From Aminipila luticellarii (GTDB taxonomy: Bacteria > Bacillota > Clostridia > Peptostreptococcales > Anaerovoracaceae): DNA of 64,000 nt. This document shows, in pieces, positions 1 to 64,000 of this stretch. The position numbers and the translations under genes were made by a program. Under the pieces are notes generated by a model, which was given only the letters and a program-made list of their open reading frames with translations, was not told the origin of the DNA and searched no databases. Position 1 is the first letter of the stretch, and every line of letters starts with the position of its first letter. The stretch covers positions 1,984,001-2,048,000 of the forward strand of contig NZ_CP035281.1 of the NCBI RefSeq assembly GCF_004103735.1, in the 5' to 3' direction.

Positions 1-330
1 GTCGGTTTTCTGTACGGGTGTGCGATCCTCTCCGTCCGGTCTCAGGCAGGCAATACGCCCAAAGGTAACGGCCAGCTCCTTCGATCTGAAATATTCCAAT
101 AATTTAACATTGTTGGGAATAACTATGTCATCCAGTCGGTCATGGAACGGCAGCCATCTTTCCCATTCACCCATTTCTTTAAAGGTAATGGATTCGCCGA
201 TTTCCCTTGAAACAAATTCTTTCTGCATATCTACGATCAAGAGAGCCGTTTTTTTAGGATCAACTACGAGATCCGGCCATTCCGTCATGGTTTCATAATA
301 ATAAGATACATATTTAGGATTAGGTTTCAT
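1..330 (-). CDS. Isochorismatase-family cysteine hydrolase (N-terminal part, cut by window edge)
   Basis: An open reading frame starts at ATG 330 behind an AGGAGG-type ribosome binding site and runs without a stop off the left edge (110 codons visible). Around residues 28-37 it reads KTALLIVDMQ followed by a Phe. This is the signature of the isochorismatase/nicotinamidase-like hydrolase fold, and the Asp is the first residue of the Asp-Lys-Cys triad; the Lys and Cys would lie beyond the edge. The gene lies 45 bp downstream of an APC permease on the same strand, so the two are probably co-transcribed, with the permease importing the compound this hydrolase cleaves. Substrate cannot be told: ureas, carbamoyl compounds, nicotinamide and others are all handled by this family. 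Family call is good; function is open. Confidence 0.75.
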   Translation of the reverse strand, partial: MKPNPKYVSYYYETMTEWPDLVVDPKKTALLIVDMQKEFVSREIGESITFKEMGEWERWLPFHDRLDDIVIPNNVKLLEYFRSKELAVTFGRIACLRPDGEDRTPVQKTD

Positions 331-375
331 TTTTGTCCTCCTTATTTTGTTCCTTTTTCAATTTATTTTATTGGT

Positions 376-1722
376 TTATTCTTCATAGATTTTAGGCTTG
401 ATTTTAAAGCCTTTTGTTGAAACCGCGGCAAATATCAATCCAATTAGCAGCCAGCTGAATCCTACGATAAAGGATAGCTTGGACAGGTGCAGCCACAAAT
501 AGAAACAGATGATGAAGCCCAGTGCAGGTAAAATCAAATACTTGACCACATTTCTTTCTTTCTGACGGAAGAAGAAATAAACGATTACAGACAGATTGAC
601 GCACATAAAGCCAAACAATCCGCCGAAATTCATCAATTCACACACCAAGGTCAGATTTAAAAGCAGAGAGCCTGCGATACCGATCACACACATGATAAGA
701 ATATTTAATACAGGGGTCTGGAATTTTGGATGCAAATAGGTGAAGAACTTCTTTGGAAGGACTTCATCCCGTCCCATTCCGTACATCAGTCTCGCTGCGC
801 TGGACTGTCCTGCGATCCCGGCTGTAAAGGTAGATAAAATAACTGCAAAGGTATAAAGTCCGGACATGACCGTCCCCCCTGCCAGCTGAGCCACTTCAAA
901 CAAGGCTGTATCCGCACTGCCAAAGGTTGTATAATCCGGCCATACCAGCTGAGCTACATAGGCCTGTACCACAAATATAAGTCCTCCCGCAACGCAGGCA
1001 ATAATTGCAGCCCGCCCGATATCCTTTTTCGGGTGTACGGCTTCTTCCGCCATGGTGGTAATGGAATCAAATCCAAGAAAAGAAAAGCAGGCTAAAGCAC
1101 TGCCGGCAACCAGTACATTCACATTGGTCACACCCGGATTAAAAAAAGGTCTGGAGGAAATCAGGGTTCCCTCTCCTGCACCGCCGAGAACCGCTTTTGC
1201 GCATACGACGATGAACATCATGACGATCGCGCCCATTACAGCTACCAGTACCAAATTGGTCTTGGCTGCCATCTGCACGCCCACGCAGTTCACAACAGTT
1301 ACGACCCCCGCTATGATCAGCACCCATACGAAATAAGGGACCTCCGGTACTGCCGCATTGGCATAGAGGGCTCCCGTAATAAACACAATTAACGGTACGA
1401 GTACATAATCCAGATAAATTGCCCACCCCGCAAAGAATCCCAGATGATGGTTAATACCCTTTTGGGTATAAGAATAAGTGGATCCGGCCACAGGAAAAGC
1501 TCCGGCCATTCTGCCATAACTGGCGGCGGTAAAAAGCATGGCGACCATGGCTATCAAATAGGACATCGCCAGCGTACCTCCGGTCGTTGCGGATGCACTC
1601 CCATAAATATAGGCCGGTGCAATCGGCGTCATAAATGCAATTCCATAAATAGCCAGGTCTTTCAGTTTAAGCACCCGTTTAAGGTGCTGACCGGAATCTG
1701 CATTCGTTATCTGCTCACTCAT
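376..1722 (-). CDS. APC-superfamily amino acid/polyamine permease
   Basis: The 448-residue protein is almost entirely hydrophobic with about 12 membrane segments and begins KLKDLAIYGIAFMTPIAP, the helix-1 region typical of APC transporters. The middle carries FLGFDSITTMAEEAVHPKKDIGRA, the conserved APC motif of helix 6 and the loop after it (shown here only as a landmark). It resembles putrescine/amino-acid importers of the PuuP type, but the substrate is not fixed by sequence. Start ATG 1722 follows an AAGGAG site. A sigma-54 promoter lies about 65 bp upstream, and the NtrC-type regulator and sensor kinase are next door, so this permease and the downstream hydrolase are probably the two-component system's target. 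Confidence 0.85.
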   Translation of the reverse strand: MSEQITNADSGQHLKRVLKLKDLAIYGIAFMTPIAPAYIYGSASATTGGTLAMSYLIAMVAMLFTAASYGRMAGAFPVAGSTYSYTQKGINHHLGFFAGWAIYLDYVLVPLIVFITGALYANAAVPEVPYFVWVLIIAGVVTVVNCVGVQMAAKTNLVLVAVMGAIVMMFIVVCAKAVLGGAGEGTLISSRPFFNPGVTNVNVLVAGSALACFSFLGFDSITTMAEEAVHPKKDIGRAAIIACVAGGLIFVVQAYVAQLVWPDYTTFGSADTALFEVAQLAGGTVMSGLYTFAVILSTFTAGIAGQSSAARLMYGMGRDEVLPKKFFTYLHPKFQTPVLNILIMCVIGIAGSLLLNLTLVCELMNFGGLFGFMCVNLSVIVYFFFRQKERNVVKYLILPALGFIICFYLWLHLSKLSFIVGFSWLLIGLIFAAVSTKGFKIKPKIYEE

Positions 1723-1785
1723 GAAAATTCTCCTTTCTTCATAAAAAAATAAAAATAATAGTGAAAAAATTTACACCATAGTAAA

Positions 1786-1802
1786 TAGCAAGATTGATGC
1801 CA
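1786..1802 (-). promoter_or_regulatory. Sigma-54 (-24/-12) promoter of the permease operon
   Basis: Read on the minus strand the site is TGGCAT-N5-TTGCTA. This matches the sigma-54 consensus TGGCAC-N5-TTGCW with the invariant GG at -24 and GC at -12 correctly spaced. It points at the permease start about 64 bp downstream. An NtrC-family activator carrying the sigma-54 contact motif GAFTGA is encoded immediately upstream, which makes a chance match unlikely. Confidence 0.75.
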
Positions 1803-1855
1803 TATTCACTTCTCTTCATTTTTCTTACTTGAAAGGAGTTCAGCCCGCCTAAACC

Positions 1856-1885
1856 GCTACCTTTTTATACCCAACTGCTACCTTT
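1856..1885. promoter_or_regulatory. Paired direct repeat, likely upstream activator site
   Basis: The 9-mer GCTACCTTT occurs at 1856-1864 and again at 1877-1885, 21 bp apart (two helical turns). It lies 55-80 bp upstream of the sigma-54 promoter, where NtrC-type activators bind. That the adjacent response regulator binds here is inference from position and periodicity. Confidence 0.45.
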
Positions 1886-1901
1886 ACGTATCAGTTGCAT
1901 C

Positions 1902-3296
1902 TCATATCTGTTCTGTCTCCTGCTTGACAGCTGTCCTGTCTATCTCTAGATGCTTCATCTTGGCTTGCAGATTTTTTCTCGCGATTTCCAGCTCCTTCGC
2001 CGTTGCCGTTATGTTTCCGTTATTCTTTATCAGCGTTTCCGTAATAAACTGTTTTTCAAACTGCTCTCTTGCCATGCGAAGGTTCGTATTTTTTAAAGAT
2101 CCGTTTTCCTCTTCGTCCGTGCGAATCGGCTGTCTGATTTCTTTGGGAAGCATTGCTTCCTGAATATCCGCTCCACTGGAAAATACAATTAATCTTTCAG
2201 CCATATTTTTCAGCTCCCTCACGTTTCCCCGCCATGAATACGACAGCAGCACCCGCTTTGCCTGCCCGGTTATTTTGACCCGGCTCTTGCTCATTTCATT
2301 GGCATAATAATCCAGATAGTATTCCATCAGAGGGATAATATCGTCCTTCCTTTCCCTTAATGGCGTTGTTACCAACGGTACTACATTGATTCTAAAATAC
2401 AGATCCTCCCGGAAATGTCCCTTCTCAATCTCTTTCCGCAGGTCTTTATTCGTAGCACAAATCAGCCTGAAATCAACCTTTATCGTTTTCGTTCCGCCGA
2501 CCCGCTCAATTTCCTTTTCTTGCAGTACACGCAAAAGCTTGCTCTGAAGCGGATAAGGCATGTCCCCGATCTCATCCAGAAACAGGGTTCCTCCGGTGGC
2601 CATTTCAAAACGTCCTTTTTTAGTGGCTATCGCGCCCGTAAAAGCACCCTTTTCGTGACCAAATAATTCACTTTCCAATATATTTTTGGCCAAGGCCGAG
2701 CAATTCACCTTGATTAAAGGACCATCCCTGCGCTCACTGTTATAATGCAGTAAATTCGCAACAATCTCTTTTCCTGTACCGCTTTCTCCGGTAATAAGTA
2801 CGCTTGAATTAGTGGGTGCGATCTGGCTTATCTGATCTTTCAAGGAGTTCATGGCCTCCGAGCTGCCCACCACCTCCATATTTCGGGTCATATCGTTCAG
2901 CTGGGTGCGGAGCTTGACGTTTTCGTCATTCAGCTTCAAAAACTCTTCTGCCTTTTTGATGTTTAAAATCAGCTGATCGATTTCAAAGGGCTTTATCATA
3001 TAGGTATACGCACCGTTTTCCATAGATTCTACAGCCCCGGCAATGGAGCCCTCTCCTGTCAGCATCATGACCAGCTGTTCTGAATTTTTTTCCTTTATTT
3101 TTTTTAAAAGATCCACCCCATTCATTTCCGGCATCACCACATCCAGAATGACAATGTTAAAATTCTCCTTATCCAACAGCTCCATGGCTTCCCGTATGTT
3201 CGTCTTCGCCTGAACATAATATCCATTGCTTGCAATAATCCTTGAATAAATATTTAAAAAGCTTTTATCGTCGTCTATCATTAATATTTTATACAT
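1902..3296 (-). CDS. NtrC-family sigma-54-dependent response regulator
   Basis: The protein has 464 residues with the usual three parts. Residues 1-120 form a receiver domain with acidic pocket IDDD at 7-10 and phospho-acceptor Asp52 in ILDVVMPEMNG. The AAA+ domain has Walker A GESGTGKE, the sigma-54 contact loop GAFTGA and Walker B LFLDEIGD. The C-terminal Fis-type helix-turn-helix ends in ITATAKELEIARKNLQAKMKHL. It lies 10 bp downstream of its sensor kinase gene and faces the permease gene carrying a sigma-54 promoter, its most likely target. The architecture is complete with no missing key residue. The signal is unknown; a small nitrogen compound is a reasonable guess from the permease/hydrolase pair. 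Confidence 0.93.
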   Translation of the reverse strand: MYKILMIDDDKSFLNIYSRIIASNGYYVQAKTNIREAMELLDKENFNIVILDVVMPEMNGVDLLKKIKEKNSEQLVMMLTGEGSIAGAVESMENGAYTYMIKPFEIDQLILNIKKAEEFLKLNDENVKLRTQLNDMTRNMEVVGSSEAMNSLKDQISQIAPTNSSVLITGESGTGKEIVANLLHYNSERRDGPLIKVNCSALAKNILESELFGHEKGAFTGAIATKKGRFEMATGGTLFLDEIGDMPYPLQSKLLRVLQEKEIERVGGTKTIKVDFRLICATNKDLRKEIEKGHFREDLYFRINVVPLVTTPLRERKDDIIPLMEYYLDYYANEMSKSRVKITGQAKRVLLSYSWRGNVRELKNMAERLIVFSSGADIQEAMLPKEIRQPIRTDEEENGSLKNTNLRMAREQFEKQFITETLIKNNGNITATAKELEIARKNLQAKMKHLEIDRTAVKQETEQI

Positions 3297-3306
3297 ATAA
3301 ATCCCT

Positions 3307-5598
3307 TTATCCTTCTTTTACCTCTAAAGGCTTTGCCGGTAGAATAATTTCTACTTCCACACCGTCCAGCTTATTTTTCACCTTTATGCTCCCCTTATTC
3401 CTCATGATTTCTTTATAGACCAGCCACAGTCCAAGCCCGGTTCCTTTTTCCTTTGTGGTAAAAAAAGGTTCAAATATTTTACCAAGATTCTCTTCCGGAA
3501 TCCGGTCTCCCGTGTTCTTAAAACAAAGGCACGTCCTGTTGTCTCCGATATAGTACGCTGTAATGGTCAGGTTTCCGCCTTCTTCCATGGCTTCCATAGC
3601 GTTCGTGATGATGTTCAGGAAAATATTTTTAAAAGAGTCTCCGTTGCCAAAAATCGTAACGGGATCTTCCTCTATATTTATATCGACGTTAATTCCTTTT
3701 CTTACGCACTCCTGCCTTACCAGCATATAGATCTGATCGATCAGCTTTCTGCTGTTGTGCACCTGGCTTTCTCCCCAGGAGGATTTAGAAAACTCCAGCA
3801 TATTATATACAATTCTTTCGGCTCTGGTAATATTGGCATCGATTTCACAGATCACTTCTGCCTGCTCTTCTCCCTTTATGCCGTTTTTCAATAAAAAAGA
3901 AGCACCCTTTATCACAGAAAGCGGCGTCTTTAATTCATGGGTAACGCCGGCTACCATCTGTCCGATTACCGCCATTTTTTCCGTCTGGAAAAGTTCTTTC
4001 TCCATAATTTTTTCATTGGTCACACTTTTTTCAAACACCACGACTGCTTTCAGCTGATCCCACTCATCCAGGACAGGATAGCTGGCTACCTGAAAAATAT
4101 CTCGGTTACATACCACTTCCGCCTTATGTTGATAAAGATGCTCTATGGTTTCCGCTACCGGACAATTTTTACAAGGCACTTCCAGACCTCTGACCGACTT
4201 ATAGCAAGGCTCGTTCCCCGGTTGTTCCACCCTTTCCTTGTTAATTTTCTTAATCTGATAGTCCCGATCCAGAATCATCATGGTATCATCTATACTATTA
4301 AAAACAGATTCCAATTGATTTTTACTGTAAATCAATTCCCCCGTATATTCGCTGATTTTTTCACTCATATGGTTAAAGGCTTCGGCAAGCATACCGATTT
4401 CATCTTCCGTGTTTACAGGCAGCGGAACCAGATTTCCTTCATCCATTTTTTTAACATCCTCCGTCAGCTGTAAGATAGGCGCACTAATGCGCCTGGATAA
4501 AACGGACCCAAGGACGATCATCAGCAGAAACAGAATCAATATGGCGGCCCATACACCGATGGTCAAATATTCTCTGCCCACGGAATATTCCTCCTTGTCG
4601 ATCTCAATACCGATGATCCAGTCTATCGTATCCAGCTTTTCAAAGACAACAGCCTTTTTCCTTCCATCCTCCGTAAAGTTTATCAGTCCGGAAGGGTTTT
4701 TCTGCATTTCTTTCAAAATATGAGTCCTTACAGGACTTTTCTTATAGTTCTCCGCATACTTTGTCTGAAAGGTCGCTCCCATTTTGCCTTTAATGTCCTG
4801 CATGTCCGGATGATAAATAACACCGCCGTTTTCGTCTATAACAAAAGCAAATCCGCTGTCTCCTATGCGAAAATCCACAATAGACTGAACCAGCTTATTG
4901 AGGATAACATCGGCACATACCACTCCGCCTGTTGTCCCGTCATTTTTATAATACGACTGGGAACAGGTTACGATCCATCCATTTCCGCCGTAATCATAAT
5001 AGGGCTTTGTCCAACCCGCACCGGAGCCTTTCGGTTTTTGATTTGCAATGGTGTAGAACGGATCAATCCGCTGGTCGTGATCCGGTGCAAAAATAGCGTT
5101 ATCCAGATAGGGGTAGACCCGCATGAACCCCCTGCTTGTAACGATATACACATAAGCCAATTCTTCATTATTATTCACCATGCTCTTCATAGCCGGCACA
5201 ACGGCTTCCGTCTGCATAATTTCTCTGGCAATATCCCGATCCAACGCTATGTTGTTTGGAAGATACGTACTCGTTTTCTTTCCCGGTGCCTCAAGAACAT
5301 TTTTTTCATTTCTTTTATAGTCTTTGGAGAGCTTGGACGGATCTACCTCATACGCTTCTGTGGACTGCGCCCACTGAGCGAGATTATACACATCTCCCTC
5401 CACTTTTTGCAGATCTTTTTTCATCGTCTGCACCTTCTCAGAAATGACCATATTCAAACTGTCTTCCAGCCTTTCTCCCTCAAAAGACTGTACGGTATGA
5501 ATCAGAATAGCCGTAAAAATAGCAAAAGGTATGATACTAATAATCAATACGGTTAAAATTGTTCTTTTTACAAAGGAATTTTTCATGTGCTTGTCCAT
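3307..5598 (-). CDS. Membrane sensor histidine kinase (extracytoplasmic Cache, HAMP, PAS, HisKA/HATPase)
   Basis: The 763-residue protein has an N-terminal membrane helix and a large outer segment (about residues 35-340) with PAS-fold/dCache character, including GDSGFAFVIDENGGVIYHPD. A second membrane helix near 350-370 and a HAMP segment follow. The PAS region contains a Cys cluster CYKSVRGLEVPCKNCP, which may bind a metal or sense redox. The kinase core has H-box GVTHELKTPLSVIKGA and an ATP-binding lid GTGLGLWLVYKEI. It pairs with the adjacent NtrC-type regulator. dCache domains usually bind amino acids or other small ligands directly, which fits control of the nearby permease. Start is either ATG 5598 or the Met four codons later; no site clearly decides. 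Confidence 0.9.
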   Translation of the reverse strand: MDKHMKNSFVKRTILTVLIISIIPFAIFTAILIHTVQSFEGERLEDSLNMVISEKVQTMKKDLQKVEGDVYNLAQWAQSTEAYEVDPSKLSKDYKRNEKNVLEAPGKKTSTYLPNNIALDRDIAREIMQTEAVVPAMKSMVNNNEELAYVYIVTSRGFMRVYPYLDNAIFAPDHDQRIDPFYTIANQKPKGSGAGWTKPYYDYGGNGWIVTCSQSYYKNDGTTGGVVCADVILNKLVQSIVDFRIGDSGFAFVIDENGGVIYHPDMQDIKGKMGATFQTKYAENYKKSPVRTHILKEMQKNPSGLINFTEDGRKKAVVFEKLDTIDWIIGIEIDKEEYSVGREYLTIGVWAAILILFLLMIVLGSVLSRRISAPILQLTEDVKKMDEGNLVPLPVNTEDEIGMLAEAFNHMSEKISEYTGELIYSKNQLESVFNSIDDTMMILDRDYQIKKINKERVEQPGNEPCYKSVRGLEVPCKNCPVAETIEHLYQHKAEVVCNRDIFQVASYPVLDEWDQLKAVVVFEKSVTNEKIMEKELFQTEKMAVIGQMVAGVTHELKTPLSVIKGASFLLKNGIKGEEQAEVICEIDANITRAERIVYNMLEFSKSSWGESQVHNSRKLIDQIYMLVRQECVRKGINVDINIEEDPVTIFGNGDSFKNIFLNIITNAMEAMEEGGNLTITAYYIGDNRTCLCFKNTGDRIPEENLGKIFEPFFTTKEKGTGLGLWLVYKEIMRNKGSIKVKNKLDGVEVEIILPAKPLEVKEG

Positions 5599-5618
5599 TC
5601 TCTGTTTCTATGATTATC

Positions 5619-6932
5619 TCAGTGTAATAGTGATTGCAGCTTTCTCAGCTGTCGGTTCAATTTATTTAGATCATCAATTCTTCTCGCCACGGTAATCGTA
5701 TTTTTTTCTCGATATAAAAGAATCAGATTTAATGTATGATCCAATTCATCGCAAAGCTGTTTTGTCCGGCTTAAAAATTTATTTTTTAAATTTTCTATAC
5801 TGTCCTGCGAATTGTCAAATCTATAATTCTCTGTTATATTCAGTTCTGTCAATTCATAATGATATTCCATTCCAAACAGCTCCGAAACAGAGGCGGACAG
5901 CTCCTTTCGCATCTGGTTCAATTCCAGCTCCAGACGATTGGAGATTTCAAAATATTTATCGTTATTCTCCTCCTGATCCAGCTCCGCCGCAATTTTTTGA
6001 CTTTTGCATTTCAGCTCCGACAGGAATTGTTTCATTTGTTCAAAGCAGCTGTCCAGCCTTCCGATAGGCATCTTTAATGCGTTCCAATAGAGATCCAGCC
6101 TCGACATAGCGGATTGCAGGATATCTTTCAGCTTCATCTCCACGGAATCCTCCAAAATTTCTTTTACGGACGTTTTGCAATCCGTTTGAATCCTGCTTTT
6201 CAACTCCTCCAATCCATTTCCGTATTTGGCGCTTACCGGAAAGAGCTGGATGTTTTCCACCTCCATTAAGCTGCAAAGCAGCTTACGGCAATACTCCAGA
6301 TATGCCGTAAGTTCTTCCGCTTCTACATAATCGATTTTATTTACCGCAAAATAAAATTTAGCCGCGTACTCCTTGGCATTACTCAGGAAATCAATTTCGA
6401 TCTGATTGATCGGGCTGTCCACCGAAAGCATGAAAATCACGGCATCGCTTTCCTTTACAAAGGCGTAGGCTGCATCCGAATTGTGCTTATGCGCCGAGCC
6501 TACTCCCGGTGTATCCACAAAGGTCAGACCGTTTTTCAAAAAAGAGACCGGCGTATGCAAGGTCACAGAGGACACACAAAGCTTGTTTCCCGGATTTTCC
6601 TGCTCATTGATATATTCCGAAAGTTCTTCAAACCCAATAGGCTTCACTACACCATTGTCAAAATGTACAGCCGCCGACCGGTCTCCGTACTGTATTCTGG
6701 TCACCACAGAGGTAACGGGAATAATTCCCACAGGTAAGAGCTTTTCTTCTAAAATTGCGTTTACAAGGGTGCTCTTTCCTCTTTTGAACTGACCTATTAC
6801 GGAAACAGTTATGTCCTGCGATTCCAGCTTATGGCGAAGTCCCTTTACCCGCAGCCGTTCTTCCCGGCATATTTCGGAGGTGCTCAATAATTCTTCCGCC
6901 TGCTTTGCTATATCGATAATTGAATTGCTCAT
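5619..6932 (-). CDS. Dynamin-family GTPase
   Basis: The G domain shows P-loop GQFKRGKST (about residues 42-50), G3 FVDTPGVGS and G4 NKID, in the order of bacterial dynamin-like proteins. The remaining half is largely helical with alternating hydrophobic/charged residues, as expected for a stalk. The Met at 6932 was chosen because GGGAG lies 9 bp before it; an upstream in-frame Met 11 codons earlier has no such site. Bacterial dynamins remodel or repair membranes. At about 437 residues this is shorter than tandem-domain relatives such as DynA. No obvious operon partner exists: the sensor kinase ends 20 bp upstream on the genome map but is functionally unrelated. Confidence 0.85.
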   Translation of the reverse strand: MSNSIIDIAKQAEELLSTSEICREERLRVKGLRHKLESQDITVSVIGQFKRGKSTLVNAILEEKLLPVGIIPVTSVVTRIQYGDRSAAVHFDNGVVKPIGFEELSEYINEQENPGNKLCVSSVTLHTPVSFLKNGLTFVDTPGVGSAHKHNSDAAYAFVKESDAVIFMLSVDSPINQIEIDFLSNAKEYAAKFYFAVNKIDYVEAEELTAYLEYCRKLLCSLMEVENIQLFPVSAKYGNGLEELKSRIQTDCKTSVKEILEDSVEMKLKDILQSAMSRLDLYWNALKMPIGRLDSCFEQMKQFLSELKCKSQKIAAELDQEENNDKYFEISNRLELELNQMRKELSASVSELFGMEYHYELTELNITENYRFDNSQDSIENLKNKFLSRTKQLCDELDHTLNLILLYREKNTITVARRIDDLNKLNRQLRKLQSLLH

Positions 6933-7045
6933 ATTTTTAATCTCCCATATCATACTTATTTTCATTTGTTATTGTACCACAAATCCCCCTCGGATGCATC
7001 TCTGCTGCCACATGGGGCAGATTCTCATCTAAGGGGGATCTTTTT

Positions 7046-7522
7046 TTACCTTTTTGTATCTTTTATTTTGGCCTTTTCAATAATTTCATATGTTTTTTCA
7101 AGACCTTCAATCGCAATATCCAAATCTTCAATGGATGCGTCTTTTATCAGATCTGTCAGAAAGGATCTTCTGATCTCCATCAGGTCATATCTCTCAGAGA
7201 AATCAGAGGACAGGAACAGCTTCACGCTCCTGCGGTCTTCTGAAGGGATTTCCCGCACCACATCTCCCTGACATACCAGACGATCCACTATGCCGGATAC
7301 GGTGCTCTTGGACAAGCGCAATTTTTCACTTAATTCTTGAAGGCTGATTCCCGGATCTTGCTCAAGAATCAAAACCAAAAACAACTGTGGACCGGTAAAC
7401 CCATACTGCTTTGCCTTTTCAAAAGAATAGTCATTCAGCTCCTTTTTAGCGGTCTTCAAAAGCCGAACCATCTTTTCCCCATAATTGAACCTTACCTTCT
7501 CTGAGTTTTTGCTTGTTTCCAT
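7046..7522 (-). CDS. MarR-family repressor of the efflux operon
   Basis: The 158-residue protein has the MarR winged helix: FTGPQLFLVLILEQDPGISLQEL leads into helix pair LRLSKSTVSGIVDRL and a wing with EDRRSVKLFLS. It is the last gene of a same-strand operon with two membrane-fusion proteins and a DHA2 pump. A perfect 16-bp palindrome sits in the promoter of that operon. The likely circuit is self-repression of the operon, relieved by a pump substrate. Confidence 0.9.
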   Translation of the reverse strand: METSKNSEKVRFNYGEKMVRLLKTAKKELNDYSFEKAKQYGFTGPQLFLVLILEQDPGISLQELSEKLRLSKSTVSGIVDRLVCQGDVVREIPSEDRRSVKLFLSSDFSERYDLMEIRRSFLTDLIKDASIEDLDIAIEGLEKTYEIIEKAKIKDTKR

Positions 7523-7538
7523 GATGCCCTCCTGACAC

Positions 7539-9077
7539 CTACGCTTTATAGATCTCTTTCTGTTTTCTGGCCTTCATCATAAAAGCCAGAAAGATCGTTA
7601 TTAATATGGCTATTACTGTAAATGCAATCGTATAGTTAACAGCATCCAAATACGCCTGTTTTTGCAATAAGCCTGCAATAGACGACATGGCCGATGCCTG
7701 AGCATCCGCACTGGACATTCCCGATGTCATGTAAAGTCCCTGCATTTGTTTTATTGTATCAGCAACAGCTTGATTTGACAAGGTCATATCCTCTGATAAC
7801 CTGGCATAGTTATTATTTGTTGCTGTGGTCATAAGGGTTGCCACAATCGTTACACTGATGGAACTGAATATGTTCTTGACCGTATTGGTAAGAGCAGAAG
7901 CCCTGCCCGTCAAATGCAGCGGAACAGCATTCATGCCCACCGTATTGATCGGCATCATGGCCAGTCCCAATCCGAAGCCTCGAATAAAGGAAACGAGCAT
8001 GATGGTGGAATTGGCCGTATCCGCACTTAAATAAGTCAGGTGATACGATCCCCACAATAGTATGAACAATCCCGGTATGGATACGACCTTTGCCCCGAAC
8101 TTATCAAACAAAGCTCCGCTTATAGGCATTGTTATGGCTGCCGAAAGAGCTGACGGTAGCATGATAAGACCGCTCTGCATGGCTGACAGGCCCTTTGCAT
8201 TTTGCAGATATAACGGAAGAATATAACTTCCCCCCATTAAAGCCAGTACCAGAACACAGCTGATGATCTGGCTCAGGGCATAATCGTACAGCTTAAAAAT
8301 TCTTAAATCCAGCAGCGGATTGGTATGGGTCAGTTCATTCACCACAAATAAAATCAAGCTAAAGATACCAATCGTCAGCAAAATCGGATAATGGGCCTCC
8401 TGCCAATTAATGGTGGACCATTTTCCAAGCACATATAACGTGCATACAATACCCATTACCGAAGTAACAAATCCTATCATATCAAAATTTCCCTCAAAAG
8501 GCTTTTTCTCTGTCTCTTTCAGCAGAAAGGCTGCAAAAATAACACCAAAAATCCCAATGGGAACATTAATATAAAAAAGAAGCCGCCAGTCCAAGTGGGA
8601 AAGGATGTATCCGCCCAAGGTAGGCCCCAAAGCCGGAGCCGCCAAAGCCGCTACTCCCCATAGCCCCAGTGCTCTTCCCCGTTCCTCAACGGGGAAAATA
8701 GCATAAACGATAGACATGCCCACCGGACTCATCAATCCGCCGCCTATGGCCTGCACCACACGGAACATGACCATTGCACTAAGGCTCCAGGACATGCCGG
8801 ACAGGGCTGAGCCCAGCGTAAACATAGAAAGAGCAATCATATACAGCTTCTTGATTCCAATGGTATCGCTTAAGAATCCGGTCAGGGGAACCACAGCTCC
8901 CATAGCCAGCGTATATGCCGTAACCACCCAGGTGATCCCGGATAAGGTCACACCAAAGACGGACATCATTTTAGGCAGAGCCAGATTAATCAGGCTGCTG
9001 CTCAAAACACTCATGAACGTTCCGATCAAGACGACAAACAATGCCAGCCATTTATAAGCATTATCATGTTTTTTCAC
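7539..9077 (-). CDS. DHA2-family (14-TM) drug:proton antiporter, EmrB/QacA type
   Basis: The 512-residue, highly hydrophobic protein carries the MFS loop motif GFLSDTIGIKKLYM (motif A) and the antiporter-type segment GVAALAAPALGPTLGGYI (motif C), and it has the length of the 14-helix DHA2 group. It ends in TAG, with the MarR start 17 bp later. It works with the two upstream adaptor proteins to export toxic organic molecules; in a monoderm the adaptors probably shape substrate capture or act in the wall zone. Substrate unknown. Confidence 0.92.
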   Translation of the reverse strand: MKKHDNAYKWLALFVVLIGTFMSVLSSSLINLALPKMMSVFGVTLSGITWVVTAYTLAMGAVVPLTGFLSDTIGIKKLYMIALSMFTLGSALSGMSWSLSAMVMFRVVQAIGGGLMSPVGMSIVYAIFPVEERGRALGLWGVAALAAPALGPTLGGYILSHLDWRLLFYINVPIGIFGVIFAAFLLKETEKKPFEGNFDMIGFVTSVMGIVCTLYVLGKWSTINWQEAHYPILLTIGIFSLILFVVNELTHTNPLLDLRIFKLYDYALSQIISCVLVLALMGGSYILPLYLQNAKGLSAMQSGLIMLPSALSAAITMPISGALFDKFGAKVVSIPGLFILLWGSYHLTYLSADTANSTIMLVSFIRGFGLGLAMMPINTVGMNAVPLHLTGRASALTNTVKNIFSSISVTIVATLMTTATNNNYARLSEDMTLSNQAVADTIKQMQGLYMTSGMSSADAQASAMSSIAGLLQKQAYLDAVNYTIAFTVIAILITIFLAFMMKARKQKEIYKA

Positions 9078-9090
9078 TTAAAACCACCTC

Positions 9091-9750
9091 TTATCGGATA
9101 TGAATCTTCACTGTGGCATTGGTTCCAAGCAAAAGTCCGTCATGATTCTGATTTTTTTCAAATACGATTTTTACCGGCACTCGCTGCACCACCTTTGTAA
9201 AGGTTCCGCTCGTAGCCCCGGATAGCAGAGAAAAGGCAGAATTAGAAGCCTTTCCAATGGATGCAACTCTTCCGTACATTTTCTGTCCGCTGAATTCGTC
9301 CACTGTTATTTCAACCTTTTGACCGATTTTCAGTTCTGCCAGATTGGTCTCTTCAATATTGGCACTTATATACAATTTATCCGGATCGACCATCATAATG
9401 AGCGTTTGGCCGGTAGATACCAGTTCTCCCGGAGTTACCTGCTTTTTCAGTACAAATCCGGAGATAGGGGATCGGATAACAGATTGCTCTAAATTGGCAT
9501 CTGCCAAACTTCCCATTTCCTGTCTGCCTATGATCTGATCTTTCTCCAGACTCTGACCTTCCTCTACATCAAGATCCAAAAGCTTCCCTGTCATCTGCGG
9601 GGAAACTTTGACGATATCTCCTGCTACCTTGGCATCTTCAGTCGCCACAAAAAAATTACCCTGATACCAATAATACGCTCCTATTATTCCAAGGACCACC
9701 AGCATCACGGCAAGAACAGACAGCATTAATACTTTTCTTTTTGATTCCAT
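9091..9750 (-). CDS. HlyD/EmrA-type membrane fusion protein
   Basis: The 219-residue protein starts with one membrane helix (residues 8-28, LMLSVLAVMLVVLGIIGAYY as landmark) and then a lipoyl/barrel-sandwich hybrid: EDAKVAGDIVKVSPQMTGKL and later VIRSPISGFVLKKQVTPGE. The helical hairpin normally between the two lipoyl halves is nearly absent, so this is a short adaptor. It lies 13 bp upstream of the pump gene and 16 bp downstream of a second, longer adaptor. Two adaptors for one DHA2 pump suggest either a mixed complex or two alternatives. Confidence 0.85.
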   Translation of the reverse strand: MESKRKVLMLSVLAVMLVVLGIIGAYYWYQGNFFVATEDAKVAGDIVKVSPQMTGKLLDLDVEEGQSLEKDQIIGRQEMGSLADANLEQSVIRSPISGFVLKKQVTPGELVSTGQTLIMMVDPDKLYISANIEETNLAELKIGQKVEITVDEFSGQKMYGRVASIGKASNSAFSLLSGATSGTFTKVVQRVPVKIVFEKNQNHDGLLLGTNATVKIHIR

Positions 9751-9766
9751 ATCTTCCTCACCAGCC

Positions 9767-10615
9767 TTATTTCTTTAATGCAATTTCAGCAAACATACCC
9801 ACCTTCACCGCAGGATCGTTTTCCAGCATGTTCACCTTCACAAGAATATTTTTATTTTGTGAATCCACGACAGGATCCACCAGTGATATCTGCCCATCAA
9901 ACAATTTGTCCTGAAGCTCGGAAATTTTGATGGTCACCTTCTGTCCCTGTTTGACAGAATCGGAAAGCCGTGCCGGCAGGTATGCACTGATATATGTTTG
10001 ATCCGGATTGACGATGCTCATCAGAGGAGCGCCTGCCACGGCCATCTCACCTTCATTTACGTTTTTCGACGCAACGATTCCTGAAACAGGAGCCACAATG
10101 ACTCCGTTCGAAGAGTTGGCATTGATGATCTCTAAGCCGGCTTGTGCCTGCCTTACCTGTGCCGAAGCTGTATTGAGCTGTTTTTCCGCACTTTCCAGAG
10201 CTTCCTTGGCCACCGCTCCGGATTGATACAGCTGGAGTGTTCTGTCATAATTGCTCTGGGCATTGGTTAAATTCACGTTGGCTATATCTATAGTAGACTG
10301 CGCCTGATTGGCCTGTGCCGGAATTTCTTTCATATCAATTCTGCCAAGGACATCCCCTTTATGTACGGCATCCCCCACATCCACATTGAGCTCTGCAATT
10401 TTTCCCGGCGTTTTTACCGACACGTCCGCACTTTCTATGGCTTCCACCTTTCCCGCCATAATAAACGAAAGTTCATCGGGCTGCTGTTGACTGTAAACAT
10501 CCTGATTTGCCTCAGATGATTTTGTTCCCATTGCCTTTACCCCTATTACTACTAGAAGGATTATTAAAATAATACCAATGATAATCATCAAAGTTTTTTT
10601 GTTTATCTTTTCCAT
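9767..10615 (-). CDS. HlyD-family efflux adaptor with coiled-coil hairpin
   Basis: The 282-residue protein has an N-terminal membrane helix, lipoyl half GKIAELNVDVGDAVHKGDVLGRID, an alpha-helical hairpin (about residues 105-165, many Ala/Gln/Asn heptads) and second lipoyl half GVIVAPVSGIVASKNVNEGE, followed by a beta-barrel. This is the standard periplasmic-adaptor layout. It is the first gene of the efflux operon, directly downstream of the palindromic operator. Confidence 0.87.
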   Translation of the reverse strand: MEKINKKTLMIIIGIILIILLVVIGVKAMGTKSSEANQDVYSQQQPDELSFIMAGKVEAIESADVSVKTPGKIAELNVDVGDAVHKGDVLGRIDMKEIPAQANQAQSTIDIANVNLTNAQSNYDRTLQLYQSGAVAKEALESAEKQLNTASAQVRQAQAGLEIINANSSNGVIVAPVSGIVASKNVNEGEMAVAGAPLMSIVNPDQTYISAYLPARLSDSVKQGQKVTIKISELQDKLFDGQISLVDPVVDSQNKNILVKVNMLENDPAVKVGMFAEIALKK

Positions 10616-10641
10616 ATTGTCACCTTTCTTTAGCTGTGTTT

Positions 10642-10657
10642 AGTTCGCATGCGAACT
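10642..10657. promoter_or_regulatory. Perfect 16-bp palindrome, likely MarR operator
   Basis: AGTTCGCATGCGAACT is exactly self-complementary and lies 27-42 bp upstream of the first adaptor gene. On the minus strand a TTGATA box precedes it, so bound repressor would cover the promoter. Assignment to the operon's own MarR is inference; the size and symmetry fit that family. Confidence 0.6.
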
Positions 10658-10728
10658 GTTCTTATCAATACTAAAACACTTTATAAAAAAAGTCAATAAA
10701 TTTGTTTCATTTTGCCAAAAAATTTAAA

Positions 10729-10764
10729 AGACCGTAAAAATACAACTTTGTACTTTTACGGTCT
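10729..10764 (-). terminator. Rho-independent terminator of the DUF4127-SLH gene
   Basis: An 11-bp perfect stem (AGACCGTAAAA with TTTTACGGTCT) closes a 14-base loop. On the minus strand it is followed by a T-rich tract. It lies just past the stop of the DUF4127-SLH gene. Confidence 0.8.
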
Positions 10765-10790
10765 CATTAAACTTTAAATGATAAAGACTG

Positions 10791-13304
10791 TTATTCTATT
10801 TCGGCAAAACGTTTCAGCATGGCAGCTACTTCTCCCCGGGTCGCCGGGCTCTGAGGGGCGAGGATCGTCCCCGTGCCGGTTCCTGTCAGGATGCCCGCAC
10901 TGCACGCCCAGTCCACACCATCTCTCAACTGCGGGGAGACAGCAAAGACATCCGCATAATGATATACGTCCGCATATTTGCCCTTTGTAACGTCCATTCC
11001 CTTATATTTTGCATATTTCCACAGCATATCCGCAAGCTGCTCACGGGTCACCGAATCGTTGCCCGCAAACTTCTTTTCCCAATTTTCTGAAGCAATGCCA
11101 TTTTCCAGTGCCCATTCCACTGCCGGCTTATACCAGCTGCTTCCCACATCTTCCGGAACCGAAACATTTCCTTTTACCTCCGGCGCTCCCGCCATCTTAT
11201 AAAGGGTATAGACCATCATGGCACGCGTCATCGGAGCCTTCGGCTGAAACAGGCTGCCGCCCGTTCCATTCATCATGCCCTTTTCGTACGCATACATAAC
11301 ATAATCGAAGTACCAGGCCGATACCGGAACATCTGCAAATAGAGATTCCGCCTTATCCGCCTCCATGCTTCGGGTATCCGTAAAGAAGTTCGGCAGCATA
11401 TTGGTGGCAAATTGTACGGTTCCCGTATTTTTATCATACACGCACGGCAGTTTCTGCAGCTTCCCGGAAGCATCCAGATAATACAGGTTGAGCGAGTATG
11501 TCAGCTGCCCTTCAGTAGGTGCATATGGCATGTTGACAGTCAGGGAATCTTTGAACCCTTTTAAGGTAATATCACTTAGCTTCACGCCGATGTCAAATCG
11601 AATTTCATAGGTTCGGAAGAATGGTGCCGAGTAATGGTTCAGATTGATCTTTCCAATGATACCGCACTCCCCGCCTAAGCCTTTTAAATACCGGCAGTCG
11701 GTCAGGTTATTCACGATGTCGTTTACCGTCACATTATATTCAGAGGTTTTCAGCATGTTTTCCAAATCCGCATTGACCGTTTTTACCTGTTCATCGCTCT
11801 GATAAAAATTGCTGGCAGACCAGCCCTTGGAAGTCAGATAATCGTTAAATAACGTCTTTCCTCCCCCTCTGATATAGCTTATATCCTTTTCATAGGAGAA
11901 AATCAATCCTTTCAGGAATGCAATATCGGCTTTATCGCTGCTGTTATCTCTGCTGTGTAAATACAAATATCGTGAAATCCCGTTGCATAAGGATAATCCA
12001 ATAGAATTTCCCACGGTTCCCCAGCTGCTGTAAGCCAGCAGCATGCTCATTTCACACTCCCGAATCATCCGGTACTCCAAATTGCCCCCATATGCGGAAG
12101 GGGCTGAGTTAATAACGATGGTGGGCGTTCCCTTCGCAATATTCTGATTAATGTAATCGATCATCTGGCTGATATACTTTGAATTCAGGATTGCCGTGGA
12201 GGGAGAAGTCAATACGACGATTTCCATATCGGCTTTATCTTTATCCACCAATTTGACCCCGATACTTTGCAGGTGCTTTTCCACATTTTCTTTGACCGTT
12301 TCCATATCGTACACAGAACCGGAGCCTGAGCTTTCCGTGTTGCCGAAATACACGGCGGATGCCTTGACATCGTTCCCATAATAGTCGATCATCAGATTCA
12401 GTACGGCCATCATGCCCAGCTCATCCGCACCGGAGTAGATCAATCCCCTATCGCCCAATTTCTTTCCTATAAAGTTGACTTCATTGGTCTGAATGGTATT
12501 CTGTGGGTTGGAGTCATCAATCCCGATAAAATATTTCATTTTTCCGGCCGAATCCATGGAAAGAATATAATCAATCATGCTTAATTTCCTCTCCCGGGTC
12601 TTTAAGGACTGACTTACTTCCTTGGAATATTGGGAACTCACCGGAATTTTCTTTCCCTGCTCATCCCGCGTATAATCTGAAATAATATTTTTTACGGTAA
12701 GATTCTTCTGATTCAATACAGATCTGGGTGTTAAATTATACTGTCTCAGATAGTTATACGTTTCAAGAGTCGCTCCCTGATATCCCACCGTGCAGGATGC
12801 CAGCCGGGTGACCGTATCGACGATATAGATATGATTGTTCTGGGAAAGCTCCACCAGCTTGTCAATCATTTGATATTCGTCAAAATATTTGCTGCTGTAC
12901 AAGGTACGGGAATTTACCAGACCGCCGGAAAGCAGCTGATCTAAAGAAATCACAAAGTAATCGGTTTTTTTATCCATCTCTTCCAGCCATTCCATCAGCT
13001 TCTTACTGTCTCCATACGGGGTTCCGTTGGAATTCAGCGGCTGCCCGTCTAATCTGGTGGCATATAAATCTTCCTCCGGCATCATGACCTGAAACCCCGC
13101 AGATTCTGCCTCGTAGATCACCCGGTCTACATTGACCGGTCTGTTATCCAGCGGTATGTATGCCAAAATCGGTTCTTTTTCCAAAGGCTGTGCTTCATTC
13201 TGGGGAGAGGCGTCGGTATCAGCCCACGCGGTCACCGCCTCCCCCGGTATCATGGTCAGTATCATTGCTATGCAGAGCAGTAAGCTCACAGTCTTTTTTT
13301 TCAT
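10791..13304 (-). CDS. Secreted DUF4127 protein with three C-terminal SLH domains
   Basis: A signal peptide (MKKKTVSLLLCIAMILTM as landmark, cleavage near AWA) precedes a DUF4127 region that opens with its hallmark PLDNRPVN around residue 55 and extends to about residue 640. Three S-layer homology repeats follow (FADVPVSAWYFDYVMYAYEK; WYKPAVEWALENGIA; LRDGVDWACSAGILTGTGTG). SLH domains bind pyruvylated secondary wall polymer, so the protein sits on the cell surface. DUF4127 has no firmly known activity; the alternation of Asp/Asn/Gly motifs suggests an enzyme. Met at 13304 is preferred over the Met three codons upstream because AGAAGGG is then well spaced. It appears monocistronic, with its own terminator. 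Confidence 0.87.
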   Translation of the reverse strand: MKKKTVSLLLCIAMILTMIPGEAVTAWADTDASPQNEAQPLEKEPILAYIPLDNRPVNVDRVIYEAESAGFQVMMPEEDLYATRLDGQPLNSNGTPYGDSKKLMEWLEEMDKKTDYFVISLDQLLSGGLVNSRTLYSSKYFDEYQMIDKLVELSQNNHIYIVDTVTRLASCTVGYQGATLETYNYLRQYNLTPRSVLNQKNLTVKNIISDYTRDEQGKKIPVSSQYSKEVSQSLKTRERKLSMIDYILSMDSAGKMKYFIGIDDSNPQNTIQTNEVNFIGKKLGDRGLIYSGADELGMMAVLNLMIDYYGNDVKASAVYFGNTESSGSGSVYDMETVKENVEKHLQSIGVKLVDKDKADMEIVVLTSPSTAILNSKYISQMIDYINQNIAKGTPTIVINSAPSAYGGNLEYRMIRECEMSMLLAYSSWGTVGNSIGLSLCNGISRYLYLHSRDNSSDKADIAFLKGLIFSYEKDISYIRGGGKTLFNDYLTSKGWSASNFYQSDEQVKTVNADLENMLKTSEYNVTVNDIVNNLTDCRYLKGLGGECGIIGKINLNHYSAPFFRTYEIRFDIGVKLSDITLKGFKDSLTVNMPYAPTEGQLTYSLNLYYLDASGKLQKLPCVYDKNTGTVQFATNMLPNFFTDTRSMEADKAESLFADVPVSAWYFDYVMYAYEKGMMNGTGGSLFQPKAPMTRAMMVYTLYKMAGAPEVKGNVSVPEDVGSSWYKPAVEWALENGIASENWEKKFAGNDSVTREQLADMLWKYAKYKGMDVTKGKYADVYHYADVFAVSPQLRDGVDWACSAGILTGTGTGTILAPQSPATRGEVAAMLKRFAEIE

Positions 13305-13331
13305 CTTCTCCATCCCTTCTGTCTAAGCTGT

Positions 13332-14495
13332 TTATTTACGTATTTCCAGCAATTTTTGTTTCAGTTCTCCCTCCATGCGGAGCAGCTCCGTCTCTGCCTG
13401 AGCCCGTTTCCGCCTGCCTTCCTCCTGAATTCTGGTTACTTCCTCCAAGGTAGAAATCAAGCTTTGGTTTGTATTCGCCAGTGTTTCTATATCAACGATT
13501 CCACGTTCTGATTCCTTTGCCGCATCAATAGAAGCCATTTTCAAGGTTTCTGCATTCTTTCGCAACAGATCATTTGTCATATCTGTCACCTTACGCTGTG
13601 CTTCTGCTGCCTGTTTTGAATTAGCAATTCCCAGCGCAAGAACCATCTGGCTTTTCCAGAGAGGAATCGTATTGACCAGCGTAGATTGAATTTTATCTGA
13701 CATTAACGTGTCATTATTCTGCACAAGGCGGATCTGCGGTGCCATCTGAATCGAAATCATCCTCGTCAATTCCAGATCGTGAAGCTTTTTTTCAAAACGG
13801 CTGCATAAAGCTGATAAGTCGTTAACAGCTTGCGCATCCTCCGGCAGTCCACTGATTTTTGCCCGTTCTTCCAAGACCGGAAGCTCTGTATTCCGTACCT
13901 CATCCAATTTTCTCTTCCCTGCCAGAATATACATGGACAGTTCTTTAAAATATACTTTGTTCATATTATACATTTTATCTAACATGGCTACATCCTTTAA
14001 TAATTGGATTTGATGGTTTTCCAATACGGTACAGATCTTAGTCACATGAATCTCAGCCTTGTCATATTTTGTTTTCATATTTGCAATTTTATTGAATGTG
14101 CGTTTAAAAATTCCCAAAAATCCTTTGCTATCTTCTGCTTCAAAATTTTTTAGTTCCATTACAACATTTGAGAGGATTCCGCCAATTTCCCCCAAGTCTT
14201 TTGTTCGTACATTATCCAATGCGGATTCCGAAAAATCTGCAATTTTCTTTTGTGCGCCGGAGCCATATTGTATAATCATGTTGGAATTGCTAAGTTCTAT
14301 TTTTGACGCAAACTCCTCAATGATTTTCTCTTCCTCTTCGGTCAGCGGTATTTCCTGCACCCGGGCAGATTTCTGCACCATATCATCATTTAGATGCATA
14401 CTCGATGAACCGGACTGTGCAGCTTCTTCCTCTGCAAACGGTTCAAAGGTCAAAGTCGGTGCCGGCATTTCTGTTTCTTTTATCTGTTCACTCAT
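13332..14495 (-). CDS. TelA/YaaN-family toxic anion resistance protein
   Basis: The 387-residue, highly charged helical protein matches the TelA layout: LSMYILAGKRKLDEVR, then FEKKLHDLELTRMISIQMAPQIRLVQNNDTLM (as landmark) and IPLWKSQMVLALGI. It follows an XpaC-like gene by 25 bp on the same strand, and this pairing is common in Bacillota. The family name comes from tellurite resistance on plasmids; its actual role, likely cell-envelope related, is unsettled. Coiled-coil at the C-terminus (from about residue 350) is rich in Glu/Arg. Confidence 0.88.
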   Translation of the reverse strand: MSEQIKETEMPAPTLTFEPFAEEEAAQSGSSSMHLNDDMVQKSARVQEIPLTEEEEKIIEEFASKIELSNSNMIIQYGSGAQKKIADFSESALDNVRTKDLGEIGGILSNVVMELKNFEAEDSKGFLGIFKRTFNKIANMKTKYDKAEIHVTKICTVLENHQIQLLKDVAMLDKMYNMNKVYFKELSMYILAGKRKLDEVRNTELPVLEERAKISGLPEDAQAVNDLSALCSRFEKKLHDLELTRMISIQMAPQIRLVQNNDTLMSDKIQSTLVNTIPLWKSQMVLALGIANSKQAAEAQRKVTDMTNDLLRKNAETLKMASIDAAKESERGIVDIETLANTNQSLISTLEEVTRIQEEGRRKRAQAETELLRMEGELKQKLLEIRK

Positions 14496-14520
14496 CTTTT
14501 ATTTTCTTCCTCCCCTTGTC

Positions 14521-15747
14521 TTATTCCTCTTGATTTCTTGTATGACCTTGCATAAAATCGTCTTCAGTCAGCCCTTCCTGTGCCAATATGGTCTCTAATG
14601 CGGAAATATCCGAAGAAACGTCTAAAATATCAGTCTGCATTAACCTTTTTAATAAATTTTGATACGCCAGATTAATCGTATCAAGTGTATCCTTGATTTC
14701 TTTCTTCGTATCTGCAATCTCCCCTGCAGGGAACGCATGTTGATCGAACTGCTGATATGCCTTAACTAATTTCAATGTAATGGGCATATAATAACACATA
14801 AATTTACGAATTTCTGAAAGTTTTTCCGGATGCTCTTCCACATAATCAAATATTTTCGTTGTCACTCTTTCCAAAAGATCCAGCTTTTCTGAAATTTCAG
14901 CTTCCGGTAAAGCATCATTGGCCGCTTTTATAGTACAAATATAGCTTTTTCCTTCTTCTATTGTGTCTTTTAATACGGCTCCGTCCTGCCGTCCTGCCCA
15001 CTTTTCCTGTTCTCTTTTTTCTTCTTTCTGCCGTTCCTTTGCATTTTCCACAGTAGCCAAATATTGCATATAAGTCTTATAGTCTGTTATCAGACAGGTT
15101 TCTTGTTCATCCAAATACCCTTCCGTGAATAGCCCGGCTTTGACCATTTTCCGAAGGTCTTTGATAATAAACTTGTTTTCTTTTCCCGTTGCAACTGCCA
15201 ATTCCTGTATCATACAAAAAGTACGTCCATTCAGCACCTTTTGATAACGTTGAAATCGTTTTGCCCGCTTTCTCAGGGTAAGCCCTGAAATAATCATAGT
15301 CAGAAAAGCGAAAAAAAGTATGCCAAATACTTCCGTGACCACCGATAATGCCGGAATATTCCCCACAGTAAGTTCCGTCACCATTCCAGTCAAGACGGTC
15401 AGCCCGGAAATAGTGGATCCAATGGTACCGAAAGTCAGCAGCAGAATGCCTGCAATCGAACCTACTCCTTTTTGCTTCTTAGGATAGGCACTTATATTCT
15501 GCGCCCCAAAGGGATCGTAATCTCCGGAAGCATTTTTCTGAACATTCTCCTGATACTCCTTCGACAAATGCGGGAATCCATCATTGCCTGGAGGATTTTG
15601 AAAGAATGGGTATCCTCCCATTCCCGGCACGTGATTCATCGTGCGGTTTATGGTATTTCTTAAGTCATAAAAATCCTGATTGTTCAATACTTTTCTAATC
15701 GTTTTACTTATTTCTTCCCCAAAATCTATAAAATTGTCATTTCGCAT
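14521..15747 (-). CDS. XpaC-like membrane protein (5-bromo-4-chloroindolyl phosphate hydrolysis family)
   Basis: Counted from the Met at 15747 the protein has 408 residues: a disordered Gly/Pro/Asn N-terminus, two adjacent membrane helices (about residues 95-160) and a long cytoplasmic helical part ending in LETILAQEGLTEDDFM. The chosen start has GGAAGAG just upstream; a longer in-frame reading to 15888 would translate the two promoter repeats and is not credible. XpaC is the usual partner of TelA; neither has a settled biochemical role. It is probably the first gene of a two-gene operon transcribed from the repeat region upstream. Confidence 0.8.
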   Translation of the reverse strand: MRNDNFIDFGEEISKTIRKVLNNQDFYDLRNTINRTMNHVPGMGGYPFFQNPPGNDGFPHLSKEYQENVQKNASGDYDPFGAQNISAYPKKQKGVGSIAGILLLTFGTIGSTISGLTVLTGMVTELTVGNIPALSVVTEVFGILFFAFLTMIISGLTLRKRAKRFQRYQKVLNGRTFCMIQELAVATGKENKFIIKDLRKMVKAGLFTEGYLDEQETCLITDYKTYMQYLATVENAKERQKEEKREQEKWAGRQDGAVLKDTIEEGKSYICTIKAANDALPEAEISEKLDLLERVTTKIFDYVEEHPEKLSEIRKFMCYYMPITLKLVKAYQQFDQHAFPAGEIADTKKEIKDTLDTINLAYQNLLKRLMQTDILDVSSDISALETILAQEGLTEDDFMQGHTRNQEE

Positions 15748-15776
15748 AATCTCTTCCACTCCATAATCCTCAGTTT

Positions 15777-15840
15777 CAATGAACGCTCCCTTGCGGCAAC
15801 GCCGCCTAATCGTTGCGTTCATTATACCACACAAGCTGCG
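15777..15840 (-). repeat. Promoter-hairpin repeat, copy 1
   Basis: This ~64-bp unit recurs at 15854-15919. On the minus strand it contains an extended -10 box TGGTATAAT and then an inverted repeat (ATGAACGC ... GCGTTCAT) enclosing a smaller GC hairpin (GGCGGC...GCCGC). Transcripts starting here would carry a 5' stem-loop. It lies 30 bp upstream of the XpaC-like gene. Confidence 0.65.
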
Positions 15841-15853
15841 TCGAAGTGTGATG

Positions 15854-15919
15854 CAATGAACGCTTCCCTGCGGCAACGCCGGCTCCAATTATTGCGTTCA
15901 TTATACCATGCAAGCTGCA
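15854..15919 (-). repeat. Promoter-hairpin repeat, copy 2
   Basis: Second tandem copy in the same orientation, with identical TGGTATAAT and flanking ATGAACGC/GCGTTCAT arms but a diverged loop. Differences cluster in the loop while the stem and -10 box are kept, which suggests selection on structure or promoter. Confidence 0.65.
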
Positions 15920-15972
15920 AATTTACACGGGTTTTATAGTTCTGCGCCTATCACATGAAAAGATCAACGCTT

Positions 15973-16686
15973 TTATCTGCTCAGGCAAATCCCTGCGCCC
16001 ATCCGCATTTTCGTTCCCTGCTCTCTCCGATAGGAGCAGAACATTTCCGGTCGGCAACACGTGCAATATCCGCTGACTTGAATTTCCCTGACCCCGGCCT
16101 CTAAAAGCTGTCTTTCGTTGATCCCTTTTAAATCAATATAATATTTTGATCCTTTTTTTTCTGCAAAAGCATCTGCCCATTTCCAGTTTTCTAAAAACAG
16201 GTCATAGACTTCTTCTCCCGTTTCAAAACAGCATTTACTGATACCCGGACTGATAAAGGCCGCTATATCCTCCGGCTTGCTTCCATATTCCGATTCCATC
16301 TGTTTTACGGCTTTTACAACAATGCCTCCCACGGTCCCCCTCCACCCCGCATGTACCAATCCAATTGCTTTTTTCTTTTTGTCATAAAAAAATACGGCAA
16401 GACAATCTGCATGAACGGTGGTCAGCAAAATATCCGGATTATTGGTAATAATCCCATCTGTTTTCGCGGCTCTGACAGGCTCCCTGCTTTCCGCTGATTC
16501 CCTTATAACTTCGATATGGGTCTGGTGCACCTGTTCCGGCCATACCAGCCTGCAATTCTGTAAAGATAATTCCTCTAAAACTTTTTTGTTATAATATGGG
16601 CTTTGAAGGCTTGCTCCCGCCTTAGTGGAGAAAAAAGCCCTTACCCCCTCTTTCTCTTCAAATATTGGTAAATATAATGTGCTCAA
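15973..16686 (-). CDS. pgeF: PgeF/YfiH-family protein (laccase-like, LACC1 family)
   Basis: The 237-residue protein has the family's two conserved segments: TTVHADCLAVFFYD (first His and Cys of the metal site) and IGLVHAGWRGTVGGI (second His), plus CTCCRPEMFCSYRREQG at the end. Relatives were named polyphenol oxidase and later shown to act as purine nucleoside-cleaving enzymes; bacterial PgeF also edits a wrongly incorporated amino acid in the peptidoglycan precursor. It apparently begins at TTG 16686 with AAGGGG upstream. Standing alone, no operon partner. Confidence 0.88.
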   Translation of the reverse strand: MSTLYLPIFEEKEGVRAFFSTKAGASLQSPYYNKKVLEELSLQNCRLVWPEQVHQTHIEVIRESAESREPVRAAKTDGIITNNPDILLTTVHADCLAVFFYDKKKKAIGLVHAGWRGTVGGIVVKAVKQMESEYGSKPEDIAAFISPGISKCCFETGEEVYDLFLENWKWADAFAEKKGSKYYIDLKGINERQLLEAGVREIQVSGYCTCCRPEMFCSYRREQGTKMRMGAGICLSR

Positions 16687-16764
16687 AAAATCACCCCTTC
16701 TTTTATTTTATCACATCATACGTTGATACTGCTTGTATGTTACAATAAATTGAGGTGGATTACA

Positions 16765-16836
16765 ATGCCTATCTGCATTCCTGCCCAATGGGGCTTCATA
16801 AATTTTCCATTAGCTTATTGGTCGGTATCCTATTAA
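16765..16836 (+). CDS. Possible 23-residue peptide ahead of sleB
   Basis: An ATG at 16765 sits 8 bp behind GAGGTGG and opens a 23-codon frame ending in TAA, between the divergent pgeF and sleB genes. The product would be hydrophobic and aromatic-rich. No homology is recognised and the frame could be chance; the good ribosome binding site is the only support. Confidence 0.2.
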   Translation: MPICIPAQWGFINFPLAYWSVSY

Positions 16837-16891
16837 AATAATACTATATTCGAATCCGTCAACGAACTTGGTAGGCATAAGGAGGAAAATT

Positions 16892-17743
16892 ATGAACCAG
16901 CTTAAAAAAAATCGTTTAAAGCAGTGGATCACGTGTCTAATTTTCGTTATTGCTTTACTTTTTATCGATACCTTAACAGCCACTCCATCTGACCAGCTTT
17001 CCAGTTTAAAGGGAGACCAATCATCCCGCTCCGAAGAGGTCAGGGAGACTCCAAAGAAGCCTCAAAAAAACATTTCAGCTGACAAATTTTTACCCGAGGT
17101 TTCTTCTCAGCCGATTACAAATCTGCAAGAAGCCACCCTGTATGCGCGAACGGACAAGGAGCAGCAAGGGGTATCCAGAGGATTAGCTTCAAGAAATACA
17201 GGAATTGAAGCTCGAACAAAAATTAAAAAAGCAGAAGACGTATCTCCTGCTAAAACGGAATCAAACGAAACGATGCCGGTCATTTCTTCGGGCATTTCCG
17301 CTCAAACAGCCCTTTCAGCGAACCTGCCGGCTGATTCAGCCCAAACAGCTCCAAGTACAGCTTCGGAATCAGAAAACCCAGCCGGCAAAGAAGCCGATCT
17401 GCTGGCAAGACTGATTACAGCAGAAGCACAAGGAGAGCCCTACCAAGCCAAGGTAGCCGTAGGAGCTGTGGTCATAAACAGAGTACAGAGCGGCTTATGG
17501 GCAAACAGCATCCGGGAGGTAATCTACCAGAATATCAATGGATCTTATCAATTTACTCCTGTAGTAAACGGATGGATTGACCGCCCCGCTGAGCCGGAAT
17601 CCATTCAGGCAGCAAAAGAGGCTATAGCGGGAGCCGATCCCACCAAGGGGGCGCAGTTCTATTATGATGACTCCGCCACCAATGCGTGGATCCTATCCAA
17701 AACTGTTGCCGTTCAAATCGGCCATATGATCTATGCGTATTAA
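16892..17743 (+). CDS. sleB: SleB-type cell wall hydrolase
   Basis: The product (283 residues) has an N-terminal membrane helix or signal (LKQWITCLIFVIALLFI), a Ser/Thr/Ala/Glu-rich linker of about 130 residues, and a C-terminal SleB/CwlJ hydrolase domain starting at LLARLITAEAQGEPYQAKVAVG, where the Glu in TAEAQGE is the predicted catalytic acid. Later motifs include QFTPVVNG and AIAGADPTKGAQFYYD. ATG 16892 follows AAGGAGG; the in-frame TTG at 16868 lies before that site. SleB enzymes are lytic transglycosylases of spore cortex, so this supports sporulation, though vegetative relatives exist. Confidence 0.87.
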   Translation: MNQLKKNRLKQWITCLIFVIALLFIDTLTATPSDQLSSLKGDQSSRSEEVRETPKKPQKNISADKFLPEVSSQPITNLQEATLYARTDKEQQGVSRGLASRNTGIEARTKIKKAEDVSPAKTESNETMPVISSGISAQTALSANLPADSAQTAPSTASESENPAGKEADLLARLITAEAQGEPYQAKVAVGAVVINRVQSGLWANSIREVIYQNINGSYQFTPVVNGWIDRPAEPESIQAAKEAIAGADPTKGAQFYYDDSATNAWILSKTVAVQIGHMIYAY

Positions 17744-17776
17744 GCTTATGCGTATCGAATAATCTGCTACGGAAGC

Positions 17777-17813
17777 AAAGGCCCTCTCATTTCTTACTAA
17801 TGAGAGGGCCTTT
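17777..17813 (+). terminator. Hairpin terminator after sleB
   Basis: A 14-bp stem (AAAGGCCCTCTCAT pairing with ATGAGAGGGCCTTT) with a 9-base loop, 34 bp after the sleB stop. Ends in TTT and begins with AAA, so it can serve both strands, including the converging AhpD-like gene. Confidence 0.75.
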
Positions 17814-17842
17814 GACTGCCGCCTATCAATAGACCGGAGCCA

Positions 17843-18259
17843 TTATATTTGACAGCTCGCCTCTAAGCCCAGTAAAGCCCCAAATCTTTGGCATGCTGTT
17901 ATAAAGCAGATAAGTGCCAGCAGCTCCGAAAGCTCACTGTCTGTAAATGTTTCCTTAAGCGGCCTGAATTCATCCGGGCTGATATGGGTTTTTTGGCCGG
18001 ACAGATTTGCCGCATAAGCGGCTAATTGTGTCTGCAAATCCGTTATGCTTTCCGACGGTGCTCCCTTTGCCTTGCAATATTCACAGCCGTTATTAAAGGC
18101 CAGAGTGCGCCGCACCTCCTCTTTTAATTCTGCTGAAAAGGTCTCACTGGAAAAAATACAGTCTTCCAGGGATACCCACTTATCCAATATGTCCTTATTA
18201 TGTCCTAATAGTTGCTGAAACGGTGTCAGCCCATTCTGTGAAAAAGAAATACCTGCCAT
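17843..18259 (-). CDS. AhpD-like/carboxymuconolactone decarboxylase-family protein
   Basis: The 138-residue all-helical protein contains NNGCEYCKAKG, the CxxC active site of AhpD-like peroxidase reductases, preceded by EEVRRTLAF. ATG 18259 was chosen because GGAGG lies 7 bp before it; the longer reading starts upstream of that site. These proteins reduce or relay thiols in peroxide defence, but many are uncharacterised. It diverges from an Lrp-type regulator 138 bp away, which may control it. Confidence 0.8.
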   Translation of the reverse strand: MAGISFSQNGLTPFQQLLGHNKDILDKWVSLEDCIFSSETFSAELKEEVRRTLAFNNGCEYCKAKGAPSESITDLQTQLAAYAANLSGQKTHISPDEFRPLKETFTDSELSELLALICFITACQRFGALLGLEASCQI

Positions 18260-18397
18260 AAATCGTCCTCCTTCAATCATTTGTTTTGTTGACAGATTTA
18301 TTATATCAAGTATATAATGAAAATTGTATTTCGTATAAAACAATATTATTATGTTTTATGTTTCTATTGATATATATTTTTAAGAAAGGCATTTCAA

Positions 18398-18841
18398 ATG
18401 AAAGTTGATGAAATTGATGTGCGGATTTTGAAAGAATTACAGACAGACAGCCGAATCTCCATAAGAGAACTATCAAAGCGAGTAAATCTTTCCCCGCCTT
18501 CCGTTACCGAAAGGGTGAGAAGGCTTGAGGACAACCACATTATTGAAGGATATACCATCCTTTTAAACAAAAAGGAGCTTGGCTTCGTCATTGATTGTAT
18601 CGTCGAAGTCACCATGAAGGATGGGCAGCATGAGAGATTTAAAAATTTTATTAAGAATTATAAGCACAGTGAATGGTGCTATAGGATTGCAGGAGCTGCG
18701 TGCTTTATAGTCAAATTGTCCGTTGCTTCGTTAGGGGATATTGAGCAGTTCATAAATGCCATATCCCCCTACGCCTTAACGGAGACCTCCATCGTTTTTT
18801 CAAAAGTGGAGGTCAATAATGCAATAGACAAGTTCTTATAA
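18398..18841 (+). CDS. Lrp/AsnC-family regulator
   Basis: The 147-residue protein begins with the Lrp-type helix-turn-helix: VDEIDVRILKELQTDSRISI, then LSPPSVTERVRRLEDNHII. A C-terminal ligand-binding RAM-like half follows (YRIAGAACFIVKLSVASLGD as landmark). An AAAGG site precedes ATG 18398. Family members sense amino acids or related metabolites. It sits between the divergent AhpD-like gene and a converging MFS carrier; target unknown. Confidence 0.9.
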   Translation: MKVDEIDVRILKELQTDSRISIRELSKRVNLSPPSVTERVRRLEDNHIIEGYTILLNKKELGFVIDCIVEVTMKDGQHERFKNFIKNYKHSEWCYRIAGAACFIVKLSVASLGDIEQFINAISPYALTETSIVFSKVEVNNAIDKFL

Positions 18842-18859
18842 CGATCTGAGATACGAATG

Positions 18860-20254
18860 CTACCCGCTGATTTCTTCTAAGGACTTTCCCATGGTCTCCT
18901 TTCCGAAAATACCTGCCACGACGGCTACGGCAGCAAATACTCCGGTGAGTAAAATAAAAATATAGGTATATCCCCTTTCGTTTCCATAAGTATCATATAT
19001 CACCGGTACGATAAGCGGAGCGATAAACGCACCGATTCGTCCAAACGCCGCCGCCCATCCGGCACCGCTGGCTCTGGCCGCGGTCGGATAAACCTCCGGT
19101 GTATAGGTATATACACATCCCCAAGCTCCCAAGCTAAAGAAATAGAGCATACAGCCGTAGATCAGAACAAGAGCGGCGGAGTCTGCATGTCCGAAAAGCC
19201 ACGCCGCTAAGGCGGTTCCCGCAAAGTAAATCGTCAGTACCTTTTTTCGTCCGATCTTTTCCACAAAATATGCCGCGCTGAAATACCCTGGCAGCTGAGC
19301 CAAACACATGATCAGGGTAAATTCAAAGCTCTTGACCAGCTCAAACCCCTGTGCCATCAACAGAGACGGAGTCCACAGTACAAAACCATAATACCCGAAA
19401 TTTATACCGATCCAAATCGTCCAGAGCACCACCGTGGTCTTTATATATTTTTTTGACCACAGCTCTCCCAAAGACGGGCTTTTTTTCAGCTGCCGTTCCT
19501 GTAAGGCTTCGCCGTCCCGGTGAGATTTCCATGTCTGCTCGGATAGTCCTTCACACTCTGCCTGTTCCGATAAAGCTTCTCTGCCGGCCTGTTTTTCCAT
19601 GATTCGAACTAAATGCTCTGCTTCTTCATATCGGCCTGCTTCTTCCAGATATCTGGGGGATTCCGGCACCGCTTTTCTTAAATAAGCCGCAAACAAGGCC
19701 GGTACAGCTCCTGCCCAAAACGCTATGCGCCAGCCATAGACCGGTATCAGCAGGTACGCGACCAATGCTGCCAGAATCCACCCCCAAGCCCAAAAGCTTT
19801 CCAGAATAATAACATTACGCCCGCGGATTTTCTTTGGTGAATACTCACTGACTAAGGTAGATGCCGCAGGTAATTCGCCTCCCAATCCAAATCCTGTGCA
19901 GAATCTCAGGACCAGCAGCATGGGATAGTTTACGGCAAATCCGGCTAATCCGCTTGCCACACCATATAGGACCAGTGTGTACATGACAATATTTTTTCTG
20001 CCCCACTTATCCGCAGCCATACCCGATAATGCCGCTCCTAAAATCATGCCCAGCATTCCTGAGCTTCCCAATAATCCGATCTGACCGGTGCTCAGATTCC
20101 AATCTGTTCCGATAGCCGCCATGACCCCTGATACCATTCCCTGATCCATGGCATCAAACATCCAGCCAAGCCCGGTTAAAAACAAAATTTTTTTCAGCAT
20201 AGGGGTTGACGGCAGCCTGTCAATCCGATTGGTAAGCTTTGCAATCTGTTCCAT
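18860..20254 (-). CDS. MFS transporter (sugar-porter-like, NiaP/organic acid type)
   Basis: The 464-residue, 12-helix protein has GMAADKWGRKNI (MFS motif A), RFCTGFGLGGELPAASTLVSEY and PESPRYL, the marks of the sugar porter-like group to which NiaP (nicotinate) and aromatic-acid carriers belong. A charged cytoplasmic insert of about 50 residues lies mid-protein (EQAECEGLSEQTWKSH). It ends in TAG. It is separated from the pyl genes by a strong terminator, so it is not part of that operon. Substrate unknown. Confidence 0.85.
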   Translation of the reverse strand: MEQIAKLTNRIDRLPSTPMLKKILFLTGLGWMFDAMDQGMVSGVMAAIGTDWNLSTGQIGLLGSSGMLGMILGAALSGMAADKWGRKNIVMYTLVLYGVASGLAGFAVNYPMLLVLRFCTGFGLGGELPAASTLVSEYSPKKIRGRNVIILESFWAWGWILAALVAYLLIPVYGWRIAFWAGAVPALFAAYLRKAVPESPRYLEEAGRYEEAEHLVRIMEKQAGREALSEQAECEGLSEQTWKSHRDGEALQERQLKKSPSLGELWSKKYIKTTVVLWTIWIGINFGYYGFVLWTPSLLMAQGFELVKSFEFTLIMCLAQLPGYFSAAYFVEKIGRKKVLTIYFAGTALAAWLFGHADSAALVLIYGCMLYFFSLGAWGCVYTYTPEVYPTAARASGAGWAAAFGRIGAFIAPLIVPVIYDTYGNERGYTYIFILLTGVFAAVAVVAGIFGKETMGKSLEEISG

Positions 20255-20364
20255 AAAAATCGCTCCTTTTTATCAATGTAAATTTACATAAATATATATG
20301 TGTCTTGTCATATTGGACAGTTTATCACAGGACTGCAAAACAATCAAGAAAATATTTACAGGCA

Positions 20365-20398
20365 ATAAAAAAAACTGCCGGCAAGTAACCCGCCGACA
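20365..20398 (-). terminator. Rho-independent terminator of the pyrrolysine operon
   Basis: On the minus strand the stem CTGTCGGC...GCCGGCAG (8 bp with one G-U) is followed by eight or more T. It begins 26 bp after the pylSn amber stop and marks the 3' end of the methylamine/pyl transcript. Confidence 0.88.
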
Positions 20399-20423
20399 GA
20401 AAGAGTTTTTATTTTTTAGTGGT

Positions 20424-20750
20424 CTATCCTTTATGAATTAAATCGCTGCCGTAATGGGAATCAAAAAAAGTCTTGGAGTACTTTTCCAGCTTCCATTCCG
20501 GTACACGGCAATCCGTACAGGGCTTTTCCGCCCACTTATTCCGAAGCCACCTTGCGGCTCTGGAATTTCTCGAATTGTAGACTTGAAAGGTCTTGCCGCA
20601 GTGGGTGGTAATCGTCGCATATTCTCCGTGCAGCTCTATATTTTTAATGCCATGAAGCACGCCGTTTCTGGAGGGCCACAGTTTCATTTTATTCAGCAGA
20701 ACAAACAGTTCGATGTTTTTTCTATAATATCTCTTCTTACTATCTGACAT
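20424..20750 (-). CDS. pylSn: PylSn, tRNA-Pyl-binding N-terminal protein of split pyrrolysyl-tRNA synthetase
   Basis: The 108-residue basic protein aligns by eye with the N-terminal domain of archaeal PylS: LWPSRNGVLHGIKNIE, then CGKTFQVYNSRNSRAARWLR and CTDCRVPEWKLEKY. The Cys/His pattern corresponds to the zinc-binding region that grips the tRNA. Start ATG 20750 has GGAAAGGAAGG upstream; extending the frame to 20948 would translate through the tRNA gene and is rejected. It lies 65 bp downstream of pylT. Oddity: its stop is TAG, the very codon pyrrolysine decodes, with an in-frame TAA five codons on, so readthrough would add only a short tail. In bacteria this domain is a separate gene, as here. 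Confidence 0.95.
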   Translation of the reverse strand: MSDSKKRYYRKNIELFVLLNKMKLWPSRNGVLHGIKNIELHGEYATITTHCGKTFQVYNSRNSRAARWLRNKWAEKPCTDCRVPEWKLEKYSKTFFDSHYGSDLIHKG

Positions 20751-20815
20751 CCTATACAGCCTTCCTTTCCGCCTGTCACCGAGCATCCGATAAGAGCGCC
20801 ATTTCTTCTTTATAA

Positions 20816-20887
20816 TGGCGAGGTGTCCGGGAGTCTCACCCGGCTTCATGGATTTAGAGTCCATGTGATCCATACGATCCACACCCC
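20816..20887 (-). tRNA. pylT: tRNA-Pyl (anticodon CUA)
   Basis: The 72-nt minus-strand sequence folds as a complete tRNA-Pyl. The acceptor stem GGGGTGT/ACACCTC has seven pairs (one G-U), with a single base before the D stem (GATC...GATC with a 5-base loop). The anticodon stem has six pairs (CATGGA/TCCATG) with loop CTCTAAA, the variable region is only three bases, and the T stem is CCGGG/CCCGG. Discriminator G and an encoded CCA follow. The six-pair anticodon stem, tiny D loop and short variable region are the known hallmarks of tRNA-Pyl and match M. barkeri and D. hafniense molecules. It is embedded in the operon between pylD and pylSn, so it must be cut from a polycistronic transcript or have its own promoter. 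Confidence 0.97.
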
Positions 20888-20962
20888 ATGTATGAAATGG
20901 CAGCTTTTTATGATACTCCGCCATATTGCGGCAATATTCCCTGCGCAATAAAAATTTACGGT

Positions 20963-21775
20963 TTAATCGGCTAAGATCTGTCCCAGCATAACAGCTGTGC
21001 CGATTTCCAGATTGTCATGAATGGATCGTTCCTCAAAGCAGGTCTTTGCTTCCTCATCCATGGAATACGGCACACCGGGGCTGGCATATAAAAGATCTGC
21101 GTGAAGAAATTCTTTTTTCAGCCATTCGCCTTCGTTTGTAAAGTCTAATATATAGGGATAATTCTTGATCTGATTTCTTTCTGTCAGTACCGGATAAGGT
21201 AACCCCTTTATTGCGGTATCATCCTTGTCAAATATATCAAAATCAATCTTTTCTTTTGCCAGAATCTTTTCTGCTTCCCTGCCTACGATGCCATATCCAA
21301 TCAGAAGAATTTTTTCCTGATGAATATCTTTTCCATGCTTGTTCATTAAGGCCTGAAGCCCTTGGATAAACCCCAAAGCGGTAGCATAATTGTTATCCGA
21401 TACCTTCCCGCTTTTTATATTCAGTGCCAGATACCGGACATCATCTGCAAAGAACAATAGGTCACAGCCTCTTTCGCTGGCTTCATAAATCCCGTCAATA
21501 TCCGTATGCTCCATTACCAAGGCTTCAAACCCCATGGATTCAAGAATGGCTGCCACAGATTCACTGAAAGAGCCGATGATCCCTTCTCCCTGCGTGATGG
21601 GAATCACGGCAATCTTATTCACTGCTTTGGCCTGTTCAAAGGCTTCGTCTTTCATATGAAAGGTCGTTTTGATCAGCTCCGCCAGATTCATATCCGTTCT
21701 GGCTTTCAGCTGCCTGTTGTATTCATCCATGCCTTCCAGCATATATTCAATCCACTCTGTCTTTAATCTGGTCAT
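20963..21775 (-). CDS. pylD: PylD, pyrrolysine synthase (final dehydrogenase/cyclisation step)
   Basis: The 270-residue protein is close to the archaeal length (about 260). It carries the Rossmann motif ILLIGYGIVGREAEKILAK, and the N-terminal half contains NKIAVIPITQGEGIIGSF, shared by PylD proteins. PylD oxidises 3R-methyl-D-ornithyl-lysine with NAD+ and the product cyclises to pyrrolysine. Start chosen at the Met with GAGG 7 bp upstream (21775). It lies 71 bp downstream of pylSc and 75 bp upstream of pylT. Confidence 0.93.
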   Translation of the reverse strand: MTRLKTEWIEYMLEGMDEYNRQLKARTDMNLAELIKTTFHMKDEAFEQAKAVNKIAVIPITQGEGIIGSFSESVAAILESMGFEALVMEHTDIDGIYEASERGCDLLFFADDVRYLALNIKSGKVSDNNYATALGFIQGLQALMNKHGKDIHQEKILLIGYGIVGREAEKILAKEKIDFDIFDKDDTAIKGLPYPVLTERNQIKNYPYILDFTNEGEWLKKEFLHADLLYASPGVPYSMDEEAKTCFEERSIHDNLEIGTAVMLGQILAD

Positions 21776-21846
21776 TTCATTACCTCTTCCAACATCTTTA
21801 TACCTGCTTGCTCTCCACATTTTTGTATAAGGCTGTCCAGTGCATT

Positions 21847-22689
21847 TTATATATTTAACGGCTGTCCGTCTATAAAGGAGATACTTTTCCCGTAACGCTT
21901 AATCGTTTTGCTCCCGGAAAGAGCCATGGTCAGCCGCTCTATGCCAAAACCAATGCCTACCCAAGTGTCGAATACGCCCCACTGGCTGTCTAAAAAATGC
22001 GGTCCATAGGAACCGGAGGCTACTTCCAATCCATTGATTTCAATATCCACCGTACTGCCGTATACCACAGATTCTTCCACCACCAAACGATATTCCTCTT
22101 TTGGAACACCAAGCTGCGCCATCGCCGCATGAGCCAGCCTTTTCAATTCCTCAAGCTGCTGCCCGTCCTCCACATAAGCCAGTTCCACACAGTTGAGCAT
22201 GGTAAACTCATTCATGTGCTGAGCCCCCTGAGATTCCTTGCGAAAGCATGATCCGATTTCAAAAATTTTTACCGGTTCATTGGTCATCCGTTTTAGTTCT
22301 CTCATGACCACATAAAGATTCGGTGCCAGCATAGGTCTCAGGCATTTTTTGCTGTCCAGCCAGAAAACCTGATCGTTTAATTTATGGCCTTCGTCAATGG
22401 TCATCTGAGCCAGCATTTTTTTGGTTATGATAGTGGGAGTCTCCACCTTGGTAAAGCCTTCGCCCGTAAGCCACTGTTCCAGCTTTCTTCCGGTCTCTAC
22501 GGTTCCGGTCACATGTTTTTCATGGAGAAGCGTTCGAATCTTCGCCCGGCTCTCCTTCACCATAGATGTTTCCATTTCCCTGAAAGAACGGTCTCTGTCC
22601 TCGATGGTCTCAAATTCCAGTTCCATCCTCTCTGTCGTTCCGTTCAATTCCCCAATTCTTTCCCGCTGTGTAACCGTGAACTTTTCCAT
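21847..22689 (-). CDS. pylSc: PylSc, catalytic domain of split pyrrolysyl-tRNA synthetase
   Basis: The 280-residue class II aminoacyl-tRNA synthetase catalytic domain has motif 2 region FEIGSCFRKESQGAQHMNEF and motif 3 GIGFGIERL, plus the pyrrolysine pocket segment LRPMLAPNLYVVMREL that is nearly identical to PylRS of methanogens. It charges tRNA-Pyl with pyrrolysine and needs PylSn for efficient activity in bacteria. The Met at 22689 follows GAGGG by 8 bp; a TTG seven codons earlier overlaps that site. It stands 85 bp downstream of pylC. Confidence 0.96.
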   Translation of the reverse strand: MEKFTVTQRERIGELNGTTERMELEFETIEDRDRSFREMETSMVKESRAKIRTLLHEKHVTGTVETGRKLEQWLTGEGFTKVETPTIITKKMLAQMTIDEGHKLNDQVFWLDSKKCLRPMLAPNLYVVMRELKRMTNEPVKIFEIGSCFRKESQGAQHMNEFTMLNCVELAYVEDGQQLEELKRLAHAAMAQLGVPKEEYRLVVEESVVYGSTVDIEINGLEVASGSYGPHFLDSQWGVFDTWVGIGFGIERLTMALSGSKTIKRYGKSISFIDGQPLNI

Positions 22690-22774
22690 TGGTATGCCCT
22701 CTTTCTGCAATCAATATCTCTATAGACGTATTGTATCACATTCCATCCTTTTATTTTAATACTATTATTTGCTT

Positions 22775-23899
22775 TTATGGTAACTGTTTTAGCCGAGCGG
22801 CCACGGATGCCCGTTTTTCTTCCAGCTGCTCCGGGTCGGAGGCACTGTTGACAAAAATCCCTTTGAATTGACTGCACCCTTCCGCATAATCTGAGAGAAT
22901 CACATCCGATCCAAAGGCGCCTTCCATAAGGTGCAAGGGTTCTGCACTGCTCATCATATGCTCCCCTTCCTGAAGGATTTCTCCCTGCTCTAATTTATAG
23001 TGTTCATATGCACAATACCTTCCGTCATCACGCTTTTCCCGGCAGAAACTGCCATACAGCACCATATCTGCCAGTTCGGAAAGCAGATTTACGCCGGAGG
23101 AATAGTAAACGGCCACAGGGGTCTGACTGGGAATCCTCGCATCGATTTCCAACACCTTGAGCTGACCCTCGTGCAGGATTACCTCCACATCCATGATCCC
23201 GTTCAGATGAATCAGCTTGGCAAGGGTGATACCAAGCCTTGAAAATTCCTCTTTCTGAACCTCCGTCAATTCCGGACAAGGTGCTGTCACCTTACAGCAG
23301 TCGTAAACAGAATCCATATGAATCTGCGTTACTGTGTACGTTCTGTATTCCTTCTCATTTCCAATTACTTCTATGGAATAAGACGGCCCTTCCAGATATT
23401 CCTCTGCAATCCAGTTTTCTCTGTCCGCCCGGTTCCTTAAAAATGCCTCTGCCTGCTGTTCCGTTTCCGCCAGCAGCACGCCGACGGAACCGCTTTCGCC
23501 GGAAGGCTTTATTATGTAGGGTGCTTTTCCCTGAGGATAATAAAGAGGAGCCGGTATGTGGTTCCGGTGAAAAAGCTTATCGGATTTGATCTTTGAGGAC
23601 GTAATCTCATACGCATTAAAATCAAAGGCGAGCTTTAGATTCTCTTCTTCACAGATTTCTCTTACCGCTTTTAAAACCAGATCGTTCTCATTGGCCGGCA
23701 ATACAAAATCAGCCTCTTTCATGGCATCGATGACCTTCTGCTCCTTTTGAACAATGTCGCCGCATACGAACCGATCACATATACCGGAAGCGGGAGCACT
23801 GGAGTTCCGGTCGATTAAAATGCTCTGTATGCCGGCAAGCTTGGCCAAATATACGGCCTCTGTCCCTTGCAGTTTTCCGCCTATTATTGCTATTTTCAT
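22775..23899 (-). CDS. pylC: PylC, 3R-methyl-D-ornithine:L-lysine ligase
   Basis: The 374-residue ATP-grasp enzyme begins MKIAIIGGKLQGTEAVYLAKLAGI, here only a landmark for the pre-ATP-grasp fold, and carries APYIIKPSGESGSVGV and EEYLEGPSYSIEVIG of the ATP-grasp core with VLEIDARIPSQTPVAVYYSSG as the metal-site region. It joins methylornithine to the epsilon-amino group of lysine in pyrrolysine synthesis. Its ATG overlaps the stop of pylB (ATGA), so the two are translationally coupled. Confidence 0.95.
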   Translation of the reverse strand: MKIAIIGGKLQGTEAVYLAKLAGIQSILIDRNSSAPASGICDRFVCGDIVQKEQKVIDAMKEADFVLPANENDLVLKAVREICEEENLKLAFDFNAYEITSSKIKSDKLFHRNHIPAPLYYPQGKAPYIIKPSGESGSVGVLLAETEQQAEAFLRNRADRENWIAEEYLEGPSYSIEVIGNEKEYRTYTVTQIHMDSVYDCCKVTAPCPELTEVQKEEFSRLGITLAKLIHLNGIMDVEVILHEGQLKVLEIDARIPSQTPVAVYYSSGVNLLSELADMVLYGSFCREKRDDGRYCAYEHYKLEQGEILQEGEHMMSSAEPLHLMEGAFGSDVILSDYAEGCSQFKGIFVNSASDPEQLEEKRASVAARLKQLP

Positions 23900-24918
23900 C
23901 TCATTTCCTCACGGATAAACCTTTTATATTCCTCTTTTGAAGCAATGCGCAGCCCCATTTCAGACAAAATATTTCTGGCTTCTTCTACGGTTCTTCCGCC
24001 TTCATCCACATCCATGGTATTTTGAGCCACGCCCATGAATCCCGACCGGGGCGGTATGATAGAGGTAATCAAATTCGCTCCTGCCCGAATCCGATCTTTT
24101 AGTCCGCCGATTCCATCCACATCCAGAGACGCGGGAATCAGTGCGTGAGGATACAAAATTCGCATTAAAGCTATAATTTTCAATTCTTCCGTTCGATCAG
24201 GAGTCTGACAGCTTTCCATAGGACTTCCCTCCTGCGGGACAAAGCTCATCACACGAACCTGTTTTGCCCCCATCTGTCCCATGGTCAGCAAAGAATCGGC
24301 AATGTCCTGACTGCTTTCACCGATACCGGCCAGCAGTCCTTCTTCTATGTACATGCCTCTTTCCTTTGCATACAGCTTGGCATTCATCCGTTCATCATAG
24401 TCCTGGCCCACCCTCAGCTTCTTAAAAAGCTCTCTGTTGTGGGTTTCCTGATATAAGGCATACCAATCGGCTCCGGCCTCCGCCAGCTTATCTATGATGT
24501 GCTTTTCTACCACTCCGGGAGAAATCATGACCGGCGTATCGTATTCCTTTTTAATCGTTCTGATGATGTCAGCCACGGTGTTAAATTCTTCCCGGCGGTA
24601 TTCCGGATCCTCTCCCATAGTCAAGTCGATGAGATTTACCCCGGAATCAATCAACTCCTTAGAGGTGGCAAGAATTTCTTCAGGGGTCTTTCGATACCGT
24701 TCAATGTTGTTGGATTTTCTGTAATAGCAGAAATTGCAGTTGTTTTTACAGAAGGTGGTAAAATACACAAAGCCATAGGCAAAAATCTTATCGCCCTGCA
24801 CATCCTCCCGGATTGTACGTGCCGTATCAAAGAGAATATCCAGCTCCTCCGGATCCTCCTCGCTTAGCATCTGTACCAGTTCCGCTTTTGTAAAATTTCT
24901 TTTTCTTAAATCTAGCAT
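23896..24918 (-). CDS. pylB: PylB, radical SAM methylornithine synthase
   Basis: The 340-residue protein has the radical SAM cluster CKNNCNFC (Cys57, Cys61, Cys64) followed by YYRKSN, as in PylB/BioB relatives, and a TIM-barrel body with GLLAGIGESSQDIADSL and the C-terminal SIIPPRSGFMGVAQ. PylB rearranges lysine to 3R-methyl-D-ornithine, the first step of pyrrolysine synthesis. It begins 43 bp after the RACo-like gene with AGGAGG upstream and overlaps pylC by four bases. Confidence 0.95.
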   Translation of the reverse strand: MLDLRKRNFTKAELVQMLSEEDPEELDILFDTARTIREDVQGDKIFAYGFVYFTTFCKNNCNFCYYRKSNNIERYRKTPEEILATSKELIDSGVNLIDLTMGEDPEYRREEFNTVADIIRTIKKEYDTPVMISPGVVEKHIIDKLAEAGADWYALYQETHNRELFKKLRVGQDYDERMNAKLYAKERGMYIEEGLLAGIGESSQDIADSLLTMGQMGAKQVRVMSFVPQEGSPMESCQTPDRTEELKIIALMRILYPHALIPASLDVDGIGGLKDRIRAGANLITSIIPPRSGFMGVAQNTMDVDEGGRTVEEARNILSEMGLRIASKEEYKRFIREEMR

Positions 24919-24961
24919 GTTCCCCTCCTACTACCATATCTTATCGATTATAGTATCTCCT

Positions 24962-26779
24962 TTAAAACATCATGGCGGCCATATACTCCTCCTGAAAATC
25001 CTCCCTTGCAGCCAATTCTATATGCTCAATGTTTCCGGCGGCCCGCTCAGAGGCGGCCAGACAAGCTGCCGACAATAACATCATGGATGCCCCAATTCCC
25101 GCCGAGTTTCCCAGAGACACAATTTTATCCTCCTCTATGGGAGGAAGGAGCCCTACATGTATGGCACTGGTGTTTCGGATGTAACTGCCAAAGGCACCGG
25201 CAATGCTTATTCGCTCTAAATCATCAGCAGATATGCCCGCTTCCTTCATTAGAATGGAGATGCCCGCAGAAATAGCCGCCTTAGCCAGCTGAACCTCCCG
25301 CACGTCTTTTTGAGAAAGAACCACATCACTTTTTCCGTCGGGGCTGAAATAGAGTACAAATTCACTGCCCTTTTCACTCGGCCTTACACGTTCTGCCAGT
25401 TTTTCACAAACGCCTTTTTTCGCCAGCTTCTCTCCGGAAAGCAGTCTGCCGGATTTATCTACGATTCCAAACCGGAGCATTTCTCCAAGCGCATCGATGA
25501 TACCGGAACCGCAGATTCCGATAGGCTTTCCACCTCCAATCACAGCGATCTGAACCTCCTCCTCTGAAAGCTCCACCCGCTCTATGGCTCCGCCGGCCGC
25601 TCTCATTCCCTGTTTCACAGAGCTTCCTTCAAAGGCCGGTCCGGCGGCTGTAGAACACGCTACCGCCCTACCCTTTCCGGTCAGCACGATTTCTCCATTG
25701 GTTCCGATATCGATAAAAAGGTGGCCCTTATTACAGTCCATCAGATCCGTTGTTATAATCCCCGCCGTAATATCCGAGCCTACATGCCCTGCTATATTGG
25801 CCGCCAAATACACTACCGCATTTTTGTTTGCTTTAAGTCCCAATTCCTCTGCTTTTATTTGAACGCTTCCGGTAAAGACCGGTGCGAAAGGAGACGCCGC
25901 CAACTGAGACGGATCCACCCCAAGGAACAGGTGGCTCATGGTCGTATTGCCTACGACCACATATTGATAGATATGCTCCGGATCAATTTCGGCTTCTTTT
26001 TGGAATTTCTCCACTGCTTTATTGATATACTGAAGGATTGCCTGATGGAGGGTCTCCAAATTTTCCACTTGTTCCATTGCATACGTTATTCTGGAAATAA
26101 CATCTGCTCCATAGGCGCCCTGTGGATTTGTACCGGATTCTGCCTGAACCAGTTCACCCGTTTCCAGATTCCAAAGCAGGACAACCACCGTAGTTGTTCC
26201 AATATCTACCGCGACTCCGTAATTTTCCTTCGCCTTATCGCCTGCCTCTATATATAGGACCCGGTTGTTTCGGATGGTCAGTGTCACGTCCCTGCTCTCT
26301 TTCAGTACCTTTGGCATATGGCGCAATACAGAACCGCTAAAGGTCAATTCCTCTTTGTCCAATACCTCTCTGATCCGTACCTCATCGCTCCTCTGATCCA
26401 AAAGGGAAGCCTTAGGAACGGATAGAAAGATCTTTTTTACAGCAGCGTTCCGCACAAATCCCTCCGGCAGACATATCAGTCTCTTTTTTCTTGCCGCAGT
26501 GGTCTCTGAATCAGGGATTTCAACGACCATTCCATCGGAAACAGGCTGGCAGCAGGCCAGCCGAACCCCCTGCTCTATTTCCTGTTCAGAAAGCTTGCGG
26601 TGAGGATCCCGGCAGACCTCTTTATTCCCGGACAGGACTTTGACTTTACATTTTCCGCAGGTTCCCATTCCCGCACAATTTCCGTCTATACTGGCACCGG
26701 CTTTTATAGCAGCTTGAAGGATTGTTTCCCCTTCCTCCGCTTCGCCTGTCAAAGCCTGAGGTAAAAAAGTTATTTTCAT
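24962..26779 (-). CDS. RACo/RamQ-like ATP-dependent corrinoid reductive activase (2Fe-2S + ASKHA)
   Basis: The 605-residue protein starts with a plant-type 2Fe-2S ferredoxin domain (Cys35, Cys41, Cys44, with the fourth Cys at 76 or 77) and continues into an ASKHA ATPase: AVDIGTTTVVVLLWNLETG, LFIDIGTNGEIVL and IAGAFGSYIRNTSAIHVG. This is the layout of RACo and of RamQ of acetogens. It returns inactive Co(II) corrinoid to Co(I) at the cost of ATP, and so serves the MttC/MtbC proteins encoded just upstream. It lacks the two ferredoxin-like 4Fe-4S clusters of archaeal RamA. Its ATG overlaps the preceding stop by four bases. Confidence 0.92.
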   Translation of the reverse strand: MKITFLPQALTGEAEEGETILQAAIKAGASIDGNCAGMGTCGKCKVKVLSGNKEVCRDPHRKLSEQEIEQGVRLACCQPVSDGMVVEIPDSETTAARKKRLICLPEGFVRNAAVKKIFLSVPKASLLDQRSDEVRIREVLDKEELTFSGSVLRHMPKVLKESRDVTLTIRNNRVLYIEAGDKAKENYGVAVDIGTTTVVVLLWNLETGELVQAESGTNPQGAYGADVISRITYAMEQVENLETLHQAILQYINKAVEKFQKEAEIDPEHIYQYVVVGNTTMSHLFLGVDPSQLAASPFAPVFTGSVQIKAEELGLKANKNAVVYLAANIAGHVGSDITAGIITTDLMDCNKGHLFIDIGTNGEIVLTGKGRAVACSTAAGPAFEGSSVKQGMRAAGGAIERVELSEEEVQIAVIGGGKPIGICGSGIIDALGEMLRFGIVDKSGRLLSGEKLAKKGVCEKLAERVRPSEKGSEFVLYFSPDGKSDVVLSQKDVREVQLAKAAISAGISILMKEAGISADDLERISIAGAFGSYIRNTSAIHVGLLPPIEEDKIVSLGNSAGIGASMMLLSAACLAASERAAGNIEHIELAAREDFQEEYMAAMMF

Positions 26780-27495
26780 TCCTGCACCTCTTCCATTCTT
26801 GCCCGGATTTTACAGAAACGGCATCCCGACGGATTTCCCAAACATCTCATGCATTCCGGCTCCGTCTTAATGTCCGGGTCGTTCAATACAAAAAAAAGTC
26901 CTGAACAAGTCTTCTGCGGTATCAGCAATCCGCTGTCTTTCACGGATACGCCTATCTCTTCTCCATTCAGTATTTGAAAAAATTTTTTAGACTCCATAAT
27001 GGGCATGCCGAAGTATCCCGGTCCAAATTCTTCGGACAGATAAACAGGCTTTTCGCCTTTCAGCCTGTTCTTCATATCCTCTTCAATCTTTCCCTTTAAT
27101 ATCTCAATACCGGCATCTACATAATTTGTGCCCCAGATATCCGCATACAGAAAATCCATGATATTATCCTCACTGGAAAAATAGCATTCCCCGGCTGTCA
27201 GCATGTAGAAATAGATTCCTTTTACCGCATTCTCCGGTATCTGCTCAAAATAATTGCAGCAGATTTCCGCATCTCCTGCCCTTATCCTTCCGTCTTTAAA
27301 AATCTCCGAATCATAAAAAGAAACCAGTGCCTGAATGCGAATCCCGCCGATCCCGTCTTCCCTTACCTTTTGACCTCTTTTCATCATTCTCTGATGCTTC
27401 TCCCGGTTGAGGTCAAAACCGCAGGTTTTTATGAACCGCTGTTCTGCCAGCGGATATACGATTTCCTCGTCCAGTTGTATTTTCTGATTTTTCAT
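26776..27495 (-). CDS. MetH-activation-domain-like protein with C-terminal Cys cluster
   Basis: The product (239 residues from the Met at 27495, with GAGGAG before it) resembles the activation domain of B12-dependent methionine synthase in its second half: EFGPGYFGMPIMESKKFF, then LNGEEIGVSVKDSGLLIPQKTCSGLFFVL as landmark. The C-terminus adds CMRCLGNPSGCRFCKIR, a C-x2-C-x6-C-x2-C cluster likely to hold an iron-sulfur centre. Standalone proteins of this kind occur beside corrinoid methyltransferases and are thought to help reactivate or load the corrinoid. It is coupled to the RACo-like gene by a 4-base overlap, so a role in corrinoid reduction is the best guess. No proven function. Confidence 0.72.
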   Translation of the reverse strand: MKNQKIQLDEEIVYPLAEQRFIKTCGFDLNREKHQRMMKRGQKVREDGIGGIRIQALVSFYDSEIFKDGRIRAGDAEICCNYFEQIPENAVKGIYFYMLTAGECYFSSEDNIMDFLYADIWGTNYVDAGIEILKGKIEEDMKNRLKGEKPVYLSEEFGPGYFGMPIMESKKFFQILNGEEIGVSVKDSGLLIPQKTCSGLFFVLNDPDIKTEPECMRCLGNPSGCRFCKIRARMEEVQE

Positions 27496-27563
27496 ACGCT
27501 CCTCTTGCAAAATAAGGTGATAAACCTTCCGGCCTACCACCTTACCACTACATTTCTATTTCT

Positions 27564-28241
27564 TTATTTTTTCCATTTTTCCTCGATCAGTTTAGCGGCG
27601 ACCTTCACCGCCTCCACCGCATCTTCACTGTATCCGTCCGCTCCGATTTTTTTTGCCCACCTCGGTGTGCAGGGTGCTCCCCCCACCATGGTCCGGAAAT
27701 TTTTCTTTTCTCCGGTTTCAACTAAAAGCTTTTCCAGTTTCTTTTGTTCAATCATGGTAGAAGTAAGCAGCGCACTTGTTCCGATAATGTCCACTCTTCT
27801 TTTCTTAGCCTCTTCCAATATGCTTTCTACCGGAACCTCACAGCCCAGATCGATGACTTCAAAGCCGGCGGTTCTTAAGGTGGAAGCAACAATGCCTTTT
27901 CCGATGTCGTGGATATCACCGGCCACAGTTGCAAGCAATATGGTGCCCTTTGCCGAAAAGGAACAAGCCTCTCTCCCATCCGAATTTAGTATGCCTAAAA
28001 TCCTGTTGGTCACGTTCTTCATTACTTCAGCGGCATAAATCAACTCAGGAAGGGATAAAAGTCCCCGGTCAAAACGATCGCCAATTTCCTGATTTCCTGC
28101 ACCAAATCCCAGCAGCAGGAGATCCAACAGATCCAGTTTCTGATTTTCAGCTTCAAGAATCAAATGAAATGCTTCTTCCTCATCAGCATCTACAATGGCT
28201 TCTTTTGCTTTATCTAACAATTCCTGCTTTTCCAAATCCAT
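27564..28241 (-). CDS. mtbC: Corrinoid protein, dimethylamine type (MtbC-like)
   Basis: The 225-residue protein has a four-helix cap domain (residues 1-90) and a B12-binding Rossmann domain with GDIHDIGKGIVASTL, in which His111 is the lower axial cobalt ligand. It accepts a methyl group from its cognate methyltransferase, probably the MtbB encoded upstream. ATG 28241 stands only 1 bp after AGGAGG, so translation may instead start at TTG 28235, which has ideal spacing. MtbC versus MttC is assigned by gene order alone. Confidence 0.85.
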   Translation of the reverse strand: MDLEKQELLDKAKEAIVDADEEEAFHLILEAENQKLDLLDLLLLGFGAGNQEIGDRFDRGLLSLPELIYAAEVMKNVTNRILGILNSDGREACSFSAKGTILLATVAGDIHDIGKGIVASTLRTAGFEVIDLGCEVPVESILEEAKKRRVDIIGTSALLTSTMIEQKKLEKLLVETGEKKNFRTMVGGAPCTPRWAKKIGADGYSEDAVEAVKVAAKLIEEKWKK

Positions 28242-28268
28242 GCCTCCTAAAATCCTTGACAGCCAGCA

Positions 28269-28315
28269 ATGGTAAAATAACTATTTGTTTCTTTCATACC
28301 CAAATATTTTACCAT
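28269..28315. repeat. Inverted repeat in the mtbB-mtbC gap
   Basis: ATGGTAAAATA at 28269 is matched by its exact complement at 28305-28315 around a 25-base loop, within the only sizeable gap (186 bp) of the array. No T-run follows on the minus strand, so it is not a standard terminator; it could be a processing or stabilising structure or part of a second promoter (a GGTAAAAT box lies in one arm). Confidence 0.45.
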
Positions 28316-28427
28316 AGTTTTCAGAATTTTGCCATAAGTAATCTTTATTTTAGGGGTCTGGTCTGTATATCTTTTTTATCCGTAAACCCATTTAAATGGA
28401 TCGGTGAAATAAACTACTCCTTGCAGC

Positions 28428-29843
28428 TTATTTCAATCCGGCTCTCTCTTTAAACCGTTCTACGGAATTGATCTTAATTCCGAGAAGCTCCTGAATTCTG
28501 AACTTCGCCTCCATCCCCGCATTTGCACCTGCACATGGTTCGACGTGAGCTAATCCGAGTCCAAGCTCCTCTCTCTTTTCTGACATGGTAACGATGTCAC
28601 ATAATTCTTCTAAAGATACTCCAAGCTTCTCTGCCACGTATGCTTTCGCTTCGTTGATCTTCATCTTCTTAGCTAGCTGTAGACGCATCACCAGATCTCC
28701 GGCAGTGCGTATACCGCCCATACAAGCGGCCAGAGCGTGTGCAGCTTCAGCACCTAAAGGATCGCCTACGCCTATCTACAAGCCGTCGATCTTGCCGATC
28801 TCAATCAAGGCTTTATCTGCTCTGGATACCACGTCTGCCGGAAGGTTTTCACACATTGGAATACCGCAGACGCCCATTCCGGCATTGGCATGAACCGGTA
28901 TTTCCGCCACGGCCGTACACGCTTTCACAAAGGTGCATACTCTTGCAATATTCCAAGGGAAGGACTTATTGCAGTTGGTATTGACTACGACACCGAAAAT
29001 GCTGGCTCCGGCTTCTTCCACCAATTTGACCTGCTTATGAGGGTACAGGCCCGCAAGCCTTTGCCCGTTATATTTTAATTTGCCGTGCATCCCTAAAACG
29101 AATTCACCAGCCATACCGATTTCGATAGGCATATCGGGGAACTTCTCCCGCATGATTTCGGTGGCCTTCAAGGATACCAGAAAATCTGCGTCTCCTGCCG
29201 CTCCGGAAGTATCCAGCATGAAACCGTCCGCACCTACATCGTTCATCTGCTCCGCCACATAAACAATATCCCGCACAGCGTGATCCACCGCCTCTTCCTG
29301 CGCCGCCATGGCTTCCTGAATTTTTCCTTCCGGAAGCAATACCGCCCAGTTGTCCACAGGGCCATCCGGCTTCGTGTAGAACCCCAGATTTGGCATAGCT
29401 CCGTAAAACAGCGGCATGGTGCATCTGCCCAAGGCCTGTTTCAGAATGGTCGCTTCCCTCTTGGCAACCCCCTTCACTGTTTTATAGTTGTAGTCACTGT
29501 ATCCGATATCCACCGAATCGGCGCCCAGAACTCTTTCATGAATCATCGCGTTTGTATCTCTTGAGGTAGGGATACCGCACTTTGTGCTGATTTTGTCCGA
29601 CCCGGAATCGTTTGAAGAAACGACTTCCATTCCCGGCGTAACGCCTACAAAGTTTCCGGGCATCGTAACGATTTCATAGAGATATTCCGTCTCTTCCGCT
29701 GTAAGCGGATCAATCTTACCCCTGCGGACCGCATCCTCGATGCCTTCCTTGATGTCGGCCCTGATTTCTTCTTCTGTCATATGAACGATTGATCCGTCGC
29801 CCATACGAGTGAAGAATTTTTTCTGTTCACTCATGTCACTCAT
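28428..29843 (-). CDS. mtbB: MtbB, dimethylamine:corrinoid methyltransferase with in-frame amber (pyrrolysine 356)
   Basis: The gene reads as one 471-residue protein when the TAG at 28776-28778 is decoded as pyrrolysine. The 355 residues before it end in IGKIDGL and the frame continues IGVGDPLGAEAAHALAACMG, then GIRTAGDLVMRLQLAKK, to a TAA at 28428. Length, and the amber at residue 356, agree with methanogen MtbB (467 residues). MtbB transfers a methyl group from dimethylamine to its corrinoid protein, with pyrrolysine as the substrate-activating residue in a TIM barrel. A Met three codons into the frame is an alternative start with better spaced AAAGGA. It lies 18 bp after mttB. Treated conventionally the gene looks like two broken pieces; it is not a pseudogene. 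Confidence 0.95.
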
Positions 29844-29861
29844 CCTTTCCTATAGATTGTG

Positions 29862-31349
29862 TCAAATTTCTTTCCTTGCCTTGAATCTGGCTAATTCTTC
29901 AGCTTCCTCTTCCCCTTCTGCTACGATATCATGAATTTTCTTCTTTACCGCATCGGGAAGCGGCGTCACTTGATAATTTTCCAATATGCTCCGAGCCTGT
30001 TCGTTGGCTACCTGATCTATCGGCTTTGATCCATTTGCTTCCCAGTTTTCACGCATCCTTCGGTTGATCAGATTCGTGGTGGAAAGCTCCTGTTTCATGT
30101 ATTTTCTGGTATGCTTCTGAGCCAAGTAATTTCCGGCAGGTCCTACGGCCTTAATTACATCCAGAGCCAGCGTATCCTTATTTACCGGGATACCTTGAAG
30201 AATTCTCCTCGTCATCTTCACGATTTCCTGATCGATAAGCAGCTGCTCATAGCTCATCGTCATGCCCATTTCAAGCATGCCCATTCCATAAATTACATTG
30301 CTTCCGGTCACCGCAGGAAGCAGACTCGTCAGGGTCTTTTCATGCCCCAGCTGTTCATCCAGACACTTACTGTCCCCCTACGTGCCGCCTACATTAGTAG
30401 GTATTCCGTAGTAATGTCCGATCTGACCGACTGCGGCGCCGCACATGGCATGCTCCGGAGCACCCACCGGCGATTGCGCTGTTTTCATATCCATAATCGT
30501 AGTAGAGGTGCCGTAAAGAATCGGATTGCCTTTATTTATGATCTGAGCCAGAACGATTCCTCCCAGAATTTCAGCATTGGTGCATACTAAGGTTCCGGCC
30601 AGCGTTGCAGGAGTCGTTCCTCCGCAAAGTCCCATGGACAAAATATCAATAGGCAGACCGTATTCTGCTGACAGCTTAATAATGCTCGTTTCATTTTCGT
30701 TGATTTCCAGCGGACTGTTGGGGCAGGCTCCCATGGTAATAATAGGGCGTTCTCTCAGTTTATCATATCCGCCCTGAATGGCCGCCGCCATATCAATGAA
30801 CCGCTTTGTGTTCTTCACACCTTCCAGATCGTGTGCAAAATTTTTGGTCAGATTGTTCAACACGGCCTCTGCTTCATGAAGCGATCGAACCTTTTGATTG
30901 ACATCCCCTGCTGTGACCGCAATGGAGAAAACATCACATTCCTCCATGGAGTCACAGAACCTAGCTACATCGCACAGATCCTGTTTCGTGGTCTCCCGGA
31001 CCTGATGAGTATACGGATCCATTATAAACACACCCGTACCAAAATTTTTGTAAGCGACCCGCTTACCGCCGACTACCGTATCATTCTTAGGATCCCTGCC
31101 GCAAAGAGTAAACTCCGCCGGACAGGCTTCGATGGAATCAATCACTAGGCTTCTGGGAAATTTCACTCGGTCGTTTTCATAATCGACTTCACAGCCGGCT
31201 CCCGCATAAATATCCAGCGCCTCTTTTCCATGAATTTGAAGGCCGTAGTTTTCCATCAGATCCAATGTGGCTTCATGAATGGCATCCAAATCTTCATTCC
31301 GCAGGATGCAGTACCCGTATATATCCGTTTCGTGGGTAAATTTAGCCAT
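29862..31349 (-). CDS. mttB: MttB, trimethylamine:corrinoid methyltransferase with in-frame amber (pyrrolysine 324)
   Basis: With the TAG at 30378-30380 read as pyrrolysine this is a 495-residue protein, the length of archaeal MttB. The upstream part ends GIPTNVGGT, then amber, then GDSKCLDEQLGHEKTL and NVIYGMGMLEMGMTMSYEQL, to a TGA stop. Motifs before the amber include GACPNSPLEINENETS and SMGLCGGTTPATLAG. It moves a methyl group from trimethylamine to MttC. The preserved Pyl codon separates it from the large family of non-pyrrolysine MttB homologues that act on quaternary amines such as glycine betaine. ATG 31349 has GGAGG 7 bp upstream; mttC ends 38 bp before it. Confidence 0.96.
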
Positions 31350-31387
31350 TATGTAACCTCCTATACCTTGAGAATAGGTGAGTTTTC

Positions 31388-32035
31388 TTACAGCTCATCA
31401 ATCCATTTCAAAATAAAGTTTACCGTATCGGAAGCATCCTCACAGTATGCGTCCGCACCGATTTTCTCTGCCCAGCGATTGGTCACCGGAGCACCTCCCA
31501 CCAGAGTCTTTACCTTATCCCGGATACCAGCCGCTTTTAATGCTTCCTCGATATCCTTCTGAACCGTCATGGTGGTGGTAAGCAGCGCACTGCTTCCTAC
31601 GAACTGCGCATTGTGCTCCATGGCGGCATCTACGAACTTCTGAGCCGGTACTTCTCTTCCCAGATCGTATACTTCGACCCCATTCGTTTTCACCAGCGAC
31701 GCCACGATCCCTTTTCCAATGTCGTGTACATCGCCTTCTACCGTACCGATTATGAAAGTACCCTTGGATTTCACGGATGTCATATCCATTTTGCTTTCAA
31801 TATCAGCGGTCACTTGCTTCATCACCTCTGTGGCAAAAATCAGCTCCGGCAGAAAGACCTCTCCCATTCCGAAAAGGTCTCCCAATTCCTTCATGCCCGC
31901 ACTGTATCCGCTGCCGAGTAACTCAATCGGGTCAATTCCTTCCGCTTCGGCATTTGCCAGTGCTTCCATGGCCATGTCTTCGTCCGCTTCAATAATGGAC
32001 TGCTTTGCCGCTTCTAGTATTGCTTCTTTACTCAT
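31388..32035 (-). CDS. mttC: Corrinoid protein, trimethylamine type (MttC-like)
   Basis: The product (about 215 residues from the Met at 32035, with GGAGG 8 bp upstream) is the first gene of the methylamine array. It has the helical cap and the B12 motif EGDVHDIGKGIVASLV, where His104 ligates cobalt, and ends with VGGAPVTNRWAEKIGADAY, typical of these proteins. It carries the methyl group from MttB to a carrier methyltransferase not encoded here. It diverges from a PocR/AraC regulator 205 bp away. Confidence 0.92.
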   Translation of the reverse strand: MSKEAILEAAKQSIIEADEDMAMEALANAEAEGIDPIELLGSGYSAGMKELGDLFGMGEVFLPELIFATEVMKQVTADIESKMDMTSVKSKGTFIIGTVEGDVHDIGKGIVASLVKTNGVEVYDLGREVPAQKFVDAAMEHNAQFVGSSALLTTTMTVQKDIEEALKAAGIRDKVKTLVGGAPVTNRWAEKIGADAYCEDASDTVNFILKWIDEL

Positions 32036-32124
32036 TCCTGTTCCCTCCATTAAAATTAAATGAAATTTTAATACATTCCTATGATTTCATTGTAATAGTT
32101 CCCCTCGCGTAATATATATAAAGT

Positions 32125-32141
32125 ATTTTAGTAATTTTAGT
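32125..32141. promoter_or_regulatory. Direct repeat in the mttC/PocR-regulator divergent promoter
   Basis: ATTTTAGT occurs at 32125 and 32134, nine bases apart, in an A/T-rich stretch between the two divergent genes. AraC-type proteins bind such tandem half-sites. That the adjacent regulator binds here is inference. Confidence 0.35.
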
Positions 32142-32154
32142 GATATTTTTGTTA

Positions 32155-32183
32155 TTGCACTTTCAAGCTTCTTATGCTAGAAT
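32155..32183 (+). promoter_or_regulatory. Sigma-A promoter of the PocR/AraC regulator
   Basis: TTGCAC and TAGAAT are separated by exactly 17 bp, and the start codon of the regulator follows 58 bp downstream. Confidence 0.65.
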
Positions 32184-32240
32184 TCAAATGAAAATTTTTA
32201 TAAGATTTAGGATTATTTTTATGTGTCGGGGAGAACAGCT

Positions 32241-33536
32241 ATGAAGAATTTTGTGATACCCAATTTAGATAAGCCAAACGGAGAGACGCTTTCCGAGTAC
32301 CTGAACAGCTCTATGGAAGCATTTTCCCATATTACGGGGATTTCTGTTACATACTTCAATAATAAGAATGAAATTGTAAAGGAATTTAAGGCCGAGGATA
32401 AAATCTGTAATTTTTTTGATGTGTATAAGCAATGCTCGGGACCTTGCAGAAAGAATTTGACCTCTTCCGGTCAGTTTGCGTCCAGATTAGGAGAACCTTA
32501 TATCTTTCTTTGCAAATCAGGTCTGACCAATATCGCGATCTCTCTTATCATCGATGGTGTTTTTGTGGGTTATTTCATTGCCGGTCCTATGATAATGGGA
32601 GAATTCAGGAACAGCACGGCCAGCAGGTTTTCCCTGCTGAACGATCTCAACGATCTGTCTCTTTCTACCGTCAAAGCCTTTGTAAACAAAATGAAGGTAT
32701 ACCACCCCAATCAAGTCTCACAGGTGGCTCTTCTCTTTTATAACTGCATTATTACCGCAGTCTCTGACAAGAACGACTACAATGCCCTGCGGACCCAGTA
32801 CGGTCAGCAGAATCAAATCAACACCGTTATACAAAAATATAAGAAAACACTGAATCCCATGGAATATCCCTATGATCTGGAAAATATACTGATTACAAAT
32901 GTAACAAACGGACAGATTCAGACTGCCAAGGAAAATCTTCGAGAGCTTTTAAATAAATTCTCTATTCTGGAGGTCGGCGATCTGGAAGGGATCAAAGCCA
33001 AATCCCTGTGGCTCTTTGCCATTATTATGCGAATTGCAAATGAAAATGAAAAAAATATCAGCAGTGTGCTGGATACGGATCTGGACGTGATCAATAAACT
33101 CAGCGAAGCGGCATCCTTTACTGAACTTTTAAATATTTCAGAGAATCTGATCGAGCTGATTACAAGAAATATGCTTTCTTCTATCTATAACGGCCACTCC
33201 CAGATCATTGTAAAGGCCCTTCAATTTATCAATAAGCATTACAAAGAAAAAATCACATTAAAAGATATCGAACAGAATCTTCACGTAAATGCTTCGTACT
33301 TCTCTACTCTATTCAAGCATGAAATGGGCGTGACATTTACGGACTATCTCAACGAATTAAAAATAGAACACGCCAGTGACCTTTTATCCACTACAAATCT
33401 CAGCATTATCGATATATCCTTGTCCGCAGGATTTGACGATCAAAGCTATTTTACCAAAGTGTTTAAAAAGGCCAAAGGCGTGACGCCCAAGCAATACCGC
33501 AGTGCCAATTCTGCGGTCAAAATTCCGACAAATTAA
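32241..33536 (+). CDS. PocR-domain AraC-family transcriptional regulator
   Basis: The product (about 431 residues from ATG 32241, with GGGAG 7 bp before it) has an N-terminal PocR sensor domain (about residues 10-150; Cys-containing FFDVYKQCSGPCRKNLTS, then CKSGLTNIAISLIIDG), a helical middle, and a C-terminal AraC double helix-turn-helix (HYKEKITLKDIEQNLHVNAS; IIDISLSAGFDDQSYFTKVF). PocR domains are known from the 1,2-propanediol regulator and are thought to bind small organic ligands. It faces mttC divergently and lies 460 bp from the diol-dehydratase microcompartment genes, so it may control either. The methylamine array is the closer target. Confidence 0.88.
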   Translation: MKNFVIPNLDKPNGETLSEYLNSSMEAFSHITGISVTYFNNKNEIVKEFKAEDKICNFFDVYKQCSGPCRKNLTSSGQFASRLGEPYIFLCKSGLTNIAISLIIDGVFVGYFIAGPMIMGEFRNSTASRFSLLNDLNDLSLSTVKAFVNKMKVYHPNQVSQVALLFYNCIITAVSDKNDYNALRTQYGQQNQINTVIQKYKKTLNPMEYPYDLENILITNVTNGQIQTAKENLRELLNKFSILEVGDLEGIKAKSLWLFAIIMRIANENEKNISSVLDTDLDVINKLSEAASFTELLNISENLIELITRNMLSSIYNGHSQIIVKALQFINKHYKEKITLKDIEQNLHVNASYFSTLFKHEMGVTFTDYLNELKIEHASDLLSTTNLSIIDISLSAGFDDQSYFTKVFKKAKGVTPKQYRSANSAVKIPTN

Positions 33537-33638
33537 AATCGGGAAGTCTTTAATGCAGACTTTTCTCATTTTCTTGAATTTTACATTATTTTACGCTATA
33601 ATAGTATCAATAATTATTTTGTGATGGAGATTACGATT

Positions 33639-33905
33639 ATGAATATGAAAAAACTAAGAAATATATTGGTTGCTTTAGGAATTATGGTGGCTCTTCTGCC
33701 GGCTTTCTTGTATTATACGCAGCACTCGTACTACGGTCTGACGTTTAGCCTGATCACGACCTTTTCTACCGTTGGTTTGTTTATTCTGGCTTCGGTCATT
33801 GAAATCATCACGAACAGGAAAGAAGGAAAGTCCATTGCACCTCCTCTGGTGGTCATCGCCGGATTCGTCTTTTTAGCCGGATATATCCTGTTCCGTCTTC
33901 ACTAA
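33639..33905 (+). CDS. Small membrane protein, function unknown
   Basis: This 88-residue protein has three predicted membrane helices: residues 6-24, 30-52 and 63-85 approximately, with a short basic loop NRKEGKS. ATG 33639 has GGAG 9 bp upstream; two earlier in-frame starts overlap that site. No family recognised. It converges on the BMC-H gene across a shared terminator. Confidence 0.6.
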   Translation: MNMKKLRNILVALGIMVALLPAFLYYTQHSYYGLTFSLITTFSTVGLFILASVIEIITNRKEGKSIAPPLVVIAGFVFLAGYILFRLH

Positions 33906-33943
33906 CAGAGCAGCAAAGTTTTATAAAAGAAATACAACGTCAT

Positions 33944-33984
33944 TAATAAAAGGGCGGTTCAACCATTGAGCCGCCCTTTTATTA
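33944..33984. terminator. Bidirectional terminator
   Basis: A stem of about 10 GC-rich pairs (AAAAGGGCGG with CCGCCCTTTT) flanked by A and T runs lies between the converging small membrane protein and BMC-H genes, so it can stop transcription from both sides. Confidence 0.85.
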
Positions 33985-33994
33985 CTACATCCGC

Positions 33995-34300
33995 CTATTT
34001 TTCAACTTTTGCCGTTTTTTCAGGTTTCACGGCCGGCAAAATGGTTTCCACCTCCGCATGTGGTCTTGGAATAACATGTACGGAAAGCAATTCACCGACT
34101 CTCTGGGCCGCGGCAGCTCCCGCATCTGTGGCTGCTTTTACGGCACCCACATCGCCTCGTACCATAACGGTAACCAGTCCGCCGCCTACAAATTCTTTGC
34201 CGATCAAGGTAACATTTGCTGCCTTTACCATAGCATCTGCTGCTTCAATGGAACCAACCAGACCTTTTGTTTCAATCATACCTAATGCATCATATCTCAT
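33995..34300 (-). CDS. BMC-H hexameric microcompartment shell protein (PduA/J, CutN-like)
   Basis: The 101-residue protein is a single BMC domain: [20 protein letters not shown], then [23 protein letters not shown] and the tail [11 protein letters not shown]. This forms the flat hexagonal tiles of a protein shell. It has a short Lys/Glu-rich C-terminal tail and ends in TAG. It is the last gene of the GRE microcompartment locus, 48 bp after the activase gene. Confidence 0.95.
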
Positions 34301-34348
34301 GTTTAAATCCTCCTACATGAACTTTCATTTTGATTTATTTTCTTTCAC

Positions 34349-35140
34349 TTATCCTCCGATTTGACAGTGCAATCCAGTTTTCTGGGCTATTTCGAGTAAA
34401 TTTTCCATTTCTTCTTTTTCCAATGGTTCAATGGAGGAAAACTCATAATTTCGATCCAGCTCTCGATATTTACTTTCTCCCAGCCTGTGATAAGGGAGTA
34501 AATGAATCTCCTTCACACCTTTTACGCTTGCCGCAAATTTGGTAATCTCCCCTATTTCCTCTGAAGTATGGTTAAAAGTGGGTATGACCGGAATTCGAAC
34601 AATCACCGGAGCATTTTTCTCCCCAAGCTTCTTTAGATTGGATAAAATCAGGCTGTTGGACTGCCCTGTAAACGCCTTGTGCTTTTCTTCCGCAATATGC
34701 TTTACGTCATATAAGAACAAGTTGACAAACGGGATCAGGGACTCTATGATTTCAAAATTGGCAAATCCGCTGGTCTCTATAGCTGTATTGATGCCAGCTG
34801 TACTGCACGCTTCCAGAATGGCTCTGGCAAAGTCAGGCTGAGCCAGCACCTCTCCCCCGGACAACGTAATACCGCCTCCTGAGCGTCTATAGTAGATACT
34901 GTCTTTTCTCACTTCTTCCATAATCTCCGCCACAGTCACCGTTTTTCCGACTATTTTAGGATCGCCGGAATCCATAACGTTCTGGCTTTCCATGACCTGC
35001 GTTTCAGGATTGCAGCACCACTTGCACCTTAAAGGGCATCCTTTTAAAAATACCAGCGTCCTTATGCCCGGTCCGTCGTGAACGGAAAACCGTTGAATCT
35101 CCGTTATGATTCCCCTTGTATTATAAAGTGTCTGATTCAT
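34349..35140 (-). CDS. Glycyl radical enzyme activase (short form, radical SAM)
   Basis: The 263-residue protein has the GRE-activase signature HDGPGIRTLVFLKGCPLRCKWC, shown as a landmark, with Cys35, Cys39 and Cys42 binding the radical SAM cluster, then SGGGITLSGGEVL. The ferredoxin insert with eight Cys that most eliminase activases carry between these motifs is missing, leaving a pyruvate formate-lyase activase-like short form. It is coupled to its partner by a TAATG overlap. It installs the glycyl radical in the diol dehydratase. Confidence 0.93.
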   Translation of the reverse strand: MNQTLYNTRGIITEIQRFSVHDGPGIRTLVFLKGCPLRCKWCCNPETQVMESQNVMDSGDPKIVGKTVTVAEIMEEVRKDSIYYRRSGGGITLSGGEVLAQPDFARAILEACSTAGINTAIETSGFANFEIIESLIPFVNLFLYDVKHIAEEKHKAFTGQSNSLILSNLKKLGEKNAPVIVRIPVIPTFNHTSEEIGEITKFAASVKGVKEIHLLPYHRLGESKYRELDRNYEFSSIEPLEKEEMENLLEIAQKTGLHCQIGG

Positions 35141-37686
35141 TAAAACACCTGCTCTGTCCTTGCAATAATATCATCCTGTAATGTCTTGTCCAGCGCTACA
35201 AAGTGTGCGCTATAGCCGGCAACCCGTACCACCAGATTCTTATAGGCATCCGGATTTTTCTGAGCTTCCAATAACGTCTCTCTGCCCACTACATTATATT
35301 GAACATGCATACCCTTCTGATCGAAGAAACCTCTTACTAATGCAGCCAGCTTTTCCAGTCCGGACTGACCGCTTAAAGCAGATGGGTGGAACTTCTGATT
35401 GAACAAGGTCCCGTTGGAAGCAATGGCATGATCCAGCATGGCTACTGAATTGGCGGCAGCTGTCGGGCCGTGTACGTCTCGTCCGGAAATAGGAGATACG
35501 CCGTCGGCTAACGGTTCTCCTGCTTTTCTTCCGTCTGGAGTAGCCCCGGTCTGCGCCCCCATAGGCACATTGGCAGAAACCGGATATAAGCCCGGCTGGA
35601 AGGAACCGTTTCTTGGATTTTTATGTTTTTCAACTTCCCGGCAGTAAACCAGAGCGACCTCTTTCGCCATCAGATCAACAGCCTCCATATCATTGCCAAA
35701 CTTAGGAACTGCTTTAATATCGTTTATTAACTTTGAACATTCTACGCTTTGTCCGGAAGTATTCCCCACCTTCGACAGACCCTCCACTAACGCTGTCAGC
35801 ACAGTGGCTTGCTCTGTAGTAATCTTCTTTCCGCCGTCCGTTAGTTTGCCGACCATATTTTCAATATCCCGTCTCGTAAGGCCGCCCATTAGGCTTGTTG
35901 TTCCCGTACCTTCAAAGTCAGCGGCCATTGCTGCTTTAATCTGCTGTATAGTATAGAGCTTTTTATCATAGACCAGTTCCTTCAATACTTCCATGGAGTC
36001 CGCCACGTTGGCAACACCTACCCCTTGCGGGCCTGTAAAGTTATATACCGCTCCGCCTTCCTGCACGGATTTTCCTCTTCCGATGCAATCCGATACCATA
36101 GAAGATAAGAAAGGCAGCGGAGCTCTCTCTCCATGGGCAATGTCTACCGCATTGTCCGCATTGGCCAGTAAGGATACAAAATATTCCATCTGAGCCTTAT
36201 AGGCTTCCATCAGCTGTTCAAAAGTAGTAAATTCTGATACATCCCCCGTCTTTGGACCAATTTGGACGCCGTTGTCTAATCCATTGTTCAGGGTCAGTTC
36301 CATGACTCTTGCCAGATTGAAGAATGCGGCATCATGCCAGCCCTCTGTCTTTCCGCCTTTCTGGGGTTCTACACATCCAATGATTCCATAATCTCTCGCA
36401 TCCTCCATGGTCAGTCCCCGGCTTACAAGGGCAGGAATGATCACTTCGTCGTTATAATAAGCCGGCATGCCCAATCCGACTCGGCTCACTTCCGCCGCCT
36501 TCATTAAGAATTCATCCGGAGACTTGTTCCATATACGCACTGAAATGGATGGCTGCGGCAATTTTGTATGCTCGGTGGCTTCCAGGCAGGCAATGGATAA
36601 TTCGTTCGTGGCATCCGCTCCCGATACGTCCTGTCCGCCTACGATCAAGTTCTGGAACAATGGATATCCGCCAAATCCCTTAGTAGATCCTTCATCTCTT
36701 ACCTTATTAATGTCATTGAACTTGACCCATAAGCAGTCCAGCAGTTCCTGTGCACTTTCTTTTGTCAGCTTATGAGATTCGATATCGGCTATATAATAGG
36801 GATACATGTATTGATCAAAGCGAAGAGGAGAAATCGAATGTCCGTTTGATTCAATCTGTATAATGGCTTGTACAAACCAAAACGACTGAATTGCTTCATA
36901 GAAGTCTCCTGCCGGTTCTGCCGGTACTTTCTTGCAGTTCTGAGCAATTTTAAGCAGCTCTTGACTTCTTGCCCCACTGGTCTGTGCCGCCAGCCTTTCC
37001 GCAAGCTCCGCAAAACGATGGGCAAAATAAATGGCTGCATTTGCCGTGATGATCACTGCTTCCAGAAAGTTTCTTTTTTTAATAAAATCCGGGCAATTTT
37101 TATCTGAATTTTCCAGCTCCTCTGTTGCTTCCCTGATAATGCCGTTAAATCCGACCTTTAATACCTTTTCATAATCTACTCCGATATGGCCTACGCCGTT
37201 AAAATAATAATTTCCCACTGTGAACACATTGTGTTCAATGGCCGTTCTTGTCTCGGGATACATATATTGAGTGGCCAGCTCATTTACTGTTTTTCCATCC
37301 CAGTAAACAAAAGCTTCTCTCAGCTTTTCCTTTGATTCCTGGCTGATTTCAAACACATCTCCTTTTCGGAGCGCCAAGGTTTCAAATTCATCCAGCAGCC
37401 ATTTATACGAATATTCAGGAAAGACCTGAGTGGAGAAAGGGGCTTTCGTCAGATTTCCTACCACCAGCTCGTTGTCTCTGATTACAATAGGCAGATTATG
37501 CAATACATGCTCTAAAGCCTTTGCTTTTCTTAAAATGGTAGGCAGATTCTCCGTCATGCGAAAGGATTCTGTTACTAAAACCGCTCTCTCCCATTCGACC
37601 TGAGGTTTTCCTTTGAATAATTCATCTACCAGCCCCTGAATTCTTGGGCTAACACTAACATTGGATATATCTAAGTTCCTATTCAT
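35140..37686 (-). CDS. B12-independent 1,2-propanediol/glycerol dehydratase (glycyl radical enzyme)
   Basis: This 848-residue GRE has radical site VRVAGYSAHF (Gly824) and thiyl site GIIGCVEP (Cys438, Glu440). Active-site residues fit the glycerol dehydratase structure: His283-Ser284 in NGHSIS, Asp452 fourteen residues after the Cys (GWHDAAFFN) and His167 in GVGHIG. Choline lyase CutC has Thr and Tyr at +13/+17 instead, so this is not CutC. It converts 1,2-propanediol to propionaldehyde or glycerol to 3-hydroxypropionaldehyde. It is about 60 residues longer than the C. butyricum enzyme, mainly through an insert near residues 595-650, which may target it to the shell. Shell genes flank it, and a glycerol-facilitator-like channel is upstream. 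Which diol is preferred is not certain; the PduB-like shell favours propanediol. Confidence 0.9.
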   Translation of the reverse strand: MNRNLDISNVSVSPRIQGLVDELFKGKPQVEWERAVLVTESFRMTENLPTILRKAKALEHVLHNLPIVIRDNELVVGNLTKAPFSTQVFPEYSYKWLLDEFETLALRKGDVFEISQESKEKLREAFVYWDGKTVNELATQYMYPETRTAIEHNVFTVGNYYFNGVGHIGVDYEKVLKVGFNGIIREATEELENSDKNCPDFIKKRNFLEAVIITANAAIYFAHRFAELAERLAAQTSGARSQELLKIAQNCKKVPAEPAGDFYEAIQSFWFVQAIIQIESNGHSISPLRFDQYMYPYYIADIESHKLTKESAQELLDCLWVKFNDINKVRDEGSTKGFGGYPLFQNLIVGGQDVSGADATNELSIACLEATEHTKLPQPSISVRIWNKSPDEFLMKAAEVSRVGLGMPAYYNDEVIIPALVSRGLTMEDARDYGIIGCVEPQKGGKTEGWHDAAFFNLARVMELTLNNGLDNGVQIGPKTGDVSEFTTFEQLMEAYKAQMEYFVSLLANADNAVDIAHGERAPLPFLSSMVSDCIGRGKSVQEGGAVYNFTGPQGVGVANVADSMEVLKELVYDKKLYTIQQIKAAMAADFEGTGTTSLMGGLTRRDIENMVGKLTDGGKKITTEQATVLTALVEGLSKVGNTSGQSVECSKLINDIKAVPKFGNDMEAVDLMAKEVALVYCREVEKHKNPRNGSFQPGLYPVSANVPMGAQTGATPDGRKAGEPLADGVSPISGRDVHGPTAAANSVAMLDHAIASNGTLFNQKFHPSALSGQSGLEKLAALVRGFFDQKGMHVQYNVVGRETLLEAQKNPDAYKNLVVRVAGYSAHFVALDKTLQDDIIARTEQVF

Positions 37687-37707
37687 CCTTTACCTCCATA
37701 TTATCTG

Positions 37708-38484
37708 TTAAATAAAATGTTTCGCTATAACTTTTTTATAAAAAGCACCTGCAATCAGGCCACCCAAAATGGTCGCAAATATCGGCACGATCAATCCGTA
37801 GTACTGTTCTCCCAACGCACTGCTTCCCCAGCCGCTTAGAAGCAAAAATATACGCGGTCCTAAATCCCTTGCCGGATTCATGGCAAAGCCGGTCAGCGGC
37901 CCCAATGCAATCCCGGCGAACGTGACGCTTGCACCAATGGCAACCGCCGGAAGACCAGCCGCAGGAGCTGAACCATTGCTTGTATCGGTAACAGCAAAGA
38001 TGACCAGCACCAACACAAACGTTAAAAACATCTCATTCATAAAAGCAGTCAGCATACTGACCGATGCTCCTGCCTGTGTAACAAATATACCGCCGCATCC
38101 CAAGCCTTCCGTCATGCCTCTTACTACTCCGTTTGCACTTTCATAGGACACGATATTTGCCCTGAACAGAAAATATATTAATGCTGCTGCGGTTATTCCC
38201 CCCAGCACCTGAGCGGCTATGTACGGAATGATCTTTCTTTTTTCAAATCCGCCGAATGCGGCCAAAGCGATGGTCACCGCTGGATTTAAATGAGCACCGC
38301 TTATACCGCCTACTATATAAATAGCTAATGTGATCGCTACCCCCCAACAGGCAGCCATCCACGGATAATTGATGTCGCTTAATCCGAGGACCAAAACGGC
38401 TACAGAGCCAATCCCTATAGTCAGAAAGAAAAATGTACCGAACCATTCAGCCAGGCACTGAGCTGCTAAAGAATCTTTTTTCAT
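37708..38484 (-). CDS. MIP-family diol/glycerol facilitator (GlpF/PduF-like)
   Basis: The 258-residue protein with six membrane helices has the two NPA boxes of aquaglyceroporins, GAHLNPAVT and GFAMNPARD. The second box ends in Asp after Arg, as in GlpF-type glycerol channels. Located 21 bp upstream of the GRE start, it likely lets propanediol or glycerol into the cell for the dehydratase. Confidence 0.92.
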   Translation of the reverse strand: MKKDSLAAQCLAEWFGTFFFLTIGIGSVAVLVLGLSDINYPWMAACWGVAITLAIYIVGGISGAHLNPAVTIALAAFGGFEKRKIIPYIAAQVLGGITAAALIYFLFRANIVSYESANGVVRGMTEGLGCGGIFVTQAGASVSMLTAFMNEMFLTFVLVLVIFAVTDTSNGSAPAAGLPAVAIGASVTFAGIALGPLTGFAMNPARDLGPRIFLLLSGWGSSALGEQYYGLIVPIFATILGGLIAGAFYKKVIAKHFI

Positions 38485-38499
38485 CTGGTACGCCCTCCG

Positions 38500-39282
38500 T
38501 TACCATGCCGGCGAGGTGGTAGATAACGGATTCTGCCCCATCCCTCTCAGCACGCTCAGGCCTGCTTCTCTGGCCTGTAGAACCGCCTGCTTGACAGCAC
38601 CTGCATCCCCGGTAAAGGTAATGATAATTTCACTGGAATAACAGGTTCCGGAAGAAGGGCTTGCATAAGTTACAATGTCTACATTTGCGGTTTTAAGTGC
38701 CACATCTGCCATCAGCATTCCTACAGCCGGAGGTGCTCCTACGGTAATACCAAAGGCTTTTCCTATTGGAGCCCCCCAGGCTTTTTCCAAAGCAAAGCTT
38801 GCTCTTGCCGTATAGTGCAGCTCAATATGCCCGGCGTCACACCCATATACGTTTCCAAAGTTCTCATCCAACTCGTCAAGCATGACCTCCACAGCCCGTC
38901 TGGAATCTGAAACGTCTTCTGAAGCAAAGATAATTGTACTTCCGTGTCCTGCACCGCCCTTTGTATCTCTTGCAAATTCTACGGACGCTATAATGGTATT
39001 TGTCGCCTTGACAGCGGTATCCGCAGACATTACATGGGGAGCCCCTCCGGTTCTGGAGCTTACAATACCAATAGACCGATATTTCGGATCCAGATTGATC
39101 TTTTCACGCAGGCTGGCATCTAAATTAGCAATAACCAGTCCAACGGTATCGCCGATTCCTGCCCCTACAAATTCCGGCAGTTCACATTGATTTGAAGCTT
39201 CCGAAGGACCGACAGCCTTTTCATCTCTGCCGCCCGCGTCTTCTACCGCTTCCATAATCTTTTTTAAAAGATCTCCTTCCAT
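38500..39282 (-). CDS. pduB: PduB-like tandem-BMC (BMC-T) shell protein
   Basis: The product (about 260 residues from the Met at 39282, with GGAGG before it) is close to Salmonella PduB: EFVGAGIGDTVGLVIANLD, then VKATNTIIASVEFARDTKGGAGHGS as landmark, GHIELHYTARASFALEKAWG and GAPPAVGMLMADVALKTANV. It contains two fused BMC domains and an N-terminal amphipathic helix (LLKKIMEAVEDAG) of the kind used to hold enzymes to the shell. As first gene of the operon it sets the shell type to propanediol-like. Its presence supports assigning the GRE to propanediol. Confidence 0.93.
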   Translation of the reverse strand: MEGDLLKKIMEAVEDAGGRDEKAVGPSEASNQCELPEFVGAGIGDTVGLVIANLDASLREKINLDPKYRSIGIVSSRTGGAPHVMSADTAVKATNTIIASVEFARDTKGGAGHGSTIIFASEDVSDSRRAVEVMLDELDENFGNVYGCDAGHIELHYTARASFALEKAWGAPIGKAFGITVGAPPAVGMLMADVALKTANVDIVTYASPSSGTCYSSEIIITFTGDAGAVKQAVLQAREAGLSVLRGMGQNPLSTTSPAW

Positions 39283-39489
39283 ATTTTCTACCTCCATCCT
39301 ATTTTTACTGGTAAATCATCTACAATTTAGCCTTAGTTTACTCTTATGAGGAAAGACTTTATTTCATAAAATCCACTAATAATAGAAATAATACCACTTA
39401 GGAAATAGTATTTTTTCCACCTCAAAATTTTCCAAATCACTGAATATTCCTTGTTTTTAAGCATTTTCAAAAAATACATAAAAGGAAAA

Positions 39490-39531
39490 TTTACAATTGT
39501 AAATACCTGTTTACTTGTTATATGATAACAA
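39490..39531. promoter_or_regulatory. Two palindromes in the pduB/sensor-kinase divergent promoter
   Basis: TTTACAATTGTAAA (39490-39503) is a perfect 14-bp palindrome, and TTGTTAT-ATG-ATAACAA (39515-39531) is a perfect interrupted one. Both lie in the 293-bp gap between pduB and the PocR kinase gene and are candidate operators. The rest of that gap is A/T-rich with no other clear signal. Confidence 0.45.
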
Positions 39532-39575
39532 TATAACAATGTTTAAAACGATCAGCAGATAGAAGAGGTACTTAT

Positions 39576-40787
39576 ATGCAAGATTTCATCGGTAAGTCTC
39601 TGGAGGATATTCTGGATAAGGACGAATTTATGGCTGTTCAGGATGAGCTGTCCAATTTACTGCAATTTTCGGTCATCACGGTAAATACAGAAGGCGTTCC
39701 CATCGGCCATTGGAATAACTTTACAGATTTTTGTCATTTGATCCGCAGTTCGGAAAAAGGATATGAAAAATGTGTGGAATGTGATCGGAAGGCAAGCCGT
39801 AAAGCCATAGAGCTAGGTGTTCCTCAGAGCTATATATGTCACTGCGGGCTCCGGGACTGTGCGGCTCCCATTATTGTGGAAGGTCAATATTTAGGAAGTG
39901 TATTGGGCGGGCAGGTGCTTACATCAGAAGAGGAAAGAAGTAAAATTGATGTGGACAGGCTATCTGAGCAGTTTGATATTCCCAAACGGGATCTAAAAAA
40001 ATGCATAGCAAAACTGGAGGTTGTTTCCGAAGAATACTTACAGCGCTGTGTAAAATTCTATAGCTTTATGGGAACTTATCTGGCAGAAATCATCATAAAA
40101 AAAGTCACGCAGGAATCGTTAGCTCAAGAAACCAGTGAAAATTTTAAGTTGCTTCAATTAATTAAAGAGCAGGAGCTCAAACGTATGAAGGCTCAAATGA
40201 ATCCGCATTTTCTATTCAATGCGCTGAATTCTATTGCCAGGATGGCCTTGCTTGAGGATGCCCCAAAGGCAGAACAGCTCATATACGAGCTGTCTGACTA
40301 TCTGAAATATACGATAAAAAATGTAGAAGAGCTGCCCTCTATTAAGCTGGAGCTGGATAACCTGATGCATTATATTGCTATCCAAAAGACCCGATTTGGC
40401 GACCGTATTTCCTTTTTTATTGATATAGATCCGCATATTCTCGACTATAAGATTCCTTCCATGACGCTGCAGCCCATTGTGGAAAATGCCATCATCCACG
40501 GAGTGGAGCTGTTAAAGGAAGGGGGAAAAATTACAGTCAAAGGGGAAAAGAACCCAGAAGATTCCACCATTTGTTTTTCTATCATAGATAATGGCGTCGG
40601 TTTTCCGGAACATATTTTAGAACTGTTTAAAAGCAACTGCCATATAAACGGAGATACCCTGGGCTTAGGCTTGTTAAATACACACGCACGAATCCAGTAC
40701 GAATTTGGTTCAGAATATGGGGTGACGATTGAAAGTGAGCCTCTGATCTCAAATTGTGTCACCATTAAGCTTCCCTGTATAAAGTAA
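39576..40787 (+). CDS. PocR-domain LytS-type sensor histidine kinase
   Basis: The 403-residue soluble kinase begins with a PocR domain (about residues 20-175, four Cys: CVECDRKA and CHCGLRDC, the pattern often seen in PocR-like domains), then a His_kinase domain with QMNPHFLFNALNSIARMALL (His in the PHFLFN box) and an ATPase lid DTLGLGLLNTHARI. It pairs with the AraC-type response regulator 71 bp downstream. Divergence from the pduB operon points to diol sensing and activation of the shell/GRE genes. Confidence 0.92.
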   Translation: MQDFIGKSLEDILDKDEFMAVQDELSNLLQFSVITVNTEGVPIGHWNNFTDFCHLIRSSEKGYEKCVECDRKASRKAIELGVPQSYICHCGLRDCAAPIIVEGQYLGSVLGGQVLTSEEERSKIDVDRLSEQFDIPKRDLKKCIAKLEVVSEEYLQRCVKFYSFMGTYLAEIIIKKVTQESLAQETSENFKLLQLIKEQELKRMKAQMNPHFLFNALNSIARMALLEDAPKAEQLIYELSDYLKYTIKNVEELPSIKLELDNLMHYIAIQKTRFGDRISFFIDIDPHILDYKIPSMTLQPIVENAIIHGVELLKEGGKITVKGEKNPEDSTICFSIIDNGVGFPEHILELFKSNCHINGDTLGLGLLNTHARIQYEFGSEYGVTIESEPLISNCVTIKLPCIK

Positions 40788-40858
40788 TTCCCATCATACG
40801 CAGGAACTCTGCCGCCGTGCTGAAACAACGGATAAACTATTAAAGGATGGTATACGCG

Positions 40859-41596
40859 ATGTATAAATTGTTAATTGCAGAAGATGAAGAATTAGAAAGA
40901 ATGGCATTAAAGAAAATTATTGAACGTAACTTTTCCAATATTAATGTCATTAAGCCCGCAAAAAACGGAGAAGAAGCTGTGAACTTTGCCCGTATTCACA
41001 TGCCGGATATTCTTTTGATCGATATTCGTATGCCGGTGAAAAACGGCATTGAAGCACATAAACAGATTATTAAATTTCATCCCGCTATAAAGACCATCAT
41101 TATTACTGCGCACAGTGAATTTGTGTATGCTCAAGAAGCCATTAAATACAACGTGTATGACTTTTTGTTAAAGCCGGTCTCTCCTGATGTTATATGCAGT
41201 TGTATCCAATCTATCCTTTCTTCTGCGGAAGAGGCGGCGGCTTCTGCTCATACCACAGAAACACCTTTCAGCCAGGAGGTCATTACCCAATGTCTCAAAA
41301 TCATTGAATTAAATTATCTGAATGACCTGACCTTATCCAGTATCGCCAAGCAAGTGCATCTAAGCGAAAAGTATTTCAGCCGATATTTTAAAATGAAGAC
41401 CGGGTATACCTTCACGCAGTATATTCAGATACTGAAAATAAACCGTGCAAAGACTTTATTGCTGGACACGAATATACCAATTTTTCGTATTGCTATGGAC
41501 TTAAAATTTTCGGATTCCGCTTATTTTACCAAGGTGTTCTTTAAGCATGAAGGACTTACGCCAAGCCAATACAGGCAGCAATTTGCTAAAAATTAA
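40859..41596 (+). CDS. Response regulator with AraC-type output domain
   Basis: The 245-residue protein has receiver residues AEDEELE (acid pocket), LLIDIRMPVKNG (phospho-Asp) and LLKPV, then an AraC helix-turn-helix at the C-terminus: LNDLTLSSIAKQVHLSEKYFSRYF and IFRIAMDLKFSDSAYFTKVFFKHEG (landmarks). The Met at 40859 is preferred over that at 40847 because the AAAGGA site abuts the latter. Partner of the PocR kinase; probable activator of pduB-GRE. Confidence 0.9.
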   Translation: MYKLLIAEDEELERMALKKIIERNFSNINVIKPAKNGEEAVNFARIHMPDILLIDIRMPVKNGIEAHKQIIKFHPAIKTIIITAHSEFVYAQEAIKYNVYDFLLKPVSPDVICSCIQSILSSAEEAAASAHTTETPFSQEVITQCLKIIELNYLNDLTLSSIAKQVHLSEKYFSRYFKMKTGYTFTQYIQILKINRAKTLLLDTNIPIFRIAMDLKFSDSAYFTKVFFKHEGLTPSQYRQQFAKN

Positions 41597-41611
41597 GTTC
41601 TCTATGCCTGT

Positions 41612-42103
41612 TCAGCCCCTGTTCTTTTTTGTTTGGCTCCATTGGTCTTTATATATTTCATACCGTTTTAAAATTTCCGGATTTTCATGAAAAAAATTAT
41701 TGAATATGTGAAGATTATCCAATGTACCTGGACTGATATCGTGTTCTATCATCTCCGTATCTCTCAGGGTATCCTCTACCCCAATCGTATGCAAAAAATT
41801 TTCTATGATACGATGCCTTTTTAAAAGAAAGGCTCCGATTTCCCGTCCCTCTTCCGTCAGCTGAATCATCCCGTATTTCTGATAATTTACAAATCCAACA
41901 CTTCTCAATTTTTGAACGAGCTTCGTGGCGGAGGATGGCCGGACGTTTAAATGACTGGCCAGTTCATTCATTCGTATAAACCCTTCCTTGGAACAGATCC
42001 GGTATATCATTTCCAAATAGTCCTCCATGCTGGAGGTCAGTACGTTCTCTTTTTCATTTAATAATTGATATCCTCTGACCGTATAAAAATCCTTATTATT
42101 CAT
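41612..42103 (-). CDS. DtxR/MntR-type metalloregulator
   Basis: The 163-residue protein has SSMEDYLEMIYRICSKEGFIR and LNVRPSSATKLVQKL, the DtxR winged helix, and a dimer/metal-binding half with TEEGREIGAFLLKRHRIIENFL and EHDISPGTLDNLHIF. It lacks the SH3-like C-terminal domain, so it is MntR/IdeR-short type. It diverges from feoAB, which suggests Fe2+-dependent repression there; Mn2+ sensing with mntH elsewhere as target is also possible. Confidence 0.88.
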   Translation of the reverse strand: MNNKDFYTVRGYQLLNEKENVLTSSMEDYLEMIYRICSKEGFIRMNELASHLNVRPSSATKLVQKLRSVGFVNYQKYGMIQLTEEGREIGAFLLKRHRIIENFLHTIGVEDTLRDTEMIEHDISPGTLDNLHIFNNFFHENPEILKRYEIYKDQWSQTKKNRG

Positions 42104-42160
42104 TTCAATAAAACGCTCCTTATTTATGTAACCAAAACAAGACTTATTTCATACCTATAA

Positions 42161-42195
42161 ATTAGTCGTGGGAAAAAATGTTTCGTACCACTAAT
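42161..42195. promoter_or_regulatory. Inverted repeat upstream of feoA, candidate metalloregulator site
   Basis: ATTAGTCGTGG at 42161 is mirrored imperfectly by CCACTAAT at 42188-42195 around an A/T-rich centre, inside the 137-bp divergent promoter of the DtxR-type gene and feoA. Match to any DtxR/MntR consensus is loose. Confidence 0.35.
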
Positions 42196-42240
42196 CTATT
42201 ACGCGACTTGCTAAAAAATTAGAAAATGAGGAGTTTTTTT

Positions 42241-42483
42241 ATGAATAAAAATTTAATTTCGCTGAATCAGCTGCCCTCCGGCACATTTGGCAGAATAAAA
42301 AGCTTGGACTCTGAGGGAAATGAGCGAAGAAGAATGTTAGATTTGGGATTGATTCAGGACACCGTAGTGGAGTCCATAAGGAAAAGCCCGGCGGGTGACC
42401 CCATTGCATATGAAATCCGGGGGGCTGTAATTGCCCTGCGCTCGGAAGAGGCATCCAAAATATTGGTTGAATCTTTGCATTAA
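42241..42483 (+). CDS. feoA: FeoA, ferrous iron transport accessory protein
   Basis: This 80-residue SH3-like protein (NQLPSGTFGRIKSLDSEGNE, RRRMLDLGLIQDTVVE) contains the conserved RMLDLG motif of FeoA. It helps the FeoB pore, encoded 19 bp later. GAGGAG sits 10 bp before ATG 42241. Confidence 0.93.
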   Translation: MNKNLISLNQLPSGTFGRIKSLDSEGNERRRMLDLGLIQDTVVESIRKSPAGDPIAYEIRGAVIALRSEEASKILVESLH

Positions 42484-42502
42484 TATATAGAGGAGAGGTT
42501 AA

Positions 42503-44650
42503 ATGGGACTGACAAAACAATCCACAGGCAGCGGCGCCCTAAATGAAATGATTCAAATTCAACTGGAATCACCGGAGGATATTGTAGTCGCACTTGCAGG
42601 AAATCCGAATACAGGAAAAAGTACTTTATTCAACAGCTTTACCGGACTGAACCAGCATACGGGAAATTGGCCCGGCAAAACGGTAACGAATGCACAGGGA
42701 AAGTACATATACAAAGAGAAAAGATATGTTCTGGTCGATCTTCCCGGAACCTATTCCTTATTATCCAATTCGGTGGAAGAGCAGGTCGCGAGAGATTTTA
42801 TCTGTTTCGGCAGACCCGATGTGACCGTGGTAGTAACAGATGCTACCTGTTTAGAAAGAAATCTGAATTTAGTTCTGCAAATCTTAGAAATCACCAGCAA
42901 GGTGGTCGTCTGCGTAAACCTGCTAGATGAAGCCAAAAAGAAAGCGATCACGATTCATTTGAGCAAGCTGTCCAGTATTTTACGCGTTCCCGTAGTGGGC
43001 ACTTCCGCGCGAAGCGGGAAAGGACTGGAGAAGCTTAAGGAAGCAATTGAAAAGGTTGCACACGAGGAAATTCATACATCCCCTGTAAGGATTCAATACG
43101 ATCCGAAGCTGGAAGAAGTATTGAAGGAATTGGTACCGTGTGTTCAGGAGCTTACAGGAAATCAAATGAACAGCAGATGGGCGTCCCTGCGTCTCATCGA
43201 TGCCGATAACCAGCTTCTCCAGTCTATCCGGGATCATCTCCAGCTGGATCTGTCCAAGACCCTTCTGTTGCAGGATAAATTGAAGACTGCTTCTGATAAA
43301 CTGGAGGACTACCAGATCACAACAAAGGATTTGCAGGAGCGGGTCGTTTCCTCCATTGTAACGGCTGCAGAAGGTATCTGCAAGGAAGTGGTCTGTGTGG
43401 AAAACAAGAATTATAATCAGCGGGACCGCAATATTGACCGTATCTTGACCTCGCGAATATTTGGCATTCCCATTATGATCGGACTTTTGGGGGTCGTTTT
43501 CTGGATTACCATAATCGGCGCCAACTACCCTTCCGCTCTGCTGTCCGAACTTTTCGCCAAGCTCGAAGTACAGCTGTCCGGTTTTCTCCTGTGGATTCAT
43601 GCTCCCCACTGGGTTTATGATATTGTCGTATTAGGAATGTACCGAACCTTATCCTGGGTCATATCTGTTATGCTCCCGCCCATGGCTATTTTCTTTCCGC
43701 TGTTCACACTCATGGAGGATTTGGGATACCTTCCAAGGATTGCGTTTAATTTGGATTACTGCTTTAAGAAGGCTTGTGCCCATGGAAAGCAAGCTCTGAC
43801 CATGTGCATGGGGTTCGGATGCAATGCGGCCGGTATCATTGCCTGCAGAATTATTGACTCCCCAAGAGAGCGGTTAATTGCCATTATCACCAACAATTTT
43901 GTTCCCTGTAACGGCAGATTTCCTATGCTGATCGCGCTTTCCAGCCTATTCATCGCCGGCGGTGCCGGCCGGTTCCGCTCTCTGGCCGCGACCTTGTGCA
44001 TATTGGCTGTGATCGTATTAGGCGTCTTCATTACGCTCTTCATATCCCGATTATTATCAAAAACGATTTTAAAGGGGCTGCCCTCTTCCTTCACTTTAGA
44101 ATTGCCGCCGTACAGAAGACCGCAGATCATCAAAATCATTGTCCGTTCCATTTTTGACCGAACCTTGTTCGTATTGGGCCGCGCCGTTATGGTGGCTGCT
44201 CCGGCCGGAGTGGTCATTTGGATAATGGCAAATATTACAATCGCAGACGGAAGCCTGCTGACCCATTGCGCCTTGTTTTTAGACCCATTTGCAAAGCTGC
44301 TGGGGATGGACGGTTACATCCTGATGGCCTTTATTTTAGGCTTGCCTGCCAATGAAATCGTCATACCGATTTTAATTATGAGTTATATGGCGAAGGGTTC
44401 CATGCTGGAATTGGAAAGCTTGAGCCAGATGAAGGACTTATTTATTGACAACGGATGGACCTGGCTGACAGCAGTCTGTATGATGCTGTTTTCACTGAAT
44501 CACTGGCCTTGTGCTACGACACTATTGACCATACGGAAAGAAACACAGAGCTGGAAGTGGACCGGTATTGCTTTTCTGGTTCCCACACTTACCGGAATCC
44601 TCCTGTGCTTTATCGTGGCACAGGGAGTAACTCTTCTGGGGCTTGCGTAA
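42503..44650 (+). CDS. feoB: FeoB, ferrous iron transporter with GTPase domain
   Basis: The 715-residue protein begins with a G domain: P-loop GNPNTGKS (residues 33-40), LVDLPGTYSL, and a GDI-like helical spacer. The membrane part carries two Gate-type motifs, including CMGFGCNAAGIIACR and VPCNGRFPML, each with the conserved Cys/Gly. About eight to ten helices follow. It imports Fe2+ across the membrane. It is slightly long at the N-terminus by about 20 residues. Strong terminator after the stop. Confidence 0.95.
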   Translation: MGLTKQSTGSGALNEMIQIQLESPEDIVVALAGNPNTGKSTLFNSFTGLNQHTGNWPGKTVTNAQGKYIYKEKRYVLVDLPGTYSLLSNSVEEQVARDFICFGRPDVTVVVTDATCLERNLNLVLQILEITSKVVVCVNLLDEAKKKAITIHLSKLSSILRVPVVGTSARSGKGLEKLKEAIEKVAHEEIHTSPVRIQYDPKLEEVLKELVPCVQELTGNQMNSRWASLRLIDADNQLLQSIRDHLQLDLSKTLLLQDKLKTASDKLEDYQITTKDLQERVVSSIVTAAEGICKEVVCVENKNYNQRDRNIDRILTSRIFGIPIMIGLLGVVFWITIIGANYPSALLSELFAKLEVQLSGFLLWIHAPHWVYDIVVLGMYRTLSWVISVMLPPMAIFFPLFTLMEDLGYLPRIAFNLDYCFKKACAHGKQALTMCMGFGCNAAGIIACRIIDSPRERLIAIITNNFVPCNGRFPMLIALSSLFIAGGAGRFRSLAATLCILAVIVLGVFITLFISRLLSKTILKGLPSSFTLELPPYRRPQIIKIIVRSIFDRTLFVLGRAVMVAAPAGVVIWIMANITIADGSLLTHCALFLDPFAKLLGMDGYILMAFILGLPANEIVIPILIMSYMAKGSMLELESLSQMKDLFIDNGWTWLTAVCMMLFSLNHWPCATTLLTIRKETQSWKWTGIAFLVPTLTGILLCFIVAQGVTLLGLA

Positions 44651-44651
44651 C

Positions 44652-44700
44652 AAAACGAGTACCATACAGGAAGCTATTCCTATATGGTACTCGTTTTTTT
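44652..44700 (+). terminator. Terminator of feoAB
   Basis: AAAACGAGTACCATA pairs with TATGGTACTCGTTTT, followed by a T-run, beginning 2 bp after the feoB stop. The remaining 164 bp to the BlaR1-like gene hold no recognisable gene. Confidence 0.9.
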
Positions 44701-44864
44701 AGCGGCAGCAAGGCAATTTTCATTTTATGTTTTATTTTACTCATTTTGGCATTGCTAATAACTTACTGTCTTTATCCGTTACATAACGTATTATATACTA
44801 TAACTTTGTTCTTGTGGCTTTATTTTTCGGTCTGCTGAGAATAGCAAATATGGTAATGGCTATA

Positions 44865-47800
44865 TTATAGTCTTGAAGAAAAACGGATATCCTTTACCTT
44901 CAGCTTGTTATTCTTGTATTCATAGGTCAAGTTAAAGCTGCCCAAATATCCTACGGGGGAAAGCTGTGCTTCTACGGACACCATTACGGCATTTCCCTGA
45001 ACGGAATAGTCTACGATATTTCCGGTTTCCAGCTTGTTGAACCAGCTTTTTCTTTCCGCCACCTTTGCAGTAATATCTTTTTCAGAAAATACAAGGGGTT
45101 CTCCTTTATCCACCTGAATTTTTACTCCGTTTTGATCTATTTTGGATACCATGCGATTCGAAAGGGCTGTCAGCGGATTTTCAACTGCAATCTCCGATAA
45201 GTCCTCCGGATTCAAAACATGAATCTCCTCTTCCAGGAAACCGGTGCCTTCTCCCTTGCATAAAATAACAAGAAGTTCGCTCTTTCCATCTCCATCAACG
45301 TCCGCATAAGTAAGCTCCGGCAGGAACGTAGGATTACTGTAGGTCTCCCATGAAAAATGCTTTATCTTCCCATTTGCAGAAAGACTCATATCGGAAAACA
45401 TTCCCTCCTGCAGCTTTGCTGCCGACAGCCATGTGCGTCCCTGTTCCAGACAAGCAAGCTGATAAAATTTATCAGGACTTTCCTGTATCTCCATGCTTTT
45501 GGCCACCTCAACAGCCTTGGCATTTCCCCAGGAAGCATCAAAGCACAAGTCATAAGCAAGCTTGCTGTTCTGAGGGATCAAATAAATATGCAGTTCATCC
45601 TCATAGGAATCATCCTTTGCCGCCGCGGGAAGGGTTTTTCGAATTATTACTTTCGTTGCGGGATATTTACAGTCTTTTAATTTTTCTGTGCTCAAAGTCT
45701 GCGCATGATTCCCTTCTAACTGAGAGAAAGGTCTTGACGGATCATAGCCTAAAGTGGACAGGGTTCCAACCTGCTGACCATTCGCTTCATAGATAAAGCG
45801 AACCGAATCGCTGGAGGTAACGTTTACGCCCCATTCGTCCGGAACGGAAAAAGTATATAATCCGGTATCCACAGATTTCCAATTAGATATATCTGCATAT
45901 TCCTCCATATCTACTTCTGTCCGGCAGTCCTTTATAACGCCCCGGCTGTTTTCCTCTGTAAAGGTAAGGCGTTCAACGCCCTTGTAGGTCGCCTGCGTAG
46001 AATCGGTATACCAATAGGTAATGACTGCCTGTTCCCCGTCCAGAGCCACATCATAACGTTCTACCCACGGGCTGGACCAGCGGATTACAAAATTATCCGG
46101 TGAAAACTGTTGACTGCGAAAATCCTCCTGCATTTTACTGTCCATGATCTCATAACGTGCCCTTCCGTCCCTGGTGACCCAGGCATTCCCCCAAATCAAA
46201 GCAAGGTTATACTTCTCGTTAAATTTCCATGTTTTCCCGTAATCAGAAGTTTCATACCGCACGGTTACATCTACAGGATCGCCCTTCCAGTCATTATTGC
46301 GGAAGGTAACAGGAAGAACACCCTTGGCTCCCTTAAAAACAGGTGCCAATGCTGTGGCATAGGAGGTAATATCCCTAAAGGATCCCGGGATTTCCAAAGA
46401 GCATTTTGTCCAAGTCTTTCCCTTGTTTTCGGTACGGTATACTACAGGATTGGTGTCCATATCATATCGGAATGAAACAAAGCCGACATTTTCGTTGACA
46501 AAGCCTGCTCCGGTTACAACACGCTCATAAACGCCGTTTGTATTTCCGATTTCTGTCCACGTCTTTCCGCTGTCTGATGTCTGAAAAATCCGGTTTTGCT
46601 GCCGACCCATGGCAACGTCTCCCGCTAACAGCATCCAGCCGTCCTTTTGGGTAGAAAAACCGATATATTTATACGGGTAATCGTACGCTTTTATGCCCGG
46701 CAGATCATATTTTTCCCAATTTTGTCCCTTGTCCCTGCTGATCAATACGGACACAGGGGATTTCTCACCCGCCCCGCCGCTATACGCCACTGCGGTCACT
46801 TCATCTGATATGTACACCGCCTTATCCTCCAAATAAGCAGACGGATTATCTGTATCCGGCTCCAGAGGCACTATGGCAGAATCTCCATCTCCATAAGAAA
46901 GGATCCATTTACCCTGCTGCAGATCATTTGAAGTTCCGGCATCCAACAGAGCAATATTGTCAATTTCCTTTCCTTCCTTGCCGCTGTCAACACCGTAAGC
47001 CACGGATGCTCCGGAAATACCTGTGAGGAGAACAACTGCACATAAGGCGAGTACTCCTTTTCGTTTTTTATTCCTATCAAAAATGTTTGTAAGCCTTTCC
47101 TTCATTGTCCTCTTACCCCCGTAAAAATCAGTAGAAAATGCAGTCTTGCAATGATTCTCCCGGTGAATAGCTGATAAGATGGCTTCACTGTACTGTTTTC
47201 TGAAAGTGCTGTCCGAACCCTTGATCAGTTCCGAATCACAGACCATTTCAATATCCCTATTGGATACCCCTCTCATGAGATAGACCAGCGGATTGAACCA
47301 GTGCATTGCGTTGGCACATACCAGCAGCAGCTTATACCAGATATCTTTTCGTTTGTAATGAATCAGCTCATGCTTGAGAATAAGCTTTAATTCTTCATCT
47401 CCATATGGTACATCTGGTAAGAGAAGAACCGGTCTGAAAAATCCGGTTATCATAGGGCTCTGCCCTTTCTTATAAATCAGTAATGGAATATTTCGTTCCC
47501 TATTCATTTCTTTCTTTACTTCACGCCAAAGTTCTGCCGTGTGTTCCTCTTCAACTGTTTTTGAAAATCGTACAATGGATTTTTTTAATATAAAATATCC
47601 GGTTAAATGGTAGAGCAGAAAAAAGCTCATACCCAGAACCCATACCGTGCAGGCCTTTTCACCTAGACTCATTTTATTTGGTATTGGAGAGGATACGGAA
47701 GGGGATATTGCAGTATTTTCTTCCCCCTTCCCCACATCAGTCGGATCGTTCTTGGGCGGGGAATCCATGTTGTTTTGTACCGGCAGTTTAAATTCTACCT

Positions 47801-48011
47801 GCTGGGGTATCTGCATGATCGGTACAGGTGTCTGAGGTAATGACGGACTGAATGGAATCAGCAGCCGGACGGCCAAAATAAGCCATACGAAATATCGCCA
47901 TTTAGCATTGTAGTGTCTGTGAATCAGAGGCTGCAAAAGCAGCAAAAGCACGATAACCGCAGATGTGGTAACGGATACCCTGATCGTATTCCAAAATAGA
48001 TTCTCTATCAT
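44865..48011 (-). CDS. BlaR1/MecR1-like M56 metalloprotease with large Asp-box extracellular region
   Basis: From the Met at 48011 (GGGGGAC 7 bp upstream) the protein has 1048 residues. The first ~345 are BlaR1-like: three to four membrane helices and the zinc site HELIHYK (His214, Glu215, His218), the M56 peptidase signature, followed by RGVSNRDIEMVCDSEL with the third ligand. Another membrane helix near residue 335 leads to about 700 outer residues with repeated Asp-boxes (SRDKGQNWEK, TSDSGKTWTEIG, TENKGKTWTKC, TSDYGKTWKFNE), typical of sialidase-like beta-propellers. In BlaR1 that outside part is a penicillin-binding sensor; here it is replaced. With the BlaI-type repressor overlapping upstream it probably senses an envelope or carbohydrate signal and cleaves the repressor. 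Confidence 0.85.
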   Translation of the reverse strand: MIENLFWNTIRVSVTTSAVIVLLLLLQPLIHRHYNAKWRYFVWLILAVRLLIPFSPSLPQTPVPIMQIPQQVEFKLPVQNNMDSPPKNDPTDVGKGEENTAISPSVSSPIPNKMSLGEKACTVWVLGMSFFLLYHLTGYFILKKSIVRFSKTVEEEHTAELWREVKKEMNRERNIPLLIYKKGQSPMITGFFRPVLLLPDVPYGDEELKLILKHELIHYKRKDIWYKLLLVCANAMHWFNPLVYLMRGVSNRDIEMVCDSELIKGSDSTFRKQYSEAILSAIHRENHCKTAFSTDFYGGKRTMKERLTNIFDRNKKRKGVLALCAVVLLTGISGASVAYGVDSGKEGKEIDNIALLDAGTSNDLQQGKWILSYGDGDSAIVPLEPDTDNPSAYLEDKAVYISDEVTAVAYSGGAGEKSPVSVLISRDKGQNWEKYDLPGIKAYDYPYKYIGFSTQKDGWMLLAGDVAMGRQQNRIFQTSDSGKTWTEIGNTNGVYERVVTGAGFVNENVGFVSFRYDMDTNPVVYRTENKGKTWTKCSLEIPGSFRDITSYATALAPVFKGAKGVLPVTFRNNDWKGDPVDVTVRYETSDYGKTWKFNEKYNLALIWGNAWVTRDGRARYEIMDSKMQEDFRSQQFSPDNFVIRWSSPWVERYDVALDGEQAVITYWYTDSTQATYKGVERLTFTEENSRGVIKDCRTEVDMEEYADISNWKSVDTGLYTFSVPDEWGVNVTSSDSVRFIYEANGQQVGTLSTLGYDPSRPFSQLEGNHAQTLSTEKLKDCKYPATKVIIRKTLPAAAKDDSYEDELHIYLIPQNSKLAYDLCFDASWGNAKAVEVAKSMEIQESPDKFYQLACLEQGRTWLSAAKLQEGMFSDMSLSANGKIKHFSWETYSNPTFLPELTYADVDGDGKSELLVILCKGEGTGFLEEEIHVLNPEDLSEIAVENPLTALSNRMVSKIDQNGVKIQVDKGEPLVFSEKDITAKVAERKSWFNKLETGNIVDYSVQGNAVMVSVEAQLSPVGYLGSFNLTYEYKNNKLKVKDIRFSSRL

Positions 48012-48015
48012 AAGG

Positions 48016-48402
48016 TCAGTCCCCCTTTGTTGTTTTATCAATAAATTGCTGTAATTCCGTAAGATCTTCATCGTTTATGGCATTGACTTTATAAAGAGAT
48101 GCGACAAAACTTGTAAGGGAGTTGCCGTACAATTTTTCTAAAAAAGTTTTTCCCTCATTTTCAAGATATTCCTGTTCACTGATTACAGCAGCATACACAT
48201 TGTTTTTACCCTCCCGTTTACTCGTAATAAATCCTTTTTCTGCAAGCCGAGCCAGAAAAGTCAGAATGGACGTAATCTTCCATTGCTTTTTATCCTTAAG
48301 TTTTTCGCTGACATAGGCGGAAGTAACGGGTTCCTTCGCTTCCCATATAATCATCATGATCTCCAGCTCCGAATCAGGCAGACGCCTTCTTGTATTACTC
48401 AT
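48016..48402 (-). CDS. BlaI/MecI-family repressor
   Basis: The 128-residue winged-helix protein LPDSELEIMMIIWEAKEPVTSAYV, with WKITSILTFLARLAEKGF and a C-terminal dimer helix bundle, is the standard BlaI layout. It is followed 4 bp later by the BlaR1-like gene. It presumably represses the two-gene operon through the doubled operator upstream, and is removed by proteolysis when the sensor fires. Confidence 0.92.
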   Translation of the reverse strand: MSNTRRRLPDSELEIMMIIWEAKEPVTSAYVSEKLKDKKQWKITSILTFLARLAEKGFITSKREGKNNVYAAVISEQEYLENEGKTFLEKLYGNSLTSFVASLYKVNAINDEDLTELQQFIDKTTKGD

Positions 48403-48413
48403 ATTCTCACTTC

Positions 48414-48473
48414 TTTCTACATTTGAAGAATAACTATTAATTTCATTCTACATTTGAAGAATGAAATTGTCAA
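48414..48473 (-). promoter_or_regulatory. Promoter with two BlaI-type operators
   Basis: On the minus strand TTGACA and TAGAAT are spaced by 17 bp (48468-48473 and 48445-48450). The 16-base dyad-like unit TTCTACATTTGAAGAA occurs twice, 31 bp apart (48415 and 48446); one copy covers the -10 box. This fits autorepression. Confidence 0.7.
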
Positions 48474-48595
48474 TAAATTAAATATATTTGCAAAAATTTT
48501 TAATATGCAGAATACAATGTATTCCATATAAATAAGATGCATATATTTGAAGTATATTATTTTTGCCCAAACAGTCAAAAGGGAGGTGCATTCTT

Positions 48596-50287
48596 ATCCC
48601 GGATGATATTTTATTTTCATCAGATATTGTTGACTTCACCATAAGAAAAGATGCTTATTACGCACCCTTGATACTATCGAATCCCAAACTAATCGCCAGT
48701 CACACCGTTGCAGGTCTTTATGTCATCTGCTATGTATACGTAAATGATTTCCCCGATATGGTTTATTATATGGGTTCTGATTTTATAAATAGTATTTCAA
48801 ATGTTTTTGGGCTTACACAGCAGCCCGCTTTGGAGGATTCCGGCATTATACAGGTTCAAGAGCAGCCGTATCTGAATCTGAGGGGCAACAATGTACTGAT
48901 TGGTTTTGTGGACACCGGTATTGACTATACGCAGTCTGTATTTAAATATGAGGATGGAACCAGTAAAATTAAATTTATTTATGATCAGAGTATTCCGGGC
49001 ACACCGCCTGTCGGATTCCCTCTGGGAACCGAATATACCAACGAACAGATCAATGCGGCACTGTCAGCAGATAATCCGCAGGAAGTGGTGCCGCATGTGG
49101 ACACAGCAGGGCACGGCACATTTTTAGCTTCCGTAGCTGCCGGACGTCCTGTTGAGGACTATATCGGGGCTGCCCCTGACTCTGAAATTATCATGGTAAA
49201 ATTGAAAAAATCCTATCCCTTTTATCTGGATCATTACTACGTTCCGCCGGAGCAGGAAAATGCCTTTTCCTCTACCTCTGTCATGCTCGGTGTGGAGTAC
49301 ATCTTGCAAAAAGCGGAGGAATTGAATCGCCCTGTAGTTTTATGCATTGGCATCGGCTCCAATTACGACAGTCATGACGGAGAATCTCTTTTAGAGGATT
49401 ATTTATTCAATACTTGCAGTATACCGGGCGTCTGTACTTGTATCTCAGTTGGAAATGAGAGCCAGGCAAGGCACCACTTTTTTCAGCAGATCACGCCAAA
49501 TGAGGCACCTGTCAATATTGACATAAGAGTGGGGGAAAATGCAGGAGATATTTTTGTTATTATTATGAATAAATATAGTGACAGAATTTCTGTTTCCGTC
49601 CGCTCGCCTACTGGGGAACTGATAAGCCGTGTTCCCGCCAAAGCGGGGCGGACTTCTACGACTCAGCTGATCCTAGAACGCTCCGAGGTCAGCGTGTCCT
49701 ACTATTTTCCGGTGGGAGGCAGCGGAAATCAAGCTACTATAGTAAGAATACGAAACGCCACTCCCGGCGTGTGGACCATTATCGTCTATGGGGACATTAT
49801 TATAGACGGTCAAATTAACGCATGGCTGCCGCTGACCGGTTTTGTTTCCCCTACTGTGGAATTTTTATCCTATACCCCTTATACCACCATCACGTCGCCT
49901 GCCATCAATCTGGGTCCTATACGCTGCGGAGCTTATAACAGCTTCAATAACAGCCTTTATCCGAATTCTTCCTGGGGGCCAACCAGACATTCGCAGGATG
50001 TACCGGATTTTGTGGCACCGGGATATCAGGTGGGCGGATTCTTTCCTACGGGATATGGCACGATGAACGGTACCAGCGTATCTGCTGCCATTACGGCGGG
50101 AGCCTGTGCCTTGATGCTTCAATGGGGGATTGTAGACGGTAATGATTCAGGGTTTAACACCACTGCAATCCGAGCTTACCTGATTCGAGGCTGCCGGCGC
50201 AGTGATACCATACAATATCCGAATGTGCAATGGGGTTTTGGCACACTGGACTTGATGCAATCCTTTGTCTACATGCGTCAAGTCTGA
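48596..50287 (+). CDS. Csp-like subtilisin-family (S8) protease, first copy
   Basis: About 563 residues with an intact subtilisin triad: Asp in IGFVDTGIDYT, His in DTAGHGTFLASVAAG and Ser in MNGTSVSAAITAGACAL. It has no signal peptide; a jelly-roll-like insert around residues 330-450 matches clostridial CspB-type germination proteases. It aligns closely with the second copy (about 70% by eye). The start is uncertain: GGGAGGTG is followed 7 bp later by ATC, aligning with the TTG start of the second copy, and no ATG, GTG or TTG is in range. Csp proteases activate the spore cortex hydrolase SleC, but no SleC is visible here, so a spore role is inference. Confidence 0.85.
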   Translation: MPDDILFSSDIVDFTIRKDAYYAPLILSNPKLIASHTVAGLYVICYVYVNDFPDMVYYMGSDFINSISNVFGLTQQPALEDSGIIQVQEQPYLNLRGNNVLIGFVDTGIDYTQSVFKYEDGTSKIKFIYDQSIPGTPPVGFPLGTEYTNEQINAALSADNPQEVVPHVDTAGHGTFLASVAAGRPVEDYIGAAPDSEIIMVKLKKSYPFYLDHYYVPPEQENAFSSTSVMLGVEYILQKAEELNRPVVLCIGIGSNYDSHDGESLLEDYLFNTCSIPGVCTCISVGNESQARHHFFQQITPNEAPVNIDIRVGENAGDIFVIIMNKYSDRISVSVRSPTGELISRVPAKAGRTSTTQLILERSEVSVSYYFPVGGSGNQATIVRIRNATPGVWTIIVYGDIIIDGQINAWLPLTGFVSPTVEFLSYTPYTTITSPAINLGPIRCGAYNSFNNSLYPNSSWGPTRHSQDVPDFVAPGYQVGGFFPTGYGTMNGTSVSAAITAGACALMLQWGIVDGNDSGFNTTAIRAYLIRGCRRSDTIQYPNVQWGFGTLDLMQSFVYMRQV

Positions 50288-50336
50288 ATCATGCTAAGCA
50301 TCAGCCGACAGGCTGAAAGCAGGAGGTGTATTTTAT

Positions 50337-52025
50337 TTGAATGAGGATATCCTATTTTCTCCGGATGTCGTGGATTTTATGATCCGAAAAAGTGCTTCCT
50401 ATGCGCCGCAGATACTGGCGCATCCCGGACTGATCGCAGCACACTCCATTGGCATGTATTTTATCTGTTATGCAAAAACGGAAGATTATCTGGAGATGAT
50501 GGAGTATGTGGGGAGCGATTACATCAATACCGTTCCCACCATTCTGGGTCTTCTGGACCGCGCAAGTCTGGAAGCTGCCGGCATCATTCAGGTCCAGCAG
50601 CAGCCATACTTAAACCTGAACGGGTCAAATGTCTTAATCGGATTTGTGGATACCGGTATCGACTATACACAGCCTGCTTTTCGATATGAGGACGGGCGGA
50701 GCAAGATCCGGTTTATATATGACCAAAGTATTCCGGGAAATCCTCCGGAAGGCTTTCCCCTAGGAACTGAATATACCAATGAAAATATTCAGACGGCTTT
50801 ATCTTCCGATACTCCATACGAGGTAGTTCCCCATATGGATACCGCAGGTCACGGTACCTTTCTGGCTTCTATTGCTGCGGGACGGCCCGCTGACAATTTC
50901 ACAGGTGCCGCTCCTGATTCAGAAATCATTATGGTGAAGCTAAAAAAATCGTACCCTTTTTATCTGGACCGATTTTGTGTACCGGAGGAACAGGAAAATG
51001 CCTTTTCGGCTACTGCTGTTATGCTGGGCGTTGAATACATTTTGCAGAAAGCGGAAAAACTGAACCGGCCGGTGGTCATCTGTATCGGTCTCGGCTCCAA
51101 TTATGACAGCCACGACGGCTATGGTATTTTTGCGGAATACTTATATAATATTTCCAACAACCCGGGGGTTTGCTTATGTATTGCTGTCGGCAATGAAAGC
51201 CAAGCAAGGCATCACTTTTCTCAGCAATTTTCCTCGGACGGAGCTCCTCAAAACATTGATATCATGGTAGGAGAAAATGCAGGAGATATATTTGTTCTCA
51301 TAGGGAACACAATCAGCGACCGGATTTCCGTATCGGTCCGCTCCCCAACAGGCGAACTGGTAAATCGAGTCACTCCCATATCCGGATATACCTTTAATTC
51401 TCAGCTCGTGCTGGAACGCTCGCAGGTCACCGTATCCTATTACTACCCACTGGAGGGAAGCGGAGATCAAATCACGATCATCCGAATTCTGGATGCCACT
51501 CCGGGTATATGGACAATCACGGCGTATGGGGACATCGTACTGAACGGCAGTCTCAATGCCTGGTTACCTTTAACAGGCTTTGTTTCTCCCACCGTGGAAT
51601 TTTTATCCTCTACTCCTTATAACACCATTACCTCTCCGGCCAATGCTCCCGGTGGTGTACACTGCGGCGCCTACAACAGTTTTCGAAACAGCCTGTATCC
51701 GAATTCTTCTTGGGGCTCTACTATATTGCCGCTGGATTTGCCGGATTTTGTGGCTCCGGGATATCAGGTAGGCGGCTTCTATCCAACCGGTTATGGCACC
51801 ATGGATGGCACCAGTGTGGCAGCGGCCATCACGGCGGGAGCCTGCGCCCTCATGCTTCAATGGGGAATTGTGGAAAGCAATGATTTAGGGTTCAGTACTC
51901 CCCTGATCCGGGCTTATCTGATTCGGGGGTGCCAGCGTACCGACGTCATGGATTATCCCAATCCCCAATGGGGCTTTGGAACGCTGAACCTGTTGCAGAC
52001 CTTCTTCTATATGCGGGAACTGTAA
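50337..52025 (+). CDS. Csp-like subtilisin-family (S8) protease, second copy
   Basis: 562 residues starting at TTG 50337, with AGGAGGTG 8 bp before. The triad is intact: GFVDTGIDYTQPAF, DTAGHGTFLASIAAG and MDGTSVAAAITAGACAL. It is a tandem duplicate of the preceding gene 49 bp away, diverged evenly along its length. Its 3' end overlaps the convergent crcB gene by 19 bp. Likely role as for its twin: processing of a spore or wall protein. Confidence 0.87.
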   Translation: MNEDILFSPDVVDFMIRKSASYAPQILAHPGLIAAHSIGMYFICYAKTEDYLEMMEYVGSDYINTVPTILGLLDRASLEAAGIIQVQQQPYLNLNGSNVLIGFVDTGIDYTQPAFRYEDGRSKIRFIYDQSIPGNPPEGFPLGTEYTNENIQTALSSDTPYEVVPHMDTAGHGTFLASIAAGRPADNFTGAAPDSEIIMVKLKKSYPFYLDRFCVPEEQENAFSATAVMLGVEYILQKAEKLNRPVVICIGLGSNYDSHDGYGIFAEYLYNISNNPGVCLCIAVGNESQARHHFSQQFSSDGAPQNIDIMVGENAGDIFVLIGNTISDRISVSVRSPTGELVNRVTPISGYTFNSQLVLERSQVTVSYYYPLEGSGDQITIIRILDATPGIWTITAYGDIVLNGSLNAWLPLTGFVSPTVEFLSSTPYNTITSPANAPGGVHCGAYNSFRNSLYPNSSWGSTILPLDLPDFVAPGYQVGGFYPTGYGTMDGTSVAAAITAGACALMLQWGIVESNDLGFSTPLIRAYLIRGCQRTDVMDYPNPQWGFGTLNLLQTFFYMREL

Positions 52026-52381
52026 AAAGCATGTCCCGCATAAGCTCCCAAGAAAACTGCAAAAACAGATATTACACAGGAGCACAGTACATATACTGAG
52101 AGTTTCCCATATTCCTTCTGCTGAAATAACGTAACGTTTTCCATCTCAAAGGTGGAAAATGTAGTAAAACCTCCAAGGAATCCGGTTCCAAGCAGCAGCT
52201 GATCTAAATTGCCCGGATGAGAGGCCAATAAGCCGCCCATTAAAAAGCAGCCCGCCACATTAATAAACAGGGTGGATATGGGAAATTCTGTAGAAAAAGC
52301 CTTTTTAATAAAAGAAGATACTGCAAATCTGCATACCGCTCCGAAGGAGCCGCCTATCATGACTATCAGGGATTCAAGCAT
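52007..52381 (-). CDS. crcB: CrcB/FluC fluoride channel subunit B
   Basis: A 124-residue four-helix protein with INVAGCFLMGGLL and LGGFTTFSTFEMEN, the Fluc pore motifs (Asn and the Phe/Thr track). It starts inside the end of the previous crcB gene (8-base overlap) and ends in TAG. Two different Fluc subunits together form a heterodimeric channel exporting F-. A fluoride riboswitch precedes the operon. Confidence 0.95.
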   Translation of the reverse strand: MLESLIVMIGGSFGAVCRFAVSSFIKKAFSTEFPISTLFINVAGCFLMGGLLASHPGNLDQLLLGTGFLGGFTTFSTFEMENVTLFQQKEYGKLSVYVLCSCVISVFAVFLGAYAGHAFYSSRI

Positions 52382-52766
52382 TTTCTTTCAACTCCTTTCG
52401 GGTTATCAGCCTATTGCTGACGTAAACGCCTAAAGCAGCTGACAAAAATCCTCCTATCAGGTTGGACAAGATATAAGCAGCTGCCGTTATATACTGTTCT
52501 CTCAGAAGCAGATCCATAACCTGTGCACTAAACGTTGAAAATGTGGTAAAAGAACCGATCAATCCGATCCCTATGCCGGTAATAAGGGAATGGGAAAACC
52601 TTGAAACCGTGGCTAAATATCTTAGGGTGATTGCCAAAAGAAAACTCCCCAAAATATTAATACACAAGATGTCATATGGGAAGTCCCCTGTTTCAAAGGT
52701 TATGCTTATCCAATACCGGGCAGCAGCACCAATTGCTCCAAATACAGCAATATATAAATAATACAT
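52374..52766 (-). CDS. crcB: CrcB/FluC fluoride channel subunit A
   Basis: A 130-residue, four-helix protein with CINILGSFLLAI and IGSFTTFSTFSAQ, the Fluc signature. Partner of the following shorter subunit, oriented antiparallel by the family model. Lies 19 bp downstream of the DUF190 gene. Confidence 0.95.
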   Translation of the reverse strand: MYYLYIAVFGAIGAAARYWISITFETGDFPYDILCINILGSFLLAITLRYLATVSRFSHSLITGIGIGLIGSFTTFSTFSAQVMDLLLREQYITAAAYILSNLIGGFLSAALGVYVSNRLITRKELKENA

Positions 52767-52785
52767 TTTATTCTCCTAAAGTCCA

Positions 52786-53418
52786 TTATCTGTTAAGTAT
52801 TACCTGAACCGGAAGGGTAAAGATTACCCCATCCGTTACAATTTGTTTTAACTCTTCCAGTATTCCTGAAAGCTGCTCTCTCTCCACCATACACTCTATC
52901 ACAAGCGGCAGATTTTCGCTCAAAGGAAACAGATGCTGGCTATATATGACATGATCCCTTCCATAACCGGCTATGCCTTTGGTTACCGTAGCCCAGAGAA
53001 CATTCTTCTCTTGCAGGAAGGTCAATATTTTTTCATACTCATCCTTTTTCAGCAATTTCTTCTTATTTTCTCTGGTATATACCTTTATGACAAAATATTC
53101 GTGCTCCTGTATTTCATCTTCCTCCAAGCCTTTTGTTATACTGATCTGTCCGTGCTTCATCAGTGATTTCAGTCCTCCTTTCACTTTGTCAGCCAATTCT
53201 TTAGGAATGACTGTCTCTATGATGATGGGTAAATTATTAAAATAGGCGTCTTCCAATATATCATACTGGATACTGCCCTGTTCATCTATTCCGGCGTTTC
53301 CCCTTCGCATAGTGACACCGGGTATTTCATGCTCCCACAAATAATTCAATACCGTCTTAAAGGTCTGCTCCCGTTTTTCATGCTGTTACTCATTTACAAC
53401 AATTCTCATTAAATACAT
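52786..53418 (-). pseudogene. Double DUF190 protein with an in-frame TAA near the start
   Basis: The long part encodes two DUF190 domains (PGVTMRRGNAGIDEQGSIQYD and VLWATVTKGIAGYGRDHVIY as landmarks), a family often found with crcB. The frame can be followed back through QHEKREQTFKTVLNYLW to TAA at 53386-53388 and then MYLMRIVVNE to ATG 53418. The first ten codons are separated from the rest by the stop. Rescue would need readthrough or an internal start; TTG 53349 is possible but poorly supported. It is either newly disrupted or an unusual control point. The reading beyond the stop is fully conserved in character, suggesting recent change. Fluoride-linked role is inferred from the operon. 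Confidence 0.65.
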
Positions 53419-53442
53419 GTCCATTCCATCGGATTCCTTCCC

Positions 53443-53483
53443 TTTTTATTCAATAGGAAATATCGTTTCCTATTGAATAAAAA
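53443..53483. repeat. Perfect 18-bp hairpin between riboswitch and DUF190 gene
   Basis: TTTTTATTCAATAGGAAA pairs exactly with its complement around a 5-base loop. It lies immediately after the riboswitch terminator on the minus strand. It has A runs rather than T runs after the stem, so it is not a second terminator; it may protect or regulate the leader RNA. Confidence 0.6.
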
Positions 53484-53612
53484 AAAACTCCTACATAGTG
53501 AAATACACCTGTAGGAGTCATCAGCTAAAAAGCGTTTTTGCGATCCTGCATACCACATCTGGGCACGCAGGACTTCAAAGGCGAACTCCATCACCCTTCA
53601 ATATCAAGCTTA
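53478..53612 (-). ncRNA. Fluoride riboswitch (crcB motif) with terminator
   Basis: On the minus strand the leader contains GGTGATGGAGTTCGCC, then a variable insert, then AACGC...AGCTGATGACTCCTAC. This is the crcB-motif core as in Bacillus cereus (GGCGATGGAGTTCGCC and GCTAATGACTCCTACC). The last segment forms a stem ACTCCTACA...TGTAGGAGT followed by nine T, an expression terminator that F- binding should prevent from forming. The insert between the two halves is about 35 bases larger than in the B. cereus RNA. Placement directly ahead of DUF190-crcB-crcB confirms it. Confidence 0.93.
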
Positions 53613-53618
53613 TAGTTC

Positions 53619-53647
53619 ATATTACCATTGATGAAGAAAAATTTCAA
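53619..53647 (-). promoter_or_regulatory. Sigma-A promoter of the fluoride operon
   Basis: TTGAAA and TAATAT separated by 17 bp on the minus strand; the start site would fall just before the riboswitch. Confidence 0.7.
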
Positions 53648-53675
53648 CTAATTTTACTTTTGCTTTTACTTTGCT

Positions 53676-54563
53676 TTAATATTTTTCCATATCTATTTTT
53701 TCTGTTGGTGCCGGAAAGGATTTGGAAAGCTGCTCCAGATCCTCCTCCGTCAGGATGATACGGCTTGCCGCCGCATTTTCCTCTATGTGCTCTACTCCCA
53801 CCGCCTTTGGAATGGCAACCATATCCTCCAGCCTTAAGACAAAGGCAAGTAGCAGCTGAACTACTGAAATCCCATGCTTTTTTGCTACCTGGCAAACATT
53901 TTGATCCTTCATCAGTATGGCTTTTGATATGCCGTCTTGGGTGGTCAAGCCTCCTGCCTGGCCTACCGGGCTGTATGCCATAAAAGGAATCTGCCGTTCT
54001 CTTTGCCAGTGAAGCAGATCATACTCAATTCCCCTTGTCCCCAGATTATATAAAACTTGATTGGTGCTGCATTGATTGCCATCCGGTACCTTCCACAGAT
54101 CTTCCATATCCTCCACATCAAAATTTGAAACGCCCCACCGCTTAATTCTGCCTTTTTGTTTCAAATCCTCCATGCAGTATACCATTTCAGAAAGGTCGGT
54201 ATCTTCTCGCCAATGCAGAAGATATAAGTCCAGATAATTCGTTTCCAATAATTTGAGAGAGCGTTCCAGACTGCTGTAAATATGTTTTTTACATGCGTTC
54301 TTCGGGTAGACCTTGCTGACCAGATAAACATCTTTTCTTTCAACGTTTCTTATGGCATTGCCGACGATATTTTCCGCTTTGCCGTCTGCATACATTTCAG
54401 CCGTATCGATCAGGGTCATTCCCATATCAATTCCATGCCTGAGACCGTTTATTTCCCTTTCATAGTTGGAATCATCTTCTCCCATTAACCAGGTGCCTTG
54501 GCCTAACTTAGGCATATAGGAGCCATCCGGCAATTTTACTCTTTGTTGCTTCAATATTTCCAT
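53676..54563 (-). CDS. Aldo/keto reductase
   Basis: About 295 residues from the Met at 54563 (AGGAGG 12 bp upstream), with MGMTLIDTAEMYADGKAE (Asp-Tyr of the catalytic tetrad), KVYPKN (Lys), LYLLHW (His) and the cofactor end region MVAIPKAVGVEHIEEN. It reduces aldehydes/ketones with NADPH. No operon partner; it is transcribed away from the AraC regulator. The 238-bp gap to that gene is A/T-rich with no clear feature. Confidence 0.9.
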   Translation of the reverse strand: MEILKQQRVKLPDGSYMPKLGQGTWLMGEDDSNYEREINGLRHGIDMGMTLIDTAEMYADGKAENIVGNAIRNVERKDVYLVSKVYPKNACKKHIYSSLERSLKLLETNYLDLYLLHWREDTDLSEMVYCMEDLKQKGRIKRWGVSNFDVEDMEDLWKVPDGNQCSTNQVLYNLGTRGIEYDLLHWQRERQIPFMAYSPVGQAGGLTTQDGISKAILMKDQNVCQVAKKHGISVVQLLLAFVLRLEDMVAIPKAVGVEHIEENAAASRIILTEEDLEQLSKSFPAPTEKIDMEKY

Positions 54564-54801
54564 GTTTTTCAGCAGCCTCCTTATTTTCCTGTTTGTTCTA
54601 CAGAATAAACATTCTTTTCCACTGTACGCCAATTATTTTATCATATGTCCATTATAATTTCCATTTGATTCAGAAGCAGCCAGAAGCTTGCGATAAAAAT
54701 TGATTTGTTTGCGAATAAACCGTTCCGTTTCTCACAACATCTTCCCTCATTTCGGTTATAATGAAAGTAATCAGTTTTAAGAAGTAGATTGGAGTGCCAT
54801 T

Positions 54802-56655
54802 ATGTTACTGGAGAAAAACTTCTATCCCGATGATTTTCCAATGAATATCCGTATTGGAAACCTCAAAGAATATCCCATTCATTATCATTATGACATTGAA
54901 TTTGTTTTTGTCCTCAAGGGCGAAATCAAGTTAAAAAACGGGTATTATACCTATACTCTGAAAGAAGGAGATATCTTTACGAACAATGGCCATGAGGTTC
55001 ATGCCATATACGAAGGCCTTGGGGAAAATATAGTTGCGGTGATTCAAGTCAGCAATCTGTTCTTCACGCAATACGTTCCCGATTTATGTAAAAGCTGTTA
55101 TAGAACGTATACGGCAAAAGAATATGATCCCCGCTATGATAAATTAAAAAAGATGCTCTTGATGATTCTTTTAGATTACCTGAAAAAGAGCAGGAACTAT
55201 GAGCAGCAGTGCATCCATTCTATGTTAGAATTTATCCAATATCTCAACAGCAATTTTAATTTATTTGCTTTTGAAGATCAAGTGGTTGTCCAAGTAAAGA
55301 ACAATAACGCTGTCCTTATGGAGAGGATGAGCAGGATCATAAACTATATTTACGAAAATCATTCAGAAAAAATTACATTAAAGGATCTTGCCAAACTGGA
55401 AAACCTGAACGAATACTACATTTCTCACCTCATCAAAGAATTCACCGGCATGAGCTTCCGGGAATTATTGTGCTTTGCACGGGTGGAATGGTCGGAAATC
55501 TATCTTCTGAATACAGATAAGACCATTGCTTCCATTGCCAGAGAGGTGGGCTTTTCCACCACGGCATTTTATGAAACCCACTTTATAAAATGGTTCAAAA
55601 AAACACCGGAAGAGCACAGAAAAATCTATGCTCCCATGGCGAGCAATATTCGTTCTACACAATTTGATATCATTCCAATCAACCAAGCAATCCATATCAT
55701 AAAACAGAATTTATCTTCCATGAATTCACAGGATAAAAACACCAATCAAGTACAGAAGCTATCCCTTGATATTTCTGTGGACGCAGCAGCTGAACCGCTT
55801 CGCACATTGGAGCCTGAATTTGAAATAGCCTTAACACCGGCGGGCTATGATACCTTGGGGATAAGATTGTATGATCATCTGTCCAATTTTAATTGTAAGG
55901 AAGTCACCATTAAAACAAACTCTTCCAGTTCAGACAGTCCGGTATTTATTCTGAAACGCGAACTGGAACAAAAAGGATACAAAACAGCTGTCAAATCTAC
56001 TGAGGTTTTAAATGGCTTCACGTCATTTGGTTTAGATTCGGCTGCCCATGGGATTCACATTTTAAAAGAGAACCTATTTGGTCAAAATAAACGGATTTCC
56101 ATCAATCTCATAGATTTGGGAGACAAAGAAACCATTCTCAAGGGAATGCCTTCCATATTGACCTCAGGTGGCATACCCAAGCCTTCCTATTATGCTTATT
56201 GGCTGCTTTCTATACTGCGGGGCACCCTCATCTGCCGTGGAAAGCATTACGCGGTCATACGCGCTTGCGGAACACATCCGGATTACTTTATTGTAGTCTT
56301 TAATTATAATGAAGAAATAGACAGGCTGTGTACCAGAAATGCTACGGTTCACGAAACACAGGACGTGCTGCATAGCTTTAATGATCAGCTGGATATTCAT
56401 TTCATATTGAACCATTTATCAGGAGACTATCTGATATCCCGTTATTCTATAGACCATCACAACAATCTCTTTGATTATATGTCAAAGCTGAATTTCCCCG
56501 ACAGCTTGAACTTAAGCAACCATAAAACGGCACTTTTATATACCGTACCTTTTTTAGAAATCTATACGGAAAAGGTAACACAGGATCTAAACCTTCATAT
56601 TTCATTGAATGGTCTGGGCATTCAATTCATCCGGATACAACAGCATCTATCCTAG
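54802..56655 (+). CDS. AraC-family regulator with N-terminal cupin and C-terminal GH39-like domain
   Basis: This 617-residue protein is built of a cupin (YPIHYHYDIEFVFVLKGEIK) at 15-95, an AraC double helix-turn-helix near 175-275 (ITLKDLAKLENLNEYYISHLI, SIAREVGFSTTAFYETHFIKWF as landmarks), and a tail of 330 residues resembling glycoside hydrolase 39 (TSGGIPKPSYYAYWLLS), probably a sugar-binding remnant. It ends in TAG and converges on the permease-GRE operon, separated by a terminator. It may control that operon, but the tail suggests a carbohydrate signal. Confidence 0.85.
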   Translation: MLLEKNFYPDDFPMNIRIGNLKEYPIHYHYDIEFVFVLKGEIKLKNGYYTYTLKEGDIFTNNGHEVHAIYEGLGENIVAVIQVSNLFFTQYVPDLCKSCYRTYTAKEYDPRYDKLKKMLLMILLDYLKKSRNYEQQCIHSMLEFIQYLNSNFNLFAFEDQVVVQVKNNNAVLMERMSRIINYIYENHSEKITLKDLAKLENLNEYYISHLIKEFTGMSFRELLCFARVEWSEIYLLNTDKTIASIAREVGFSTTAFYETHFIKWFKKTPEEHRKIYAPMASNIRSTQFDIIPINQAIHIIKQNLSSMNSQDKNTNQVQKLSLDISVDAAAEPLRTLEPEFEIALTPAGYDTLGIRLYDHLSNFNCKEVTIKTNSSSSDSPVFILKRELEQKGYKTAVKSTEVLNGFTSFGLDSAAHGIHILKENLFGQNKRISINLIDLGDKETILKGMPSILTSGGIPKPSYYAYWLLSILRGTLICRGKHYAVIRACGTHPDYFIVVFNYNEEIDRLCTRNATVHETQDVLHSFNDQLDIHFILNHLSGDYLISRYSIDHHNNLFDYMSKLNFPDSLNLSNHKTALLYTVPFLEIYTEKVTQDLNLHISLNGLGIQFIRIQQHLS

Positions 56656-56681
56656 CTCAGCTGTCCATTATACCGAAAAAG

Positions 56682-56704
56682 CGGCGGCTCCTTGCGAGCC
56701 GCCG
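56682..56704. terminator. Terminator between AraC-GH39 and the permease gene
   Basis: CGGCGGCTC/GAGCCGCCG with a 5-base loop. On the minus strand it is followed by CTTTTT, so it ends the GRE operon; the plus-strand side has TTTAAAAT. Confidence 0.85.
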
Positions 56705-56726
56705 TTTAAAATATCATACCTATTTA

Positions 56727-58238
56727 TCAATCCATTTCAATGGCTGATATGGAATGTCTGTCTGCGCCTTCCGGCGGTGTGAAATCCATATCCTCATATC
56801 TTACCCATTTTGTGTGTTTTTTCTTTTTATATCCGAAGAAGAAGATAAATCCAAGAGGAATCAACCCATAGCTGGTAATAAAATTAAACCAACTAAAGTC
56901 CGAGAATACCCAATAATTACATGTAATCAAAACGAAAGTGCAGATTGTAATGGAAAACAAGGTTCCATACGGATAACATGGTGCTTTATATTTTAATTCA
57001 TCTAAGCTATGTCCCTGTTTGATCCAGCCCTTTCTGAATCGATAATGAGCCAGACTGATAGTCAGCCAGTTGACTATCCCCGCAACTCCGCAAAGATAGT
57101 ATGCAGCTGTATAGGCAACCCCATCGCCGACAAGGGAAGCGATAAATGCAGAGGAGGCAATAAGTCCGGTTAAAACGATTGCTCTCACCGGCACCCCTTT
57201 ATTGTTTAATTTTGCAAAATAGCTCGGTGCCGCCCCCTTTTTAGCCATGACCTGAATCGTTCTCGATGCACAATACAAGGAGGCATTTCCGCAGGATAAT
57301 ACGGAGGTCAAAATAACAGCGTTCATAAGGGAAGCTGCCGCAGCAAAACCGGCATTTTTGAATACAATCGTAAACGGTGATGCCGCAATGTTATCTTCCG
57401 CTGCATCAAGCAAAGTCGGTTCCGTAAAAGGAATTAAGGTTGCGATGACAAGAATTGCTCCAATGTAAAAAATTAAAATTCTCCAAAATACACTTTTGAT
57501 TGCCTTGGGAACATCCTTGGAAGGATTCTCGGATTCGGCCGCCGTCAATCCGATTACTTCTGTATTGGAGAAGGAGAAAGCGGCTACCAGGAAAACTAAA
57601 ATCACGCCGCCTGCACCATTGGGGAACGGAGCTTTTCCGGCTTCTCCGCCGTCAAGGACCCAGTTTGAAAATTCCACTTCATGTCCGCCAACGCCCATAA
57701 TACCCGCAATCATCAGTACCCCGACAATTAAGAAAATAATGGTTACAACTACCTTTATACCGGCAAACCAATACTCTGCTTCACCGAAGCCCTTGACTGA
57801 AAATAAATTAATAGCCATCAAGATTGCCAGAAACAACATGGCCCATAACGAGGAATTTGTGCCCGGAAACCAGTACTTAATAATAATGGAGCCTGCAATC
57901 AACTCTGCCGCTACCGTCATAGCACAGCCGAACCAATACGACCACCCATTCATAAAACCCCATGCCGGATCAATAAAGCGATCGGCGTAGGCAGTAAATG
58001 CTCCGGGCACCGGAAGTTCCGTTGCGATTTCGCCTAAGGCCGTCATCATAAAATACACGACAACGCCCATAATTGCATAAGCCAGAACAGCACCGCCGGG
58101 GCCTGCATCATGGATTGTGCCGCCCATGGCCAGAAACAGCCCGGTACCAATGGTACCTCCAATAGCTATCATAGTGAGATGTCGGCTTTTCAAGCCTCTC
58201 TCCAGGTTCTCTCTTTCGTGAATTCCATCCTTACCCAT
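56727..58238 (-). CDS. AAT-type amino acid permease (APC superfamily)
   Basis: The 503-residue, 12-helix protein begins with ERGLKSRHLTMIAIGGTIGTGL and has FSFSNTEVIGLTAAESENPSKD, signatures of the LysP/ProY group. It is the last gene of the unassigned GRE operon, 59 bp after the activase. It suggests the GRE substrate is an amino acid or derived from one. AAGGAG precedes ATG 58238. Confidence 0.9.
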   Translation of the reverse strand: MGKDGIHERENLERGLKSRHLTMIAIGGTIGTGLFLAMGGTIHDAGPGGAVLAYAIMGVVVYFMMTALGEIATELPVPGAFTAYADRFIDPAWGFMNGWSYWFGCAMTVAAELIAGSIIIKYWFPGTNSSLWAMLFLAILMAINLFSVKGFGEAEYWFAGIKVVVTIIFLIVGVLMIAGIMGVGGHEVEFSNWVLDGGEAGKAPFPNGAGGVILVFLVAAFSFSNTEVIGLTAAESENPSKDVPKAIKSVFWRILIFYIGAILVIATLIPFTEPTLLDAAEDNIAASPFTIVFKNAGFAAAASLMNAVILTSVLSCGNASLYCASRTIQVMAKKGAAPSYFAKLNNKGVPVRAIVLTGLIASSAFIASLVGDGVAYTAAYYLCGVAGIVNWLTISLAHYRFRKGWIKQGHSLDELKYKAPCYPYGTLFSITICTFVLITCNYWVFSDFSWFNFITSYGLIPLGFIFFFGYKKKKHTKWVRYEDMDFTPPEGADRHSISAIEMD

Positions 58239-58297
58239 TGGTATTCTCCTTTCAATGTTTATCTAAAACATCCGATTATTTCGATTTTCCAAAGTAA

Positions 58298-59233
58298 TTA
58301 GATTTTCCCCAGAATCTCCACTTCCATTGCTGCCTCTTCCTCAAAAAGCTTCTTAATTTCTAAAACATATTCCTCCGACGGCGGTTCATATCTCTGTTGA
58401 ACTCCTCCGATTCGATTCATTTTAGATAATCCCAAATCATGATAAGGAAGTAACGTCACACTCTTTATGTTATTTTTTTTATAGAAATCACTTGTCTTTT
58501 TCATCATCTCCCAGCTGTCATTCATCCCTTTTATCAAAGGCATTCTCATTACAATTTTTCCAACGACTTCAGGTATTTGAGTCAGTCTGCATAGGTTTTC
58601 CAGAATTTTCGTATTTTCCTGTCCCGTATACGTTACATGTTTTTCATTATCCATGAACTTCATGTCATATAAAATAAAATCAACGTTTTCTTTTCTTGAC
58701 AGCTTTTCTAACACATTCCCATCACCAAAGCCTGATGTGTCAAGGCAAACGTTGATTTCTTTCTCTGCGGCCTGATCCACAAGAGCCTCCACAAAGCGAG
58801 GGTGAGACAGCATCTCACCTCCGCTTATGGTCAGCCCTCCGTTTGTATGATCATAAAAGCCTTTATCCTGTGCAACCTGATAGAGCACCTCTTCTACCGT
58901 CATATGTGTCGCTACCGGCTGCAAGCCTTTGGAATAACAGACCTCCGTACACGTCAAACACTTGCTGCAGGCTTCTCTGTTAATCCGGATACGACCTTGC
59001 TCATCGAGGTAAATGGCTTTGTCCGGGCAGGCAGGGATACAATAACCACATTGGATACAGCTGTTGGGAGATTCGATGACCTCCTGCTCAAAGCTAATCA
59101 GCTCAGGATTGTGGCACCATACGCAATTCAGCGGACATCCCTTTAAAAAAACCGTGGTTCGGATTCCCGGTCCATCCTCCGTTGAAAACTTTTGAATGCC
59201 TCCTACCAATACAGATAAAGATTCTTTTTTCAT
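58298..59233 (-). CDS. Glycyl radical enzyme activase with ferredoxin insert
   Basis: The 311-residue radical SAM protein has EDGPGIRTTVFLKGCPLNC as landmark, with cluster Cys33, Cys37 and Cys40, and then an eight-Cys ferredoxin-like insert (Cys59, 62, 65, 69 and Cys89, 92, 95, 99) binding two extra 4Fe-4S clusters, followed by GGLTISGGEML. This long form is normal for eliminase/decarboxylase GRE partners. It starts 12 bases after the TAG of the GRE gene, in the same reading frame; AGGAG lies in between. Confidence 0.93.
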   Translation of the reverse strand: MKKESLSVLVGGIQKFSTEDGPGIRTTVFLKGCPLNCVWCHNPELISFEQEVIESPNSCIQCGYCIPACPDKAIYLDEQGRIRINREACSKCLTCTEVCYSKGLQPVATHMTVEEVLYQVAQDKGFYDHTNGGLTISGGEMLSHPRFVEALVDQAAEKEINVCLDTSGFGDGNVLEKLSRKENVDFILYDMKFMDNEKHVTYTGQENTKILENLCRLTQIPEVVGKIVMRMPLIKGMNDSWEMMKKTSDFYKKNNIKSVTLLPYHDLGLSKMNRIGGVQQRYEPPSEEYVLEIKKLFEEEAAMEVEILGKI

Positions 59234-59245
59234 ACTTTCTCCTTG

Positions 59246-61615
59246 CTAGCTAATTTTCAAGTGAGCTGTTCTGTCGATAATCGTGTCCTGTGCCGCCTTA
59301 TCCAGTTCTGTAAAGTACGCCATATATCCGGCCACTCTGACCATCAGTCCTTTATAATCTTCCGGCTTTTCCTGTGCTTTTCTCAAAGTCTCATCATCCA
59401 CCACATTAATCTGGATATGCTCTCCGCCGTGTTTAAAATACGTTTTTATCACACCTTCAATCGTCTGGAGTCCCTTTTCTCCGGAAATTCCTTTGGGATC
59501 AAACCGTATATTGAACAGAGCTCCGTCATGGAATTTTTTCTGATCGATTGCCGCTACCGATTTCACCGTTGCCGTAGGACCGCATATATCTCTGCCCATA
59601 GTCGGAGAGGAATTATCGCAATATGGCTGACCTGCCAGTCTTCCGTCCGGAGTAGCTCCGCATACTTCACCATGGGAAATATTTACCGTCTGGGACAAAT
59701 TGCAGAAGGAATAATGTCCGTGTCTGGAGTCTTCCCACTGCTGTACGGTTTCGGCAACAAATCCCAGAATATCTCTGGCAACGCCATCCACATACTCGTT
59801 GTCATTACCAAATTTAGGCGGTTTATTGATCAATAATTGTCTCAATCTCTCATTGCCTTGGAAATTATTATCCAAAGCTGTAATTAATTCATCCATGGAA
59901 ATAGTTTTATCTTTGTATACCACTTCTTCTATAGCAACCAATGAGTCTGCCAGATTTGCCGCTCCGGTAATGAACATTCCAGCTGTACTGTATTTTGCTC
60001 CGCCTTCCTGAACTGATTTTCCTAATTCAACGCAGCCATCCACTGCCATGGAAGCAAAGATGACCGGCAGCCTCAGCATGTGGTAAGGAACCATTAAATC
60101 GTATCCGTCCTTAATCATCTGATAGAAGTAAATAAGTTGTTTTTTAACGGCTTCTGTCAATTCTTTGACGTCTTTAAAATCCTTTGCCTCTCCTGTTTGA
60201 AGACCCAGCTGTTCACCGGTCTTTGGATCTCTTCCGTTATGGAGCACCAGCTCTAATACCTTCGGCGCATTTACATATCCCGCGTCGGGAGAGCTGTCTG
60301 TAGTTCCGCCTCCGGGTGCCGGCTGTATGCAGCCTACAATGTTCCAATCTCTGGCTTCTTCCATGGTGCAGCCCTTTCCCAGGACCATTGGAATCGCTGC
60401 ATCGTCATTAAAGAATCCGGGGTTTGCCATTCCCGCCTGCATCATTTCCGCACCCTTTCGGAAAAGTTTTTCCGGCGTTCCCTCATGTACTCTGACTGCG
60501 AGAACCGGTTGGGTCGTCTGAAGATCAGATCCCGCTTCCAGACACAGATAGGACAAATCATTTGTTGCGTCTTTTCCGTCCGTAGTCTGTCCGCCGACCA
60601 TCAGAATTTCCCACATTGGATAGCCCGCAAAGGATTTGGAATACCATCGGTCTCTGACCTCATATACCTCGCAGCACTTCAAATAGAAGCATTCAATTAA
60701 TTCCAGTGCTTCTGCTTCCGTTATTTTTCCGGCTTCAAGATCTGCTTGATAGAACGGATACATATATTGGTCGAATCTGCCGAATCCGCACGCCGTGGTA
60801 GGTGCTTCAATATGGAAGGCAACCTGAATGAACCAGATCATCTGCACAGCCTGATGGAAGCTTTGAGGCGGATTTTCCGGAACAACTCTGCAATTTTCCG
60901 CAATCTGCATCAATTCTGCTTTCCTCTTTTGATCCGTGCACGCTCCGGCTTGTTTTTCGGCTTCCTCCGCCATACGGTGTGCATACGTGATCATGCCTTC
61001 GCAAATGATGATACAGGCTTTCCAGAAATCCACCTGCTCCTGCTTCTCTTTCGTTCCGCCCTTGACTCTGTCAATATTCTCCCGGCATTCTGCGATAAAG
61101 CCTCTTAGTCCTAAGTTCAAGAATTTTTTGTGATTAGGCGTGGTTTCTCCCGATACGCCGTTTCTGCATCCCACAGAAATCAAATCCTTTTGCCTTGCAT
61201 TTTCGATATAATCCGGAAGGATTTCAGGAGCTAGGTCTTCAAGCGCTCTGCCTTTCCAATACTTCAAGGTTTCCAGAATAGTCTCCCGATCTTCTGGCTT
61301 AATGTTATACGGATCGGTCTTTCTGACTGGAAAATCATCTATATCTTCTATCAGCCATGAACTGGATGTGTACTCCGGAAATAAATTGGCTCCCCGATAT
61401 TCGTTAGTTGGGGTTCCCACAATCAGCTCATCCGCAAGAACCAAGGTCGTCATATTTTCCATGACATATTGCGCAATCCTTGCTCTAAAAATTGGAATGG
61501 CATCACCCGCAAATTTTTTGTGCGCCTCTGTTGCCAGTACCAGTCTCTCCGCAGTAATACTTGGAGTGGTATCAAAATATTTATTTTTCATTCTTTGAAG
61601 TCTTTCGTTTAACAT
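59246..61615 (-). CDS. Glycyl radical enzyme of unassigned substrate
   Basis: With the start at the Met at 61615 (AGGAGG 6 bp before), the protein has 789 residues, a normal GRE length, radical site VRVAGYMAYF (Gly763) and thiyl Cys429 in NIVGCIQPAPGGGT. The residue two after the Cys is Gln431; the known eliminase GREs (glycerol, propanediol, choline, hydroxyproline, isethionate) and the arylacetate decarboxylases I recall have Glu there. The usual GHSIS segment is TACGFGRFDQY. These differences make a diol dehydratase, CutC or typical HypD unlikely. The amino-acid permease and activase in the operon suggest an amino-acid-like substrate. TAG stop lies in frame with the activase. Family certain; reaction unknown. 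Confidence 0.85.
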   Translation of the reverse strand: MLNERLQRMKNKYFDTTPSITAERLVLATEAHKKFAGDAIPIFRARIAQYVMENMTTLVLADELIVGTPTNEYRGANLFPEYTSSSWLIEDIDDFPVRKTDPYNIKPEDRETILETLKYWKGRALEDLAPEILPDYIENARQKDLISVGCRNGVSGETTPNHKKFLNLGLRGFIAECRENIDRVKGGTKEKQEQVDFWKACIIICEGMITYAHRMAEEAEKQAGACTDQKRKAELMQIAENCRVVPENPPQSFHQAVQMIWFIQVAFHIEAPTTACGFGRFDQYMYPFYQADLEAGKITEAEALELIECFYLKCCEVYEVRDRWYSKSFAGYPMWEILMVGGQTTDGKDATNDLSYLCLEAGSDLQTTQPVLAVRVHEGTPEKLFRKGAEMMQAGMANPGFFNDDAAIPMVLGKGCTMEEARDWNIVGCIQPAPGGGTTDSSPDAGYVNAPKVLELVLHNGRDPKTGEQLGLQTGEAKDFKDVKELTEAVKKQLIYFYQMIKDGYDLMVPYHMLRLPVIFASMAVDGCVELGKSVQEGGAKYSTAGMFITGAANLADSLVAIEEVVYKDKTISMDELITALDNNFQGNERLRQLLINKPPKFGNDNEYVDGVARDILGFVAETVQQWEDSRHGHYSFCNLSQTVNISHGEVCGATPDGRLAGQPYCDNSSPTMGRDICGPTATVKSVAAIDQKKFHDGALFNIRFDPKGISGEKGLQTIEGVIKTYFKHGGEHIQINVVDDETLRKAQEKPEDYKGLMVRVAGYMAYFTELDKAAQDTIIDRTAHLKIS

Positions 61616-61761
61616 CTCAAACCTCCTGTTCATGATGCATAAGAAATAATTACTATTTTACTGTATCATATGATTTACTTAGGTCGAACTCAACTATTTG
61701 ATTGTTTAAAAAGTTAATTTGATTGCGATATAGTATAAAAAACGACAGAAAACGACAAAAA

Positions 61762-61801
61762 GAGCTGAGCACAAGCGATTTTATTCGCTTGTGCTCAGCT
61801 C
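61762..61801 (-). terminator. Terminator of mntH; hairpin repeat copy A
   Basis: GAGCTGAGCACAAGCGA pairs exactly with its complement around a 6-base loop, and on the minus strand TTTTT follows. The same ~45-bp sequence recurs upstream of mntH. The rest of the 184-bp gap to the GRE start shows only A/T-rich promoter-like sequence. Confidence 0.85.
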
Positions 61802-61817
61802 CATGTTTTTTTATTTT

Positions 61818-63077
61818 CTATACCAGACTGATCAGCAGCATAATATTCAATATCGAGACCACAATTCCTATTATTCCAAGAAGGATCTTATCCAGCCAAG
61901 TATTTTTGTATTTTCCCATCACCTTGGCAGAGGACGTCAGATATATTTGCAGAAACACCGTGATGGGCAACTGGATACTCAACAGCATCTGAGAATAAAT
62001 CAGCCCTTTAAAGGGATCTGAGATTAAAAAAATGGCTGCTGTGGCAACTGCGAAAATTCCTCCCACACCTACCTTCGTATGAAGATCCTTGATGTCATAG
62101 GGTTCCTGAAACATTCCCGCAATAATGCTGCCTCCTGCCATTCCTGCCGTTGTCGTCGAAGCCAGGCCTGCCATTAAAAGCGCTATGCCGAATATGACAG
62201 CAGAAGCCTGTCCAAGCAAGGGTTGAAGTAACTGTTGTGCCTGTCCAAGCTCACTGACCTGAATATTTTTTGCATGAAAGGCCGCCGCCGCCAGAATGAT
62301 CATGGCACTGTTGATGGCCCAGCCGATAAGCATAGAAATCAACGTGTCTCCAAATTCATATTTCAATTGTTTTTTTATGACAGCGTCGTCCTCCTTGTTC
62401 CATTCGCGGCTCTGAATAATTTCGGAATGCAGAAACAAATTATGGGGCATGACTACAGCCCCCAAAACTGCCATAATGATGGGCATGGAGTTGGCGGGCA
62501 TACTGGGAGTCACAAAGCTTGCTGCGGCTTCCCCCCAGTTGACGTGGACAATGCTGAGCTCATATATAAAGGAAACCCCTATAATGGAAACAAAACCAAT
62601 GATCCACTTTTCCAGCCGCTTATAGGAGCTGGAAAACAGCATCCAGGTAACAAAACCGGCAACAATCAAAGACCCCAGCCTGATAGGAATTTTAAACAGC
62701 AATTCCAGAGCGATAGCTCCTCCCAAGATTTCCGCCAGAGCTGTAGAAATCGAAGCCAGTACTGCGGTAGACAGCAAAATCTTTGAAAGGGCGGGTTTGA
62801 GATGCTTTGCAGTGGCCTCTGAAAGGCAGTCCCCGGTAACAATCCCCAGATGAGCAACGTTATGCTGCAGTAAGATCAGCATAATGGTGGAAAGCGTGAC
62901 CATCCAGAGAAGCTTGTAGCCATAGTCTGAACCCGCTGCCAGATTAGAAGCCCAATTTCCGGGGTCGATAAAGCCTACCGTTACCAGCAGTCCCGGACCA
63001 ATATATTTGATAAAATCCTTTGCCTCTTTTACCGGATCGTGTAATTCTCTGTTAAATTTTTTCTGAAACCAATTCAT
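61818..63077 (-). CDS. mntH: MntH, NRAMP-family Mn2+/Fe2+ transporter
   Basis: A 419-residue, 11-helix protein from ATG 63077 (GGGGGAC upstream) with the metal-site motifs FIDPGNWASNLAAGS (Asp-Pro-Gly-Asn) and MPHNLFLHS, hallmarks of NRAMP. It brings Mn2+ into the cell with protons. It ends in TAG before the hairpin terminator. The DtxR/MntR-type gene near 42 kb could regulate it. No operon partner. Confidence 0.93.
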   Translation of the reverse strand: MNWFQKKFNRELHDPVKEAKDFIKYIGPGLLVTVGFIDPGNWASNLAAGSDYGYKLLWMVTLSTIMLILLQHNVAHLGIVTGDCLSEATAKHLKPALSKILLSTAVLASISTALAEILGGAIALELLFKIPIRLGSLIVAGFVTWMLFSSSYKRLEKWIIGFVSIIGVSFIYELSIVHVNWGEAAASFVTPSMPANSMPIIMAVLGAVVMPHNLFLHSEIIQSREWNKEDDAVIKKQLKYEFGDTLISMLIGWAINSAMIILAAAAFHAKNIQVSELGQAQQLLQPLLGQASAVIFGIALLMAGLASTTTAGMAGGSIIAGMFQEPYDIKDLHTKVGVGGIFAVATAAIFLISDPFKGLIYSQMLLSIQLPITVFLQIYLTSSAKVMGKYKNTWLDKILLGIIGIVVSILNIMLLISLV

Positions 63078-63154
63078 GTATATGTCCCCCTTATAGCATT
63101 CTGTATGTATTAATTTTAACATTATTTCCCTTAATGTGAAACAAAAATTAACAA

Positions 63155-63192
63155 AGCTGAGTACAAGCGATTTAGTTCGCTTGTGCTCAGCT
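63155..63192. repeat. Hairpin repeat copy B upstream of mntH
   Basis: AGCTGAGTACAAGCGA/TCGCTTGTGCTCAGCT with a 6-base loop, plus CCATGTTT, repeats the mntH terminator nearly base for base in the same orientation, about 1.4 kb away, 77 bp upstream of the mntH start. Confidence 0.8.
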
Positions 63193-63286
63193 CCATGTTT
63201 ATGGGGATTGATATGGATAGGCTACAATAAGTTGGACAGATATTTTAAGGTCATGTAAAATAAAAAGTAGAAAAGGAGTTACTATC

Positions 63287-63574
63287 ATGACCGAAAGAAG
63301 AAAGCCTCGTTCCTATACAGATGAATTTAAGCAGCAGCTAGTTCAACTGTATCAGAATGGAAAACGTAAATGTGATATCTGCCGTGAATACGATATCGCC
63401 ACCTCATTGCTGGATAAATGGCTTAAGCAGTCTGCTGCCTCTGGTTCTTTCCACGAGAAAGATAACCGTTCCACAGAGCAGCAGGAGTTAATGGAACTGC
63501 GTAAACGCAATAAACAATTGGAGATGGAGAACGACATTTTAAAACAAGCAGCGCTGATTTTAGGACGAAAGTAA
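63287..63574 (+). CDS. IS3-family transposase OrfA
   Basis: A 95-residue protein with helix-turn-helix KRKCDICREYDIATSLLDKWL followed by a leucine-zipper-like tail LRKRNKQLEMENDILKQAAL (landmarks). It binds the element ends and is normally fused to OrfB by -1 frameshifting. Confidence 0.93.
   Translation: MTERRKPRSYTDEFKQQLVQLYQNGKRKCDICREYDIATSLLDKWLKQSAASGSFHEKDNRSTEQQELMELRKRNKQLEMENDILKQAALILGRK
63538..63544 (+). other. Predicted -1 frameshift heptamer TTTAAAA
   Basis: T TTA AAA in the OrfA frame fits the X XXY YYZ rule. After a -1 slip the frame continues open straight into OrfB, past the OrfA stop. Confidence 0.6.
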
Positions 63575-63576
63575 AT

Positions 63577-64000
63577 GTGATAAAAGCAAACGCCCACAAA
63601 TACTGTGTATCAGCAATGTGTAAAGTCCTAAACATTCCAAGAAGTTCTTATTATTATGAAGCAAAGCAAAAACCACAGGAGGACAATCTGGTTGCCCAAA
63701 TCCGGGAGATATTCCGGCAGAGCCGGAATAATTATGGTACCCGGAAAATCAAGGTGGAGCTTTTCAAAAAGGGCTTCGTAGTATCCCGCCAGCGCATTGG
63801 GCGGATCATGAAACAGGAAGGGCTTGTTTCTTCCTATACGGTGGTACAATATAAGCCGCATATTGATAAATGCAATGAATCCAAAGTGCATAACATAGTA
63901 AACCGGGAATTTTCTGACCAGCCGCAATATAACGTAGTAGTCAGTGATTTGACCTATGTAAGGGCAGGAAACAGCTGGAATTACATCTGTGTGCTTGTTG
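63577..64000 (+). CDS. IS3-family transposase OrfB (5' part)
   Basis: An open frame from about GTG 63577, or by frameshift from OrfA, to the window edge. It contains RSSYYYEAK, NNYGTRKIKVEL and VVVSDLTYV; the last has the first Asp of the DDE triad of the integrase core. The remaining Asp and Glu are beyond the edge. Whether the element is complete is unknown. Confidence 0.9.
   Translation, partial: MIKANAHKYCVSAMCKVLNIPRSSYYYEAKQKPQEDNLVAQIREIFRQSRNNYGTRKIKVELFKKGFVVSRQRIGRIMKQEGLVSSYTVVQYKPHIDKCNESKVHNIVNREFSDQPQYNVVVSDLTYVRAGNSWNYICVLV

What the first reader, a model, noticed from the sequence alone, without database searches (positions are those of the whole stretch)
59246..61615. GRE with Gln in place of the catalytic-site Glu: likely an unassigned reaction
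Thiyl motif is GCIQPAPGGGT; the residue two after the Cys is Gln431, where the eliminases and decarboxylases recalled have Glu serving as acid/base. The substrate-side segment TACGFGRFDQ also differs from the diol dehydratase GHSIS. Operon with activase and an amino-acid permease suggests an amino-acid-derived substrate and possibly a reaction not needing a general base.
Basis: partly seen in the sequence, partly recalled or inferred. Interest (0 to 1): 0.68.

Follow-up and report, generated by a model that had tools for sequence, protein, structure and literature searches.

The report
Radical enzyme with rearranged catalytic pocket
This anaerobe carries an oxygen-sensitive radical enzyme that lacks the glutamate its known relatives use for catalysis and has a different glutamate on the facing side of the pocket; a whole bacterial enzyme family shares this double change, and what it reacts with is not known.

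Summary
Window 59246-61615(-) encodes a 789-residue glycyl radical enzyme (GRE) with an intact Gly loop (Gly763), thiyl Cys429, and Gln431 where GRE eliminases carry the CXE glutamate. Gln431 is present in 84 of 84 distinct clade members collected. Close relatives outside the clade (L102, L108) keep the ordinary His and Glu. So the carboxylate was probably moved rather than lost, and 'no general base needed' is not the best reading. No NCBIfam equivalog cut-off is reached, and solved relatives are at most 38% identical. Context splits the clade: one part pairs the GRE with an aldo-keto reductase or an SDR (never both in 47 loci), often with a LysP-family permease; another has Asp640 and an NhaC-type transporter without either reductase. 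I infer a radical 1,2-elimination on a cationic amine or amino acid, giving a carbonyl that is then reduced. The substrate is unknown; the permease has lost LysP's lysine-specificity residues. A new variant of a known kind; no description of it turned up in the papers I could search.

The parts
59246..61615 (-). GRE, 789 aa, CXQ type (Cys429, Gln431, Glu157, Thr274, Trp335, Asp444, Tyr447, Leu640, Gly763)
60323..60331 (-). codons of Cys429-Ile430-Gln431 (CXQ in place of CXE)
61145..61147 (-). codon of Glu157, beta-1 pocket site (HypD His160 / CutC Asp216 / IslA Gln193 position by alignment)
60284..60286 (-). codon of Asp444 (aligned with the Asp of the WHD motif of glycerol dehydratase)
59327..59329 (-). 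codon of radical Gly763 (RVAGYMAYF loop)
58298..59233 (-). radical-SAM GRE activase, 311 aa, with ferredoxin-type clusters
   Evidence: TIGR02494 293 bits over cut-off 174.35; Pfam
56727..58238 (-). amino-acid permease of the LysP family, 503 aa
   Evidence: PF00324 442.9 bits; LysP 9eyd 468.7 bits
54802..56655 (+). AraC-type regulator with cupin domain, 617 aa; AraC relatives near the GRE in 39 of 80 loci
53676..54560 (-). aldo-keto reductase (start set by homology); AKR or SDR recurs beside the GRE in relatives
   Evidence: PF00248 183.4 bits
61761..61802 (.). 17-18 pair terminator-like hairpin separating the GRE from the NRAMP gene
   Evidence: 10 such sites of all strengths found, shuffles 7.1 +/- 3.0
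56682..56704 (-). terminator-like hairpin after the permease

Best explanation
An active GRE of the eliminase fold whose acid/base layout is rearranged. Shown: intact Gly763 loop, Cys429, adjacent activase, eliminase-like predicted fold, and clade-wide Gln431 + Glu157 + Asp444 where HypD-type enzymes have Glu + His. Inferred: the activase makes the Gly763 radical; Cys429 abstracts H from a cationic amine or amino-acid substrate; Glu157 (hydrogen-bonded to Gln431) and Asp444 bind its ammonium group and do the proton transfer that the CXE Glu does elsewhere; radical 1,2-elimination of water or an amine gives an aldehyde, ketone or imine; in the window's subgroup the neighbouring AKR (an SDR in relatives) reduces it. 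The substrate is not identified.
For: Clade-wide conservation. Relatives L102 and L108 keep His/Glu with Ser/Val at the Asp444 site; L102 is sister to the 27 clade rows in a 38-row tree, 100/100 and 100/99. In 185 non-redundant GREs beta-1 Glu is found in 45 of 52 without the CXE Glu and 7 of 133 with it. HypD E436Q and H160Q are inactive, so Gln alone should not suffice in a HypD-like site (PMC7077986 passages). The beta-1 site contacts substrate in IslA, CutC and HypD (PMC8473560 passages), and CutC Asp216 stabilises a cationic amine (PMC12451663 passages). Two solved GREs with beta-1 Glu (8id1, 8iof) are titled N-methyl-4-hydroxyproline dehydratases. AKR or SDR near the GRE in 32 of 47 well-flanked loci, never both; 26 of 47 if only SDRs of 45% identity or more to the probe count. 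LysP-type permease and, in some relatives, ArcD-like transporters.
Against: The covariation rests on few events: about 5 losses of the CXE Glu and 4 changes of beta-1 Glu on a FastTree. A sister clade has Gln with His (4 of 185), and one clade member (L101, first GRE) has Ala157, so Gln does not require Glu157. One member (L024) has His274. Structure Z-scores do not separate reaction classes cleanly: eliminases IslA (45.8) and HpsG (45.6) score like decarboxylases (45.2). Subgroups without AKR/SDR exist. The distant SDRs (25-32%) may be unrelated.
Confidence: 0.5

Rival explanations
1. One reading: no protein base is needed; Gln431 only hydrogen-bonds a substrate carbonyl or carboxylate, and Glu157 is structural or only holds an amine.
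For: The Gln/His sister clade (L017, L025, L026, L118) and the Val/Glu group show that GREs tolerate loss of the CXE Glu; IslA uses a Gln at beta-1 to bind sulfonate (PMC8473560 passages).
Against: Glu157 and Asp444 are nearly invariant in the clade and change together with Gln431 relative to L102/L108.
Confidence: 0.2
2. It is an amine (C-N) lyase that releases a methylated amine from a quaternary or N-methyl amino compound, a CutC-like reaction with a different base.
For: beta-1 acid as in CutC; MttB (trimethylamine methyltransferase family) within 9 kb in 5 of 80 loci, also beside the operon in same-genus genome G001 (L139); the window holds an MttB gene at 29904-31316. Of 61 relatives, MttB occurs in 4 of 9 genomes with the clade GRE and 3 of 52 without, Fisher p 0.007 uncorrected for kinship.
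Against: 75 of 80 loci show no MttB within reach (many contigs are short); 5 of 9 clade-bearing genomes lack MttB; 3 of the 4 positives are one genus; the own genome has another GRE with the CutC-type motif (L002), which could supply trimethylamine; the permease is not of a known quaternary-amine type (recalled).
Confidence: 0.12
3. It dehydrates or deaminates a hydroxylated amino acid such as 5-hydroxylysine, by analogy with HypD and HplG.
For: HplG, titled a C-N cleaving hydroxyproline enzyme, is the top PDB sequence match (596.5 bits); LysP-family permease; the named hosts include Aminicella lysinilytica and Anaerovorax (that they ferment amino acids or amines is recalled).
Against: HypD His160, Asp278 and Glu436 equivalents are all replaced; LysP Asn104, Trp105 and Ser377 are replaced, so lysine-like recognition is not predicted. 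The one paper search pairing hydroxylysine with glycyl radical found nothing relevant.
Confidence: 0.13
4. An unrelated GRE reaction (decarboxylation, C-C bond cleavage or formation).
For: Loss of the eliminase CXE motif; structure scores overlap with decarboxylases for some eliminases.
Against: Best sequence and structure matches are dehydratases, HplG and CutC; single Cys in GC, not the CysCys of PFL; NCBIfam decarboxylase scores are far below cut-off (502.9 of 1100 and 371 of 1150).
Confidence: 0.05

Closest known systems
HplG, hydroxyproline C-N cleaving GRE (7vua)
   Same: Fold (Z 50.7), 38% identity, best PDB sequence score; amino-acid substrate by its title
   Different: Keeps Glu at Cys+2 (GCIEP)
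B12-independent glycerol/propanediol dehydratases (1r8w, 5i2a)
   Same: Fold (Z 54.4 and 55.0), 36-37% identity; Asp444 aligned with an Asp in 1r8w
   Different: 1r8w has GCVEP, GHVSVDY and GHSIS; here GCIQP, GETTPNH and TTACG
[quoted passage not shown]
   Same: Fold (Z 52.4), 33% identity; best NCBIfam equivalog (581.3 bits)
   Different: Below cut-off 1100; Glu436, His160 and Asp278 equivalents are Gln, Glu and Thr
CutC, choline trimethylamine-lyase (5fau)
   Same: Fold (Z 53.6); acidic residue at beta-1 (Asp216 there, Glu157 here) and Thr at the Thr334 site
   Different: Keeps Glu491; 558.7 of 1050 bits
N-methyl-cis-4-hydroxyproline dehydratases (8id1, 8iof)
   Same: Glu at beta-1 by alignment
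   Different: Keep the CXE Glu (GCVETN); 33-34% identity

Membership tests
Glycyl radical enzymes | C-terminal glycyl loop | tested here: met
   RVAGYMAYF, Gly763; Gly_radical 106.7 bits
Glycyl radical enzymes | Thiyl Cys, GRE barrel fold, partner activase | tested here: met
   Cys429; structure matches Z 36-55 to GREs; TIGR02494 over cut-off for the adjacent activase
[quoted passage not shown]
   CIQ; Gln431 in 84 of 84 distinct clade members
GRE eliminases | Carbon-heteroatom elimination | not testable with these tools
   No assay; inferred from fold and neighbours
HypD | NCBIfam NF043068 cut-off; Glu436, His160, Asp278 | tested here: not met
   581.3 of 1100 bits; Gln, Glu, Thr
CutC | NCBIfam TIGR04394 cut-off; Glu491 | tested here: not met
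   558.7 of 1050 bits; Gln431
B12-independent diol/glycerol dehydratase | His/Glu/His pocket of 1r8w (residue roles recalled) | tested here: not met
   Glu, Gln and Thr at the three aligned positions
HplG | Glu at Cys+2 as in 7vua | tested here: not met
   GCIEP against GCIQP
Aminoacyl radical enzymes (AAREs) | Ala, Ser or Thr in place of the radical Gly (PMC11528403 section 8) | tested here: not met
   Gly763; Gly in 82 of 82 readable clade members
Pyruvate formate-lyase | Adjacent CysCys (recalled); NCBIfam TIGR01255 cut-off | tested here: not met
   GC, not CC; 149.6 of 994.2 bits
LysP lysine permease (neighbour gene) | Asn104, Trp105, Ser377 for the lysine side chain (PMC12764776) | tested here: not met
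   Gly, Cys, Cys in the window; Glu112, Phe215, Ser216 kept

The most novel reading that the evidence does not exclude
A GRE family in which the catalytic carboxylate has moved from the Cys loop (CXE) to strand beta-1 (GxGE with CXQ), inverting the Glu-His pair of HypD, to run an unassigned radical elimination of an amine or water from cationic amino acids or amines; subgroups marked by residue 640 and by the transporter use different substrates.
Probability: 0.4. Interest if true: 0.7.

Novelty: new variant of a known kind. Interest (0 to 1): 0.55.

Why it matters
GRE eliminases are described by one motif, CXE. A conserved clade without it, with a second linked change in the pocket, is a natural test of how the substrate radical is coupled to proton transfer, and it points to an unassigned amine or amino-acid reaction in gut and rumen anaerobes. 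The swapped-pair prediction can be tested with a few point mutants.

Tried and rejected
Methylamine-lyase idea: suggested by MttB neighbours in 5 of 80 loci; kept only as a rival. Lysine as substrate: LysP specificity residues are changed. AARE, PFL and arylacetate decarboxylase membership: not met or far below cut-off. Inactive pseudo-enzyme: unlikely, since Cys, pocket and Gly loop are conserved and an activase is near in 71 of 80 loci. AKR and SDR substrates could not be read from their nearest solved relatives. Promoter-like sites were at chance level, 20 found against 19.5 in shuffles. No model coordinates were available, so no pocket distances were measured. Literature: nine searches of the held library listed no paper describing a CXQ clade; I read passages or one section of seven papers only. 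Levin 2017 and the 2017 GRE review are not held, and one search did not list the HplG or N-methyl-hydroxyproline papers, so this absence is weak. In PMC8364193 (Emergencia timonensis) the passages seen name only CutC as a GRE.

Corrections and dropped rows: three LysP sites were mis-indexed by one and redone. The clade count of 88 still held copies of the same contigs; one search dropped 10 copies of 95 rows at 53% identity or more, and L102, leaving 84. For one search, 290 GRE ORFs gave 249 distinct and 185 at 85% identity; clade members served as bait, so 39 of 185 is not a prevalence.

Full report
Observation. The window holds at 59246-61615(-) a 789-residue GRE. Cys429, Gln431, TACGFGRFDQ and Gly763 are as described. 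Activase and permease follow on the same strand, 12 and 59 bases apart. A 17-18 pair hairpin at 61761-61802 separates the GRE from the NRAMP gene and another at 56682-56704 follows the permease (hairpins of all strengths number 10 against 7.1 +/- 3.0 in shuffles), so GRE-activase-permease is probably one operon. An AraC-type regulator (opposite strand) and an aldo-keto reductase lie beyond.

Family. NCBIfam subfamily TIGR01774 is over cut-off (689.1 of 678.2 bits); no GRE equivalog is reached, the best being HypD 581.3 of 1100 and CutC 558.7 of 1050. The best PDB sequence match is HplG, 596.5 bits. An AlphaFold2 model from 27 sequences (mean pLDDT 92.5, pTM 0.92) matches propanediol dehydratase 5i2a at Z 55.0, glycerol dehydratase 54.4, CutC 53.6, HypD 52.4, HplG 50.7, IslA 45.8, HpsG 45.6, arylacetate decarboxylases 45.2, benzylsuccinate synthase 41.3 and PFL 36.3. 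Eliminases lead the list, but IslA and HpsG score like decarboxylases, so fold alone does not fix the reaction.

Spread. Among 61 relatives, 9 genomes hold a match of 55% identity or more (my count from the rows). A scan of the named genome collection returned 79 loci, capped at 80 candidates of 133 (L028-L106): many unnamed Clostridia MAGs, Anaerovorax, Emergencia, Hornefia, Aminicella, Oscillibacter and the actinobacterium Slackia, which nests inside the clade and suggests transfer. The own genome has seven GREs, two of this clade: the window copy and a 65% identical paralogue.

Pocket. In 84 distinct clade sequences (window included; 10 copies and L102 left out): Cys429 84, Gln431 84, Trp335 84, Asp444 84, Tyr447 84, Thr274 83 (one His, L024), Glu157 82 (one Ala, L101 first copy; one gap, L079), Gly763 82 of 82 readable. 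The Glu157 site aligns with the beta-1 position that PMC8473560 calls a common substrate-contacting site (IslA Gln193, CutC Asp216, HypD His160); [quoted passage not shown] In HypD, His160 lies 2.5 A from Glu436 and is proposed to tune it; E436Q, H160Q and D278N showed no activity although a reduced amount of radical formed (PMC7077986 passages). The clade thus has Gln and Glu where HypD has Glu and His. L102 (55% identical to the window) and L108 (47%) keep His and Glu, with Ser or Val at the Asp444 site. In a 38-row tree L102 is sister to the 27 clade rows (100/100 and 100/99), with the second CXQ clade outside; L108 was not in that tree. CXQ therefore arose twice, or once with a reversal.

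Wider survey. In 185 non-redundant GREs the pair (Cys+2, beta-1) is Glu/His 115, Gln/Glu 39, Glu/Glu 7, Glu/Asp 6 (CutC type), Val/Glu 6, Gln/His 4, Glu/Asn 3, and one each of Gln/Ala, Glu/Cys, Asp/Gly, Glu/Arg and Ser/Arg. Beta-1 Glu occurs in 45 of 52 without the CXE Glu and in 7 of 133 with it. This contrast is dominated by one clade that served as bait: on a FastTree the states need about 5 losses of the CXE Glu and 4 changes of beta-1 Glu, so it is suggestive, not a test of many independent events. The main Glu/Glu group matches 8id1 and 8iof, titled N-methyl-cis-4-hydroxyproline dehydratases; the Val/Glu group is nearest to CutC. Both fit the idea that an acid at beta-1 goes with charged amine substrates, as in CutC (PMC12451663 passages).

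Context. In 80 loci (79 plus the window; one, L102, is the Glu type) an activase is within 3 kb in 71, an AraC regulator within 7 kb in 39, AKR in 17, SDR in 26, the LysP-type permease in 15, the NhaC-type transporter within 4 kb in 13 and MttB within 9 kb in 5. In the 47 loci with at least 4 kb on both sides, AKR occurs in 13 and SDR in 19, never together; 13 of the SDR loci remain if only hits of 45% identity or more count. The permease is in 9, 8 of them with AKR or SDR; the NhaC type is in 7, none with AKR or SDR. Residue 640 is Asp in 13 of 13 NhaC loci; it is His, Leu or Met in the AKR, permease and SDR loci of the clade. This suggests at least two substrate groups, both present in the own genome (the paralogue has Asp640 and the NhaC gene). 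The exclusive AKR/SDR pairing suggests that a carbonyl product is reduced, or less likely that a substrate is prepared. EamA, ArcD-like and YfcC-like transporters, agmatinase-like and M20 genes recur in smaller numbers.

Permease. The closest solved chain is LysP 9eyd, 468.7 bits. PMC12764776 (passages) assigns lysine specificity to Asn104, Trp105 and Ser377. The window protein has Gly, Cys and Cys; 15 full-length rows from relatives have Gly, Ser (14) or Cys (1), and Cys, while Glu112, Phe215 and Ser216 are kept; two more distant rows (L151, L101) keep Trp105. I read this as an alpha-amino-acid carrier with a wider side-chain pocket.

Mechanism. Shown: an intact radical apparatus and the CXQ/Glu157/Asp444 set, conserved in the clade and absent from close canonical relatives. 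Inferred: Glu157, hydrogen-bonded to Gln431, and Asp444 bind a cationic substrate and carry the proton transfer of a radical 1,2-elimination, whose carbonyl product AKR or SDR reduces. Not shown: substrate, leaving group, geometry. Mean pLDDT of the pocket blocks is 76 (151-160), 86 (271-280), 88 (421-430), 84 (431-440) and 82 (441-450).

Verdict. The finding is real and more than one substitution. 'Unassigned reaction' stands within what could be searched; 'no general base' is not the best reading. New variant of a known kind; interest 0.55.

Noticed in passing
window 20966-33533: An apparent methylamine and pyrrolysine gene cluster: MttB with one in-frame TAG at about 29904-31316 was confirmed by PF06253; the corrinoid, MtbB, Pyl and PocR-type neighbours were named from recall of their sequences.
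   Followed up: partly
window 35143-37686 (-): A second GRE of glycerol/propanediol dehydratase type (GCVEP, GHSIS; 826.8 bits PFL-like) with an activase-like gene and an aquaporin-like gene beside it.
   Followed up: partly
L017, L025, L026, L118: A separate GRE clade, about 45-47% identical to the window enzyme, also has Gln at Cys+2 (GCVQP) but keeps His at beta-1; no NCBIfam equivalog for L026.
   Followed up: partly
L020, L204, L210, L214, L253, L254: A third noncanonical GRE group, nearest to CutC, has Val in place of the CXE Glu (GCVVPHF) and Glu at beta-1; L253 scores 776.0 of 1050 bits for CutC.
   Followed up: partly
L104, L105: Clade GREs beside an SDR; in L104 also carboxylesterase-like and amidohydrolase-like genes and a sugar-type (GPH) symporter, suggesting an ester-derived substrate there.
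   Followed up: no
L043, L050, L054, L057: Clade GRE and activase followed by M20 amidohydrolase, CoA-disulfide-reductase-like and SDR genes, suggesting an N-acylated substrate there.
   Followed up: no
L032, L038, L064: Clade GREs followed by a ketol-acid-reductoisomerase-like gene (only the L032 protein was scored: TIGR00465 267.5 bits over 226.15; others judged from their first residues).
   Followed up: no
window 48563-52025 (+): Two adjacent genes for related subtilase-like proteins (named from recall of the sequence), with similar genes upstream of the GRE in L139.
   Followed up: no
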